39,355 nucleotides of DNA, from assembly GCA_002686055.1 (NCBI GenBank), contig NYZU01000013.1:26244-65598 (forward strand). The letters run 5' to 3'. This stretch comes from Oceanospirillaceae bacterium (GTDB taxonomy: Bacteria > Pseudomonadota > Gammaproteobacteria > Pseudomonadales > Balneatricaceae). The position numbers and the translations under genes were made by a program. Below, piece after piece: positions 1 to 39,355 of this stretch (within the stretch, counting starts at the first letter, position 1; the number at the start of each line of letters is the position of its first letter). The notes under the pieces are model-generated. The model had not been told where the DNA came from and made no database searches. It saw only the letters and a program-made list of their open reading frames with translations.

Positions 1-197
1 AATCGAGTTAGCAACGCGTCAGCCTTGCCAGTTAAAAGCTTCACTTTTATTCCAGTTTGCTCAGTAAAAGCATCTAAAACTGGTTTAATTAGTGCTTCTT
101 TTCTGGCTGAATATACGTTCACCTGTGCTGCATAGGTAGCTTGTATACTTACCAAAGTCATTACCACAAACAACCACTTAAGGGTTTTCTTGATCAT
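1..197 (-). CDS. Fe(3+) ABC transporter periplasmic substrate-binding protein, N-terminal part
   Basis: N-terminus of a periplasmic ferric-iron-binding protein (FbpA/IdiA/FutA type). ATG at 197 starts a classic signal peptide (MIKKTLKW, a hydrophobic stretch, then a cleavage site near ATYAAQ). The mature start reads VNVYSARKEALIKPVLDAF and continues with a typical TGIKVKLLTGKADALLTRL stretch, the hallmark opening of this family. Only 65 residues are in the window. AAGAGAAG lies about 8 bases before the ATG and can serve as its own ribosome binding site, so independent translation is likely even though the frame is open upstream into the hydroxylase. Its neighbours, the Fur-type sites and the haem-degradation gene, fit an iron-acquisition context. 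Confidence 0.85.
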   Translation of the reverse strand, partial: MIKKTLKWLFVVMTLVSIQATYAAQVNVYSARKEALIKPVLDAFTEQTGIKVKLLTGKADALLTR

Positions 198-1232
198 AGT
201 TCTTGCTTCTCTTAAAGTCTTTAGTTCGAATTGCTTAGCAGCAAACCAACGGTGAACAGCACGTTTAATGGTCTGAGCACTCTGCTCTACAGGTTGCCAA
301 TAGGCCTGCCATAAATTGCTATGTTGTTTATATTGGTCATTTACGCCAAATTGCAAGGGTGTTTGTGGCTCATAGGCCAACCAAGTTCCGCCTAAGCGAT
401 CCCAGATAGCCAAACCAACGCCAAAGTTGCGATCATAATGAGCGATGTCCTTGGAGTGATGTAATTGATGCTGGGCTGGGGAAATAAGCCACTTTTCAAG
501 TTTGTTGCCATAACTAAGGGGAAGATGGGAATGACGTAAGTTAGCGCCCAGTATGTTAAAGATGACAATAATGCCGTTGGCACCCAGTACGCCTAATAAA
601 CTTACTTTGTCAGCAAACAAATACACAAACACACCTGTAACAATGCCTTGTACCAATGCACTACGTAGTCCAAATAATATGGCTTCCAATGGATGGGTGC
701 GTAATACGGTAAAAGGTGTCAGGGTCTCAGCACTATGATGTAACCGATGTAACGCCCATAATACCGGCCATCTATGCATTAGGCGGTGTAAATAGTAGCG
801 GCTAACATCATCTAACAAGAAGAGGACTAAGGTATAAGCTAGAGGCACCAGCCATTCATAACCTACCCAAGTCCAAGTGATGGGCACAACCCAGTCCGTC
901 ATGGCGTAATAGATGGTACTGGCCACCAATAACTTACCCAACAAAAATGGCCGTAACAACAACATAACCGCCTGATTAACCACAACCAAAATATAATCCA
1001 AGCGTGCTGATGATGACCACCAAACTTGGCGGTTGAAAAGTTGCTTAAAGGTGCGACTAAAAGTCCATTGATGACGCCAATAAAACCACAAAAGCGCTAC
1101 CAATGTAGCACTCAATAGGTATCCAACAAACACCCGCTTATTTGCAGCTAGCAGCATCGCCTGCACACTGGCAAGCCAGTCCCAGAGTAATGTTTCTAAC
1201 CAAACAAGGGTTTCAAGTAAAAATTGTTCCAT
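1..1232 (-). CDS. Sterol desaturase / fatty acid hydroxylase family membrane protein, frame open into the next gene
   Basis: Di-iron membrane hydroxylase of the sterol desaturase/sphingolipid hydroxylase superfamily, inferred to oxidise a lipid in the inner membrane. From ATG at 1232 the protein has hydrophobic segments around residues 35-50, 80-110 and 125-142. The histidine clusters typical of the family follow: YYLHRLMHR (His149, His153), LHRLHHS (His162, 165, 166), LRHSHLP (His234, 236) and QHQLHHS (His255, 258, 259). The unusual feature is that no stop codon follows. The frame continues through residue 345 directly into the ATG at 197 of an iron-binding protein (next entry) and runs off the window. 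An in-frame TAA at 1254-1256 limits the N-terminus; no clear Shine-Dalgarno precedes the ATG. The hydroxylase domain itself ends near residue 300. The lipid substrate is not identifiable. Confidence 0.8.
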   Translation of the reverse strand, partial: MEQFLLETLVWLETLLWDWLASVQAMLLAANKRVFVGYLLSATLVALLWFYWRHQWTFSRTFKQLFNRQVWWSSSARLDYILVVVNQAVMLLLRPFLLGKLLVASTIYYAMTDWVVPITWTWVGYEWLVPLAYTLVLFLLDDVSRYYLHRLMHRWPVLWALHRLHHSAETLTPFTVLRTHPLEAILFGLRSALVQGIVTGVFVYLFADKVSLLGVLGANGIIVIFNILGANLRHSHLPLSYGNKLEKWLISPAQHQLHHSKDIAHYDRNFGVGLAIWDRLGGTWLAYEPQTPLQFGVNDQYKQHSNLWQAYWQPVEQSAQTIKRAVHRWFAAKQFELKTLREARTMIKKTLKWLFVVMTLVSIQATYAAQVNVYSARKEALIKPVLDAFTEQTGIKVKLLTGKADALLTR

Positions 1233-1352
1233 TAGTATTGGGTCATATAAACGTTAACGGCTGCACCTCTCATACGCGAAAAATGCAGCCTAAAGTGGAT
1301 GGATTATTGACCAATTTCATTGGTTGATCAATTGCATAGCCACCCAAAGGTA

Positions 1353-1374
1353 TTCCCCACTTCCCTGTGGGGAA
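1353..1374 (-). terminator. Hairpin downstream of the DUF4856 gene
   Basis: Perfect 8-bp arms TTCCCCAC/GTGGGGAA around a 6-base loop lie 10 bases past the stop of the leftward DUF4856 gene. There is no good T-run on either strand, so this may be a weak terminator or an mRNA-stabilising hairpin. A second inverted repeat, GGCTGCA/TGCAGCC at 1259-1290, lies just upstream of the hydroxylase start and could be a leader structure. Confidence 0.35.
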
Positions 1375-1384
1375 CCAAGGCAGT

Positions 1385-2776
1385 TTAGTCGTTCTCAGCT
1401 GACATGCTGTCACCAAGAGCAGCCACTAAATCAGCCAAATCGCCAGTCACATCTTTGTTGCGAGCTTCTACACCAAAAGCATCGATCATCAGTTTTTGTA
1501 CCTTGATCATATGCACACGGTATTCACCCATACTGATACTTTCGGACTGGGTGTACTCACCATTGGCAATACCGGTAATTTGTGAGTTGCCAAGCAATAC
1601 TGGGCTAAATCCAATTAGACGATTTAGCTTAACACCAACTGCACCTAGATTTTTGCCACCGGTTTCTAATGATAGGGCAAAACCTTTTAACTCACCCCAG
1701 TGCTTACTGTAGGTACGGAATAATTTGCTAGCATCTTCATTATTAGCAATGGCTTCTTCTAGCTTGGCAATATCGTTATAGACAGAACCAGCATACTTAA
1801 ATACCGCCTCAGCAATAACCTTTTCCCAGTTGGTCTTAATAATATCGGCATAAGCTTTTAATTGCTGACGCTCACCGTCATTCAAGTCACGACCGTTAGC
1901 AGCAGTGATCAGTTTACGGCCATCTACATAAGCTTGCATAATTGTATGCAGGTAATTGGTTTTGCCACCTTTGTCAAAACCAGCTGCATAGTAGGCGTGG
2001 GCATAAGCCATTTCGGTTTTAAGATCGACCACACCATCACCGTCATAGTCTGCTTTGGCCAGGCCTGCAGGCTTTTGTTTGGCGATATTGTAGACGTCTT
2101 CAGCCGTTAGCGTTAGGGTGTGGGCTGGGGCGCCAAAGTAACCAAAGGCTTCATCCCAAGCATGTTCTTTACCGGTATAAGCCGCGCCGTCTTTATAAGG
2201 CTTACTATTGGGCTTATTGCCAGCTTCGAGTTTCTCATCAAGGTAGTTGTCTACAGCCTGACTGTAGAATACGGCGCCCATGGCAAATTTTGAAACTAAC
2301 TGGATATAGTCATAACCCGTTAAAGGATCAAAGCCTGTAGCTGTGTTGCTGGCCTGATCAAGCAAAAACTCAAGCACTTCTACACCCGTCATATTGCCAG
2401 GGAAACCTAGAATAGCACCGCTATATGTTTTTCCAGACAGGTTTTTGCCAGCAGATAACTCAGCTACTAAACTTTGCTTAACAGGGAAACCTTCTTTTGA
2501 CACTGGGTCAATAATGACACGCTCTGCATCCTTACCTGAGAAATAAGCTGTCATTTGCTCAGCATCAGCACCCTTGGCAATAATTTTCTTCAAGGAGTTG
2601 TGCAGTGCATGACGCGCCATTTGACCGCCATAGGAAACAGATGTTTGCTTGTCACCAGTATAACCTTGCAAAGTAACAGGATAATCAGCATACACATCCT
2701 TGCTGGCATGGGCTGAACTGGCTACTACTATGGCAGCAGCTAAGAAACCTAATTGTGGAAGTTTGGTTAATTTCAT
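1385..2776 (-). CDS. DUF4856 domain-containing exported protein
   Basis: Predicted periplasmic protein of 463 residues; function unknown. The start at 2776 (MKLTKLPQLG) gives a clean signal peptide ending ASSAHA; the upstream in-frame TTG at 2791 would add five residues and spoil the pattern. The mature part opens with VYADYPVTLQGYTG and has the family features of DUF4856, including a long helical C-terminal region and an EF-hand-like acidic loop DYDGDGVVD near residue 240. DUF4856 proteins are often found beside iron-transport and imelysin-type genes, and here the gene sits between an Fe(3+)-binding protein and a haem-degrading factor. It is transcribed away from a palindromic operator at 2825-2840 (separate entry), which suggests iron-responsive control. 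I see no catalytic motif. Confidence 0.8.
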   Translation of the reverse strand: MKLTKLPQLGFLAAAIVVASSAHASKDVYADYPVTLQGYTGDKQTSVSYGGQMARHALHNSLKKIIAKGADAEQMTAYFSGKDAERVIIDPVSKEGFPVKQSLVAELSAGKNLSGKTYSGAILGFPGNMTGVEVLEFLLDQASNTATGFDPLTGYDYIQLVSKFAMGAVFYSQAVDNYLDEKLEAGNKPNSKPYKDGAAYTGKEHAWDEAFGYFGAPAHTLTLTAEDVYNIAKQKPAGLAKADYDGDGVVDLKTEMAYAHAYYAAGFDKGGKTNYLHTIMQAYVDGRKLITAANGRDLNDGERQQLKAYADIIKTNWEKVIAEAVFKYAGSVYNDIAKLEEAIANNEDASKLFRTYSKHWGELKGFALSLETGGKNLGAVGVKLNRLIGFSPVLLGNSQITGIANGEYTQSESISMGEYRVHMIKVQKLMIDAFGVEARNKDVTGDLADLVAALGDSMSAEND

Positions 2777-2812
2777 TGGGCTAAATCTCAATATAGTTAC
2801 GTGAAAGTGGGC

Positions 2813-2859
2813 ATTGTATGCGAATGCATTTGCAAATGCAAATCTTTCTCATTTAGAAT
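2813..2859. promoter_or_regulatory. Divergent promoters with shared palindromic, Fur-like operator
   Basis: The 16-bp perfect palindrome TGCATTTGCAAATGCA lies at 2825-2840. Leftward for the DUF4856 gene, TTGCAT (2841-2836), a 17-base spacer and TACAAT (2818-2813) form a good sigma-70 promoter running over the palindrome. Rightward for the gene at 2891, TTGCAA (2830-2835), an 18-base spacer and TAGAAT (2854-2859) fit. The adjacent AAATGCAAATCTTTCTCATTT resembles a degenerate Fur box. Binding by Fur is inferred, not shown. Confidence 0.55.
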
Positions 2860-2890
2860 ATTAATAAATTTTATATCAAGAGAATTTATC

Positions 2891-3316
2891 ATGCTGCCAA
2901 ACTTTCTTTGCCAAACTCATCGCCGACATTTTCAACAAAACCCCAATGAAGCTGTCTCAGCTTGGGATAGTTGGATGAGTGAAGGACACCACTCCTCCCT
3001 TAATCAAGATATAGCAAAAGCCTTTAGCTATTATGGTAGTAGTATGGAAGTCGCAGAAATACTGATCCATCAAGGTGCTAATATGCCATTAAATGCAATT
3101 ACTGCTTTTGAACGCTTTCAGTTAGCAGGTCAACACTTAGCACAACTATGCCAACGTCACGACTACGAAGAGATGGCTGTGGCTATCATGAGAAAGTTAA
3201 ATGATACCCTTACCGACCTAGGTTACTCTCCTACTCCAACCACACCTGCTAAACCAGAAAAGGAAGAACAATATGCTCACTTGTTTCAATATCCTAATTC
3301 CGGACGCATACATTAA
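2891..3316 (+). CDS. Hypothetical protein in iron-regulated context
   Basis: 141-residue cytoplasmic protein that I do not recognise. The ATG at 2891 is preceded by AAGAGAA at a suitable distance, and the sequence upstream of it reads as promoter, so the longer frame from 2801 is rejected. The protein starts MLPNFLCQTHRRHF and has a helical middle (SMEVAEILIHQ, AFERFQLAGQHLAQLC). A low-complexity Thr/Pro linker (TPTTPAKPEKEEQ) comes before the end. There is no signal peptide, membrane segment or metal motif beyond scattered His and two Cys. It is divergent from DUF4856 and about 300 bases upstream of the haem-degrading factor, so a role in iron or haem handling is plausible from position only. 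Confidence 0.7.
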   Translation: MLPNFLCQTHRRHFQQNPNEAVSAWDSWMSEGHHSSLNQDIAKAFSYYGSSMEVAEILIHQGANMPLNAITAFERFQLAGQHLAQLCQRHDYEEMAVAIMRKLNDTLTDLGYSPTPTTPAKPEKEEQYAHLFQYPNSGRIH

Positions 3317-3424
3317 TATATGATTTGAGGAGATAGGTTTAGTTAAATCAAGCATGGCCTGAAAACCAAGGGGTTGGCATACCCAGCAACTAAAATACAA
3401 AAACAGCAAAAATATTTAAATTTG

Positions 3425-3456
3425 TTATTGATAATCATTTTCATTTGCATTATTAT
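3425..3456 (+). promoter_or_regulatory. Fur box overlapping a sigma-70 promoter for hmuS
   Basis: TATTGATAATCATTTTCATTT (about 3426-3446) closely matches the GATAATNATTATC-type Fur box core. TTGATA at 3428-3433, a 17-base spacer and TATTAT at 3451-3456 form a near-consensus promoter whose -35 lies inside the box, the usual layout for repression by Fe-Fur. The predicted transcript start near 3463 leaves a leader of about 160 bases before the haem-degrading gene. Confidence 0.75.
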
Positions 3457-3581
3457 TTATATCGAGAGTGACCCAAAGCCTTGATACTTATTCTGCTCCG
3501 CTGTTTTTAAGTACCAGCAATTACCAAAGGTTTAGTTTAATTCAAGCTTTGGCTAACTCTCATTACCATCTCTCAAAATTA

Positions 3582-3609
3582 GCCCGTACTCTGTGCGGGC
3601 ACTTTTTTT
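3582..3609 (+). terminator. Terminator-like hairpin in the hmuS leader
   Basis: Stem GCCCGTAC/GTGCGGGC (8 bp, one G-U pair, loop TCT) is followed by AC and seven T residues at 3603-3609, a textbook intrinsic terminator. It ends only 13 bases before the ATG of hmuS and directly abuts its Shine-Dalgarno AAAGAGAA. It lies downstream of the Fur-box promoter, so it may attenuate hmuS. Alternatively it simply ends the transcript from the gene at 2891. Confidence 0.7.
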
Positions 3610-3622
3610 AAAGAGAATTGCC

Positions 3623-4624
3623 ATGCTCAGTAATTATTACCCTATTCATGTAAAGCCCACATCTGCCGACCGCCTGAGCAGACTAAAACAGTCCATTATT
3701 AACTTTGGGCAGCTCTATACTCGGTCAACAAAACGCCAAAACCAACAAAAAAATAGCCCAAGTCATAATCATTTGGGTCGATGGGTTGAGCAATTTAATC
3801 GTCAGTTAGCCACAAACAATGTGATCATTACTACCAATACTAATGAAATAAGCGTCCAACAATTTGGCACATTGGGACAAATACGCCTATATGGCGACTT
3901 AGGTATATTACAAGGCGGCGATATTAGCGTTTACTTCTACACAGACAATTGGCGTTCAATAGATTTTCATCAAGATTTAAAGTCAAATACCCTTACTTGC
4001 TTCGATGATGGTCATGACCAAGCTTGGTGTTTGAGTTGTTCCCAATTGGATCCTGAGTTACGAAGTAAAAATCTGAACTTGTCATTACCTGTACCACAAA
4101 TACCAATTCAACCATCATTATCTGCACAGGTAGAAATTAACGAACTAAGACAAATGTGGGCATCACTCACTCATGTGCATCAGTTTTATGACATGTTAAG
4201 TTTGTTTAAATTGGATCTGCTAGAGGCCATTAAATTAATGCAAAACCAATGGACCCACCCTATCACCTCTGGTCAATTAACCAATTTTCTACAACAGTGC
4301 TTTGAACAAAAACTAGATTGTAAAATCTTGACTGGTAACCGTGGCATAGTGCACGAATTAATTGCGCCAATTAAGCAACTAAAGTGCACCCCACAAGCCC
4401 TGAACATCAGTGGAAATAACTATCATTGCAATGTGAATTTACTCAGTATTGAAGAAGTATGGTTGGTTAAGCGCGCTACCAAATATGGCATTGTCCATTC
4501 TTTAGAGGCCTTCGATAGTCATGGCCGCCTGATTTTGCAAGTTCAGGAACAAAAGCCTAGTGAACAACCAGAAAGCAGCCTTTGGATTCACTGTCTTAAG
4601 CGTCAAGAAATCATAACAATTTAG
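3623..4624 (+). CDS. hmuS: Haem-degrading factor, HmuS/HemS family
   Basis: Cytoplasmic haem-binding/degrading protein of the HemS/HmuS/ChuS family, which receives haem after import and releases or traffics iron. 333 residues from ATG 3623, which has AAAGAGAA just upstream; an in-frame GTG at 3593 lies in the hairpin and is unlikely. The N-terminal half carries the degenerate first repeat (ISVYFYTDNWRSIDFHQDL, then TLTCFDDGHDQAW). The second repeat is clear: WASLTHVHQFYDML with the conserved His region, GNRGIVHELIAPIKQLK, and GIVHSLEAFDSHGRLILQV, which match the family order. Length equals the usual 330-350 residues, so it is intact. Upstream are a strong Fur box and a leader hairpin. No haem receptor, TonB or haem ABC genes lie in the window. 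Sequence divergence from well-known members makes the family secure but the exact reaction less so. Confidence 0.8.
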   Translation: MLSNYYPIHVKPTSADRLSRLKQSIINFGQLYTRSTKRQNQQKNSPSHNHLGRWVEQFNRQLATNNVIITTNTNEISVQQFGTLGQIRLYGDLGILQGGDISVYFYTDNWRSIDFHQDLKSNTLTCFDDGHDQAWCLSCSQLDPELRSKNLNLSLPVPQIPIQPSLSAQVEINELRQMWASLTHVHQFYDMLSLFKLDLLEAIKLMQNQWTHPITSGQLTNFLQQCFEQKLDCKILTGNRGIVHELIAPIKQLKCTPQALNISGNNYHCNVNLLSIEEVWLVKRATKYGIVHSLEAFDSHGRLILQVQEQKPSEQPESSLWIHCLKRQEIITI

Positions 4625-4838
4625 ATTTTCCAAAATTATTTTTTATTCTATTATGGCTAAAGCCGATAATAATATCTGTGAATTAACAATCTATTTGCTT
4701 ATATCAAAATAGCCCATTTCGTTACCAATAAAAAACCGAGTATTAGGTTTCAGAATTTTTCCTATATATTTAACCAACATTAATTGCTCTAATGATCCTT
4801 TAAGTTTTTATAACTTTATGGAAGAAGAGCGTTATTTC

Positions 4839-4922
4839 ATGGCAGACAAACTATTATCTGTACTGATTGTTGTAGTCATTGTCGTATTTGTTGGACTAGC
4901 AATAAATATTTTAATTACCTAA
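4839..4922 (+). CDS. Small single-pass membrane protein
   Basis: 27-residue frame starting MADKLLSVL, almost entirely a hydrophobic helix rich in Val and Ile and ending INILIT. AGAAGAG lies 9 bases upstream of this ATG, a good ribosome binding site. An in-frame ATG at 4818 would give 34 residues with an acidic start (MEEERYF) but lacks as good a site. The combination of clean Shine-Dalgarno, short charged start and a single 20-residue transmembrane segment is typical of bacterial small membrane proteins. A chance frame cannot be excluded at this length. No function is suggested. Confidence 0.45.
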   Translation: MADKLLSVLIVVVIVVFVGLAINILIT

Positions 4923-4983
4923 CAATACTTTTTTTGACTCTACAGAACTTATATAACTTACCTCTATTATGGTTTGGTGATCT

Positions 4984-5018
4984 CCTTATTCACAAAGCAA
5001 TGTGTTACGTGAATAAGG
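4984..5018. repeat. Perfect 10-bp inverted repeat
   Basis: CCTTATTCAC and GTGAATAAGG are exact reverse complements separated by 15 bases. GGCC plus six T residues follow about ten bases later (5027-5036). It could be a terminator for the small gene upstream, a structured RNA or an operator. Confidence 0.5.
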
Positions 5019-5037
5019 GTGAAATTGGCCTTTTTTC

Positions 5038-5061
5038 AAGTGACTAATCATTTACTCACTT
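5038..5061. repeat. Imperfect 24-base inverted repeat
   Basis: AAGTGA/TCACTT arms, then a C:C mismatch and TAA/TTA inner pairs around TCAT. The symmetry and the position about 200 bases upstream of the methyltransferase gene suit a dimeric regulator's operator, but no regulator for it is in the immediate neighbourhood. Confidence 0.35.
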
Positions 5062-5264
5062 AATTGTTCGCTGCCTTCTTATCTAAGAAAAACAAATCCC
5101 ACAAAGACCTGCCTCTTCAAGGCTAAGACTATGCCTAAATATAGTTGATATATATCATTGTCTATAAGCACATTAGATTTCTTCGTATTGTGCCCATAAA
5201 CTTTTAATTTTACCTAGCCAAGAGCCTAGACTAAGATAAGTGTTTGCTATTTAGTGAGGCGCCT

Positions 5265-6794
5265 ATGAGAAGAAAACGCCCAGAGCGAGGCCAAACCAAA
5301 CGTCAGGCTGGTGGTCTCCACCAGTTAGCTGGCCACCAGAGAGCTAATTCATTTCAACCAATGAGTATTCTCTCTGAGGACGAGCTGGAGGCCATTCATC
5401 AAGCATCCTTAGAAGTGTTACGAGACACGGGGATGGATTTTCAATCACCCCGAGCGATTGCCATACTTCGTCAAGCTGGCGCACAAGTTGATAGCAATAA
5501 TCTTAGGGTAAGATTCGATCCAGATTGGATCATGGAAAAGATTGCCACCACACCCTCTAAATTTACGCTCCATGGACGTTATGCTGATCGCCATTTAGCA
5601 ATTGGCGGCAATGCTGTGGCCTTTTCTATGGTAGCTAGTACACCCAATGTATCTGACCTTGATCGTGGCCGAGTAACGGGAAATTTTGTTGATTACTGTA
5701 ATTTAATCCGCCTAGGTGAAGCGCTGAATTCTTGCCAGTTACAGACTGGTTATCCAGTGGAGCCTTGTGATATTGATGTTAATATTCGTCATTTAGTGGC
5801 CGGTGAAGCGGCTGCGCGCTTAACTACCAAGCCTTTACCCTGTTATGCACTAGGTAGCCAGCGAGTTCAGGATGTAATAGATATTGTCCGCATCTCAAGG
5901 GGTATTGACCATGCCACCCTACTCCAGCAGCCCTCATTGACAACGGTGGTTAATGCCAACTCGCCATTAATTTATGATGGTACTCTGCTGGAAGGTGCCA
6001 TTACTATGGCTGAACACAATCAGCCTGTTATCTATACACCATTTACTTTAGCCGGTGCCATGGCTCCAATTACTATGGCAGGTGCTTTAGTTCAGCAAAA
6101 TGCCGAATGTCTAGCTGGCCTCGCCTTTCATCAATGTGTTAATGCCGGTGCGCCAGCCATGTATGGCAGTTTCACCTCCAATGTGGATATGAAATCGGGT
6201 TCACCGGCTTTTGGCACACCGGAATATACCCAAGCAACTATTGCGTCTGGCCAACTCGCCAGAAAATATGGTATTCCCCTGCGTGCCTCTAATCCCAATG
6301 CTTCTAATGCGCCCGATGGCCAGGCGGTTTACGAATCGCAAATGTCCCTTTGGGGTTGTATGTTAGGGCAAGTTAATTTGGTAATGCATGGCTTAGGCTG
6401 GTTGGAAGGCGGCTTATGTGCATCTTATGAAAAAGTTATTTTGGATGCCGAAATGATTCAAATGTTGCAGGCTTTCCTCAAACCAATGGAGGTAAGCACC
6501 GATAGTTTGGCTAAAAGTGCTATTGATGAGGTTGGGCCCGGTAGCCATTTCTTTGCTTCACCCCATACCATGGCGCGTTATGAAGATGCTTTTTATAGCC
6601 CTCTGTTATCTGATTGGCGAAATTTTGAAAACTGGCGTGATAATGGCTCCATTGACGCCACCCAACGGGCTAACCGTATATGGAAGCAAATGCTGGCTGA
6701 TTATCAAGAACCCAAGTTAGAAGAATCCATTAGTGAAGAGTTGGATGCTTTTGTACAAAAGAGAATTGCCGCAGGTGGTGCTGCTCCCGGCTAA
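5265..6794 (+). CDS. Trimethylamine methyltransferase (MttB) family protein, non-pyrrolysine type
   Basis: 509-residue member of the MttB superfamily, corrinoid-dependent methyltransferases that demethylate quaternary or tertiary amines (glycine betaine, carnitine, proline betaine and others in the non-pyrrolysine branch). ATG 5265 has GTGAGG five bases upstream; the earlier in-frame start at 5244 has none. The basic N-terminus (MRRKRPERGQTKR) and the following LSEDELEAIHQASLEVLRDTG are typical. Gly-rich segments AGAMAPITMAGALVQQNAE and GSFTSNVDMKSGSPAFGTPE, and the C-terminal GPGSHFFASPHTMARY, are family landmarks. The frame has no internal TAG, so no pyrrolysine. No corrinoid-protein or activase gene lies nearby. 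A truncated TRAP permease follows, convergent, and then a homocysteine S-methyltransferase, suggesting a methylated-amine context. The substrate is unknown. Confidence 0.85.
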   Translation: MRRKRPERGQTKRQAGGLHQLAGHQRANSFQPMSILSEDELEAIHQASLEVLRDTGMDFQSPRAIAILRQAGAQVDSNNLRVRFDPDWIMEKIATTPSKFTLHGRYADRHLAIGGNAVAFSMVASTPNVSDLDRGRVTGNFVDYCNLIRLGEALNSCQLQTGYPVEPCDIDVNIRHLVAGEAAARLTTKPLPCYALGSQRVQDVIDIVRISRGIDHATLLQQPSLTTVVNANSPLIYDGTLLEGAITMAEHNQPVIYTPFTLAGAMAPITMAGALVQQNAECLAGLAFHQCVNAGAPAMYGSFTSNVDMKSGSPAFGTPEYTQATIASGQLARKYGIPLRASNPNASNAPDGQAVYESQMSLWGCMLGQVNLVMHGLGWLEGGLCASYEKVILDAEMIQMLQAFLKPMEVSTDSLAKSAIDEVGPGSHFFASPHTMARYEDAFYSPLLSDWRNFENWRDNGSIDATQRANRIWKQMLADYQEPKLEESISEELDAFVQKRIAAGGAAPG

Positions 6795-6823
6795 AGTTAT
6801 AGCACTTCAGTTTATATCCAAAA

Positions 6824-6853
6824 AAACGGCTACTAGTTTATTAGTAGCCGTTT
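6824..6853. terminator. Bidirectional intrinsic terminator
   Basis: A 12-bp perfect stem AAACGGCTACTA/TAGTAGCCGTTT with a 6-base loop sits between two convergent genes. On the minus strand the stem runs into a T-rich tract (the A-run at 6820-6826), so it best ends the TRAP permease transcript. On the plus strand the T-run is short. Confidence 0.8.
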
Positions 6854-6903
6854 GATAGCCAATCATCTTGATGACGAAAGACTTAAATTACTTCCTTAAA
6901 TTG

Positions 6904-8124
6904 CTAACCTTGATAGCCAAACAGACGTGGCATATACAGCACCAAATCTGGAAACGCTGTTAAGGTTATTAAAGCCCCGATTAACACCACCATAAAGGGT
7001 AATACATTGCGAATAATGTCATTAATCGGAATATTAGTCGTGCCATTAATCACAAACAATAAAATCCCATAAGGTGGTGTGATTAAGCCAATCATTAAAT
7101 TCACTACGGTAATAATACCAAAGTGCACTAAATCCACACCTAGTTCACGACAGGCAGGGATGAGCAAAGGCACAACGATAAGGATAACGGTGGTCGCATC
7201 CAAAACCATCCCCAACAGTAGGAAAGTCACATTCACTACCATTAAAAACTGGAATTGAGTCAAATCCATCGCACTTAACAAAGAAGCGATTTGGGTAGGA
7301 ATATTTTCCGTTGCTACGATATAGTTAAAAATCAAGGCGGCACTGATTACCAAACCAACCGAAGCAGAGGTATGGGCACTTTCAGTAAACACCTTAACCA
7401 GTTTCTTAAAACTGATAGAACGATATACAGCAAGGGCTAAAAATAAGGCGTACGCTGCCGCCACTGCCGCTGCTTCTGTTGGTGTTGTTACGCCGCCGTA
7501 GATGCCGTAGAGCAAAATAGCTGGCATTAATAAGGTTGGGAATGCTCGCCAAGTAATTCCAGGCAATTCCTTTAAAGGTACTGCTTCTTCTTTTACCACT
7601 TGGTGACGGGTGGACTGTATATAGTTCATGGCCATTAACACGGCACCCATAATCAGCCCTGGTACCAAGCCAGCAATAAACAAATAGCCTACGGAGGCAC
7701 CAGAAACTAGAGCGTAAATAACCATCGGAATGGAAGGTGGAATTATCGGGCCAATAGTCGCTGAGGCTGCCGTTAAAGCAGCCGCATAGCCAGGCCGATA
7801 GCGGCCATCTTTGGTCATCATACCAATAACGACTTTACCGACACCGGCAGCGTCAGCCACAGCTGAACCTGACATGCCAGAGAAGATAAGGCTGGAGACA
7901 ACATTAACGTGTCCCATACCACCCCGCAGATGGCCGACAATAGCCTTACAGAAGGTTAATAATCGATCTGAAATAGAGCCAGCATTCATAATATTGGCAG
8001 CCACAATAAATAGTGGCACCGCCAAAAGAATAAAGCTGTTATAGAGACCTTGTAGTATTTGCTCACCAGCCAAAGCAATATCTTGACCACTGCTTATCAG
8101 ATATACAATGGCGCCGACAAGCAT
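6904..8124 (-). CDS. TRAP transporter large permease (DctM), N-terminally truncated orphan
   Basis: Inner-membrane large subunit of a TRAP transporter, 406 residues, with characteristic segments GGMGHVNVVSSLIFSGMSGSA, AASATIGPIIPPSIPM, GVTTPTEAAAVAAAYA and ITPPYGILLFV. Compared with the intact DctM at 22433-23725, it starts at the equivalent of residue 24: the first GxPI-containing membrane segment is missing. The frame upstream is closed by TAA six codons before the ATG. No convincing Shine-Dalgarno is visible, and no small permease or binding-protein gene lies beside it, although TRAP systems need both. The body has no frameshift. I infer a decaying remnant, or a protein using another start or partner; the methylated-amine genes either side hint at the original substrate. 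Its start is about 120 bases from the divergent homocysteine methyltransferase. Confidence 0.8.
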   Translation of the reverse strand: MLVGAIVYLISSGQDIALAGEQILQGLYNSFILLAVPLFIVAANIMNAGSISDRLLTFCKAIVGHLRGGMGHVNVVSSLIFSGMSGSAVADAAGVGKVVIGMMTKDGRYRPGYAAALTAASATIGPIIPPSIPMVIYALVSGASVGYLFIAGLVPGLIMGAVLMAMNYIQSTRHQVVKEEAVPLKELPGITWRAFPTLLMPAILLYGIYGGVTTPTEAAAVAAAYALFLALAVYRSISFKKLVKVFTESAHTSASVGLVISAALIFNYIVATENIPTQIASLLSAMDLTQFQFLMVVNVTFLLLGMVLDATTVILIVVPLLIPACRELGVDLVHFGIITVVNLMIGLITPPYGILLFVINGTTNIPINDIIRNVLPFMVVLIGALITLTAFPDLVLYMPRLFGYQG

Positions 8125-8244
8125 AGATATTGCTGGCTCTTATGCAGCTGCTCGTATACTATGCTGACTCTCTCTGAGAAAGGCATTTAAAGCCTATTGA
8201 GGATCGATTTTGAAGTACGCTGTTTTGTTTTTATGGAGTCATTA

Positions 8245-9159
8245 ATGCAGAAGATAACACTGTTGGATGGTGGTCTGGGTCAAGAAATCAATAAACGTTC
8301 TAGCCAAGCCAAGTCGCACCCTTTATGGTCGGTGCAAGTGATGCACAATGAACCTGAAATAGTTGTTAAAGCCCATGAGGAATTTATTTCTGCTGGAGCT
8401 AAAGTGCTGACCCTAAATAACTATACAGCGACCCCTACCCGCATGACTCGCCATGATATGGGCGACTATTTTGAAAGCACCCATAAATTGGCTATTGATT
8501 TGCTTAACCAAGCCATCACCAATTCCAAGGTAACTAGAGCTGATATAAATATTGCCGGTTGTCTACCCCCTATTGCGGCTAGCTATATTGCTGCCGAAGC
8601 CCTTAGCTACCAAGAATCATTTGATGAATATAGCAAAATCATAGCTGCACAAGCTCAAGGGGTGGATCTGTTTTTGGTAGAAACCATGTCCAATATTAGT
8701 GAAGCTGAAGCCGCTATTGATGCCTTATACGCCCATGGGCAAAAGGCCTATATTGGCTTTACTTTGACAGATGATAAAGTGGCCACATTGCGCTCTGGCG
8801 AGCCTTTAGCTGATGCTTTGGCCATGTTACAAGATAAGCAAGTAAGTGCGGTGCTAATCAATTGTTCCTTCCCTGAAACAGTGACCCAAGCCTTACCTCA
8901 GCTCAACGATTCAAAACTAACCTTTGGCGCCTACGCTAATGGCTTTACTGCTATTGATAAATTGACCAAGGGAGGCACCGTTGATGTTTTAGAAGCCCGT
9001 GTTGATTTATCAAAAGAGGTGTATGCAAAGCATGTAAAAGAATGGATTGATGGGGGTGCCACGATTGTGGGCGGTTGTTGTGAAATTAGTCCTCAACATA
9101 TCGACTATTTACATCAGTCATTACTTGCTGAAGGTTATCGCTTGGACAAACTATGTTAA
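8245..9159 (+). CDS. Homocysteine S-methyltransferase family protein
   Basis: Zinc-dependent methyltransferase of the BHMT/MmuM/MetH N-terminal family, which moves a methyl group from a sulfonium, betaine or S-methylmethionine donor to homocysteine, giving methionine. 304 residues from ATG 8245, chosen because GGAG lies six bases upstream; ATG 8233 is an alternative. The barrel opens with ITLLDGGLGQEI and NNYTATPTRM. The zinc ligands are the Cys in LINCSFPE and the double Cys in GGCCEISP. DLFLVETMSN and GEPLADAL are also typical. It is divergent from the TRAP remnant and close to the MttB-like gene, so a betaine or other methylated osmolyte is a reasonable donor, but this is inferred. Confidence 0.85.
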   Translation: MQKITLLDGGLGQEINKRSSQAKSHPLWSVQVMHNEPEIVVKAHEEFISAGAKVLTLNNYTATPTRMTRHDMGDYFESTHKLAIDLLNQAITNSKVTRADINIAGCLPPIAASYIAAEALSYQESFDEYSKIIAAQAQGVDLFLVETMSNISEAEAAIDALYAHGQKAYIGFTLTDDKVATLRSGEPLADALAMLQDKQVSAVLINCSFPETVTQALPQLNDSKLTFGAYANGFTAIDKLTKGGTVDVLEARVDLSKEVYAKHVKEWIDGGATIVGGCCEISPQHIDYLHQSLLAEGYRLDKLC

Positions 9160-9202
9160 TTCAGTCAGCACAGATGAAATAGCAAGTAGCGATTCAGCTA
9201 AT

Positions 9203-9574
9203 TTATTGAATATAGTACTTTTCTAAGTCTTCTCGATTGACAAATTCGAGGACTTTTTCATGGGTTGATGCGGGTTTTATTGGCGGCGCCACACCCGCAG
9301 CAAAAGCTTCTTTCCAGCGCAGAGCGCACAAACACCAGCCGTCTCCAGCCTTAAGTCCAGGAAACTGGTACTCTGGCCTAGGGGTAATTAAATCGTTACC
9401 ACGGGATTTGGTAAAGGCTAAAAACTCATCGGTAATAATGGCACAAACCACATGTGTGCCTTGATCCATTTGGTTGGTATTGCAGTAACCATCCCTCAGA
9501 AAACCTGTCATTGGGTCTGTGCAGCAGGACTCCAGCTCTCCACCGAGTATATTTTTTGCTTTATCTTCAGCCAT
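9203..9574 (-). CDS. DUF2237 family protein
   Basis: Small cytoplasmic protein of 123 residues with the near-invariant DUF2237 core: CCTDPMTGFLRDGYCNT, then GTHVVCAIITDEFLAF, PRPEYQFPGLKAGDGWCLCALRW and GVAPPIKPASTH. Conserved cysteines suggest metal or redox chemistry, but no function is established. ATG 9574 has AGGAAA eight bases upstream. It lies 23 bases downstream of the DUF393 gene in the same direction, so they likely form a two-gene unit; both are commonly found near photolyase genes in Proteobacteria. Confidence 0.9.
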   Translation of the reverse strand: MAEDKAKNILGGELESCCTDPMTGFLRDGYCNTNQMDQGTHVVCAIITDEFLAFTKSRGNDLITPRPEYQFPGLKAGDGWCLCALRWKEAFAAGVAPPIKPASTHEKVLEFVNREDLEKYYIQ

Positions 9575-9597
9575 AGTGCACGTTTCCTATCTTGAAG

Positions 9598-9972
9598 CTA
9601 GAGAGTGTCTTTTTCTAATGATAACTGGCAATGCTCTAAGCGTTTAAAGCGCCAATCCGCAAATAAACCATACACAACTTTAGCAACCTGACGAATAATC
9701 GGCAAGGCAACAAGAAATCCCAAAATACGCCAACGTTTAAGTTGTTTCCAGATCAGGATAAACGCATCAACACCAACCTTTAGTTGGCCATCAGCATCTT
9801 TGGCATGCAGCCTTCTTAATCCTTCAGATAAAGCAACACCTTCAAGGGCAAGGTCAGCAGACGATTGGGTAATATCTTGCCAAATAAAAATGCCAGTAGG
9901 AGCAATATTGCGGTAATGGTTAATTTCCCGTGAACACATACTACATTTGCCGTCATAGAACACAGTAATCAT
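9598..9972 (-). CDS. DUF393 / DCC-type thiol-disulfide oxidoreductase
   Basis: 124-residue thioredoxin-fold protein of the DCC family. The signature FYDGKCSMCSREI at the N-terminus carries the DGxCxxC redox motif. Downstream GVDAFILIWKQLKRW and a short hydrophobic segment (ILGFLVALPIIRQ) follow the family plan. The ATG at 9972 is preferred over the in-frame TTG at 9978 because GGA lies six bases before it. It is predicted to act as a small disulfide exchange protein, partner unknown. It leads the two-gene unit with DUF2237 and lies downstream of the photolyase gene in the same direction, 150 bases away. Confidence 0.85.
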   Translation of the reverse strand: MITVFYDGKCSMCSREINHYRNIAPTGIFIWQDITQSSADLALEGVALSEGLRRLHAKDADGQLKVGVDAFILIWKQLKRWRILGFLVALPIIRQVAKVVYGLFADWRFKRLEHCQLSLEKDTL

Positions 9973-10126
9973 ATGCAATCCAATTAATATACTTGAGGCA
10001 CATACTACCCTAATACTTTTTGGTGAGCATTTATTGGCAGCGGTCTTTAGTTAACTTTACAAAACTTGAGACATTTTTATAAAGTGCATATATTTTGCAA
10101 AGCAGTTCCACATCACAATAAGGAAA

Positions 10127-11548
10127 TTATTGTGCATGCGGCTTTAAGGATTTGAAAGCCTCAAGGGCAGCCTCCCGTGACTGCTTCAGATTGACAATAG
10201 GGCTTGGGTAAGTGCTATCTAACTTAATACCAGCAGCTTGTAACACCTCGGCGGGTGCTTCCCATGGGCTAAACAAATATTTATTTGGTAAGCCAGCAAT
10301 TTCAGGAATATATTGGCGAATATAGTGACCCTGAGGATCAAATTTCTGCCCTTGCGTAACCGGGTTAAAAATACGGAAATAAGGAGCTGCATCAGCGCCA
10401 CACCCCGCTATCCATTGCCAGCTAGCACTATTATTGGCTAGATCTGCATCGACTAGGGTATCCCAAAACCAACGTTCACCATGGTGCCAGTGAAGGCGGA
10501 GATTTTTTACCAAATAAGAACCCACAATCATCCTTACTCGGTTGTGCATATAGCCTGTCTGCCAAAGCTCACGCATGCCAGCATCTACCATAGGCACTCC
10601 AGTCTGCCCCGTTTGCCAAGCGCGTAAATAATCCTTATTTTCCGCCCATGGGAACCCATCAAACTTGGCCTGTAGGTTTTTACGTGGCAGGTCTGGATTA
10701 TGAAATAGCTGACTATAAGAGAATTCACGCCAACCTAATTCACTACAAAAGTGATCTATATTGCTATCATCACCTATATTTCTGACCAAATACCAGAGCT
10801 GATTGGGTGAGATTTCGCCCCAGCGCAGATGGGGCGATAGACGCGATACAAACGGCTCAGATGGGATATTGCGCCCTTCCTTATAGGATGACAAACCTTC
10901 TTTAATAAAAGTCTGAAAACGCTTATAAGCACCCTCTTCACCAATCTGCCAGTGATCCACAAATGATGCGTCCCAAGGTATGTTGGGTAACAAGTTTAAG
11001 TGCTCAATGTCTGGCTGGTCAGCATCAACAACATAATGAACGTTTTCTGGTTTAGCTAGTGGCTCACGAGGTGGTTCAGCTTGGAGGCAGCCTTTACGAT
11101 AAAACGGCGTAAAGACTTTATAGTATGTACCATCTTGCTTGTTTACCTGCCAAGGTTCCCATAACAATGAGCCATTAAATGTACCCACTTTAAGGCCTTG
11201 AGATTTAAGCTGCCCTTTAATTTGGGTATCACGATCAATTTGCCAAGATTCATAACAACGATTCCAGTACACAGCCTCCACATCAAGACGCGAAATTAGC
11301 TCTTGTAAAATGGCCTGAGGATTCCCCTCATAGACAGATAGTTGACCACCTAGAGATTTCTGTAGGGCTGTTAAAGAATGATACAACCACCATTGGCTAG
11401 CCCCACCGTAGGCGTAATCGCCTGAATTTTCATTATCTAAAATATAGATAGGCAAAACGTTGTTGTGTTTTGCCGCCGCCACTAAGGCCGGATTATCAGA
11501 GACACGCAGGTCCTGACGAAACCAACATATAGCTACCTTATCTGTCAT
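10127..11548 (-). CDS. phrB: Deoxyribodipyrimidine photolyase, class I
   Basis: Light-driven repair of cyclobutane pyrimidine dimers. 473 residues from ATG 11548, which has AGAGGT nine bases upstream; an upstream ATG at 11575 adds nine odd residues. The N-terminal Rossmann antenna domain (ICWFRQDLRVSDNPAL) precedes the FAD domain. The FAD domain contains SRLSPHLRWGEISP, ELGWREFSYSQLFHNPD, TGVPMVDAGMRELWQTGYMH, the HNRVRM element, and the repair-site region ASWQWIAGCGADAAPYFRIFNP. These are hallmarks of functional class I enzymes. Trp residues around WQW and WYL positions are consistent with the electron-transfer chain. It is one of three cryptochrome/photolyase family members in the window but transcribed separately from the operon at 14.7-19.5 kb. 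Confidence 0.88.
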   Translation of the reverse strand: MTDKVAICWFRQDLRVSDNPALVAAAKHNNVLPIYILDNENSGDYAYGGASQWWLYHSLTALQKSLGGQLSVYEGNPQAILQELISRLDVEAVYWNRCYESWQIDRDTQIKGQLKSQGLKVGTFNGSLLWEPWQVNKQDGTYYKVFTPFYRKGCLQAEPPREPLAKPENVHYVVDADQPDIEHLNLLPNIPWDASFVDHWQIGEEGAYKRFQTFIKEGLSSYKEGRNIPSEPFVSRLSPHLRWGEISPNQLWYLVRNIGDDSNIDHFCSELGWREFSYSQLFHNPDLPRKNLQAKFDGFPWAENKDYLRAWQTGQTGVPMVDAGMRELWQTGYMHNRVRMIVGSYLVKNLRLHWHHGERWFWDTLVDADLANNSASWQWIAGCGADAAPYFRIFNPVTQGQKFDPQGHYIRQYIPEIAGLPNKYLFSPWEAPAEVLQAAGIKLDSTYPSPIVNLKQSREAALEAFKSLKPHAQ

Positions 11549-11698
11549 GGTGGCAATACCTCTTACATATTTCACTGCTAGGAAAATAGTTTGCTTAACT
11601 CTAAATCTACATCTACAGCCAATACCATATTAGCAAACCAAGATGCTCATATAGAGTAAGTTGCCTAAATAGATATATGGGGGAGGATTCTGGAACTA

Positions 11699-11736
11699 AA
11701 ACGGGCAAGGAACATTTAATTGCTCATTGCCCGTTT
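11699..11736 (-). terminator. Intrinsic terminator after hchA
   Basis: A 10-bp stem AAACGGGCAA/TTGCCCGTTT with an 18-base loop lies just past the hchA stop. On the minus strand it runs into TTTTAG. It sits 150 bases before the photolyase start, separating the two transcripts. Confidence 0.7.
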
Positions 11737-11760
11737 ATTTCTTTAAAAAAGGAGAAATAC

Positions 11761-12618
11761 TTAGCTATTCAACTTGGCTAAAAGTGTATTAGCCACTTGC
11801 TTACCAAGATTATTTGAAGCCAAAGGACTAGCACCGGTGATGAGGTTTCTATCAATGCATACAGTATCGTCTGGCTTACTATTGGCCAAAGTAACACCTA
11901 AGCCCTCCAGCTTTTTACTTAGGCCCCATGGCATTTTGCCTGGCAAATAACCAATCATAGGCGTCATATTGTCTACCGAATCAGGAAAAACAGCCATCTT
12001 ATAACCAGCATATAAAAAGTCTGAATCATCTAAAGATGTTGTTAGCAATGAGCCTGGACCATGACATAGAGTAAAGGTAACAAGGTCACTGTTATGGGCC
12101 CAACGTAACAAAGTGCCGACGTTTTGGTCTTCAGGGATACCCAACATGGCACCATGGCCTCCTGGGACAAATACCGCAGCATGGGTATCATTATCAGAGG
12201 CTAAATTAGGTGCCAAATCAGCTAAGGACTTGGGCTGTTCAAATTGACTTTTGTAGTCGTCATAAATCCCTTGCACTGCCTTATCCTCTTTGGGAAAAGC
12301 CCACATTTCAAATACTACAGGCTTGCCTGTTGGCGTCAGAATATCAAATTCAAACCCAGCATTCTTAAGATGCAACATAGGCAATAGGGCTTCTATTGGA
12401 TGGTTGCCCGTAGAAAAAAGTTTGCCGTTTTGCATTTGCATATTTTTTTGTTCAGTAAAAAGTACATAGATACGTGACTGCTTACCTTGGTATTTATTAT
12501 AGGCAATCTCTGCAAAATCTGATTTTTCTACTGTTGCCAACTTTAGCGCCAGCTTAGATGGTGAGTAGGAGCCATCTGACTCTTGTTTAGGGGCAACACC
12601 CAAGATACTTTTTAACAT
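11761..12618 (-). CDS. hchA: Protein deglycase / glyoxalase III HchA (Hsp31)
   Basis: DJ-1/PfpI superfamily enzyme of the Hsp31 branch, converting methylglyoxal to lactate and repairing early glycation damage. 285 residues, the normal length for HchA. The nucleophile-elbow Cys185-His186 lies in TLCHGPGSLL, the acidic partner is the Glu of HPIEALLP (residue 76), and AAVFVPGGHGAM holds the oxyanion region. GYLPGKMPWGLSKKLE is a typical Hsp31 segment. AGAGA lies upstream of the ATG. A LysR regulator is divergent, separated by about 250 bases, and is the probable controller. The upstream region also holds a tandem duplication of AGCCACAAT at 12733-12750. Confidence 0.9.
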   Translation of the reverse strand: MLKSILGVAPKQESDGSYSPSKLALKLATVEKSDFAEIAYNKYQGKQSRIYVLFTEQKNMQMQNGKLFSTGNHPIEALLPMLHLKNAGFEFDILTPTGKPVVFEMWAFPKEDKAVQGIYDDYKSQFEQPKSLADLAPNLASDNDTHAAVFVPGGHGAMLGIPEDQNVGTLLRWAHNSDLVTFTLCHGPGSLLTTSLDDSDFLYAGYKMAVFPDSVDNMTPMIGYLPGKMPWGLSKKLEGLGVTLANSKPDDTVCIDRNLITGASPLASNNLGKQVANTLLAKLNS

Positions 12619-12842
12619 ATATAAATCTCTTGCTGATTAAATACTAATAAATAAAGTGGCTTGTTGTGATCTAAATGGCGCACTTTCGCGTCCTCTTTTA
12701 GATCGTTCTCATGCCTTTTTCATACATTCATAAGCCACAATAGCCACAATTAAATCCATACAGGCTCTTAGGGACTTACGGCAATCTGGAGGTAATAATA
12801 ACGCGTTTCTTTGCTCTTGATTAGATAGCAAAGCATCACTAT

Positions 12843-12865
12843 ATTATTTCCATATTAGAAATAAT
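12843..12865. promoter_or_regulatory. Inverted repeat at the start of the lysR gene
   Basis: ATTATTTC/GAAATAAT, exact 8-bp arms around 7 bases, gives the A/T-rich dyad expected of a LysR-type site. It lies 10 bases upstream of the preferred start at 12876 and overlaps the alternative ATG at 12864. It is a candidate for autoregulation. Confidence 0.5.
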
Positions 12866-12875
12866 GGAGACAAAA

Positions 12876-13772
12876 ATGCCTTCAAAAAAAGAAAAAGTGC
12901 ATGAATTAGTGCTTTTTGCGCAAATAAATCGACAGCAAAGCCTATCTGCAGCTGCACAAAAATTAGGTATAAGCCCTTCGTCAGCTAGTAAACAATTAAC
13001 TGCTTTAGAGAAAAAAATTGGTTCTCGATTGTTTAATCGTACCACCCGCAAAATAGTGCTTACAGAAGTCGGACATAAGGTCCTGCAAGAGGCCCATGCA
13101 GTAGAGCAAGCAATACAGAGAATTGAGCATATTAGTGAAGATTCTCGATCGGTGGTTTCAGGTGAACTCACTATATCCTGCCCTAATGCCCAAGGCCGAA
13201 TATTTATTGCCCCGTTAATAACCGAGTTTTTGCGGCGTTATCCCATGGTCACGGTAAACTTACAATTAGAAGATCGGTTTGTGGATATGATTGCGGAAAA
13301 TGTGGATCTATCCATTCGTGTAGGTTATTTACCTGATTCGTCATTAATTGCTCGTAAATTAGGCGATGCCTCGTGGGTGTTATGTGCCAGTCCAGACTAT
13401 CTAGAAAACGCACCACCTCTAAATAAACCCGCCGATTTACTAAACCATCGTTGTTTAATTTATCGCAATAGTAAAATCACTATGGATACGTGGACTTTTC
13501 AGGGTGATCAGGGAGAAGAATCTGTTAACGTATCTGGTCCTTTCACCATTAATGATCCAAGCCTACTGATTACGGCAGCTATTGAAGGTGCGGGCGTATT
13601 GTTGATCGACAAAAACTTACTGGGAGAAACCATTAACCAAGGTAGGTTAGTACCTCTACTAGAAAACTACCAAGCTGTTGGTGGCTTACCAACCTATGTG
13701 GTATACCCTGAGAAAGAGTTTATACCTGCCAAAACCAAAGCCATGGTCAACTTTTTACTCGAGAAAATATAG
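12876..13772 (+). CDS. LysR family transcriptional regulator
   Basis: 298-residue DNA-binding regulator. The start at 12876 (MPSKKEKVHELV) has GGAGA five bases upstream, whereas the in-frame ATG at 12864 lies within an inverted repeat without a ribosome site. The winged helix is near residues 8-65 (SLSAAAQKLGISPSSASKQLTALEKKIGSRLFNRTTRKI). The effector domain follows, with GELTISCPNAQGRIFIAPL and ENVDLSIRVGYLPDSSLIAR, placing it in the AaeR/DmlR-like subgroup. It is divergent from hchA, which it probably controls in response to a reactive aldehyde or a related signal; the effector is unknown. Confidence 0.88.
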   Translation: MPSKKEKVHELVLFAQINRQQSLSAAAQKLGISPSSASKQLTALEKKIGSRLFNRTTRKIVLTEVGHKVLQEAHAVEQAIQRIEHISEDSRSVVSGELTISCPNAQGRIFIAPLITEFLRRYPMVTVNLQLEDRFVDMIAENVDLSIRVGYLPDSSLIARKLGDASWVLCASPDYLENAPPLNKPADLLNHRCLIYRNSKITMDTWTFQGDQGEESVNVSGPFTINDPSLLITAAIEGAGVLLIDKNLLGETINQGRLVPLLENYQAVGGLPTYVVYPEKEFIPAKTKAMVNFLLEKI

Positions 13773-13876
13773 TTAGATATTGGTAATTTTCAAACTCAAG
13801 CAAAACCACCTCAGGTTCTAATTTAAGCCATTCATCTTGCATAAGCTTGCAAATACATAGATATAAATCTTAATCT

Positions 13877-13911
13877 TTGCCAAACTAGTTTGAAATGTTA
13901 TATTATAACAT
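13877..13911 (+). promoter_or_regulatory. Zur box and promoter of the DUF1826 gene
   Basis: GAAATGTTATATTATAACA (13892-13910) is almost exactly the gammaproteobacterial Zur consensus, with a 17-bp perfect dyad ATGTTATATTATAACAT at 13895-13911. TTGCCA (13877-13882), 18 bases and TATTAT (13901-13906) form a plausible promoter whose -10 lies within the box, so zinc-loaded Zur would block it. Confidence 0.85.
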
Positions 13912-13948
13912 AACATTTTTTGGGATAACCAAATTCAGGCGGTGCAAG

Positions 13949-14632
13949 ATGAAAGCAGCAGAGGGATTCACATACAATCAGAGTGATCATAACCACTACA
14001 CTCTAGCAACCAACCATGTTAATGGTATCTCTCCTCAAATACTTACCGAGATTTATCGGGAAGATATTATGCTTGCCGTATTTGAACGCACATTAGCTTC
14101 TGAAATTTCCCACTACTGCGAACAATTAACCCAAGAAAAACCTAATTTAAATCTTCGCTCTGCCATTAAAGTCGCCTATGCAAAACAGGCCCTCCAATCT
14201 ACTTTACCGAATTTAGCGGGTCAGTCTGAATTTATTGAAGATCTCAGCACACTTATAGAAATGTATGCATGTTTATTCGATCTAACTGAAGTAGGACTGC
14301 GCATGCAAATATTAGATCGTGCTATGTGTCCACGTTTCCATACGGATAATATTGGTTGTCGCTTAATTACCACATATCAGGGTGGTGGTACCGAGTGGCT
14401 TAATAATGTCGATATTGACCGCAGTAAATTAGGCGCTGGCAATATGGGCCTGCCGGATACAGAATCTGGCCTATTCCCTAATACAGATTGTATTCAACAG
14501 GTTAATGTCGGTGATGTGGTGTTACTGAAAGGTGATGGCTGGATTGGCAATGAAGGTTTTGGTGCTGTGCACCGGTCACCAGCGGTGCCTGCCGGTGAAA
14601 AGCGTGTTGTCGTGACGATGGATTTCGCTTAA
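13949..14632 (+). CDS. DUF1826 domain-containing protein, predicted zinc-starvation gene
   Basis: 227-residue cytoplasmic protein. ATG 13949 follows the Zur-controlled promoter; upstream in-frame codons lie inside the operator. The C-terminal half carries the family core: RAMCPRFHTDNIGCRLITTYQGGGTEWL, then VGDVVLLKGDGWIGNEGFGAVHRSP and RVVVTMDFA. The Cys/His/Asp arrangement in CPRFHTD and the later HRSP resemble a 2OG-oxygenase-like or metal-binding jelly roll, but no activity is established. DUF1826 genes in Proteobacteria are known to occur in Zur regulons, often beside COG0523 metallochaperones. Here it stands alone, followed by the convergent photolyase operon. Confidence 0.88.
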   Translation: MKAAEGFTYNQSDHNHYTLATNHVNGISPQILTEIYREDIMLAVFERTLASEISHYCEQLTQEKPNLNLRSAIKVAYAKQALQSTLPNLAGQSEFIEDLSTLIEMYACLFDLTEVGLRMQILDRAMCPRFHTDNIGCRLITTYQGGGTEWLNNVDIDRSKLGAGNMGLPDTESGLFPNTDCIQQVNVGDVVLLKGDGWIGNEGFGAVHRSPAVPAGEKRVVVTMDFA

Positions 14633-14662
14633 CAAGCTATCTAATTGTTGTTTTATAACCAA

Positions 14663-14818
14663 CTAAGTTTGCTTTAAGACACGCTTATTTCTATTACCTG
14701 AACAAGCCTTGGAACAGTATTTTACTGAGTCCCAAACTTTTTCCCATTTTTTACGCCAAGTAAACGGCCGATTGCAAACTGGGCACATTTTAGTGGGTAA
14801 ATCAGACTTCTTTCTCAT
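14663..14818 (-). CDS. DUF2256 domain-containing protein
   Basis: 51-residue protein read on the minus strand as [15 protein letters not shown]..., continuing [21 protein letters not shown] and KACSGNRNK. The two Cys pairs (CPVC and CSKAC) form a small zinc-ribbon-like module that is diagnostic for DUF2256. Its ATG overlaps the TGA of the upstream iron-sulfur photolyase (ATGA), implying translational coupling, and DUF2256 genes are usually found next to photolyase-related genes. It is the last gene of the six-gene operon. Its function is unknown; a nucleic-acid-binding or assembly role is only a guess. Confidence 0.9.
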
Positions 14819-16338
14819 TCCAGATTACTCAAAAAGATCCTACTATCATCACGGATGGCTTGTTGTTTCTCTTCCGCCATACGGCCAAAAGTTTTATACA
14901 TCATGCCAATACGATGATTACTGGCTAGTCGATCACGATTGCGATCTAGGAAATCCCAATATAAATAATTAAATGGACACGCATCTGGGCCATTTTTCTG
15001 GGTGACTTTATAGCTACAGCTCTTGCAGTAGTTGGACATCTTATTGATATAACTACCACCGGCGGCATAAGGTTTACTGGCTAAATAACCCCCATCAGCA
15101 AATAAGATCATGCCCGTAACATTAGGTAGCTCCACCCACTCATAGGCATCGGCATAAACCACCAAAAACCACTCATTGACTTGTTTTGGCTCAATACCCG
15201 CCAGCAAAGCAAAGTTTCCCAATACCATAAGCCGTTGAATATGGTGAGCATAGGCATTTTCCTTGGTCTCCAACACACACTGACGCAGACAATTCATTTT
15301 GGTTTTGCCAGTCCAATATAGACTAGGTAGAGCACGCTCAGCGGCAAAGAAATTCTTTTCTTTATAACTTGGCATATGTAACCAGTAGATACCACGCACA
15401 TATTCACGCCAACCTATTATCTGACGGACAAAGCCTTCAACGGCATTTAAAGGCGCTTTACCGGCATAATAGGCATTTTCTGCAGCTTGCACACACTCTA
15501 GTGGCAGCAGCAAACCGCAATTAAGGTAAAAACTAATATGGGAATGATACATCCATGGCTCGCCTTCGATCATGGCGTCTTGATAATCACCAAAGTGATT
15601 AAACCGTTGATCAATAAATTGATCTAGAACCTGCAAGGCATCAGCACGGGTAACAGCAAAGTAAATTGGTGCCAAATCACCAAAATGGTCGTCAAAACGC
15701 TCTGCAACTAGGTCCATAACTTCCTGAGTTATAGCATCTATTGTACCGATATAAGGTTCGGGAATAGTTAGCCCTTGCTTGGGCGGCTTTCTATTTTCAG
15801 CATCAAAGTTCCATTTGCCCCCTAAAGGCTGATCATCTTCCATTAGAATTTGGTATTGCTTACGCATATCCCGGTAGAAATATTCCATGCGCAGTTGTTT
15901 GCGCCCATCGGCCCATGCAGCAAAGGCCTCTGGTGAGCATAAAAAACGATCATCTGCTCTTATTTCAACAGGTATGCCTAAGGTTTTTTCCCAAGTGCGC
16001 ATATCCGCCAGCACTCGATACTCCCCAGGATAAGTGACGACAATACGGTCAAAATGATGCTGTTGGCAAAGACGTTTAACTTCACCGACAAAGGAACCTG
16101 TATTGTCTGGATTATCCAACTTGGTATAGGCAACCTTGTAACCTTGGTTGGTCAGCTGTTCAGCAAAATGCCTCATCGCTGAAAACAAAAAGGCTATTTT
16201 CTTTTTGTGATGCTTAACATAAGTTGCCTCATCCCAAACCTCACATAAGAAAATAATATCTGTGGTCGGTTCACAGCCATGGAGGCTAGAAATAGACTCT
16301 GAAAGCTGATCACCCAAAATTAAGCGTAATGTTTTCAT
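14815..16338 (-). CDS. Iron-sulfur cryptochrome/(6-4) photolyase (FeS-BCP, PhrB-like)
   Basis: Bacterial iron-sulfur cryptochrome/photolyase, a family that repairs (6-4) photoproducts with FAD, a lumazine antenna and a [4Fe-4S] cluster. 507 residues. It opens with [18 protein letters not shown]. The four cluster cysteines fall at residues 350, 438, 441 and 454 ([20 protein letters not shown]), the same numbering as in Agrobacterium Phr[52 protein letters not shown] and [20 protein letters not shown] are family landmarks. Start and stop overlap the neighbouring genes by 4 bases each, so it is co-translated with the upstream photolyase and the downstream DUF2256 protein. Length and cysteines indicate an intact enzyme. 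Confidence 0.93.
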
Positions 16339-17843
16339 AATGGCAGCTCCCCTTGGGCTTTACTGGGTACCCTTTTCTTTGCCACTCTTCTGCTAGGTGC
16401 TGATTTGCGACTGCCATGCTTGGTAAAGATTTGCTGTGCCGTTTCTCGAAAGGTAGCATTATTCTTTCTCATCCCATAGATTTGGCTCGCGGCGGCTTTG
16501 CGAGCGATCTTCTCATCAACAATAGGCATGGGATAGCCATGGGTATCAGCACTAGCCAACCAAGGCGTATGCACAAAGGCTTGATCAATATCACGCAGCT
16601 CAGGCACCCACTGGCGAATAAAAACCCCTTCGGGATCTTGATCGAGGCCTTGTTTGATAGGGTTATAAATACGAATCGCATTAATCCCTGTGGTGCCTGA
16701 TTGCATCTGTATTTGGCTATAATGAATACCTGGCTCATAGTCGGTAAATAGTGTCGCCAAATGCAGTGCTGGCCTTCGCCAGTGCAACCACAAATGGTAA
16801 CTTGCAAAGCTCATGACCATGGCGCGCATACGAAAATTTAGCCACCCAGTGGCGGTTAGAGCACGCATACAGGCATCAACCATGGGGTAACCAGTCCTAC
16901 CCTGCTGCCAGGCAATGAAAAAGTCTTCGTTAAAACTATCTACTCGTAAGGCATCGTAGGCTGGATGCATATTTTCAAATTCAAACCGCGACTCATCTTC
17001 TAACTTTTGTATAAAGTGACAATGCCAACGCAGTCTCCCCGAAAATGAACGCATGGCTTTTGACCATTGCCCTTTTGTGCCCCAAGGCATCTGTTTAATT
17101 TCCCTTTTGCGCTGTTCACAGGCCTGGAATACCTCACGAATAGACAGGGTGCCAAAGGCCAAATGGGCTGATAACCTTGAGCAACTATCAAAAGCCGTCA
17201 CCGGTGAGGACATTTCTTTGGTATAGCCTTCACCACGTTGGTTAAGAAAACTATCTAAAAGCTTTAAGCCTTCACTACGCCCACCAACCTGGATATAACT
17301 AGCCCCATCCTCTTCCAAGCCCAGCTCTTCAAAACTGGGGAGCGTATCAGAGGCTTCCACCATAGGGGTTAATGTTGCTGGTGCCGGCCGAGTTGGCTTT
17401 TGCATTTGCTGGTACCAGCGTTTGGCCCAGCCATCACGGTCTTGTAAACACCGAATAACACCATTTTGTGAGGGCTCATGCCAAACTATATTGTGGGTCT
17501 GACACCAGTTCTTAACGGCTATATCCCGTTGGTATGTCCAGCCATTCCAGGTTTCCTGATGCGACCACAAGGCTTGGACTGGGTAGCGACTGCTCAGGTC
17601 AGCCAGAATATCCACGGCATTACCCACTTTAATAATCAGTCTTTGGCCAAGGGCTTGTAGGGAGTGATCTAATTCGACTAAGCAGGCCTGCAGAAACTGA
17701 TAATGCCTATGGCTCATATCTGGTTGCTGCCATAAGTCTGGTTCAATGATATAGAGAGGCAATAGATCACCACCAATGGCAGCCTTTGCTAAGGCAGCAT
17801 GGTCTTCGACGCGCAAATCTCTTTTAAACCAAACAATATTCAC
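16335..17843 (-). CDS. Cryptochrome/deoxyribodipyrimidine photolyase family protein
   Basis: FAD-binding photolyase/cryptochrome homologue, 502 residues, with an N-terminal antenna domain (IVWFKRDLRVEDHAAL) and a C-terminal FAD domain (RLSAHLAFGTLSIREV, GRLRWHCHFIQKLEDES, RTGYPMVDACMRALTATGWLNFRMRAM, HYSQIQMQSGTTGINAIRIYNP). The Asn in INAIRIYNP and the SGTTG loop differ from the WQWxAG loop of the class I enzyme at 10127-11548, so this is a distinct subfamily and could be a cryptochrome-like sensor or a photolyase of uncertain lesion. A basic Lys/Arg-rich tail (residues about 475-500) may contact DNA. It starts with GTG at 17843, overlapping the TAG stop of the TIGR03643 gene by one base with GAGG just upstream. 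Confidence 0.85.
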   Translation of the reverse strand: MNIVWFKRDLRVEDHAALAKAAIGGDLLPLYIIEPDLWQQPDMSHRHYQFLQACLVELDHSLQALGQRLIIKVGNAVDILADLSSRYPVQALWSHQETWNGWTYQRDIAVKNWCQTHNIVWHEPSQNGVIRCLQDRDGWAKRWYQQMQKPTRPAPATLTPMVEASDTLPSFEELGLEEDGASYIQVGGRSEGLKLLDSFLNQRGEGYTKEMSSPVTAFDSCSRLSAHLAFGTLSIREVFQACEQRKREIKQMPWGTKGQWSKAMRSFSGRLRWHCHFIQKLEDESRFEFENMHPAYDALRVDSFNEDFFIAWQQGRTGYPMVDACMRALTATGWLNFRMRAMVMSFASYHLWLHWRRPALHLATLFTDYEPGIHYSQIQMQSGTTGINAIRIYNPIKQGLDQDPEGVFIRQWVPELRDIDQAFVHTPWLASADTHGYPMPIVDEKIARKAAASQIYGMRKNNATFRETAQQIFTKHGSRKSAPSRRVAKKRVPSKAQGELPL

Positions 17844-18058
17844 TAACTAACCTCAGATTTTAGTTTTTTATGTTTAGCTACTCTGCCAGTCACTCGCTTA
17901 CGCCACATACGAAAGCTGGAGGCTTTTAGATTACTGCGCATGAGTTTGATGGTCTCTGATTCGGACAAACCCGTTAGACTCTTAATATCATCAAAGGAGG
18001 TTTTATCACACCATGCCATGGCAATGATTTCACTGGTATGATGGTCTTTTGAATTCAT
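17843..18058 (-). CDS. TIGR03643 (DUF2805) family protein
   Basis: 71-residue basic protein whose sequence LTGLSESETIKLMRSNLKASSFRMWRKRVTGR followed by KHKKL matches the TIGR03643/DUF2805 family, a small predicted helix-turn-helix-like protein. The N-terminus (EIIAMAWCDKTSFDDIK) is also typical. The family is recurrently beside photolyase genes, and here it is coupled to both neighbours (ATGA overlap with the upstream oxidoreductase, one-base overlap with the photolyase start). The basic surface suggests nucleic-acid binding; no activity is known. Confidence 0.9.
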   Translation of the reverse strand: MNSKDHHTSEIIAMAWCDKTSFDDIKSLTGLSESETIKLMRSNLKASSFRMWRKRVTGRVAKHKKLKSEVS

Positions 18059-19038
18059 AATCCTACCGCCTTAAGTTTAGTTACCAGATTAAATGCAGCC
18101 ATAAATGCACCTTCAACACGGCCACCCAAACACCAATCACCACAGGCAGCAAGCTGTTGCTGAGTATCTAAAAATACAGCACTTTCAGGCTGGGTGGCGT
18201 TATTTGCATAAAGCCATCCGTGTACAGTTTTATATTGCGCCAAACTAACATCATGGCCAAGAATACGACTGGTCTCACTAATCAAGTGGTCCATAACCAT
18301 GTCACGATCAGCATAAAAATGGGCATCGGCATAGGCTGCAGATGAATGCACCATTAAGGTGTAAGGTTCATCTCGACCAGGTTTGTGGCTATTGACGGCA
18401 ATCCAACTTAAATCAGAATGGGTGAGATGAGCAGACTCAAAATCGAGTGGCAAAGGTGTATCAAAGCCCAACATTAGGGAAAAACATGCGCGCATCTTAA
18501 CGGCTTTAAGCTCATCATAATAAGCAAAGGTTTTCGGCAATAACTCAACTGCTTGGGGGGCAGGAGCCGTGCAGATAACCCAATCAAAGTTATCATATTT
18601 GTTACCCTGTTCATCGGTTAATTGCCATTTATCCTGTTGCTCTAGCCTAGCTATACGCGTATTGATATGAATCGCCGTATCTTGCGCTAAATGTTTAGCA
18701 ATACTATTCATTCCCGGCACTCCAACATAGCGGGACTGTTGATCATCGTCGTTTTGACTTTCAATAAGTTGATCACCAAAAAACTTTACATAGCGCGTTT
18801 GCCAAGTTTGGATAATATGTTGATCAATTAAAGGCTGGATAAAGGCCTGAAATGGTTTTGCTCTGACTGTGAAATACTGCGCTCCATGGTCAAAGAAATA
18901 GGGCTCAGCGCGGCGTGTGGACATGCGTCCGCCGACACCACGCGCTTTTTCAAATATAGTGATATCTGCGTGCTGTTTTAATAAGTGAGCTGCTGACAAA
19001 CCTGATAAGCCAGCGCCAATAATAGCTATCTTGGTCAA
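18055..19038 (-). CDS. Renalase-like FAD-dependent NAD(P)-binding oxidoreductase
   Basis: 327-residue flavoprotein. The start is a TTG at 19038 (TKIAIIGAGLSGLSAAHLL), because AGGA lies eight bases upstream and the TTG overlaps the TGA of the DUF3429 gene. A longer frame exists upstream but reads through that gene. The dinucleotide-binding GAGLSGLSAA is at residues 8-17, followed by ARGVGGRMSTRR, FDHGAQYFTVR and the C-terminal FAD contact ACGDWCLGGRVEGAFMAA. This arrangement is that of bacterial renalase-like proteins, which oxidise isomeric dihydronicotinamides. Its conserved position in photolyase operons suggests a link to flavin or nicotinamide redox in light response, but that is inference. 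Confidence 0.87.
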   Translation of the reverse strand: MTKIAIIGAGLSGLSAAHLLKQHADITIFEKARGVGGRMSTRRAEPYFFDHGAQYFTVRAKPFQAFIQPLIDQHIIQTWQTRYVKFFGDQLIESQNDDDQQSRYVGVPGMNSIAKHLAQDTAIHINTRIARLEQQDKWQLTDEQGNKYDNFDWVICTAPAPQAVELLPKTFAYYDELKAVKMRACFSLMLGFDTPLPLDFESAHLTHSDLSWIAVNSHKPGRDEPYTLMVHSSAAYADAHFYADRDMVMDHLISETSRILGHDVSLAQYKTVHGWLYANNATQPESAVFLDTQQQLAACGDWCLGGRVEGAFMAAFNLVTKLKAVGL

Positions 19039-19490
19039 GATACAGTTCCTGAAGCAATAGTTGAGAATATAAGTGCAAAGATTAGAGACACAATAACGAT
19101 GGTGGTAACGACCAAACGCGTTTGCCAATAGTGACTCGATATGATTTGCTGCTGCAATAAACGATGGTCAATCAACAACAAAATAATAAAGGCGCTTATC
19201 AACAATGTGACTAAGGCGTTAAACTTGAGAATTAAAAAACCCAACCACAATAAGATAGCCATAAGGTTGCTTAAAATGGCTAATGGAGGGTGCCAATCAC
19301 CATCAATATGAAGGTGTTGACCCCAATGTGCACCAGCCATAAATGAGGCAATAACTAATGCATAGACGCTCAATATCTGCTGTGTAGAACCAAATAGAGG
19401 TAATTGTTGAATATCAAGGCCTAGGCAAACTGTGCAAAACACAAAAGGGATCGCACCAGCATAGGTTAAATATGGATAAATTGTTTTCAT
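19035..19490 (-). CDS. DUF3429 integral membrane protein
   Basis: Inner-membrane protein of 151 residues with about five hydrophobic segments. The family signature is at the N-terminus: YPYLTYAGAIPFVFCTVCLGL, then VIASFMAGAHWGQHL and HPPLAILSNLMAILLWLGF. ATG 19490 is preferred; a GTG at 19499 is in frame, and neither has a strong ribosome site. It is the first gene of the leftward operon. DUF3429 proteins (TMEM69-like) have no known activity but commonly accompany photolyase/oxidoreductase sets. The upstream 200 bases (19500-19707) hold the promoter but no motif I could assign. Confidence 0.85.
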   Translation of the reverse strand: MKTIYPYLTYAGAIPFVFCTVCLGLDIQQLPLFGSTQQILSVYALVIASFMAGAHWGQHLHIDGDWHPPLAILSNLMAILLWLGFLILKFNALVTLLISAFIILLLIDHRLLQQQIISSHYWQTRLVVTTIVIVSLIFALIFSTIASGTVS

Positions 19491-19707
19491 TGTTGGCACG
19501 CCACTTCACAAAATATGCAGAGGATTTAGCTAAAGCGAAATCGATCAATGAATAAAAGAATCTGTAATTTAACATAGGCTGGAAATAGTCAGACTTGTCT
19601 ATACCTGATTTTACAAAGTGGTCATGCTCACAGACCAACAAGAACATGATGAACAAAAGATTTTGGGGATAATGGTAATAGGCGTTTTTCGGAAAAAACT
19701 CTGATTA

Positions 19708-20640
19708 TTATGCCTTAACTTCCAACGCCTGCATCACATTTTCAACAGTGACATAACTGACTCTAACATTGCCTTCATCAGTTACCCCAGCGACATGGGG
19801 AGAAAGAATCAAATTTGGACAGTCAGCAAAAGCTTGGGCTTGGTTTGCCTGCAAAGGTTCATCAGCAAAGACATCAATTGCCGCTCCAGCTATAGTTCCC
19901 GTCTTAAGTGCTTGAGCCAGGTCAACTTCATTCATAATGCCTCCTCTGGAGGTATTGATTAATACAGCGTTTGGCTTCATTTTGTGAAATATAGAGGCAT
20001 CAAACAAGTTTGCAGTATCAGCAGTTAGGGGGATGTGAATACTTAATATATCTGCTTGGGCAAGCAAATCATCCAACTCACATTTTTGCACTCCCTGCCA
20101 CGCCGGATGGTCATCATTTAAGAAAGGGTCGTATGCGATCACACGTATATCCATAGCCATGGCTTTTTCAGCGACAAGCTGAGCTATGCCCCCAAAACCA
20201 CACAATCCCATAATGCGGCCATGGACTTCACCGCCTTTACCTAAGGTGGCTCGAGGCCAGTTACCTTGTATCATGTCAGTATTAGAGAAAAAGCAACCGC
20301 GGACTAACATCATGGCGGAGGCCATAACGTATTCCATAACCGATATCGCATTGGCACCGACAGCCGGCAATACACTGATGGCTTTGGTTTGACATAGATC
20401 TAAATCAATATTGTCCAAACCTACACCCAAACGGCCAATGGCTTTGAGTTTGGTGCCATGGGACAAAAGTTCAGCGTCTACTTGGGTGCGATTACGCACA
20501 ATAATAGCGTCAGCTTCCTGAACTAAATGAAGTAGCTCAGAACGTTTATCAACCAATTCAGGGTCATAATGAACACTATAGTCTGCGGGAAAATTGTTTA
20601 GTGCAGACTCATCCATAAACTCAGAAATAATAATGCGCAT
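19708..20640 (-). CDS. D-isomer-specific 2-hydroxyacid dehydrogenase, possible sulfolactate dehydrogenase
   Basis: NAD-dependent oxidation of a 2-hydroxyacid to a 2-oxoacid, 310 residues. The substrate domain opens with IIISEFMDESALNNF and RNRTQVDAELL, and LKAIGRLGVGLDNID binds the carboxylate. The coenzyme domain has a degenerate GxGxxG loop (GLCGFGGIAQLV) and the usual LSIHIPLTADTANLFD, NTSRGGIMNEVDL and GAAIDVFADEPL. The catalytic triad is Arg (INTSRG), Glu (ADEP) and His (LSPHVAGVTDE). The ISEFMDE...YDPELVD opening and RNRTQVD resemble, from memory, annotated (S)-sulfolactate dehydrogenases (SlcC), which would fit the sulfosugar cluster nearby; related phosphoglycerate-type dehydrogenases remain possible. 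A GntR regulator gene lies about 200 bases upstream in the same direction. Confidence 0.8.
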   Translation of the reverse strand: MRIIISEFMDESALNNFPADYSVHYDPELVDKRSELLHLVQEADAIIVRNRTQVDAELLSHGTKLKAIGRLGVGLDNIDLDLCQTKAISVLPAVGANAISVMEYVMASAMMLVRGCFFSNTDMIQGNWPRATLGKGGEVHGRIMGLCGFGGIAQLVAEKAMAMDIRVIAYDPFLNDDHPAWQGVQKCELDDLLAQADILSIHIPLTADTANLFDASIFHKMKPNAVLINTSRGGIMNEVDLAQALKTGTIAGAAIDVFADEPLQANQAQAFADCPNLILSPHVAGVTDEGNVRVSYVTVENVMQALEVKA

Positions 20641-20838
20641 ATTGCTATCACATGTTAGTTTTTAGTTTTTATAATTTAGCTATAGGGAAAATCTATGGAA
20701 AGATTCGTTACCAATAGCAAAGGTAATAAAACGATAACGAAAAACCAGCTATATGTAAATCAATAATGTATCAATTTATCAATAGCTAGCCTAGTAATGA
20801 GATTACAAGAACCCAAATAACTAACCTTCTAGCTAAGT

Positions 20839-21537
20839 TTAGCGCCAGCGCGCAACATAATTCACTTTGGCTGGATCAAACCAGGTATAAGAGAACTCTT
20901 CAAGCTGATCTTCACTCGACCAACTACAACGCCTTACTCTGGGCAGCACACTACCCCTATCTAATTCCAGTGCATCACAAACCCAATCCGGCCCGATCTG
21001 GCAATCAATTTGGTCCTCGACACGACTAATCCAGAATTTAAATTGGGTTTCATAGAACAGATACAGAGATTCGTGTAACTCTTCCACATCTAGCTTCTTA
21101 GCATGCTGCTTATTAAAATAAATTTCTTCCACCGCGACTAAACTTTGATTGAGAAAGCGATGACGCCGCACACACCAAGCTTCATCCCAGGCACTTAATA
21201 CTTCAGGCAGATCGCCATTGGCACAAGCATCCAGTGACAAAGTCGTAGCCGTCGGCACACTTCCTAATGCTGATAGCATTTCCAAATGGAAAAAATCATA
21301 AATCGCTTTCGTGTCTGGCGCACGTTTCACGTAGGTACCAGAGCCTTGACGACGCTCTAGAAAACCATCTTTTTCCAGTTGTGCTAGGGCTTTTCTTAGG
21401 GTGCCAACAGCAACACCTAAGTTAGCGGCTAATTCAGCTTCAATGGGCAAGCGATCACCTGGCAACCAGCGACCAGCCGTAATACCTCTGTGCAAATACT
21501 CACTGATTTGTCGATAAATAGGTAATTTTTTTCTCAC
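20839..21537 (-). CDS. GntR/HutC family transcriptional regulator
   Basis: 232-residue regulator with an N-terminal winged helix (YRQISEYLHRGITAGRWLPGDRLPIEAELAANLGVAVGTLRKALAQLEKDGFLERRQGSGTYV is the family pattern, positions 8-70) and a C-terminal UTRA ligand-binding domain. The latter is recognised by RHRFLNQSLVAVEEIYFN and the C-terminal SYTWFDPAKVNYVARWR. It faces the TRAP operon across a 380-base region with two inverted repeats and probably controls that transporter and the downstream hydroxyacid dehydrogenase. The ligand is presumably the TRAP substrate or its product. No other one-component regulator lies near the sugar cluster, so it may act there too. Confidence 0.88.
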   Translation of the reverse strand: MRKKLPIYRQISEYLHRGITAGRWLPGDRLPIEAELAANLGVAVGTLRKALAQLEKDGFLERRQGSGTYVKRAPDTKAIYDFFHLEMLSALGSVPTATTLSLDACANGDLPEVLSAWDEAWCVRRHRFLNQSLVAVEEIYFNKQHAKKLDVEELHESLYLFYETQFKFWISRVEDQIDCQIGPDWVCDALELDRGSVLPRVRRCSWSSEDQLEEFSYTWFDPAKVNYVARWR

Positions 21538-21658
21538 TCCAACTCCTCATTAGCTCCTGCACAAAAATAAAATAACCTACTTAAATTAATATGTATATCT
21601 ACAGTGACTATTGAAATTAATACACAATTGATTTACTTTATTGAAAATGGCTGCTAGG

Positions 21659-21680
21659 ATCAAGTTAACATAAACTTGAT
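21659..21680. promoter_or_regulatory. Inverted repeat, candidate GntR operator at the TRAP promoter
   Basis: ATCAAGTT/AACTTGAT, exact 8-bp arms around six bases, lies midway between the divergent regulator and TRAP genes. TTTACT (21632-21637), 17 bases and TAGGAT (21655-21660) form a plausible rightward promoter, so the dyad would cover its transcription start. The leader would then be about 250 bases long, which weakens the promoter call. Confidence 0.45.
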
Positions 21681-21786
21681 GGCATCAGTTTAACAATTAT
21701 TCTAAGTAAAGGTAATCAGCTAGATATAAAGCTTAGGCTTCTATAATCTTAAATATCATCTTTATAGTAAAAAGAATTAGTACCAA

Positions 21787-21816
21787 ATGCTTTTATATCT
21801 GATAAATTAAAAGCAT
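21787..21816. repeat. Second inverted repeat upstream of the TRAP genes
   Basis: ATGCTTTTA/TAAAAGCAT, exact 9-bp arms separated by 12 bases, 105 bases upstream of the small-permease start. It could be an operator or a weak leader hairpin. The region around it is AT-rich and otherwise featureless. Confidence 0.35.
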
Positions 21817-21920
21817 AAAAGGATAAAAATACGCTTAGATCTTTTCGGCTACAAGTAAAAGAGATCGACCTTAAACATCATTTGCTAATACTCTACACTA
21901 AAATAAGAACGGATTATTTT

Positions 21921-22436
21921 ATGCAAATTATCAACTCACTAATCGCTTCACTAGAGTGGTTAAACGAGCGCTACACACGCTTTAGCTTTGGCTTGGCGTG
22001 GATATTAGTTAGTTTTATGGTGGCAGCCATATTACTGCAAGTGTTTATGCGTTATGTCCTTAATAATGCTCTCCCCTGGCCAGAAGAAGCGGCTCGCGCG
22101 CTAATGATATGGATGATGGGCTTAGTAGCAGCTCCCGCCCTAAGGAGAGGAGACTTTGTTGCCATTACCCTTCTCCCAGATTCCTTACCTAGACTCTTAA
22201 GCAAACTACTACAACTGGCACTAGGCATTATCTCAGTGGTGATTCTGATTATGCTTGCCGATATGTCTATCAACTTTTTTGAACGTGGGTTCCGTACTCG
22301 GGCTGCGAGTTTTAATATGCCTCGTGCCTGGGTTTATCTGGCTATGTGCGTTTGCTATTTCAGTATGCTTTTTGCCGCCTTAGAACTTGCCTTAAAGCAC
22401 TTTAGAAGCCTCTTGGTTGGAGCAGAAAAGGCATGA
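21921..22436 (+). CDS. TRAP transporter small permease (DctQ)
   Basis: Inner-membrane small subunit, 171 residues with four transmembrane segments (about 22-42, 58-76, 95-112, 136-156). The family pattern VFMRYVLNNALPWPEEAARALMIWMMGLVAAPALRRGDFVAI is clear in the first half. The start at 21921 (MQIINSLIASLEWLNERY) is taken because the preceding in-frame codons are not protein-like. The end overlaps the large-permease start (ATGA), so the two are translationally coupled. Order small permease, large permease, binding protein is one of the common TRAP layouts. Confidence 0.9.
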   Translation: MQIINSLIASLEWLNERYTRFSFGLAWILVSFMVAAILLQVFMRYVLNNALPWPEEAARALMIWMMGLVAAPALRRGDFVAITLLPDSLPRLLSKLLQLALGIISVVILIMLADMSINFFERGFRTRAASFNMPRAWVYLAMCVCYFSMLFAALELALKHFRSLLVGAEKA

Positions 22437-23725
22437 GTCTATCCTTATTCTTACCCCTGTTTTTAATTCTAATATTAATTGGCATGCCAATCTTTTTTGC
22501 CATGCTGGCAGCTCCTGGCGGCATGTTACTGCTCCTCAATATGGACCGTGACCTGCCCCTTCTATTTCGTAATATTTATAACGGCATTGATAGTTTCCCA
22601 CTGATGGCCATTCCTTTCTTTATGCTGGCTGGGGAATTGATGAATCGGGGTGGTATTACCCTGTCCCTGGTTAATTTTAGTCAGTCTTTATTGGGGCATA
22701 TTCGTGGCGGCTTAGCCCATGTCAATATTATGACCTCCATGCTATTTGCTGGCTTGTCCGGTAGTGCTGTGGCTGATACCAGTGCCCTTGGGTCCATGTT
22801 GATACCTGCCATGGAAAAGAATGGCTATAAGCGCAAGTTTGCTGCTGCTATTACCGCCGCTAGTTCGGTTATTGGCCCTATCATTCCACCCAGCGGCATT
22901 ATGATTATCTATGCCTATACCATGGAAGTTTCCGTGGCTTCATTATTTGCGGCAGGCATATTGCCAGGCGTATTAGTTGGCTTAAGTTTAATGGCGGTTA
23001 CCAGCTTGATGGCTAAGCGTTATGATTTCCCTATAGCCAGTAAAAAAGCTACTTGGGGAGAGCGCGGACAAGCTGCTAAATCAGCCGTTCTACCTATGCT
23101 TACTCCAGTGATTATTTTGGGTGGCATATTGGGTGGAGTCTTTACGCCAACTGAAGCCAGTGCCGTTGCCGTAGCCTATGCGCTGATATTAAGCCTGTTT
23201 GTGACTCGCACCCTTACCTTTAAAGAGTTACCCGCTATTTTTAACAAAGCCGCCATGGCTAGTGCTGTGGTGCTGCTCTTAGTAGGTGCAGCCATAGCCT
23301 TTAAAACCGTTGTTAGCTTGTCTTATGTAGCTACAGATTTAGCGGAATGGGTATTAAGTCTCAGTACATCAGTGCTGATTTTATTATTTCTTATAAACCT
23401 TTTACTGTTTGTGGTTGGTATGTTCTTAGATGCAGGACCTGCCATCATTATTTTAGGGCCCATTTTAGGCCCTGTGTTTGTACAAATGGGTATAGATCCC
23501 ATTCATTTTGCCATTATTATGAGCGTCAATTTGACCGTTGGCCTAGCTACCCCACCTATGGGTTTGGTGTTATTTGTAGCAAGCTCTGTTTCTGGTGAAA
23601 AAGTCGAAACAATCAGTCGTGCTATTTTGCCATTTTTGGCAGTGGAAATTTTGGTGATATTCCTTATTACCTTTATTCCAGAAATATCACTGACTGTTCC
23701 AAGGATCTTAGGATTAATGAATTAG
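22433..23725 (+). CDS. TRAP transporter large permease (DctM)
   Basis: 430-residue inner-membrane subunit carrying the sodium-coupled elevator transport domain. It has an intact N-terminus with LILIGMPIFFAML, then NIYNGIDSFPLMAIPFFMLAGELMNRGG, GGLAHVNIMTSMLFAGLSGSAVADTSALG, ASSVIGPIIPPSG, GGVFTPTEASAVAVAYAL and VGLATPPMGLVLFV, the family landmarks in order. Unlike the permease at 6904-8124 it is full length and has both partners. The binding protein starts 49 bases downstream. Confidence 0.93.
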   Translation: MSLSLFLPLFLILILIGMPIFFAMLAAPGGMLLLLNMDRDLPLLFRNIYNGIDSFPLMAIPFFMLAGELMNRGGITLSLVNFSQSLLGHIRGGLAHVNIMTSMLFAGLSGSAVADTSALGSMLIPAMEKNGYKRKFAAAITAASSVIGPIIPPSGIMIIYAYTMEVSVASLFAAGILPGVLVGLSLMAVTSLMAKRYDFPIASKKATWGERGQAAKSAVLPMLTPVIILGGILGGVFTPTEASAVAVAYALILSLFVTRTLTFKELPAIFNKAAMASAVVLLLVGAAIAFKTVVSLSYVATDLAEWVLSLSTSVLILLFLINLLLFVVGMFLDAGPAIIILGPILGPVFVQMGIDPIHFAIIMSVNLTVGLATPPMGLVLFVASSVSGEKVETISRAILPFLAVEILVIFLITFIPEISLTVPRILGLMN

Positions 23726-23774
23726 TCCTGGATAGAGGCATTAGCCATTGAATATAAAAATAAGAGGAAATACG

Positions 23775-24839
23775 ATGTTAAATTTGACCAAAAAAATATT
23801 CACTGCTGCTCTAATTAGTTCAAGTATTGCTCTGGCAGGTTCAGCCATGGCTGCGGACTTTAATTTGCGCGCAGTGGCCAACTCCAATGAAAACGACGAA
23901 GACTATGATGGTCTAGTAGTTTTTAAAGACTATGTAGAAGCAGCCAGTAATGGTGCCATTAGTGTCGATCTATTTATTGGTACACAGTTATGTTCCAATG
24001 GTACCGAGTGTTTGCAAGCCATTGAAGATGGTAGTGTTGATATCTATGTATCCACTTCTGGTGGTGTAGCTAGCACCTTCCCTTATGTGCAAATGTTTGA
24101 CCTACCTTATGTAATGGCCAACGACCGCGTAGCAGAAGAAGTGCTTGCTGGTTCTTTTGTTAGAGACTTGCGTGACCAGATGTTAGCTGACTCCAACGAT
24201 GTTGTGCGTCTAATGACTATTGGTAACACTGGTGGCTGGCGTAACTTTGCTAACACCCAGCGTACGCTGCGTTCACCTGCTGATTTTGAAGGTTTGAAAA
24301 TCCGTACTGTTGTGGCAGACCTACCTCAAGTGCTAGTTAAAGCATTAGGTGCTAGCCCTACGCCAATCCCATGGCCTGAGCTATTCTCCAGCTTCCAAAC
24401 AGGTGTTGTTGACGGTTCTAAGAACGGTATCACCGACATTATGGGTATGAAATTCCCTGAAGCTGGCCTACAGTATGTCACTCTTGATGGCCATGCCTAC
24501 ATGGCGGCCTTATGGATGATGAACAACGAAGTGTTTATGGATATGCCCGCTGACCATCGTCGCGTTATTGTTGATGGCTTCGCTGCTCTACAACAGGCTA
24601 CTTTTGCTAGTCCTAAGCGTAAGTCAATTCAAGCCTACCAGGAATTTACCGCTGGTGGTGGTGAACTATATGTTCCTACTCCTGATGAGAAAGCAGAGCT
24701 AGCCGCTGCTGCTGCACCAGTATATGAGTGGTTCCAAGGCAATGTTCGTGAAGGTGAGCGTTTCTTCAAAGCTTATCAAGCTGCCGCTAAAGCTGCCGAA
24801 GCTAAGTTTGCTGGACAATACGAGCGTGACCTAAATTAA
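23775..24839 (+). CDS. TRAP transporter substrate-binding protein (DctP family)
   Basis: Periplasmic binding protein of 354 residues. ATG 23775 has AAGAGGA six to seven bases upstream; the earlier ATG-type start would precede this site. A signal peptide (LNLTKKIFTAALISSS, cleavage near GSAMAADF) is followed by ISVDLFIGTQLCSNGTECLQAIEDGSVDIYV and GNTGGWRNFANTQRTLRSPADFEGLKIRT. The Arg of LKIRT is the usual carboxylate/acid-binding residue. Thus the ligand is likely an organic acid, and the neighbouring 2-hydroxyacid dehydrogenase would suit a hydroxyacid or sulfonate. Last gene of the TRAP operon, followed by a terminator. Confidence 0.92.
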   Translation: MLNLTKKIFTAALISSSIALAGSAMAADFNLRAVANSNENDEDYDGLVVFKDYVEAASNGAISVDLFIGTQLCSNGTECLQAIEDGSVDIYVSTSGGVASTFPYVQMFDLPYVMANDRVAEEVLAGSFVRDLRDQMLADSNDVVRLMTIGNTGGWRNFANTQRTLRSPADFEGLKIRTVVADLPQVLVKALGASPTPIPWPELFSSFQTGVVDGSKNGITDIMGMKFPEAGLQYVTLDGHAYMAALWMMNNEVFMDMPADHRRVIVDGFAALQQATFASPKRKSIQAYQEFTAGGGELYVPTPDEKAELAAAAAPVYEWFQGNVREGERFFKAYQAAAKAAEAKFAGQYERDLN

Positions 24840-24858
24840 TCTTTAGGGATCGACTAAA

Positions 24859-24880
24859 AGGGGGATCGATTGATCCCCCT
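24859..24880. terminator. Intrinsic terminator between convergent genes
   Basis: A strong GC stem AGGGGGATC/GATCCCCCT with loop GATT follows the TRAP operon. On the minus strand it runs into TTTTAG, so it also ends the Sel1-repeat gene, whose stop is six bases away. Confidence 0.8.
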
Positions 24881-24885
24881 ACTTG

Positions 24886-25368
24886 TTACTCAAATGGATA
24901 GATATGCGCCCGATAATCTTTTACCAACACCAAGCTTTCTTGAATTTGCTCGGCAGTCATCTTTTTCACAATCTCTTCCATACTGATGGCGGCATCCGGG
25001 TCTCCGCCAATAGCCGACAAAACATACCAAGCATACCCACGAATCAAATCCGGCGCCGGCATACCGCGCCCAACTTCGTAATACCAGCCAATGCCAGACT
25101 GCGCACCAGCGTGGCCGCGCAAACTGGCTCTAAGGTACCATTCAAAGGCACGAATATCGTCACGTTCAACGCCCAGCCCCAGTGCATACATACTGCCAAT
25201 CAGCTCTTCAGCATCAGCGTTGCCCGTTTGTGCCATAGGATAAAGTATCTCAAAGGCAACAGCATACTCACCTTTTTCCATCAAGTTTTTTGCATCTTCA
25301 ACATCAACCATAGCCAGAGTCGGGGTTGATAAACTTATGCAGATAACCAATAGCCATTTTTTCAGCAT
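24886..25368 (-). CDS. Sel1-repeat exported protein
   Basis: 160-residue exported protein with a signal peptide (MLKKWLLVICISLSTPTLA) and Sel1-like tetratricopeptide repeats: KGEYAVAFEILYPMAQTGNADAEELIGSMYALGLGVERDDIRAFEWYLRASLRG (about residues 30-84) and a partial third unit (GIGWYYEVGRG). Such repeats usually mediate protein contacts in the periplasm. ATG 25368 has AGGAA seven bases upstream; an upstream frame of 12 more residues lacks one. Its first 32 bases overlap, head to head, the coding start of the cytochrome gene. No partner is identified. Confidence 0.8.
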   Translation of the reverse strand: MLKKWLLVICISLSTPTLAMVDVEDAKNLMEKGEYAVAFEILYPMAQTGNADAEELIGSMYALGLGVERDDIRAFEWYLRASLRGHAGAQSGIGWYYEVGRGMPAPDLIRGYAWYVLSAIGGDPDAAISMEEIVKKMTAEQIQESLVLVKDYRAHIYPFE

Positions 25369-26632
25369 TTTATTATTCCTATGGGCTGGACCAACGGCTG
25401 CCAATAATTTGCCATGGCAACCAATTACAATTGCCGACTATGTTATCACAAGTCCTGCTAGCGTCGAGCTTGGCAAGCGACTTTTTGCCGAACCAAAGTT
25501 AAGCGGTAATAACAATATCTCATGCCAAACTTGTCACCACCCTGATCATGGCACCAGTGATGGCCTATCCCTAGGTCTTGGTGAGGGTGCAGAAGGCATT
25601 GGCCCAGAAAGAATGGCCAATAGTGGTATCAAAAAACGGGTTCCCAGACACTCCCCCACACTCTTTAATTTAGGCCATAAGTCAGTTATCGAACAATTTT
25701 GGGATGGCCGGGTATCATTTGATCCCAAGGCACCGTCTGGCTTTGATAGCCCAGCTGAAGACTGGTTACCAAAAGGTTTATCGAGCCTTACCGCCGTACA
25801 GGCCACTCTGCCCCTAACAGCCCAGTTTGAGATGGCTGGTAACACTGGCGAAAACGAGGTCATTGGTGCTGTCCGCCAGCGTATTGACTATGCTTGGCCG
25901 GTGGTAGTCGAGCGTATTATTGCCGACGACGAATATTGGGCCATGTTACAGAATACCTACCCAGACTTACAAAACCGTAGTCAGGTTAATATCACCCACT
26001 TGGCCAATGCCATTGGGGATTATATTAATACCCAATTTAGAAGCTTTAATGCACCTATCGACGCTTATGCTCGGGGTGAGGATATGCCCCTAACTGAGTC
26101 ACAAAAAGCGGGTATGGCGTTATTTTATGGCAAGGCCCAATGTGACCAATGTCACTCAGGCGCCCTGTTTAGTGACCAACAGTATTACTCCCTTGGCCTG
26201 CCACCAATGGGGCCGGGGCGCACGCGACAATGGGACCCTTGGGCTAGGGATGTGGGACGCATGGGCGTTAGTAATCAAGCCCAAGATGCTTATGCTTTTA
26301 AAGTGCCCAGTCTGCGCAATTTAGCTTTTACCGCACCCTATGGACACAATGGGGCATATGCCACCCTTGAGGGCATTATTAAACATCATAATAACCCTAT
26401 TCAGGCATTGGAAAATTATGATCGCTCACAAGCTATATTGCCTGCTGCGAGTAAGACCCTTGAGTTTATCGACTGGGTGGGCTTTAACGACAAAAGGGAA
26501 ATGCAACGCATTAAACAATCCATTGATATTGAACCTTTGCAGTTAAGCCAAGAGGAAATAGACCAGATAATCGCCTTTTTGGATTTGTTAAACGAACCCG
26601 ACCTTATTGCGCGCATTCGTGACGAGCAATAA
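25337..26632 (+). CDS. Di-haem cytochrome c peroxidase / MauG family protein
   Basis: Exported di-haem cytochrome, 431 residues, with a short signal peptide (ILLFLWAGPTAA) and two c-type haem motifs: CQTCH at residues 63-67 and CDQCH at 269-273. These fall in the two-domain plan of bacterial cytochrome c peroxidases and MauG. FWDGRVSFDP and KVPSLRNLAFTAPYGHNGAYATLEGII are conserved; the Met/His ligand region before GRMGVSNQ suggests a regulated low-potential haem. Physiologically it would reduce hydrogen peroxide in the periplasm or oxidise a protein substrate; the two cannot be separated by sequence here. The signal peptide depends on the ATG at 25337, which overlaps the opposite Sel1 gene. 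Confidence 0.88.
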   Translation: MQITNSHFFSILLFLWAGPTAANNLPWQPITIADYVITSPASVELGKRLFAEPKLSGNNNISCQTCHHPDHGTSDGLSLGLGEGAEGIGPERMANSGIKKRVPRHSPTLFNLGHKSVIEQFWDGRVSFDPKAPSGFDSPAEDWLPKGLSSLTAVQATLPLTAQFEMAGNTGENEVIGAVRQRIDYAWPVVVERIIADDEYWAMLQNTYPDLQNRSQVNITHLANAIGDYINTQFRSFNAPIDAYARGEDMPLTESQKAGMALFYGKAQCDQCHSGALFSDQQYYSLGLPPMGPGRTRQWDPWARDVGRMGVSNQAQDAYAFKVPSLRNLAFTAPYGHNGAYATLEGIIKHHNNPIQALENYDRSQAILPAASKTLEFIDWVGFNDKREMQRIKQSIDIEPLQLSQEEIDQIIAFLDLLNEPDLIARIRDEQ

Positions 26633-26711
26633 GGTCCTGCACCCGTGGGATACATCTATGGAAAGGCTTGGTAACAGCTGGCTATAGAGTCCAGCTGTTA
26701 AAAAAATTGAT

Positions 26712-26746
26712 ATACTATTGATATAGTATGTGCACTTGGTCATAAT
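26712..26746 (+). promoter_or_regulatory. Promoter and dyad operator of the sugar operon
   Basis: ATACTAT-TGAT-ATAGTAT (26712-26729), a perfect dyad, overlaps the -35 element TTGATA (26718-26723). A 17-base spacer then leads to CATAAT (26741-26746). This is the expected layout for a repressed sugar operon. A leader of about 95 bases follows, containing a 16-codon frame from 26771 and the palindrome CTCATTAATGAG (26806-26817). The identity of the repressor is unknown. Confidence 0.65.
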
Positions 26747-26847
26747 GGGAACTAGAAGAAGAATAATTATATGCATTTAGTCATCCTCAACTTAAACACA
26801 ATTAGCTCATTAATGAGATAACTACGACTGCAAACGCAAGAGGAGTT

Positions 26848-27732
26848 ATGACAAATATTTTATGTGTCGGCTCAGCCGTCTTGGATATAACATTTCAATT
26901 ACCAGAAATGCCTAGCTCCACGACCAAATATGTTGCTGAAGAAGCAGCCATGGTGGGTGGTGGTATCGCTGCTAATGCGGCGGTAGCTATTCAACGCTTG
27001 GGTGGGTGCGCCTATCTTGCTGGTCAATTAGGTAATGATATTATCGGCAAGACCATTATTGACGACTTACATAAAGAAAATATTAATGTCGATTTTGTCA
27101 CCATAACAGATCATGGGCGTTCTGCTTTTTCTTCTGTCTATATTGACGCCGAGGGTGATCGGCAAATTGTTAATTTTCGAGGCCAAAACTTGGCATTACA
27201 CCCCCAATGGCTTACATCTGACCTTACCTTCGCTGCCGTGTTAGTGGATACACGGATCCCCGAAGCCGCTTTACAAGCCTTGGATATGGCCAATGATCAG
27301 AATGTGCCTGGTATTGTTGATGGCGAAGCCCCCATTGATACCAGACTACTATATCGAGCCAGCCACGTGGCTTTCTCACGCCAAGGCCTTGTCTCTTTAT
27401 ATCCGGATACCCCATTGTCTGAAGCTTTACTTTTATGCAGTCAAGAATATGACATATGGGGGTGTGTTACCGATGGTGGTAATAGCATTCATTATACCGG
27501 GCCTAGTGGTATCGAAGTACTTGCAGCCATACCAGTGAAAGCCATTGATACCTTGGCCGCCGGAGATATTTGGCATGGGGCTTTTGCCCTATCTTTAGCA
27601 AATGACGATACTGAGCTTGCCGCTATGCAATTTGCTAATGCTGCGGCAGCATATAAATGCACACAGCCTAATGGGCGCCAAGGCGCACCCACCAAACAAC
27701 AACTAGATCAGTTTATCAAGGAGCAATATTAA
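26848..27732 (+). CDS. PfkB family sugar kinase, probable 6-deoxy-6-sulfofructose kinase
   Basis: ATP-dependent sugar kinase of the ribokinase/PfkB family, 294 residues. AAGAGGAG precedes the ATG. Substrate-binding Gly-rich VGGGIAANAAVAIQRLGG lies at 36-53, and the catalytic base is in DTLAAGD (234-240), where the usual first Gly of the GAGD loop is Ala. From memory the whole sequence follows E. coli sulfofructose kinase YihV closely: an N-terminal CVG..V.D..., KYVA, VGGG.AA.AAVA..RLG, DGE and HVAFS in the middle, and AAYKCTQPNGRQGAP at the end. The neighbouring aldolase and isomerase support sulfofructose as substrate, giving sulfofructose-1-phosphate. Other hexulose substrates cannot be excluded. 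Confidence 0.82.
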   Translation: MTNILCVGSAVLDITFQLPEMPSSTTKYVAEEAAMVGGGIAANAAVAIQRLGGCAYLAGQLGNDIIGKTIIDDLHKENINVDFVTITDHGRSAFSSVYIDAEGDRQIVNFRGQNLALHPQWLTSDLTFAAVLVDTRIPEAALQALDMANDQNVPGIVDGEAPIDTRLLYRASHVAFSRQGLVSLYPDTPLSEALLLCSQEYDIWGCVTDGGNSIHYTGPSGIEVLAAIPVKAIDTLAAGDIWHGAFALSLANDDTELAAMQFANAAAAYKCTQPNGRQGAPTKQQLDQFIKEQY

Positions 27733-28763
27733 TGAACCTTACACCAGGCAAACTATGGGGTTTACGCAGCATGGCCGATGCTCAAGGCATCTTCAAGATG
27801 ACCGCCGTTGATCAACGTCCTCCTATTAAGCAACCCATAGCAAATTATCTAGGCGTAGAGCAAGCTCCTTGGCATGACGTAGCCGAATTTAAACGCCTGC
27901 TAGTTGAGACACTACAAGCCGAAAGTACCGCCTTGCTACTGGATCCTCACTACGCTATTCCCCATGCCATAGACCAATTAAATCCCCAAAAAGGCTTGAT
28001 TGTGACCTTGGAGGATAGCTTATTTCAAGATACTGATGAAGGCCGTTTATCCTCCAATATAGATAATTGGTCCGTCGACAAAATCAAGCGTATGGGTGGT
28101 GATGCAGTAAAAGTGTTGGCCTGGTACAGACCCGACGCCAGCCCAAGTGTCAATCGTAAGCAACAGGATTATGTTAAACGTATCGGTGAGCAATGTGCTC
28201 AATTTGATATTCCCTTTTTGTTTGAACTATTAGTCTATCCCCTAGCGGCAGACCAACATCAAACCAAAGACTATATTGAAATGAAAAACAAAAAATCCGA
28301 TCAGGTACTGCAGTCCGTCGAGGAATTTGCCAAACCTGATTATGGGGTTGATGTTTTCAAACTGGAAAGCCCAGTTAATGCTGATCAGGCTGATGGTTCA
28401 TCAGAGGTTCAGGCTGTTTTTGATGAACTTGGTCAGTTAGCCAATCGGCCTTGGGTAATGCTCTCAGCTGGGGCAGGTAAAGAACAATTTAGGCGCGTGC
28501 TAGAGCATGCATTTGCGGCAGGCGCCTCAGGCTTTTTGGCGGGGCGGGCTATCTGGTTAGATGCCTTTCAGTCATACCCCGATTGGAACAAAATAAGACA
28601 TGAGCTGGAAACAGATGCCGTGGCTTACTTACAGTCTATTTCGCAATTAGCGGATAAAAAAGCACATAATTGGCAGCAACATGCCTGCTTTGGTGAGAGT
28701 GGCGCTCAATTCACTCCGGCAAGCAGCGACTTCCGCAGCCAATACAAAACAATGGTGGAATAA
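27732..28763 (+). CDS. Class I aldolase, LacD/YihT-like (probable sulfofructose-1-phosphate aldolase)
   Basis: 343-residue Schiff-base aldolase of the LacD/YihT group that would cleave a ketose 1-phosphate into dihydroxyacetone phosphate and sulfolactaldehyde. The start overlaps the kinase stop (TAATG) with AAGGAG upstream. MTAVDQRPPIKQ (AVDQR motif), ALLLDPHYAIPHAI, DAVKVLAWYRPD, VDVFKLESP with the presumed Schiff-base Lys210, and PWVMLSAGAGKEQFRRVLEHA with GASGFLAGRAIW match, in order, the corresponding stretches of E. coli YihT as I recall them. A tail of about 60 residues goes beyond YihT, similar to longer LacD-type enzymes. Tagatose-bisphosphate specificity is an alternative. Confidence 0.82.
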   Translation: MNLTPGKLWGLRSMADAQGIFKMTAVDQRPPIKQPIANYLGVEQAPWHDVAEFKRLLVETLQAESTALLLDPHYAIPHAIDQLNPQKGLIVTLEDSLFQDTDEGRLSSNIDNWSVDKIKRMGGDAVKVLAWYRPDASPSVNRKQQDYVKRIGEQCAQFDIPFLFELLVYPLAADQHQTKDYIEMKNKKSDQVLQSVEEFAKPDYGVDVFKLESPVNADQADGSSEVQAVFDELGQLANRPWVMLSAGAGKEQFRRVLEHAFAAGASGFLAGRAIWLDAFQSYPDWNKIRHELETDAVAYLQSISQLADKKAHNWQQHACFGESGAQFTPASSDFRSQYKTMVE

Positions 28764-30146
28764 ATGAAAATCGGAATCTTAGCCCTAGGGCGCCCTACTT
28801 TCGACATTGATTATGCCAACGAAAAGCTGGCCATCATGTTGCAAAAATTGGAACAGACTGGGCATAGTCTAGTCGGTAATAAAAACTTATTATTTGATGA
28901 GAATGAGGCTCAACAAGCCATAGAAAATCTCCACCAGGAACAGGTTGATCAGGTACTATTGCTACAAGTCACCTTTACTGATGCCTCTATGACCGTGGTG
29001 GTTAGTAAATCCTTTTCCCAACCCGTATCCATCTGGGCAATCCCTGAACCAAGAGCGGGTGGACGCTTACGCTTAAACTCGTTTTGTGGTTTAAATCTAG
29101 CTTCCCATGCCCTGGGCCTGAATAGTAGTCAATTCTCTTGGATATACTCCAACCCAGAGACAACCTCCGTAGATGAGTTACATGCGCTATTTAATGGCGA
29201 ACGCGCCGCAGGTAGGTTGTTGGCTAAAGATATTCCCAGTGCTAATGATGCAGGACTTAAGGTGGCTGAATCACTTAAGGGTAAACGCATTGGACGTATT
29301 GGTAATCATCCTGTGGGCTTTGATACTTCAGCCTATGAAAAAGACAGTGTGCTGTCCCTAACAGGCATTACCGTTGAAGCTATGCCCATGGACACTTTAT
29401 TCGAAAAAGCCCGGTCAACGGCCCCAGAGCGAGTTTCTGACTTGCGCACGCAACTAGATGAGCAGGTTGATAATACTAGTGAGCTGGATCAAGCTCAATT
29501 GGATCGTTCTTTACGTTTAAAGTGTGGCCTTGATGATTTACATCAAGAAAAGCAATTAGACGCCTTTGCTATACGCTGCTGGCCAGAAACCTTTACCGAG
29601 TATGGTGGTGCCGTGTGTGGGCCTGCCGCCATGCTGGGTGAAAATAAAATCCCCTGCGCTTGCGAAGCCGATGTTTATGGCTCCCTTACCCAAATGCTAT
29701 TGCAAGAGGCAGCTGATAGCCCAGTATTTCTAACCGATTTGGTTGATGTTGACGTCGAAGACAATAGCGCGGTTATTTGGCATTGTGGCCAAGCTCCCGT
29801 GTCCATGTGTGACCCAGAAGTAAAAGCCACAGGCACGGTGCATACCAATCGCAAGCAGCCCTTATTATATGAATTTCCTTTAAAACCAGGGCAAATAACC
29901 TTCGCTCGGTTAAGTAAAGCCCATAACAATATTGCTTTAGTTATTGGCAGTGCCGAAATGTTAAGCCGCCCTATGGCTTATACAGGTACTTCTGGAGTAA
30001 TGCGTTTTGAGCGTGATTCTAAAACCACATTGAAGGATATTATTGATTCTGGCCTTGAGCACCATTTTGCTATTACCTATGGTGATCATCGATCAGCATT
30101 GGTAGGTGCAGCTGGCGCATTAAATATCCCCGTTTTGGAAATCTAG
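28764..30146 (+). CDS. L-fucose/L-arabinose isomerase-fold sugar isomerase (SqvD-like candidate)
   Basis: 460-residue protein of the FucI/AraA isomerase superfamily. Metal ligands are expected from Glu275 in RCWPETFTEYGG, Glu301/Asp303 in CACEADVYGSLTQ and a His in the C-terminal half. CGPAAMLGENKIPC, typical of the family core, connects the first two. In sulfo-EMP2 clusters the sulfoquinovose isomerase (SqvD) belongs to this fold rather than the YihS type, so with a YihV-like kinase and YihT-like aldolase in the same operon, sulfoquinovose to sulfofructose is the best guess. The gene starts immediately after the aldolase stop. Fucose isomerase proper is longer (about 590 residues) and usually accompanied by a class II aldolase, which is absent. 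Confidence 0.75.
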   Translation: MKIGILALGRPTFDIDYANEKLAIMLQKLEQTGHSLVGNKNLLFDENEAQQAIENLHQEQVDQVLLLQVTFTDASMTVVVSKSFSQPVSIWAIPEPRAGGRLRLNSFCGLNLASHALGLNSSQFSWIYSNPETTSVDELHALFNGERAAGRLLAKDIPSANDAGLKVAESLKGKRIGRIGNHPVGFDTSAYEKDSVLSLTGITVEAMPMDTLFEKARSTAPERVSDLRTQLDEQVDNTSELDQAQLDRSLRLKCGLDDLHQEKQLDAFAIRCWPETFTEYGGAVCGPAAMLGENKIPCACEADVYGSLTQMLLQEAADSPVFLTDLVDVDVEDNSAVIWHCGQAPVSMCDPEVKATGTVHTNRKQPLLYEFPLKPGQITFARLSKAHNNIALVIGSAEMLSRPMAYTGTSGVMRFERDSKTTLKDIIDSGLEHHFAITYGDHRSALVGAAGALNIPVLEI

Positions 30147-30148
30147 TC

Positions 30149-31246
30149 ATGACTATTCGATATGGTTTAATTGGCTCAGGTATGATGGGGCAAGAGCATA
30201 TTCGCAACCTCAATTTACTCGATGGTTGTGAAGTAACCGCCATTGCTGAACCTGATTTAGGTATGCGGGAGTTATCCCAACAAACCGCCAATAGTCCTAT
30301 TGCGACCTATACTAATCATCATGATATGTTAGCTAATAGTGATCTAGATGCATTGGTTATTGTCGCCCCAAATCATACCCACCATAGCATCCTCAAAGAT
30401 GTATTAGATTCTAACTTACCTATTTTATGTGAAAAGCCCTTGTGCACCACTGCTGCTGACTGTGGTGAAATCATGACCTTAGCTGAGACCCGCACAGCGC
30501 CTTTGTGGGTGGCTATGGAATACCGATATATGCCTCCTGTGGCGCGGTTAATTGATGAAGTTAAGCAAGGCACCGTAGGACAACCAAGGATGATGGCCAT
30601 TCGCGAACACCGGTTTCCTTTTTTGGAAAAGATAGGTGATTGGAACCGTTTCCAGGCACAAACAGGTGGCACCTTAGTGGAAAAGTGTTGTCATTTTTGG
30701 GATCTAATGAGATTAGTATTGCAAAGTGACCCAGTGCGGGTTTTTGCCTCTGGCAATATGGATGTCAACTTTATAGATGAAAGTTATAACGGCCAACAAC
30801 CAGATATCCTTGATAATGCCTTTGTCATTTTAGATTTTGAAAATGGCAGCCGTGGCATGCTTGACCTCTGTATGTTTGCTGAGGGCTCTTACTGGCAAGA
30901 GATTGTCTCAGTAACCGGTGCACAAGCTCGTGTTGATGCCAAAGTCCCCGGCCCTGCCCGTTTTACTGTGGATGGCAAAGAACGTCATGCTGAAGTGGAA
31001 ATCTCCCACCGTGCCAGCAAAGAGGTGGTAACAGAAACTATTGAAGTTGATCACAGTATTTTACAAGCGGGTGATCATCATGGTTCCACTTTTTATCAAC
31101 ACCAACATTTTAGAGATTTAATCCTATCTGGCCAGAATCAACCTGCTGTAAGTATGGAAGATGGTTATTGGTCGGTGCTGGTTGGCGAAGCCGCCGAGCA
31201 TAGTGCTAAAACAGGTCAAGCAGTATACCTTAAGGATTTCAAATGA
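30149..31246 (+). CDS. Gfo/Idh/MocA family oxidoreductase, candidate NAD-dependent sulfoquinovosidase
   Basis: 365-residue NAD(P)-dependent enzyme. The Rossmann fold opens with YGLIGSGMMGQEHIRN; ILCEKPLCT carries the EKP motif (95-97), and GGTLVEKCCHFWDLMRL (173-189) supplies the catalytic-region His182. Family members oxidise sugars or, in glycoside hydrolase family GH188, cleave sulfoquinovosides by transient NAD oxidation. Its place inside an operon with the isomerase, mutarotase and kinase makes the GH188-type role plausible: releasing SQ from sulfoquinovosyl glycerol. A plain sugar dehydrogenase is the alternative. It starts two bases after the isomerase stop and overlaps the next gene by ATGA. 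Confidence 0.78.
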   Translation: MTIRYGLIGSGMMGQEHIRNLNLLDGCEVTAIAEPDLGMRELSQQTANSPIATYTNHHDMLANSDLDALVIVAPNHTHHSILKDVLDSNLPILCEKPLCTTAADCGEIMTLAETRTAPLWVAMEYRYMPPVARLIDEVKQGTVGQPRMMAIREHRFPFLEKIGDWNRFQAQTGGTLVEKCCHFWDLMRLVLQSDPVRVFASGNMDVNFIDESYNGQQPDILDNAFVILDFENGSRGMLDLCMFAEGSYWQEIVSVTGAQARVDAKVPGPARFTVDGKERHAEVEISHRASKEVVTETIEVDHSILQAGDHHGSTFYQHQHFRDLILSGQNQPAVSMEDGYWSVLVGEAAEHSAKTGQAVYLKDFK

Positions 31247-32241
31247 CTCTCTTTGGCCACCTAGATGACGGTACCGAGGTGCACAGTGTTACCCTGAAAG
31301 CAGGGAATCTGCGTGCTACCTTCCTAAGCTATGGCACTATTTTACAAAGCCTAGAGCTAGATGGTCATCCGTTTCCACTGGTGCTAGGGTATAACGATCT
31401 CGACCATTACCTAACCGACTCACCCTACTTTGGAGCCACAGCCGGACGCTATGCTAATCGTATTCGTGATGGGCATTTATGTATATTGGGGAAAACCTAT
31501 CAATTAAATCAAAACTTTATCGGCAAACATTGCTTACATGGTGGCATGCAGAGTATTGGTAAAAAACCTTGGCAGTTAGATGATTATACTGAGGATAGTG
31601 TGCGTTTTAGCATCCAACTTGAGGATGGTGAAATGGGCTTTCCGGGCAATATGGGTATTCAAGCTAAGTTTCAGCTTCTCGCTCCCAGCACCCTAGATAT
31701 TACCTATACGGCCACCACCGATGCCACTACGATTTGTAATTTAGCCCATCACAGTTACTTTAATTTATCGGGTGAAGAAGACATTTTGCAACATCAATTG
31801 CAAGTCAATGCAGAGGCTTTTTTGCCTGTTAACGATGAGCTTATTCCCACTGGCGAAATCCAATCTCTGGACAATCATTTGTTTGATTTTCGCCAAGCCA
31901 AGAGCATAGGCAGCATTCCAAAAGATATGGTCCTTGATCACAACTTTTGTAGCCAGTTAACCAGCCGCCCCAAGCATATAGCCACCCTCTATAGCCCAGC
32001 ATCGGGAGTAGAAATGCAATGTCTGACCACTGAACCAGGTATACAGGTATACACTGGGGCCAAGATTAACACCCAAAGCCCCGGACTTATGGGCAAAGCT
32101 ATGGGTGCATATGCTGGTATTGCCTTGGAACCACAATTATGGCCTGATGCTAATCATCACCCTCATTTTCCTAATCCAGTGCTCTTAGCTGGTGAAACTT
32201 ATTATCAAAAAACGCAATATGTCTTTGCAAAGGTAGATTAA
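31243..32241 (+). CDS. Aldose 1-epimerase family mutarotase
   Basis: 332-residue galactose-mutarotase-like protein that interconverts sugar anomers. TAGRYANRIRDG (67-78), HCLHGGMQSIGKKPW with His99 region, and LAHHSYFNLSG with the catalytic His169/170 are in the usual positions, and the Glu acid is in GIALEPQLWPDANHHP. The family includes the SQ mutarotase YihR, and clustering with the kinase/aldolase/isomerase set suggests the same role here, equilibrating the anomer released by the glycosidase. The start overlaps the oxidoreductase stop by 4 bases. Confidence 0.88.
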   Translation: MTLFGHLDDGTEVHSVTLKAGNLRATFLSYGTILQSLELDGHPFPLVLGYNDLDHYLTDSPYFGATAGRYANRIRDGHLCILGKTYQLNQNFIGKHCLHGGMQSIGKKPWQLDDYTEDSVRFSIQLEDGEMGFPGNMGIQAKFQLLAPSTLDITYTATTDATTICNLAHHSYFNLSGEEDILQHQLQVNAEAFLPVNDELIPTGEIQSLDNHLFDFRQAKSIGSIPKDMVLDHNFCSQLTSRPKHIATLYSPASGVEMQCLTTEPGIQVYTGAKINTQSPGLMGKAMGAYAGIALEPQLWPDANHHPHFPNPVLLAGETYYQKTQYVFAKVD

Positions 32242-32244
32242 ATA

Positions 32245-33687
32245 ATGAATAACCTATTTCTTATCGAAAAAAATTTGATTGGTGGCCAATGGGTTGATGC
32301 CCAGAGTGGCGCAACCTTGGCAGTAAATAACCCAGCCACAGATGAAATTATTGGCCATATCCCTAATTGTGGTGCCGAAGAAACCACCTTAGCCATTGCT
32401 GCTGCAGAGAACGCCTTTGATAGTTACAGTCGAAGTAATCTTAGTGAACGTGTTAGCTTACTAAATAACTTGCACGATGCTTTATTAGATAACCACGAGG
32501 CACTTGCTAGTCTCCTCACTATGGAACAGGGTAAACCTTTATTTGAAGCCCGTGGCGAAATTGCCATTGGCGCGGCCTATATTAAGTGGTTTGCCGAAGA
32601 AATTCGCCGCAGTAAAGGTGAGCTTATTCCGGCGCCAACCAATGATCGCCGTTTACTTGTAACCCATCATCCCGTTGGTGTCGTGGCCGCTATCACACCT
32701 TGGAACTTTCCATCTTCTATGCTGGCGCGCAAATTAGGCCCAGCCCTAGCAGCTGGTTGTACGGTAGTTGCCAAACCTGCCACGGCAACGCCTTATTCTG
32801 GTCTAGCTTGGGGCAAATTAGCTGAGGAAGCTGGTTTTCCAGCCGGTGTGGTGAATATTTTAACGGGTAGCTCCCAGGCCATTGGTGGCACCATTATGGC
32901 CAGCCCCACTGTTAGAAAAGTGACCTTTACCGGATCTACAGAAGTAGGTAAAACCCTAATCCGTCAATCCGCTGATACGGTTAAAAAAGTGTCTATGGAA
33001 TTGGGCGGCAACGCTCCATTTATTGTGTTTAACGATGCTGATATCGATGCTGCAGTAGAAGGTGCCATGATTGCCAAATATCGCAATATGGGACAAACAT
33101 GTGTCTGTACTAACCGTTTTTATGTGCAAGCTGGTGTGCACGATGAATTTGTTGCCAAACTGCAAGCTGCCACAGAGGCCATGAATATTGGTAATGGTAT
33201 GGATGATAATGTGCAACAGGGCCCAATGATCGATCAAAACGCGGTAGCTAAAGTAGAAGAAATGATTACCGATGCGGTCAATAAAGGTGGCACAATTATT
33301 AGTGGTGGTGAACGCCACAACTTAGGTAAGACCTACTTCCAACCCACTATTGTCACTGGGGCAACCGCGGATATGCAGTTTGCCACCGATGAAATCTTTG
33401 GCCCCTTATCGGCCATATTTAAATTTGATAACGATGATGAAGCCTTTGCCGCAGCTAATGCCACTGAATATGGGCTGGCGGCTTACGCTTATACCAAAGA
33501 CTTGGCACGGGCTTTTCGTCTAAGCAATGAACTTGAGTATGGCCTAATAGGTATTAATGCTGGCCTAATCACCACCGTCGAAGCACCCTTTGGTGGCCTA
33601 AAGGAAAGTGGTGTTGGCAAAGAAGGCGGTAGCCAGGGACTAGAGGATTACTTAGAAACCAAATACACCTGCCTAGCGGGCTTATAA
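32245..33687 (+). CDS. NAD(P)-dependent aldehyde dehydrogenase, GabD-like (candidate sulfolactaldehyde dehydrogenase)
   Basis: 480-residue aldehyde dehydrogenase close to the succinate-semialdehyde (GabD) group. ITPWNFPSSMLARKLGPALAAGCTVVAKPA, FTGSTEVGKTLI and the general base Glu252 in MELGGNAPF lead to the nucleophile Cys286 in GQTCVCTNR, with the second Cys288 typical of GabD-type redox control. C-terminal FGGLKESGVGKEGG is also diagnostic. Related enzymes oxidise sulfolactaldehyde to sulfolactate in sulfoglycolytic clusters, and this is the expected last step here. Succinate semialdehyde or lactaldehyde cannot be ruled out. It starts three bases after the mutarotase and ends the operon. 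Confidence 0.85.
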   Translation: MNNLFLIEKNLIGGQWVDAQSGATLAVNNPATDEIIGHIPNCGAEETTLAIAAAENAFDSYSRSNLSERVSLLNNLHDALLDNHEALASLLTMEQGKPLFEARGEIAIGAAYIKWFAEEIRRSKGELIPAPTNDRRLLVTHHPVGVVAAITPWNFPSSMLARKLGPALAAGCTVVAKPATATPYSGLAWGKLAEEAGFPAGVVNILTGSSQAIGGTIMASPTVRKVTFTGSTEVGKTLIRQSADTVKKVSMELGGNAPFIVFNDADIDAAVEGAMIAKYRNMGQTCVCTNRFYVQAGVHDEFVAKLQAATEAMNIGNGMDDNVQQGPMIDQNAVAKVEEMITDAVNKGGTIISGGERHNLGKTYFQPTIVTGATADMQFATDEIFGPLSAIFKFDNDDEAFAAANATEYGLAAYAYTKDLARAFRLSNELEYGLIGINAGLITTVEAPFGGLKESGVGKEGGSQGLEDYLETKYTCLAGL

Positions 33688-33701
33688 TTTTTGTATTAAT
33701 A

Positions 33702-33759
33702 AATACTGCCATCAATAGTTTAATCTTATGACTTATTGATGGATTTTGTTAGCAGTATT
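33702..33759 (+). terminator. Nested inverted repeat, probable terminator of the sugar operon
   Basis: Inner arms CCATCAATA/TATTGATGG (33709-33717, 33734-33742) around 16 bases are followed by ATTTTGTT. Outer arms AATACTG/CAGTATT (33702-33708, 33753-33759) extend the fold. The stem is A/T-rich, so its strength is moderate. The 190 bases to the transporter gene (33760-33950) presumably hold a second promoter; no clear motif was seen. Confidence 0.5.
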
Positions 33760-33950
33760 ATGGGTCTTAGATGGCCTATGATACTGCCAATCAGAATCGC
33801 TAAAAGGCATTTCTGATGTCGCAAAAGACCTATTAATTCTGGTAGCTATTACTGGTTTACCTTGATAGAGTAGTCGTAACTCTGCGCATCGAACTATGAG
33901 CAAATTTGTTGAATACGCAGGGAAAAAACAATAATAAGGAGAATAATAAA

Positions 33951-35534
33951 ATGTTTAAACCATCAATCCTAACCACTGCTATATGCTTAGCTGTATCAAT
34001 ATCTGGAGTGGCACAGGCGCAAACCCTAAACTGGGCTCGCGCTGGTGATTCTTTAACACTGGACCCCCATGCCCAAAACGAAGGCCCCACTCATACTCTG
34101 GCTCATCAAATTTATGAGCCTTTACTGCATCGCGATATGGCGGGACAAATTACCCCTGCTTTGGCGACATCATGGGCAGCCTTGGCTGATAATCCCAATG
34201 TTTGGCGCTTTAAGCTACGTCAAAATGTCCAATTCCATGGCGGCGAAGACTTTACTGCAGATGATGTGGTATACAGTCTAAATCGTGCGCAAATGGATAC
34301 AGCTGATGTCAAAGGCCTGCTGACCTCCATTCAGGAAGTGCGCAAAGTTGATGACCATACTGTCGACATTGAAACCAAGGGTGCAAACCCACTACTAATT
34401 AACAACCTTACCAATCTATTTATAATGGATTCAGGTTGGGCTCAAGCTAATGGTGCTGACAAGCCCCAAGATTTTGCCAATGGCGAAACCAGCTTTGCCG
34501 CCAGCAATGCAAATGGTACTGGTGCTTATACCCTAGTATCCAGAAAGCCTGATGAAAAGACTGTACTGAAACTGAACCCTAATTATTGGGGTAAAGGTCA
34601 GTTCCCACTGGAAGTGACTGAGATTGTCTACACGCCTATTCAATCAGCGGCAACCCGCGTAGCAGCCTTATTGTCGGGTGAAGTTGATTTTGTTCAGGAT
34701 GCACCAGTACAAGACTTAACCCGTATCGCTGGCCAAGATGGTTTGAAAGTTGTTACGGCAGCCCAAAACCGAGTGATTTTCTTTGGTATGGAACAGGGTA
34801 AAGCGGACTTAGAAACCGATTCAGTTAGTGGCAAAAACCCCTTCTCTGACAAGCGTGTTCGTGAAGCGATGAATATCGCTATCAACCGTGACGCTATTAA
34901 GAAAGTGGTTATGCGTGACCAGTCTTCACCTACGGGTGTGATTATGCCTCCGTTTGTAAACGGTTGGACTGAAGCCCTTGATGAGGTTCCTACCTATGAT
35001 GTAGATCAGGCGAAAGCCCTTATGGCTAGCGCTGGCTATGGTGACGGTTTCTCGATCACCTTAAACTGTCCAAATGACCGCTATATCAACGACGAAGCCA
35101 TCTGTCAGGCTGCCGTTGGTATGCTGGGCCGGATCGGCATTAAGGTTAATCTCGATGCTAAGCCTAAAGCTCAGCATTTCCCTCTGATTCAGAATCGAAC
35201 CACTGAGTTCTATATGCTGGGTTGGGGTGTGCCAACATTTGATTCGGCTTATATCTTCAGCTACTTGCTACACACCTCTGGTGATAAGCGTGGTACTTGG
35301 AATGGTACCGGCTATAGCAACACCGATGTGGACGCGATGATTACTAGTCTGGATTCAGAGGTGGATCTAGCACAACGTAATGCAACCATCGCCAAGATCT
35401 GGGATCAGGTGCAAGAGGATGTGGTCTATCTACCTATTCATAACCAGGTACTTAACTGGACTATGAAGGATAATATTGACTTCGCGGTACAACCAGAAGA
35501 TCAGCCACACTTCAAATACCTAAGCTTTAAATAA
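33951..35534 (+). CDS. Peptide/nickel-type ABC transporter substrate-binding protein (DppA-like)
   Basis: 527-residue periplasmic binding protein of the SBP_bac_5 family. ATG 33951 has AAGGAG nine bases upstream. A signal peptide (MFKPSILTTAICLAVSISG, cleaved near AQAQ) is followed by the family opening GDSLTLDPHAQNEGPTHTLAHQIYEPLLH and the signature WRFKLRQNVQFHGGEDFTADDVVYSLNRA. KRVREAMNIAINRDAIKK is also typical. The ligand is not evident: this family takes peptides but also nickel, oligosaccharides and glycosides. The gene follows the sugar operon directly in the same direction, so a sulfoquinovoside is a candidate. It heads a five-gene transporter operon. Confidence 0.9.
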   Translation: MFKPSILTTAICLAVSISGVAQAQTLNWARAGDSLTLDPHAQNEGPTHTLAHQIYEPLLHRDMAGQITPALATSWAALADNPNVWRFKLRQNVQFHGGEDFTADDVVYSLNRAQMDTADVKGLLTSIQEVRKVDDHTVDIETKGANPLLINNLTNLFIMDSGWAQANGADKPQDFANGETSFAASNANGTGAYTLVSRKPDEKTVLKLNPNYWGKGQFPLEVTEIVYTPIQSAATRVAALLSGEVDFVQDAPVQDLTRIAGQDGLKVVTAAQNRVIFFGMEQGKADLETDSVSGKNPFSDKRVREAMNIAINRDAIKKVVMRDQSSPTGVIMPPFVNGWTEALDEVPTYDVDQAKALMASAGYGDGFSITLNCPNDRYINDEAICQAAVGMLGRIGIKVNLDAKPKAQHFPLIQNRTTEFYMLGWGVPTFDSAYIFSYLLHTSGDKRGTWNGTGYSNTDVDAMITSLDSEVDLAQRNATIAKIWDQVQEDVVYLPIHNQVLNWTMKDNIDFAVQPEDQPHFKYLSFK

Positions 35535-35552
35535 GCCCTAAGGGTATCCATT

Positions 35553-35589
35553 AGATACTGTCCCTAAACGAAGTTTGGGGGCAGTATCT
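35553..35589 (+). other. Strong intercistronic hairpin
   Basis: A 17-bp stem (AGATACTGTCCCTAAAC with GTTTGGGGGCAGTATCT, two G-U pairs) closed by GAA lies between the binding-protein and first permease genes. No T-run follows. It is likely a 3'-stabilising element or partial terminator that raises binding-protein mRNA over permease mRNA. Confidence 0.75.
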
Positions 35590-35616
35590 ATTTCACTCTT
35601 CTATTTGAGAAACACA

Positions 35617-36597
35617 ATGATCAATATGCTTATTCGCCGTCTTGGTCAGTCGGTAATTGTATTACTGATGGTGGCGTTGGTGGCATTTATAATGTTTCGT
35701 TTTGTAGGTGATCCCATTGCGGTGATGTTGGGCCAAGAAGCCACAGAACTAGACCGCGAAGCACTACGCGAGCGTTTGGGTTTAAACAATTCCCTCCTAG
35801 TGCAATATGGCAGCTTTATTATGCGCTCTTTACAGGGCGATTTTGGCATCAGCTATCGCACTGGTGAAGCCGTATCGAGCATGATCCTTGACCGCGCACC
35901 GGCAACCATTGAATTAGCCCTCTTTTCTGGTATTTTAGCCACCATATTTGGCATTATCTTCGGTGTTACTACGGCCATTAACCGTCGCGGCGTGATTTCG
36001 CAAGCTATTATGACCACCTCACTAATCGGTGTATCTCTGCCAACATTCTTAATTGGCATCTTGCTAATTTGGCTATTTTCAGTGGAATTGGGATGGTTGC
36101 CGTCATTTGGCCGTTCTGGTGCCGTAGAAATTGGCGGTTGGCATACAAGTTTTCTTAGTTTAGATGGCTTTAAAGCGTTAATTTTGCCGGGCATTACCCT
36201 CGGCTTATACCAAATGACCCTAATTATGCGCTTAGTACGAGCAGAAATGCTGGAAGTACTTGGCCAAGACTATATTCGCTTTGCCCGTGCCCGAGGCCTA
36301 CCGATGCGCAAGATATATTATTACCATGCCTTAAAGAACACTCTGGTACCTGTGATTACTATTATTGGCCTGCAATTTGGTTCTATTATTGCCTTTTCCA
36401 TTATCACTGAATCTGTGTTCCAATGGCCGGGACTGGGCTTAATGTTTATCAATTCTATTTACTACGTCGATATTCCTGTTATGTCAGCCTACCTAGTTTT
36501 GGTAAGCCTAGTATTTGTCACCATTAACCTGTTGGTCGACATTCTTTATCAATTAATCGACCCTCGCTTAAGCGATGCCCAAACAGGAGCCAACTAA
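35617..36597 (+). CDS. Peptide/nickel-type ABC transporter permease (DppB-like)
   Basis: 326-residue inner-membrane permease with six hydrophobic segments. The family opening is MLIRRLGQSVIVLLMVAL, then QYGSFIMRSLQGDFGISYRTGE. The EAA loop, which contacts the ATPases, reads RARGLPMRKIYYYHALKNTLVPVITIIG. The ATG at 35617 (GAGAAA upstream) is preferred over longer frames; 35626 is possible. Its stop and the next start share a base (TAATG). Confidence 0.9.
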   Translation: MINMLIRRLGQSVIVLLMVALVAFIMFRFVGDPIAVMLGQEATELDREALRERLGLNNSLLVQYGSFIMRSLQGDFGISYRTGEAVSSMILDRAPATIELALFSGILATIFGIIFGVTTAINRRGVISQAIMTTSLIGVSLPTFLIGILLIWLFSVELGWLPSFGRSGAVEIGGWHTSFLSLDGFKALILPGITLGLYQMTLIMRLVRAEMLEVLGQDYIRFARARGLPMRKIYYYHALKNTLVPVITIIGLQFGSIIAFSIITESVFQWPGLGLMFINSIYYVDIPVMSAYLVLVSLVFVTINLLVDILYQLIDPRLSDAQTGAN

Positions 36598-37505
36598 TGT
36601 TTAAACGCTGGCTTGATTCGGATTTTATGTACTCATTAGTGCGAACCCCCACCGCTCTAATTTCGGCTGTGGTCTGTATAATCCTTGCCATAGGTGCGCT
36701 GGGCGCTCCTTGGATAGCACCCACAGATCCATTTGATATGGCTAGCATCGACTTGATGAACGGCTTTACACCGCCTTTGCAAGCCAACGATTTTACCGGT
36801 GAAACCTTTCTACTTGGCACCGACGATCAGGGTCGAGACCTATATTCGGCTATTCTCCATGGCTTACGCATATCCTTGTTTGTAGGCTTTGCATCAGTAT
36901 TGCTTGCTATGGCTATCGGTATCACTTTGGGCCTGTTAGCGGGTTACCTTGGCGGTTGGATCGATGCCTTGATTATGCGGGTGGCTGATATCCAGATGAC
37001 CTTCCCATCTATTCTAGTCGCCATGCTTATTTATGGTATTGCCCGCGGTATTCTGCCCCCTGAAGCCCGCGCCGATATGGCCATTACCGTCCTTATTCTC
37101 TCTATCGGTTTATCCGAATGGGTATCCTTTGCGCGAACCGTGCGTGGCACGTCTATGGTAGAAAAACAAAAAGAGTATGTTACGGCCTGTCGACTTATTG
37201 GTTTATCCCACCTAAATATAATGGTTCGACATATACTACCCAACGTGATTAATCCGATACTGGTTATCGCTACTATCACTCTAGCACTCGCGATTATTGC
37301 TGAAGCCACTCTATCCTTTTTGGGCGTTGGCGCACCACCCACAGAACCGTCCCTAGGCACACTGATCCGCATTGGCCAAGATTTTCTGTTTTCCGGTCAA
37401 TGGTGGATTATCTTCTTCCCAGCTATGACCTTGTTAGCCCTCGCTTTAGCAGTAAATCTATTAGGCGATTGGCTCCGCGACTTTTTTAATCCGAGGTTAT
37501 CATGA
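36597..37505 (+). CDS. Peptide/nickel-type ABC transporter permease (DppC-like)
   Basis: 302-residue second permease. The N-terminal part shows APWIAPTDPFDMASIDLMNGFTPP and the family stretch LGTDDQGRDLYSAILHGLRISLFVGF; the EAA loop is ACRLIGLSHLNIMVRHILPNVINPILV. Ends NLLGDWLRDFFNPRLS, a near-universal C-terminus for this subunit. Coupled to the permease before (one-base overlap) and the ATPase after (ATGA), so it is part of one membrane complex. Confidence 0.92.
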   Translation: MFKRWLDSDFMYSLVRTPTALISAVVCIILAIGALGAPWIAPTDPFDMASIDLMNGFTPPLQANDFTGETFLLGTDDQGRDLYSAILHGLRISLFVGFASVLLAMAIGITLGLLAGYLGGWIDALIMRVADIQMTFPSILVAMLIYGIARGILPPEARADMAITVLILSIGLSEWVSFARTVRGTSMVEKQKEYVTACRLIGLSHLNIMVRHILPNVINPILVIATITLALAIIAEATLSFLGVGAPPTEPSLGTLIRIGQDFLFSGQWWIIFFPAMTLLALALAVNLLGDWLRDFFNPRLS

Positions 37506-38437
37506 GCTTATTAGAAGTCGATAAGCTATGTGTTGAATTTAGTACCCGTCGTGGGTTACTTAAAGCACTTAACCAAGTCTCCTTTGAACTGGAAAAAGGC
37601 GAGTTTCTTGGTATGGTCGGCGAATCAGGTGCGGGTAAATCCATGACCGGCAATGCCATTTTGGGGCTTATCGATGCACCGGGCGAAATCGCCTCAGGTG
37701 ATATTCGCTTAGATGGCAAATCTATTGTCGACAGTCCGGAAACAATCCGTGGCAGTCGAATTAGTATGATCTTTCAGGATCCTTTAAGTAGCCTTAATCC
37801 CCTGACCACCATTGGGGATCAGTTAATCGAGACTATTGAGTTACATACTAATAGACGAGGAGCCGCTGCCAAACAACGGGCTATAGAGCTATTGCAAAAA
37901 ATTGATATAGATGCCGATCGTCTAGAAGCCTATCCACACCAGTTTTCTGGTGGCATGCGGCAACGTGTGGTGATTGCCTTGGCCATGGCCAGTGAGCCCG
38001 ATATTATCATTGCCGACGAACCCACCACCGCCCTTGATGTATCGGTACAAGCCCAAGTCTTGGATCTATTACGTTCCCTTTGCCAAGCCGAAGGAACGGC
38101 AGTGATCCTAATCACCCATGATATGGGCGTGATTGGCAACTGGACAGATCGAGTGGGTGTAATGTATGCCGGCAGCTTAATTGAAATTGGCACCACTGAG
38201 CAAATTATACAAGCTCCCCGCCACCCCTATACACAAGGGCTAATTGCCTCAACGCCAACAATGGCCGCTGATGTTAGTACCAACCTTTATCAAATCCCAG
38301 GCAATATGCCCCCATTAACAGCCATTCCTGAGGGCTGCGCTTTTCATCCACGTTGCCCCAAAGCCGAACAGCAATGTCAGCTGTCCACTCCCTCCTTAGT
38401 TGATCAGGTAGCATGTCACTTATGGAGGGACGCATGA
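37502..38437 (+). CDS. Peptide/nickel-type ABC transporter ATPase (DppD-like)
   Basis: 311-residue ATP-binding subunit: Walker A GESGAGKS, Q-loop region ISMIFQDPLSSLNP, signature SGGMRQRV, Walker B IIADEPTTALD and switch His in LITHDMGV. The C-terminal extension has PEGCAFHPRCPKAEQQC, the Cys-rich motif of this subfamily that binds a [4Fe-4S] cluster in homologues. The start overlaps the permease stop by 4 bases. Full length. Confidence 0.93.
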   Translation: MSLLEVDKLCVEFSTRRGLLKALNQVSFELEKGEFLGMVGESGAGKSMTGNAILGLIDAPGEIASGDIRLDGKSIVDSPETIRGSRISMIFQDPLSSLNPLTTIGDQLIETIELHTNRRGAAAKQRAIELLQKIDIDADRLEAYPHQFSGGMRQRVVIALAMASEPDIIIADEPTTALDVSVQAQVLDLLRSLCQAEGTAVILITHDMGVIGNWTDRVGVMYAGSLIEIGTTEQIIQAPRHPYTQGLIASTPTMAADVSTNLYQIPGNMPPLTAIPEGCAFHPRCPKAEQQCQLSTPSLVDQVACHLWRDA

Positions 38438-39213
38438 GTTTTGTACAAATACAGGCAGTTTCAAAAACCTTTAGCAAACGTCGTTTATTTGGCAAAGATA
38501 GCCATGTAGAAGCCTTAAAAAACGTCAGCTTTTCTATTCAAGAGGGGCAAACCTATGCCTTAGTTGGCGAAAGTGGTTCCGGTAAATCTACCTTAGCAAA
38601 AATTGTAGTGGGCGTGGATGATGCCAGCGCTGGACAGGTAATCATTGGCAACAATGCCATCTCCTCCCATATGCCTCTTCACTACCGTCGCAATATTCAG
38701 ATGGTGTTCCAATCCCCTTATGCCAGCCTTAATCCACGCTGGCGAGTGGGTGATCTAGTGGCCGAGCCACTCAAGGCATTTAAACTGATCAATGGCAAAC
38801 AGCAGCGTCGTGACCGAGTAGCAGAACTCCTTGAACAAGTTGGTTTGCAGGCTGATGATGCCATCAAGTATCCACACCAGTTTAGTGGTGGCCAGCGCCA
38901 GCGGATTTCTATTGCTAGGGCCCTGTCTTCAAGCCCTAAGTTTATCGTCTGTGATGAGCCTACTTCAGCCCTAGACGTATCTGTGCAAGCACAGGTACTA
39001 AATCTGTTAAAGCAGTTACAAAATGATTTAAACCTAACCTACTTATTTATCACCCACGATCTAGCGGTAGTCAAAACCATGGCTCACCAAATAGGTGTCT
39101 TGCGACAGGGAGAGTTAGTTGAAGAGCAGCCTGCTCAGGCGTTGTTCGCTAATCCCCAACATAGCTATACCCAAAATTTGTTACAGGCAGCACCGGTGCT
39201 GAAGGTAAAATAA
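38434..39213 (+). CDS. Peptide/nickel-type ABC transporter ATPase (DppF-like)
   Basis: 259-residue second ATP-binding subunit. ATG 38434 overlaps the previous stop (ATGA) with GGAGGG just upstream; a frame from 38413 lacks a ribosome site and would overlap the partner. Walker A GESGSGKST, FQSPYASLNPRW, signature SGGQRQRI, Walker B FIVCDEPTSALD and THDLAVV are all present. It is shorter than typical DppF (about 320-330 residues) because the C-terminal oligopeptide-transporter extension with the Cys-rich motif is missing; it ends soon after HSYTQNLLQAAP. One Cys-rich ATPase per pair is sufficient in related systems. Confidence 0.9.
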   Translation: MSFVQIQAVSKTFSKRRLFGKDSHVEALKNVSFSIQEGQTYALVGESGSGKSTLAKIVVGVDDASAGQVIIGNNAISSHMPLHYRRNIQMVFQSPYASLNPRWRVGDLVAEPLKAFKLINGKQQRRDRVAELLEQVGLQADDAIKYPHQFSGGQRQRISIARALSSSPKFIVCDEPTSALDVSVQAQVLNLLKQLQNDLNLTYLFITHDLAVVKTMAHQIGVLRQGELVEEQPAQALFANPQHSYTQNLLQAAPVLKVK

Positions 39214-39232
39214 TATTAACTTTAGTTGTAGA

Positions 39233-39355
39233 TTACTGGCGATAATCAGGCTCTTCCTCATCCAAAATTGCTTTTAAAGCCGCGAAATGCTTTTCAGCAA
39301 AGTTAGGATAAGCTAGCCACTGACGCATGGTTTTTTCAGCCACCTCGTCAGACAC
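39233..39355 (-). CDS. Partial gene of unknown function, C-terminal end
   Basis: The last 40 codons of a leftward gene enter the window: the frame reads from the edge VSDEVAEKTMRQWLAYPNFAE and ends AILDEEEPDYRQ with TAA at 39233-39235. Convergent with the transporter operon, only 19 bases away, with no obvious terminator between. A helical, acidic tail; I do not recognise the family. Confidence 0.55.
   Translation of the reverse strand: MSDEVAEKTMRQWLAYPNFAEKHFAALKAILDEEEPDYRQ

Follow-up and report, generated by a model that had tools for sequence, protein, structure and literature searches.

Plant and algal membranes are rich in sulfoquinovose (SQ), a sugar that carries sulfur. Annual production of SQ is put at about ten billion tons (PMC10755693), and its uptake is termed poorly characterised (PMC8873060; statements on pathways and gene content that cite this paper, PMC9594981, PMC10599462, PMC10755693, PMC12890257 or PMC13372026 refer to parts of these sources). 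The window analysed here, a stretch of 39,355 nucleotides from a gammaproteobacterial contig, carries six genes that were originally predicted to form a sulfo-EMP2-type SQ operon ending in sulfolactate. This raises the question of which route the operon encodes, what becomes of its product and how SQ enters the cell.

The operon is of the hybrid sulfo-EMP class

We confirmed a six-gene operon on the + strand (26848-33687) whose neighbouring genes overlap by up to 4 bases or are separated by at most 3. In order, it encodes a predicted PfkB-family sulfofructose kinase of the YihV type (26848..27732; PF00294, PDB 7ag6, YihV), a predicted class I (DeoC/LacD family) sulfofructose-1-phosphate aldolase of the LacD/YihT class (27732..28763; PF01791, PRK12858, 8tnf, YihT), a predicted SqvD/SftI-like sulfoquinovose isomerase with the FucI/AraA (arabinose/fucose isomerase) fold (28764..30146; PF02952, NF048012 and fold), a predicted GH188 NAD-dependent sulfoquinovosidase SqgA (30149..31246; GFO_IDH_MocA, PDB 8qc2/8qc3 and residues), a GalM-type mutarotase (31243..32241; PF01263, E 1.8e-75; 25% to YihR) and a predicted GabD/SlaB-type sulfolactaldehyde dehydrogenase (32245..33687; PF00171, TIGR01780, 3jz4, 8c54). 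Promoter- and terminator-like sites were no more frequent than in shuffled sequence, their numbers being at or below the shuffled ones.

Sulfo-EMP2 is defined by the kinase SqiK (PF00365) and the aldolase SqiA (PF01116) (PMC9594981). The FucI-family SqvD isomerase of that pathway is present in the operon according to PF02952, NF048012 and fold, but the kinase is PF00294 in place of PF00365 and the aldolase PF01791 in place of PF01116; plain sulfo-EMP2 was rejected and the original class label with it. A YihV-type PfkB kinase with a YihT-type class I aldolase is the canonical sulfo-EMP pair, and a mixture of EMP and EMP2 enzymes with an ALDH-family SLA dehydrogenase corresponds, by family, to SL-forming hybrid sulfo-EMP. 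Judged by its sequence families the operon is thus a hybrid sulfo-EMP in which only the isomerase is EMP2-like. The SQ operon with its mixed enzyme set, predicted for a gammaproteobacterium, was borne out, but calling the mixture notable was an overstatement, as such mixtures have already been published as 'hybrid' sulfo-EMP (PMC9594981, PMC10599462, PMC12890257). The enzyme set is of a known kind; what is new is the surroundings of the operon.

With the SL-forming hybrids (PMC10599462; Yersiniaceae hybrid, PMC9594981) the window shares a mixed EMP/EMP2 set leading from SQ to sulfolactate. The Yersiniaceae hybrid has SqiA, whereas the window combines an EMP2-type isomerase with a class I aldolase, and relative to both published hybrids it carries a GH188 glycosidase and linked TRAP, Sel1 and MauG genes. 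The sulfo-EMP pathway of Arthrobacter sp. AK01 likewise has YihV and YihT homologues, an SLA dehydrogenase and a GH188 SqgA, but a YihS isomerase, and TRAP, Sel1 and MauG are unnamed in the portions of PMC8873060 and PMC10755693 considered. Bacillus urumqiensis sulfo-EMP2 has the SqvD-type isomerase and intermediates in common with the window, which has PF00294 and PF01791 for SqiK (PF00365) and SqiA (PF01116) and GalM for SqvB (PMC9594981). Vibrio mediterranei AbY-1905 is another marine gammaproteobacterium with a hybrid sulfo-EMP, but there E. coli-type enzymes are paired with SqiA and the product is DHPS (PMC13372026).

The six genes recur together

A scan of genome contigs with an isomerase alignment as query yielded 434 relatives, and the analysis continued with the best 80; a single-sequence isomerase scan of these contigs gave 15 pattern matches and no relatives. 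Counts refer, unless stated, to 81 distinct loci (81 rather than 82, L047 being on the same contig as L017) chosen only by an isomerase relative, loci cut by contig ends included. Relatives of the kinase were present at 75/81 loci, of the aldolase at 69/81 and of GH188 at 70/81; recognised GalM and dehydrogenase relatives were found at 40/81 and 36/81, many loci having neither or only one. Kinase, aldolase, isomerase and GH188 occurred jointly at 61 of the 81 loci, all six genes at 26, and at 23 the six stand in the order seen in the window. The operon order recurs in many alphaproteobacteria, and since the loci were picked by the isomerase alone, this co-occurrence indicates an association of the six genes beyond chance. 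Together with reading frames and profiles, it agrees with the six tightly packed same-strand genes and families of the original prediction. A plasmid search returned just 18 records, below 60% identity.

Key residues and the core route

The kinase is 32% identical to E. coli YihV over its whole length and matches sulfofructose kinase 7ag6 with E 4.8e-41, its best PDB match being 2rbc, an unassigned 'sugar kinase' (6e-47). K27, N109 and R136 align with YihV K27, N109 and R138, which we take to be the sulfonate-binding residues, and are kept in 73/75, 71/75 (so not universally) and 75/75 relatives. The aldolase is 26% identical to YihT across residues 9-275 of 343, and its K210, aligned to the lysine of YihT YKVE, is kept in 70/70. 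Its 355 bits with the LacD-type profile PRK12858 and its best PDB match, 8tnf (E 2.7e-95, versus 2.2e-19 for YihT), place it by sequence nearer LacD than YihT; a literature search by the identifier 8tnf found no paper on that structure. The idea that both enzymes follow YihV and YihT segment by segment holds as homology, but only at these identities.

The isomerase matches the NCBIfam profile NF048012, 'sulfoquinovose isomerase', with E 9.1e-85 and 285 bits, under the curated cut-off of 700 bits, and is therefore filed as SqvD-like, not SftI. Neither phmmer nor profile search found a PDB relative by sequence, so folds were compared instead: the predicted model (pLDDT 92.7) gave VIA Z scores of 33.9 with L-arabinose isomerase and 31.1 with L-fucose isomerase. 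E301 and D325 are kept in 82/82 sequences and H442 in 80/82. Blastp gave no significant match to YihS (best E 1.8).

The GH188 protein matches PDB 8qc2/8qc3 (FlSqgA and ArSqgA) with E 3e-113/1.4e-111, 8zn9 scoring slightly better. Nine residues, catalytic and sulfonate-binding and including Glu163, are named for the ArSqgA active site (PMC10755693). Eight of these (K107, Y136, R166, L170, K172, E189, H193 and H321; numbering inferred from a constant offset of 11) correspond to K96, Y125, R155, L159, K161, E178, H182 and H310, kept in 71/71 relatives. The ninth, Glu163, would map to R152 (68/71), one place from E153 (equivalent to 164), which is kept in 71/71.

The dehydrogenase reaches 638 bits with TIGR01780, slightly under its cut-off of 646, and best matches E. 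coli SSADH 3jz4 (4.2e-171), with RlGabD 8c54 at E 3.8e-157; a literature search by the identifier 8C54 gave no match. R162, R280, C286 and E252 are all kept in 37/37, R162 and R280 corresponding by motif to RlGabD R171 and R289. Of note, these arginines do not tell SSADH from SLADH.

From these families we infer the following substrates and direction of flow. SQ or SQ-glycerol would be taken in by a TRAP transporter, perhaps also by a family-5 ABC transporter, and SQ would be freed by GH188 SqgA through NAD-dependent transient oxidation at C3. GalM would equilibrate the SQ anomers, the metal-dependent SqvD-like isomerase would convert SQ to sulfofructose and the PfkB kinase would phosphorylate this to sulfofructose-1-phosphate, which the class I aldolase would split into DHAP and sulfolactaldehyde; the GabD-type enzyme would then oxidise sulfolactaldehyde to sulfolactate. 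This hybrid sulfo-EMP conversion of SQ glycoside to sulfolactate is very probably the core route of the operon. In its favour, GH188 has characterised SqgA enzymes as close PDB relatives and keeps the ArSqgA active-site residues, the isomerase matches NF048012 and has the FucI/AraA fold, the kinase matches 7ag6, and the gene order recurs. Against it, the NF048012 score is far under the cut-off, the top scores of aldolase and dehydrogenase fall to the tagatose-bisphosphate aldolase and succinate-semialdehyde dehydrogenase families, the kinase has an unassigned best PDB match and an N109 that varies, and many loci are short of a GalM or dehydrogenase relative. Degradation of another sugar, of the tagatose, fucose or inositol type, would suit the LacD-profile, SSADH and IolG-type background scores, but GH188 carries its sulfonate contacts, the kinase is homologous to YihV along its whole length, the isomerase matches NF048012 and SuyB/ComC-like genes adjoin the cluster in relatives; on these grounds we rejected it as extremely unlikely.

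Fate of sulfolactate

The original prediction let the pathway end in sulfolactate. Further genes make sulfolactate a possible intermediate. A putative sulfolactate dehydrogenase, an SlcC-like 2-hydroxyacid dehydrogenase (19708..20640, - strand; PF02826/PF00389), lies in the window, and another contig of the same genome carries Xsc (905 bits, above cut-off) together with a fused ComDE-like gene. The fusion scores under the cut-offs (192 bits against 221.5, and 130 against 147.95) and also matches phosphonopyruvate decarboxylase; Xsc and ComDE-like genes occur together in genome G010 too. The SlcC-like enzyme would oxidise sulfolactate, the ComDE-like protein would carry out a decarboxylation, and cleavage by Xsc would yield acetyl phosphate and sulfite. 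We give this continuation, read from gene content, an even chance.

The pathway could instead stop at sulfolactate and excrete it. The SlcC-like enzyme and TRAP would then function in re-uptake or on a hydroxyacid that is unrelated, and ComDE/Xsc would serve taurine or DHPS. We hold this possible, if somewhat doubtful. Arthrobacter excretes sulfolactate (PMC8873060), and SLA dehydrogenase is the last step of pathways toward its excretion (PMC10599462). Xsc is unspecific, being above cut-off in 14/18 genomes tested, and no SuyB homologue was found in the window genome (72% complete) or G010 (98%), the control G181 being positive. Yet SlcC-like relatives occur at 57/81 hybrid loci and at 0/8 SMO and 0/5 SDO loci of at least 19 kb, SuyB-like genes at 11/81 and ComC-like genes at 8/81 hybrid loci, and SuyB or Xsc in 18/18 genomes tested (no background sample). 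At L018 the SlcC-like gene adjoins ComC- and SuyB-like genes. The island also hints that SQ may be carried through to sulfite within a single marine cell rather than sulfolactate being excreted, as has been proposed for one Ensifer strain (PMC10599462).

A TRAP-Sel1-MauG module lies upstream of the operon

Upstream of the operon, at 21882-26632, lies a module that the original prediction had missed, as it had the SlcC-like, ComDE-like and Xsc genes. It comprises a TRAP transporter QMP (21882..24839, + strand; PF04290, PF06808, PF03480) with DctQ (21918-22436), DctM (22433-23725) and DctP (23775-24839), a Sel1-repeat protein (24886..25368, - strand; PF08238), probably secreted given a hydrophobic N-terminus seen by eye, and a MauG/bCCP-like di-haem protein (25337..26632, + strand; PF03150) whose gene overlaps the start of the divergent Sel1 gene. 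Sel1 W89, W107 and W126 (numbered from TTG 25404) are invariant in 52/52 sequences, and both CxxCH haem motifs of the MauG-like protein, C63xxC66H67 and C269xxC272H273, are present in 50/50. The two haem motifs and the MauG-family profile are shared with MauG and di-haem cytochrome c peroxidases (PDB 1nml, 3orv), from which the window protein differs in being paired with Sel1, often beside SQ clusters; with TIGR03791 (MauG, TTQ maturation) it reaches 116 bits against a cut-off of 444.

Among the hybrid loci, TRAP-P was found at 58/81, Sel1 at 51/81 and MauG at 50/81, Sel1 and MauG being adjacent and divergent in all 50 loci having both. Genus mates repeat the module order at all four of their SMO loci that extend as far as MauG (L109, L111-L113), a fifth locus, L110, being truncated by a contig end. 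The order is also repeated in SDO loci L114 and L128; in SDO loci L115 and L117 TRAP occurs but Sel1-MauG is missing, and L116 lacks both. Within the window's family, Sel1 (E<=1e-35) occurs in 10/116 genomes, eight with GH188 and two with SmoC/B/A-like genes adjoining Sel1. In a phylum sample it occurs in 10/398 genomes; apart from the window's own, five of nine loci adjoin SMO-like genes and one a hybrid EMP.

We infer a role at the entry step, the module being found beside hybrid sulfo-EMP, sulfo-SMO and sulfo-SDO genes, which have only SQ uptake and release in common; that it is an SQ-acquisition module seems to us evenly balanced on this evidence. A transporter and redox pair tracking SQ genes over three pathways makes a specific, testable uptake candidate. 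Searches for sulfoquinovose with TRAP, MauG or cytochrome c peroxidase found no such module in titles and abstract openings, and it may be drawn elsewhere.

A second candidate importer, by sequence, is a family-5 (dipeptide/opine type) ABC transporter (33906..39213, + strand; PF00496) with a binding protein (SBP), two permeases and two ATPases, one permease and one ATPase being assigned by NCBIfam and the rest by eye. It could import SQ in place of TRAP, with TRAP-Sel1-MauG hitch-hiking or handling another compound. Its genes share the strand of the operon and start about 0.2 kb past it, the first recognised gene after the SlcC-like gene at four Shimia loci (82 searched) is an SBP relative (62-65%), opine-binding AgaA and AccA are among the SBP's PDB matches, and 3/9 phylum-sample Sel1-MauG pairs have no SQ genes within ~10 kb. 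We nevertheless regard this as unlikely: SBP5 matches occur at only 5/81 loci (one at 25%) versus 58/81 for TRAP-P, TRAP tracks SQ genes over three pathways, and TRAP-Sel1-MauG is inverted as one whole block in L064, L068 and L077.

The locus is a mosaic

A GntR/UTRA protein (20839..21537, - strand; PF00392+PF07702) is a candidate local regulator and shares 57-65% identity with the GntR genes found at four sulfo-SDO loci of its own family. Best identities to SDO versus alphaproteobacterial EMP loci were 65% versus 30% for GntR, 74% versus 52% for MauG and 88% versus 77% for TRAP-P, as opposed to 52% versus 73% for GH188, and the gene trees agree with these contrasts. For TRAP-Q the best alphaproteobacterial EMP identity is 55 at a coverage filter of 0.5, a filter of 0.6 giving 44, which is too low; TRAP-M counts are likewise too low at 0.6. 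By these sequence comparisons the locus is a mosaic, GntR-TRAP-Sel1-MauG being nearest to same-family sulfo-SDO and the enzymes to alphaproteobacterial sulfo-EMP. A portable SQ-acquisition module combined with any of three unrelated catabolic cassettes in marine proteobacteria, with TRAP importing a sulfosugar and needing a MauG-like di-haem enzyme to act on Sel1 (for instance by oxidising its invariant tryptophans) and the window genome representing a cassette swap, is a quite unlikely extension.

The mosaic could also be an assembly or binning artefact in which an SDO-type contig end was joined to an EMP-type operon. It was seen in the window genome only, an assembly 72% complete, and G010 has the same gene order, yet its TRAP-P groups with EMP rows. 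However, the EMP-associated SlcC-like gene (19708-20640) is found beyond the SDO-type block as seen from the operon, so that one false join is insufficient as an explanation, and base composition has no step at the junction; we consider an artefact improbable and retain the mosaic. In the TRAP-P tree, four alphaproteobacterial EMP rows join a wider set with the SDO rows and the window, indicating that SDO-like TRAP also occurs outside SDO loci.

A predicted hybrid sulfo-EMP operon

Six ORFs, all on the plus strand, occupy positions 26848-33687; neighbouring ORFs overlap by up to 4 bases or are separated by no more than 3. Pfam and NCBIfam assign them to the PfkB kinase, DeoC/LacD aldolase, Fucose_iso_C isomerase, Gfo/Idh/MocA, Aldose_epim and Aldedh families, which confirms the ORFs and families of the tightly packed, same-strand operon of the original prediction. 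Its assignment to the sulfo-EMP2 type does not hold, because two of the three enzymes by which a passage of PMC9594981 defines that type, SqvD, SqiK (PF00365) and SqiA (PF01116), have no match here. Judged by its sequences, the operon is a hybrid sulfo-EMP operon, a pathway type already known and, according to part of PMC10599462, reported from Actinobacteria, Firmicutes and Proteobacteria. The source genome comprises 1.44 Mb in 46 contigs and is 72% complete; the window (G000:C2:26244-65598) ends where its contig ends.

The Gfo/Idh protein matches the GH188 sulfoquinovosidases FlSqgA (8qc2, E 3e-113) and ArSqgA (8qc3, E 1.4e-111), accession codes given in a section of PMC10755693; a slightly stronger PDB match is 8zn9, 'Oxidoreductase, putative' (E 2.6e-120). 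The same section names the ArSqgA residues Lys107, Tyr136, Arg166, Leu170 (via its backbone), Lys172, Glu189, His193, His321 and Glu163. With an offset of 11, inferred from constant spacing, the first eight correspond to K96, Y125, R155, L159, K161, E178, H182 and H310, each kept in 71/71, and the ninth, Glu163, would map to R152, adjacent to E153, which is conserved in 71/71.

The isomerase scored 285 bits against NF048012 (cut-off 700), and no sequence relatives of it were found in the PDB. Its structural model (pLDDT 92.7, built from 35 aligned sequences) superimposed on L-arabinose isomerase with Z 33.9 over 301 residues at 2.6 A, and on L-fucose isomerase with Z 31.1 over residues 156-460. 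The kinase is 32% identical to YihV over 295 columns (7ag6, E 4.8e-41) and matches the 'sugar kinase' 2rbc more strongly (E 6e-47); the aldolase shares 26% identity with YihT across 269 columns. The dehydrogenase is of the GabD type, with E. coli succinate-semialdehyde dehydrogenase (SSADH) as top PDB match. Its R162 and R280, kept in 37/37, correspond by motif to Arg171 and Arg289 of RlGabD as named in a cited passage, and cannot separate sulfolactaldehyde dehydrogenase from SSADH.

Distribution of the isomerase and its neighbours

An alignment query of genome_contigs returned 434 isomerase relatives among 507 pattern matches. The best 80 of these 434 were kept for locus comparison; by record titles they come mostly from Rhodobacteraceae and Rhizobiales relatives, with three gammaproteobacteria (L047, L057, L070). 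Matches to NF048012 occur in 2 of 369 genomes evenly sampled from the class, and the isomerase in 2 of the 15 genomes of the genus, the window's own genome being included both times. Together with the G181 locus, and with L047 and L017 counted once, the best 80 of 434 give 81 distinct loci. Relatives of the kinase are found in 75 of these, GH188 in 70, the aldolase in 69, the mutarotase in 40 and the dehydrogenase in 36; outside the operon genes the counts are TRAP-P 58, SlcC-like 57, Sel1 51, MauG-like 50, SuyB-like 11 and ComC-like 8, loci cut by contig ends being taken in throughout. The 54 loci with at least 7 kb on either side include 46 with TRAP-P, 41 with Sel1, 40 with MauG-like and 50 with GH188.

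A TRAP-Sel1-MauG module shared with other SQ routes

Upstream of the kinase gene lie, in order, TRAP Q-M-P genes, a Sel1-repeat gene on the opposite strand and a MauG-like gene (21882-26632). Within the best 80 of 434 plus G181, Sel1 and MauG are divergent and adjacent in all 50 loci that have both; MauG and kinase share a strand in 43, with a median gap of 69 bases between aligned parts, and lie on different strands in 3.

The module also adjoins genes of other routes of sulfoquinovose (SQ) degradation. In genus mates without the isomerase, the sulfo-SMO loci L109, L111 and L112 carry GH188, GntR, SmoC-like monooxygenase, SmoB-like and SmoA-like genes, then TRAP, Sel1 and MauG; L113 and L110 are cut on the GH188 side, L110 also before MauG. 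In another genus, the sulfo-SDO loci L114 and L128 contain MauG, Sel1, TRAP, a SmoB-like reductase, GntR, GH188 and a SqoD-like dioxygenase. The Smo and SqoD names are tentative, drawn from family features and gene context rather than from a curated model. Among four SDO loci chosen by GH188 alone, TRAP is present in L114, L115 and L117 and Sel1-MauG in L114 only, and L116 has neither.

Across 116 genomes of the family, Sel1 occurs in 10 and GH188 in 17. Eight of the 10 carry GH188 (in G431 on a separate contig from Sel1), and in the other two, G002 and G007, Smo-like genes adjoin Sel1 at contig ends. Sel1 was likewise found in 10 of 398 phylum genomes; the nine loci other than the window's comprise five SMO, one hybrid EMP and three that have no SQ gene within roughly 10 kb (L123-L125). 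According to part of PMC13372026, sulfo-EMP has no step in common with the SMO and SDO routes after free SQ, so the simplest role for the module common to all three would be uptake. The DctP family includes sialic-acid and isethionate binders.

In L122, L123 and L125 a glycerate-kinase-like gene, recognized by eye, adjoins the MauG-like gene, even where SQ genes are absent. In the window, Sel1 and the MauG-like gene run divergently; if translation of each starts at the ATG yielding a signal-like N-terminus, their 5' ends share about 32 bases (25337-25368), and each promoter would then fall within the coding sequence of the other gene. An open frame lies antisense to Sel1 (24883-25329), and a nine-pair terminator-like hairpin directly 3' of the TRAP genes (24859-24880); such sites occur in the region at the shuffled rate.

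Apparent mosaic ancestry of the locus

The best identities of the upstream genes are higher to same-family SDO loci than to alphaproteobacterial EMP loci: 65 versus 30% for GntR (20839-21537, minus strand), 68 versus 55% for TRAP-Q, 88 versus 80% for TRAP-M, 88 versus 77% for TRAP-P, 83 versus 73% for Sel1 and 74 versus 52% for MauG. For GH188 the order is reversed (52 versus 73%). Best identities to SMO loci are 44% for GntR, 74% for TRAP-P, 72% for Sel1, 51% for MauG and 52% for GH188. Two quick trees, with 44 and 42 rows, were built after alphaproteobacterial EMP rows had been randomly thinned to 25 (from 55 and 67). The window joins L114 and L128 in the TRAP-P tree (SH-aLRT 99), where four alphaproteobacterial EMP rows (L073, L084, L093, L098) fall in the wider set that includes the SDO rows (97). 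In the GH188 tree it shares a clade (99) with 22 further hybrid EMP rows, separate from the 12 SDO and SMO rows (100); seven EMP rows fall outside this clade. L018 is a long branch.

The putative SlcC gene occurs in hybrid EMP loci and is absent from 8/8 SMO and 5/5 SDO loci of at least 19 kb. Its window copy (19708-20640, minus strand) lies on the far side of the SDO-like block, which argues against a single false assembly join. No step in G+C was found across the mosaic, which among the genomes examined occurs in the window genome only.

Fate of sulfolactate and other genes

In G181, SuyB-like, ComC-like and SlcC-like genes follow the SQ genes; the first belongs to the galactarate/altronate dehydratase family, and the second scores 188 of 500 bits against NF040650. 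SuyB was not found in the window genome (72% complete) or in its genus mate G010, while the positive control matched. In 18 genomes selected from those examined, without a background set, SuyB is present in 10 and Xsc exceeds its cut-off in 14, with at least one of the two in all 18; ComDE-type genes match in nine, over cut-off in six. Contig 21 of the window genome carries Xsc (905 bits) together with LldD-like and fused ComDE-like genes; its HisD-like, SDR and Zn-ADH genes we read as HpsN/O/P-like. G010 shares the stretch from part of Zn-ADH to Xsc, as far as its own contig reaches. Like Smo and SqoD, the names SlcC, SuyB, ComDE and Hps are inferences. With Xsc and ComDE-like genes in the window genome, conversion of SQ to sulfite within one cell would be possible, as proposed in part of PMC10599462 for one Ensifer strain with sulfo-ED.

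In L038, a HisD-like (HpsN-like) gene about 9 kb 3' of the isomerase (~20115-21383) is 60% identical to the contig 21 copy, and a LacI-type regulator relative lies at 15568-16563. Elsewhere in the window, 5244-9159 holds an MttB-superfamily methyltransferase gene without in-frame stop, adjoining a TRAP large permease (minus strand) and a homocysteine S-methyltransferase; this may be a non-pyrrolysine locus for the demethylation of methylamine or betaine. Photolyase/cryptochrome-like ORFs, recognized in translations by eye only, lie on the minus strand at 10127-11575, 14815-16338 and 16335-17843.
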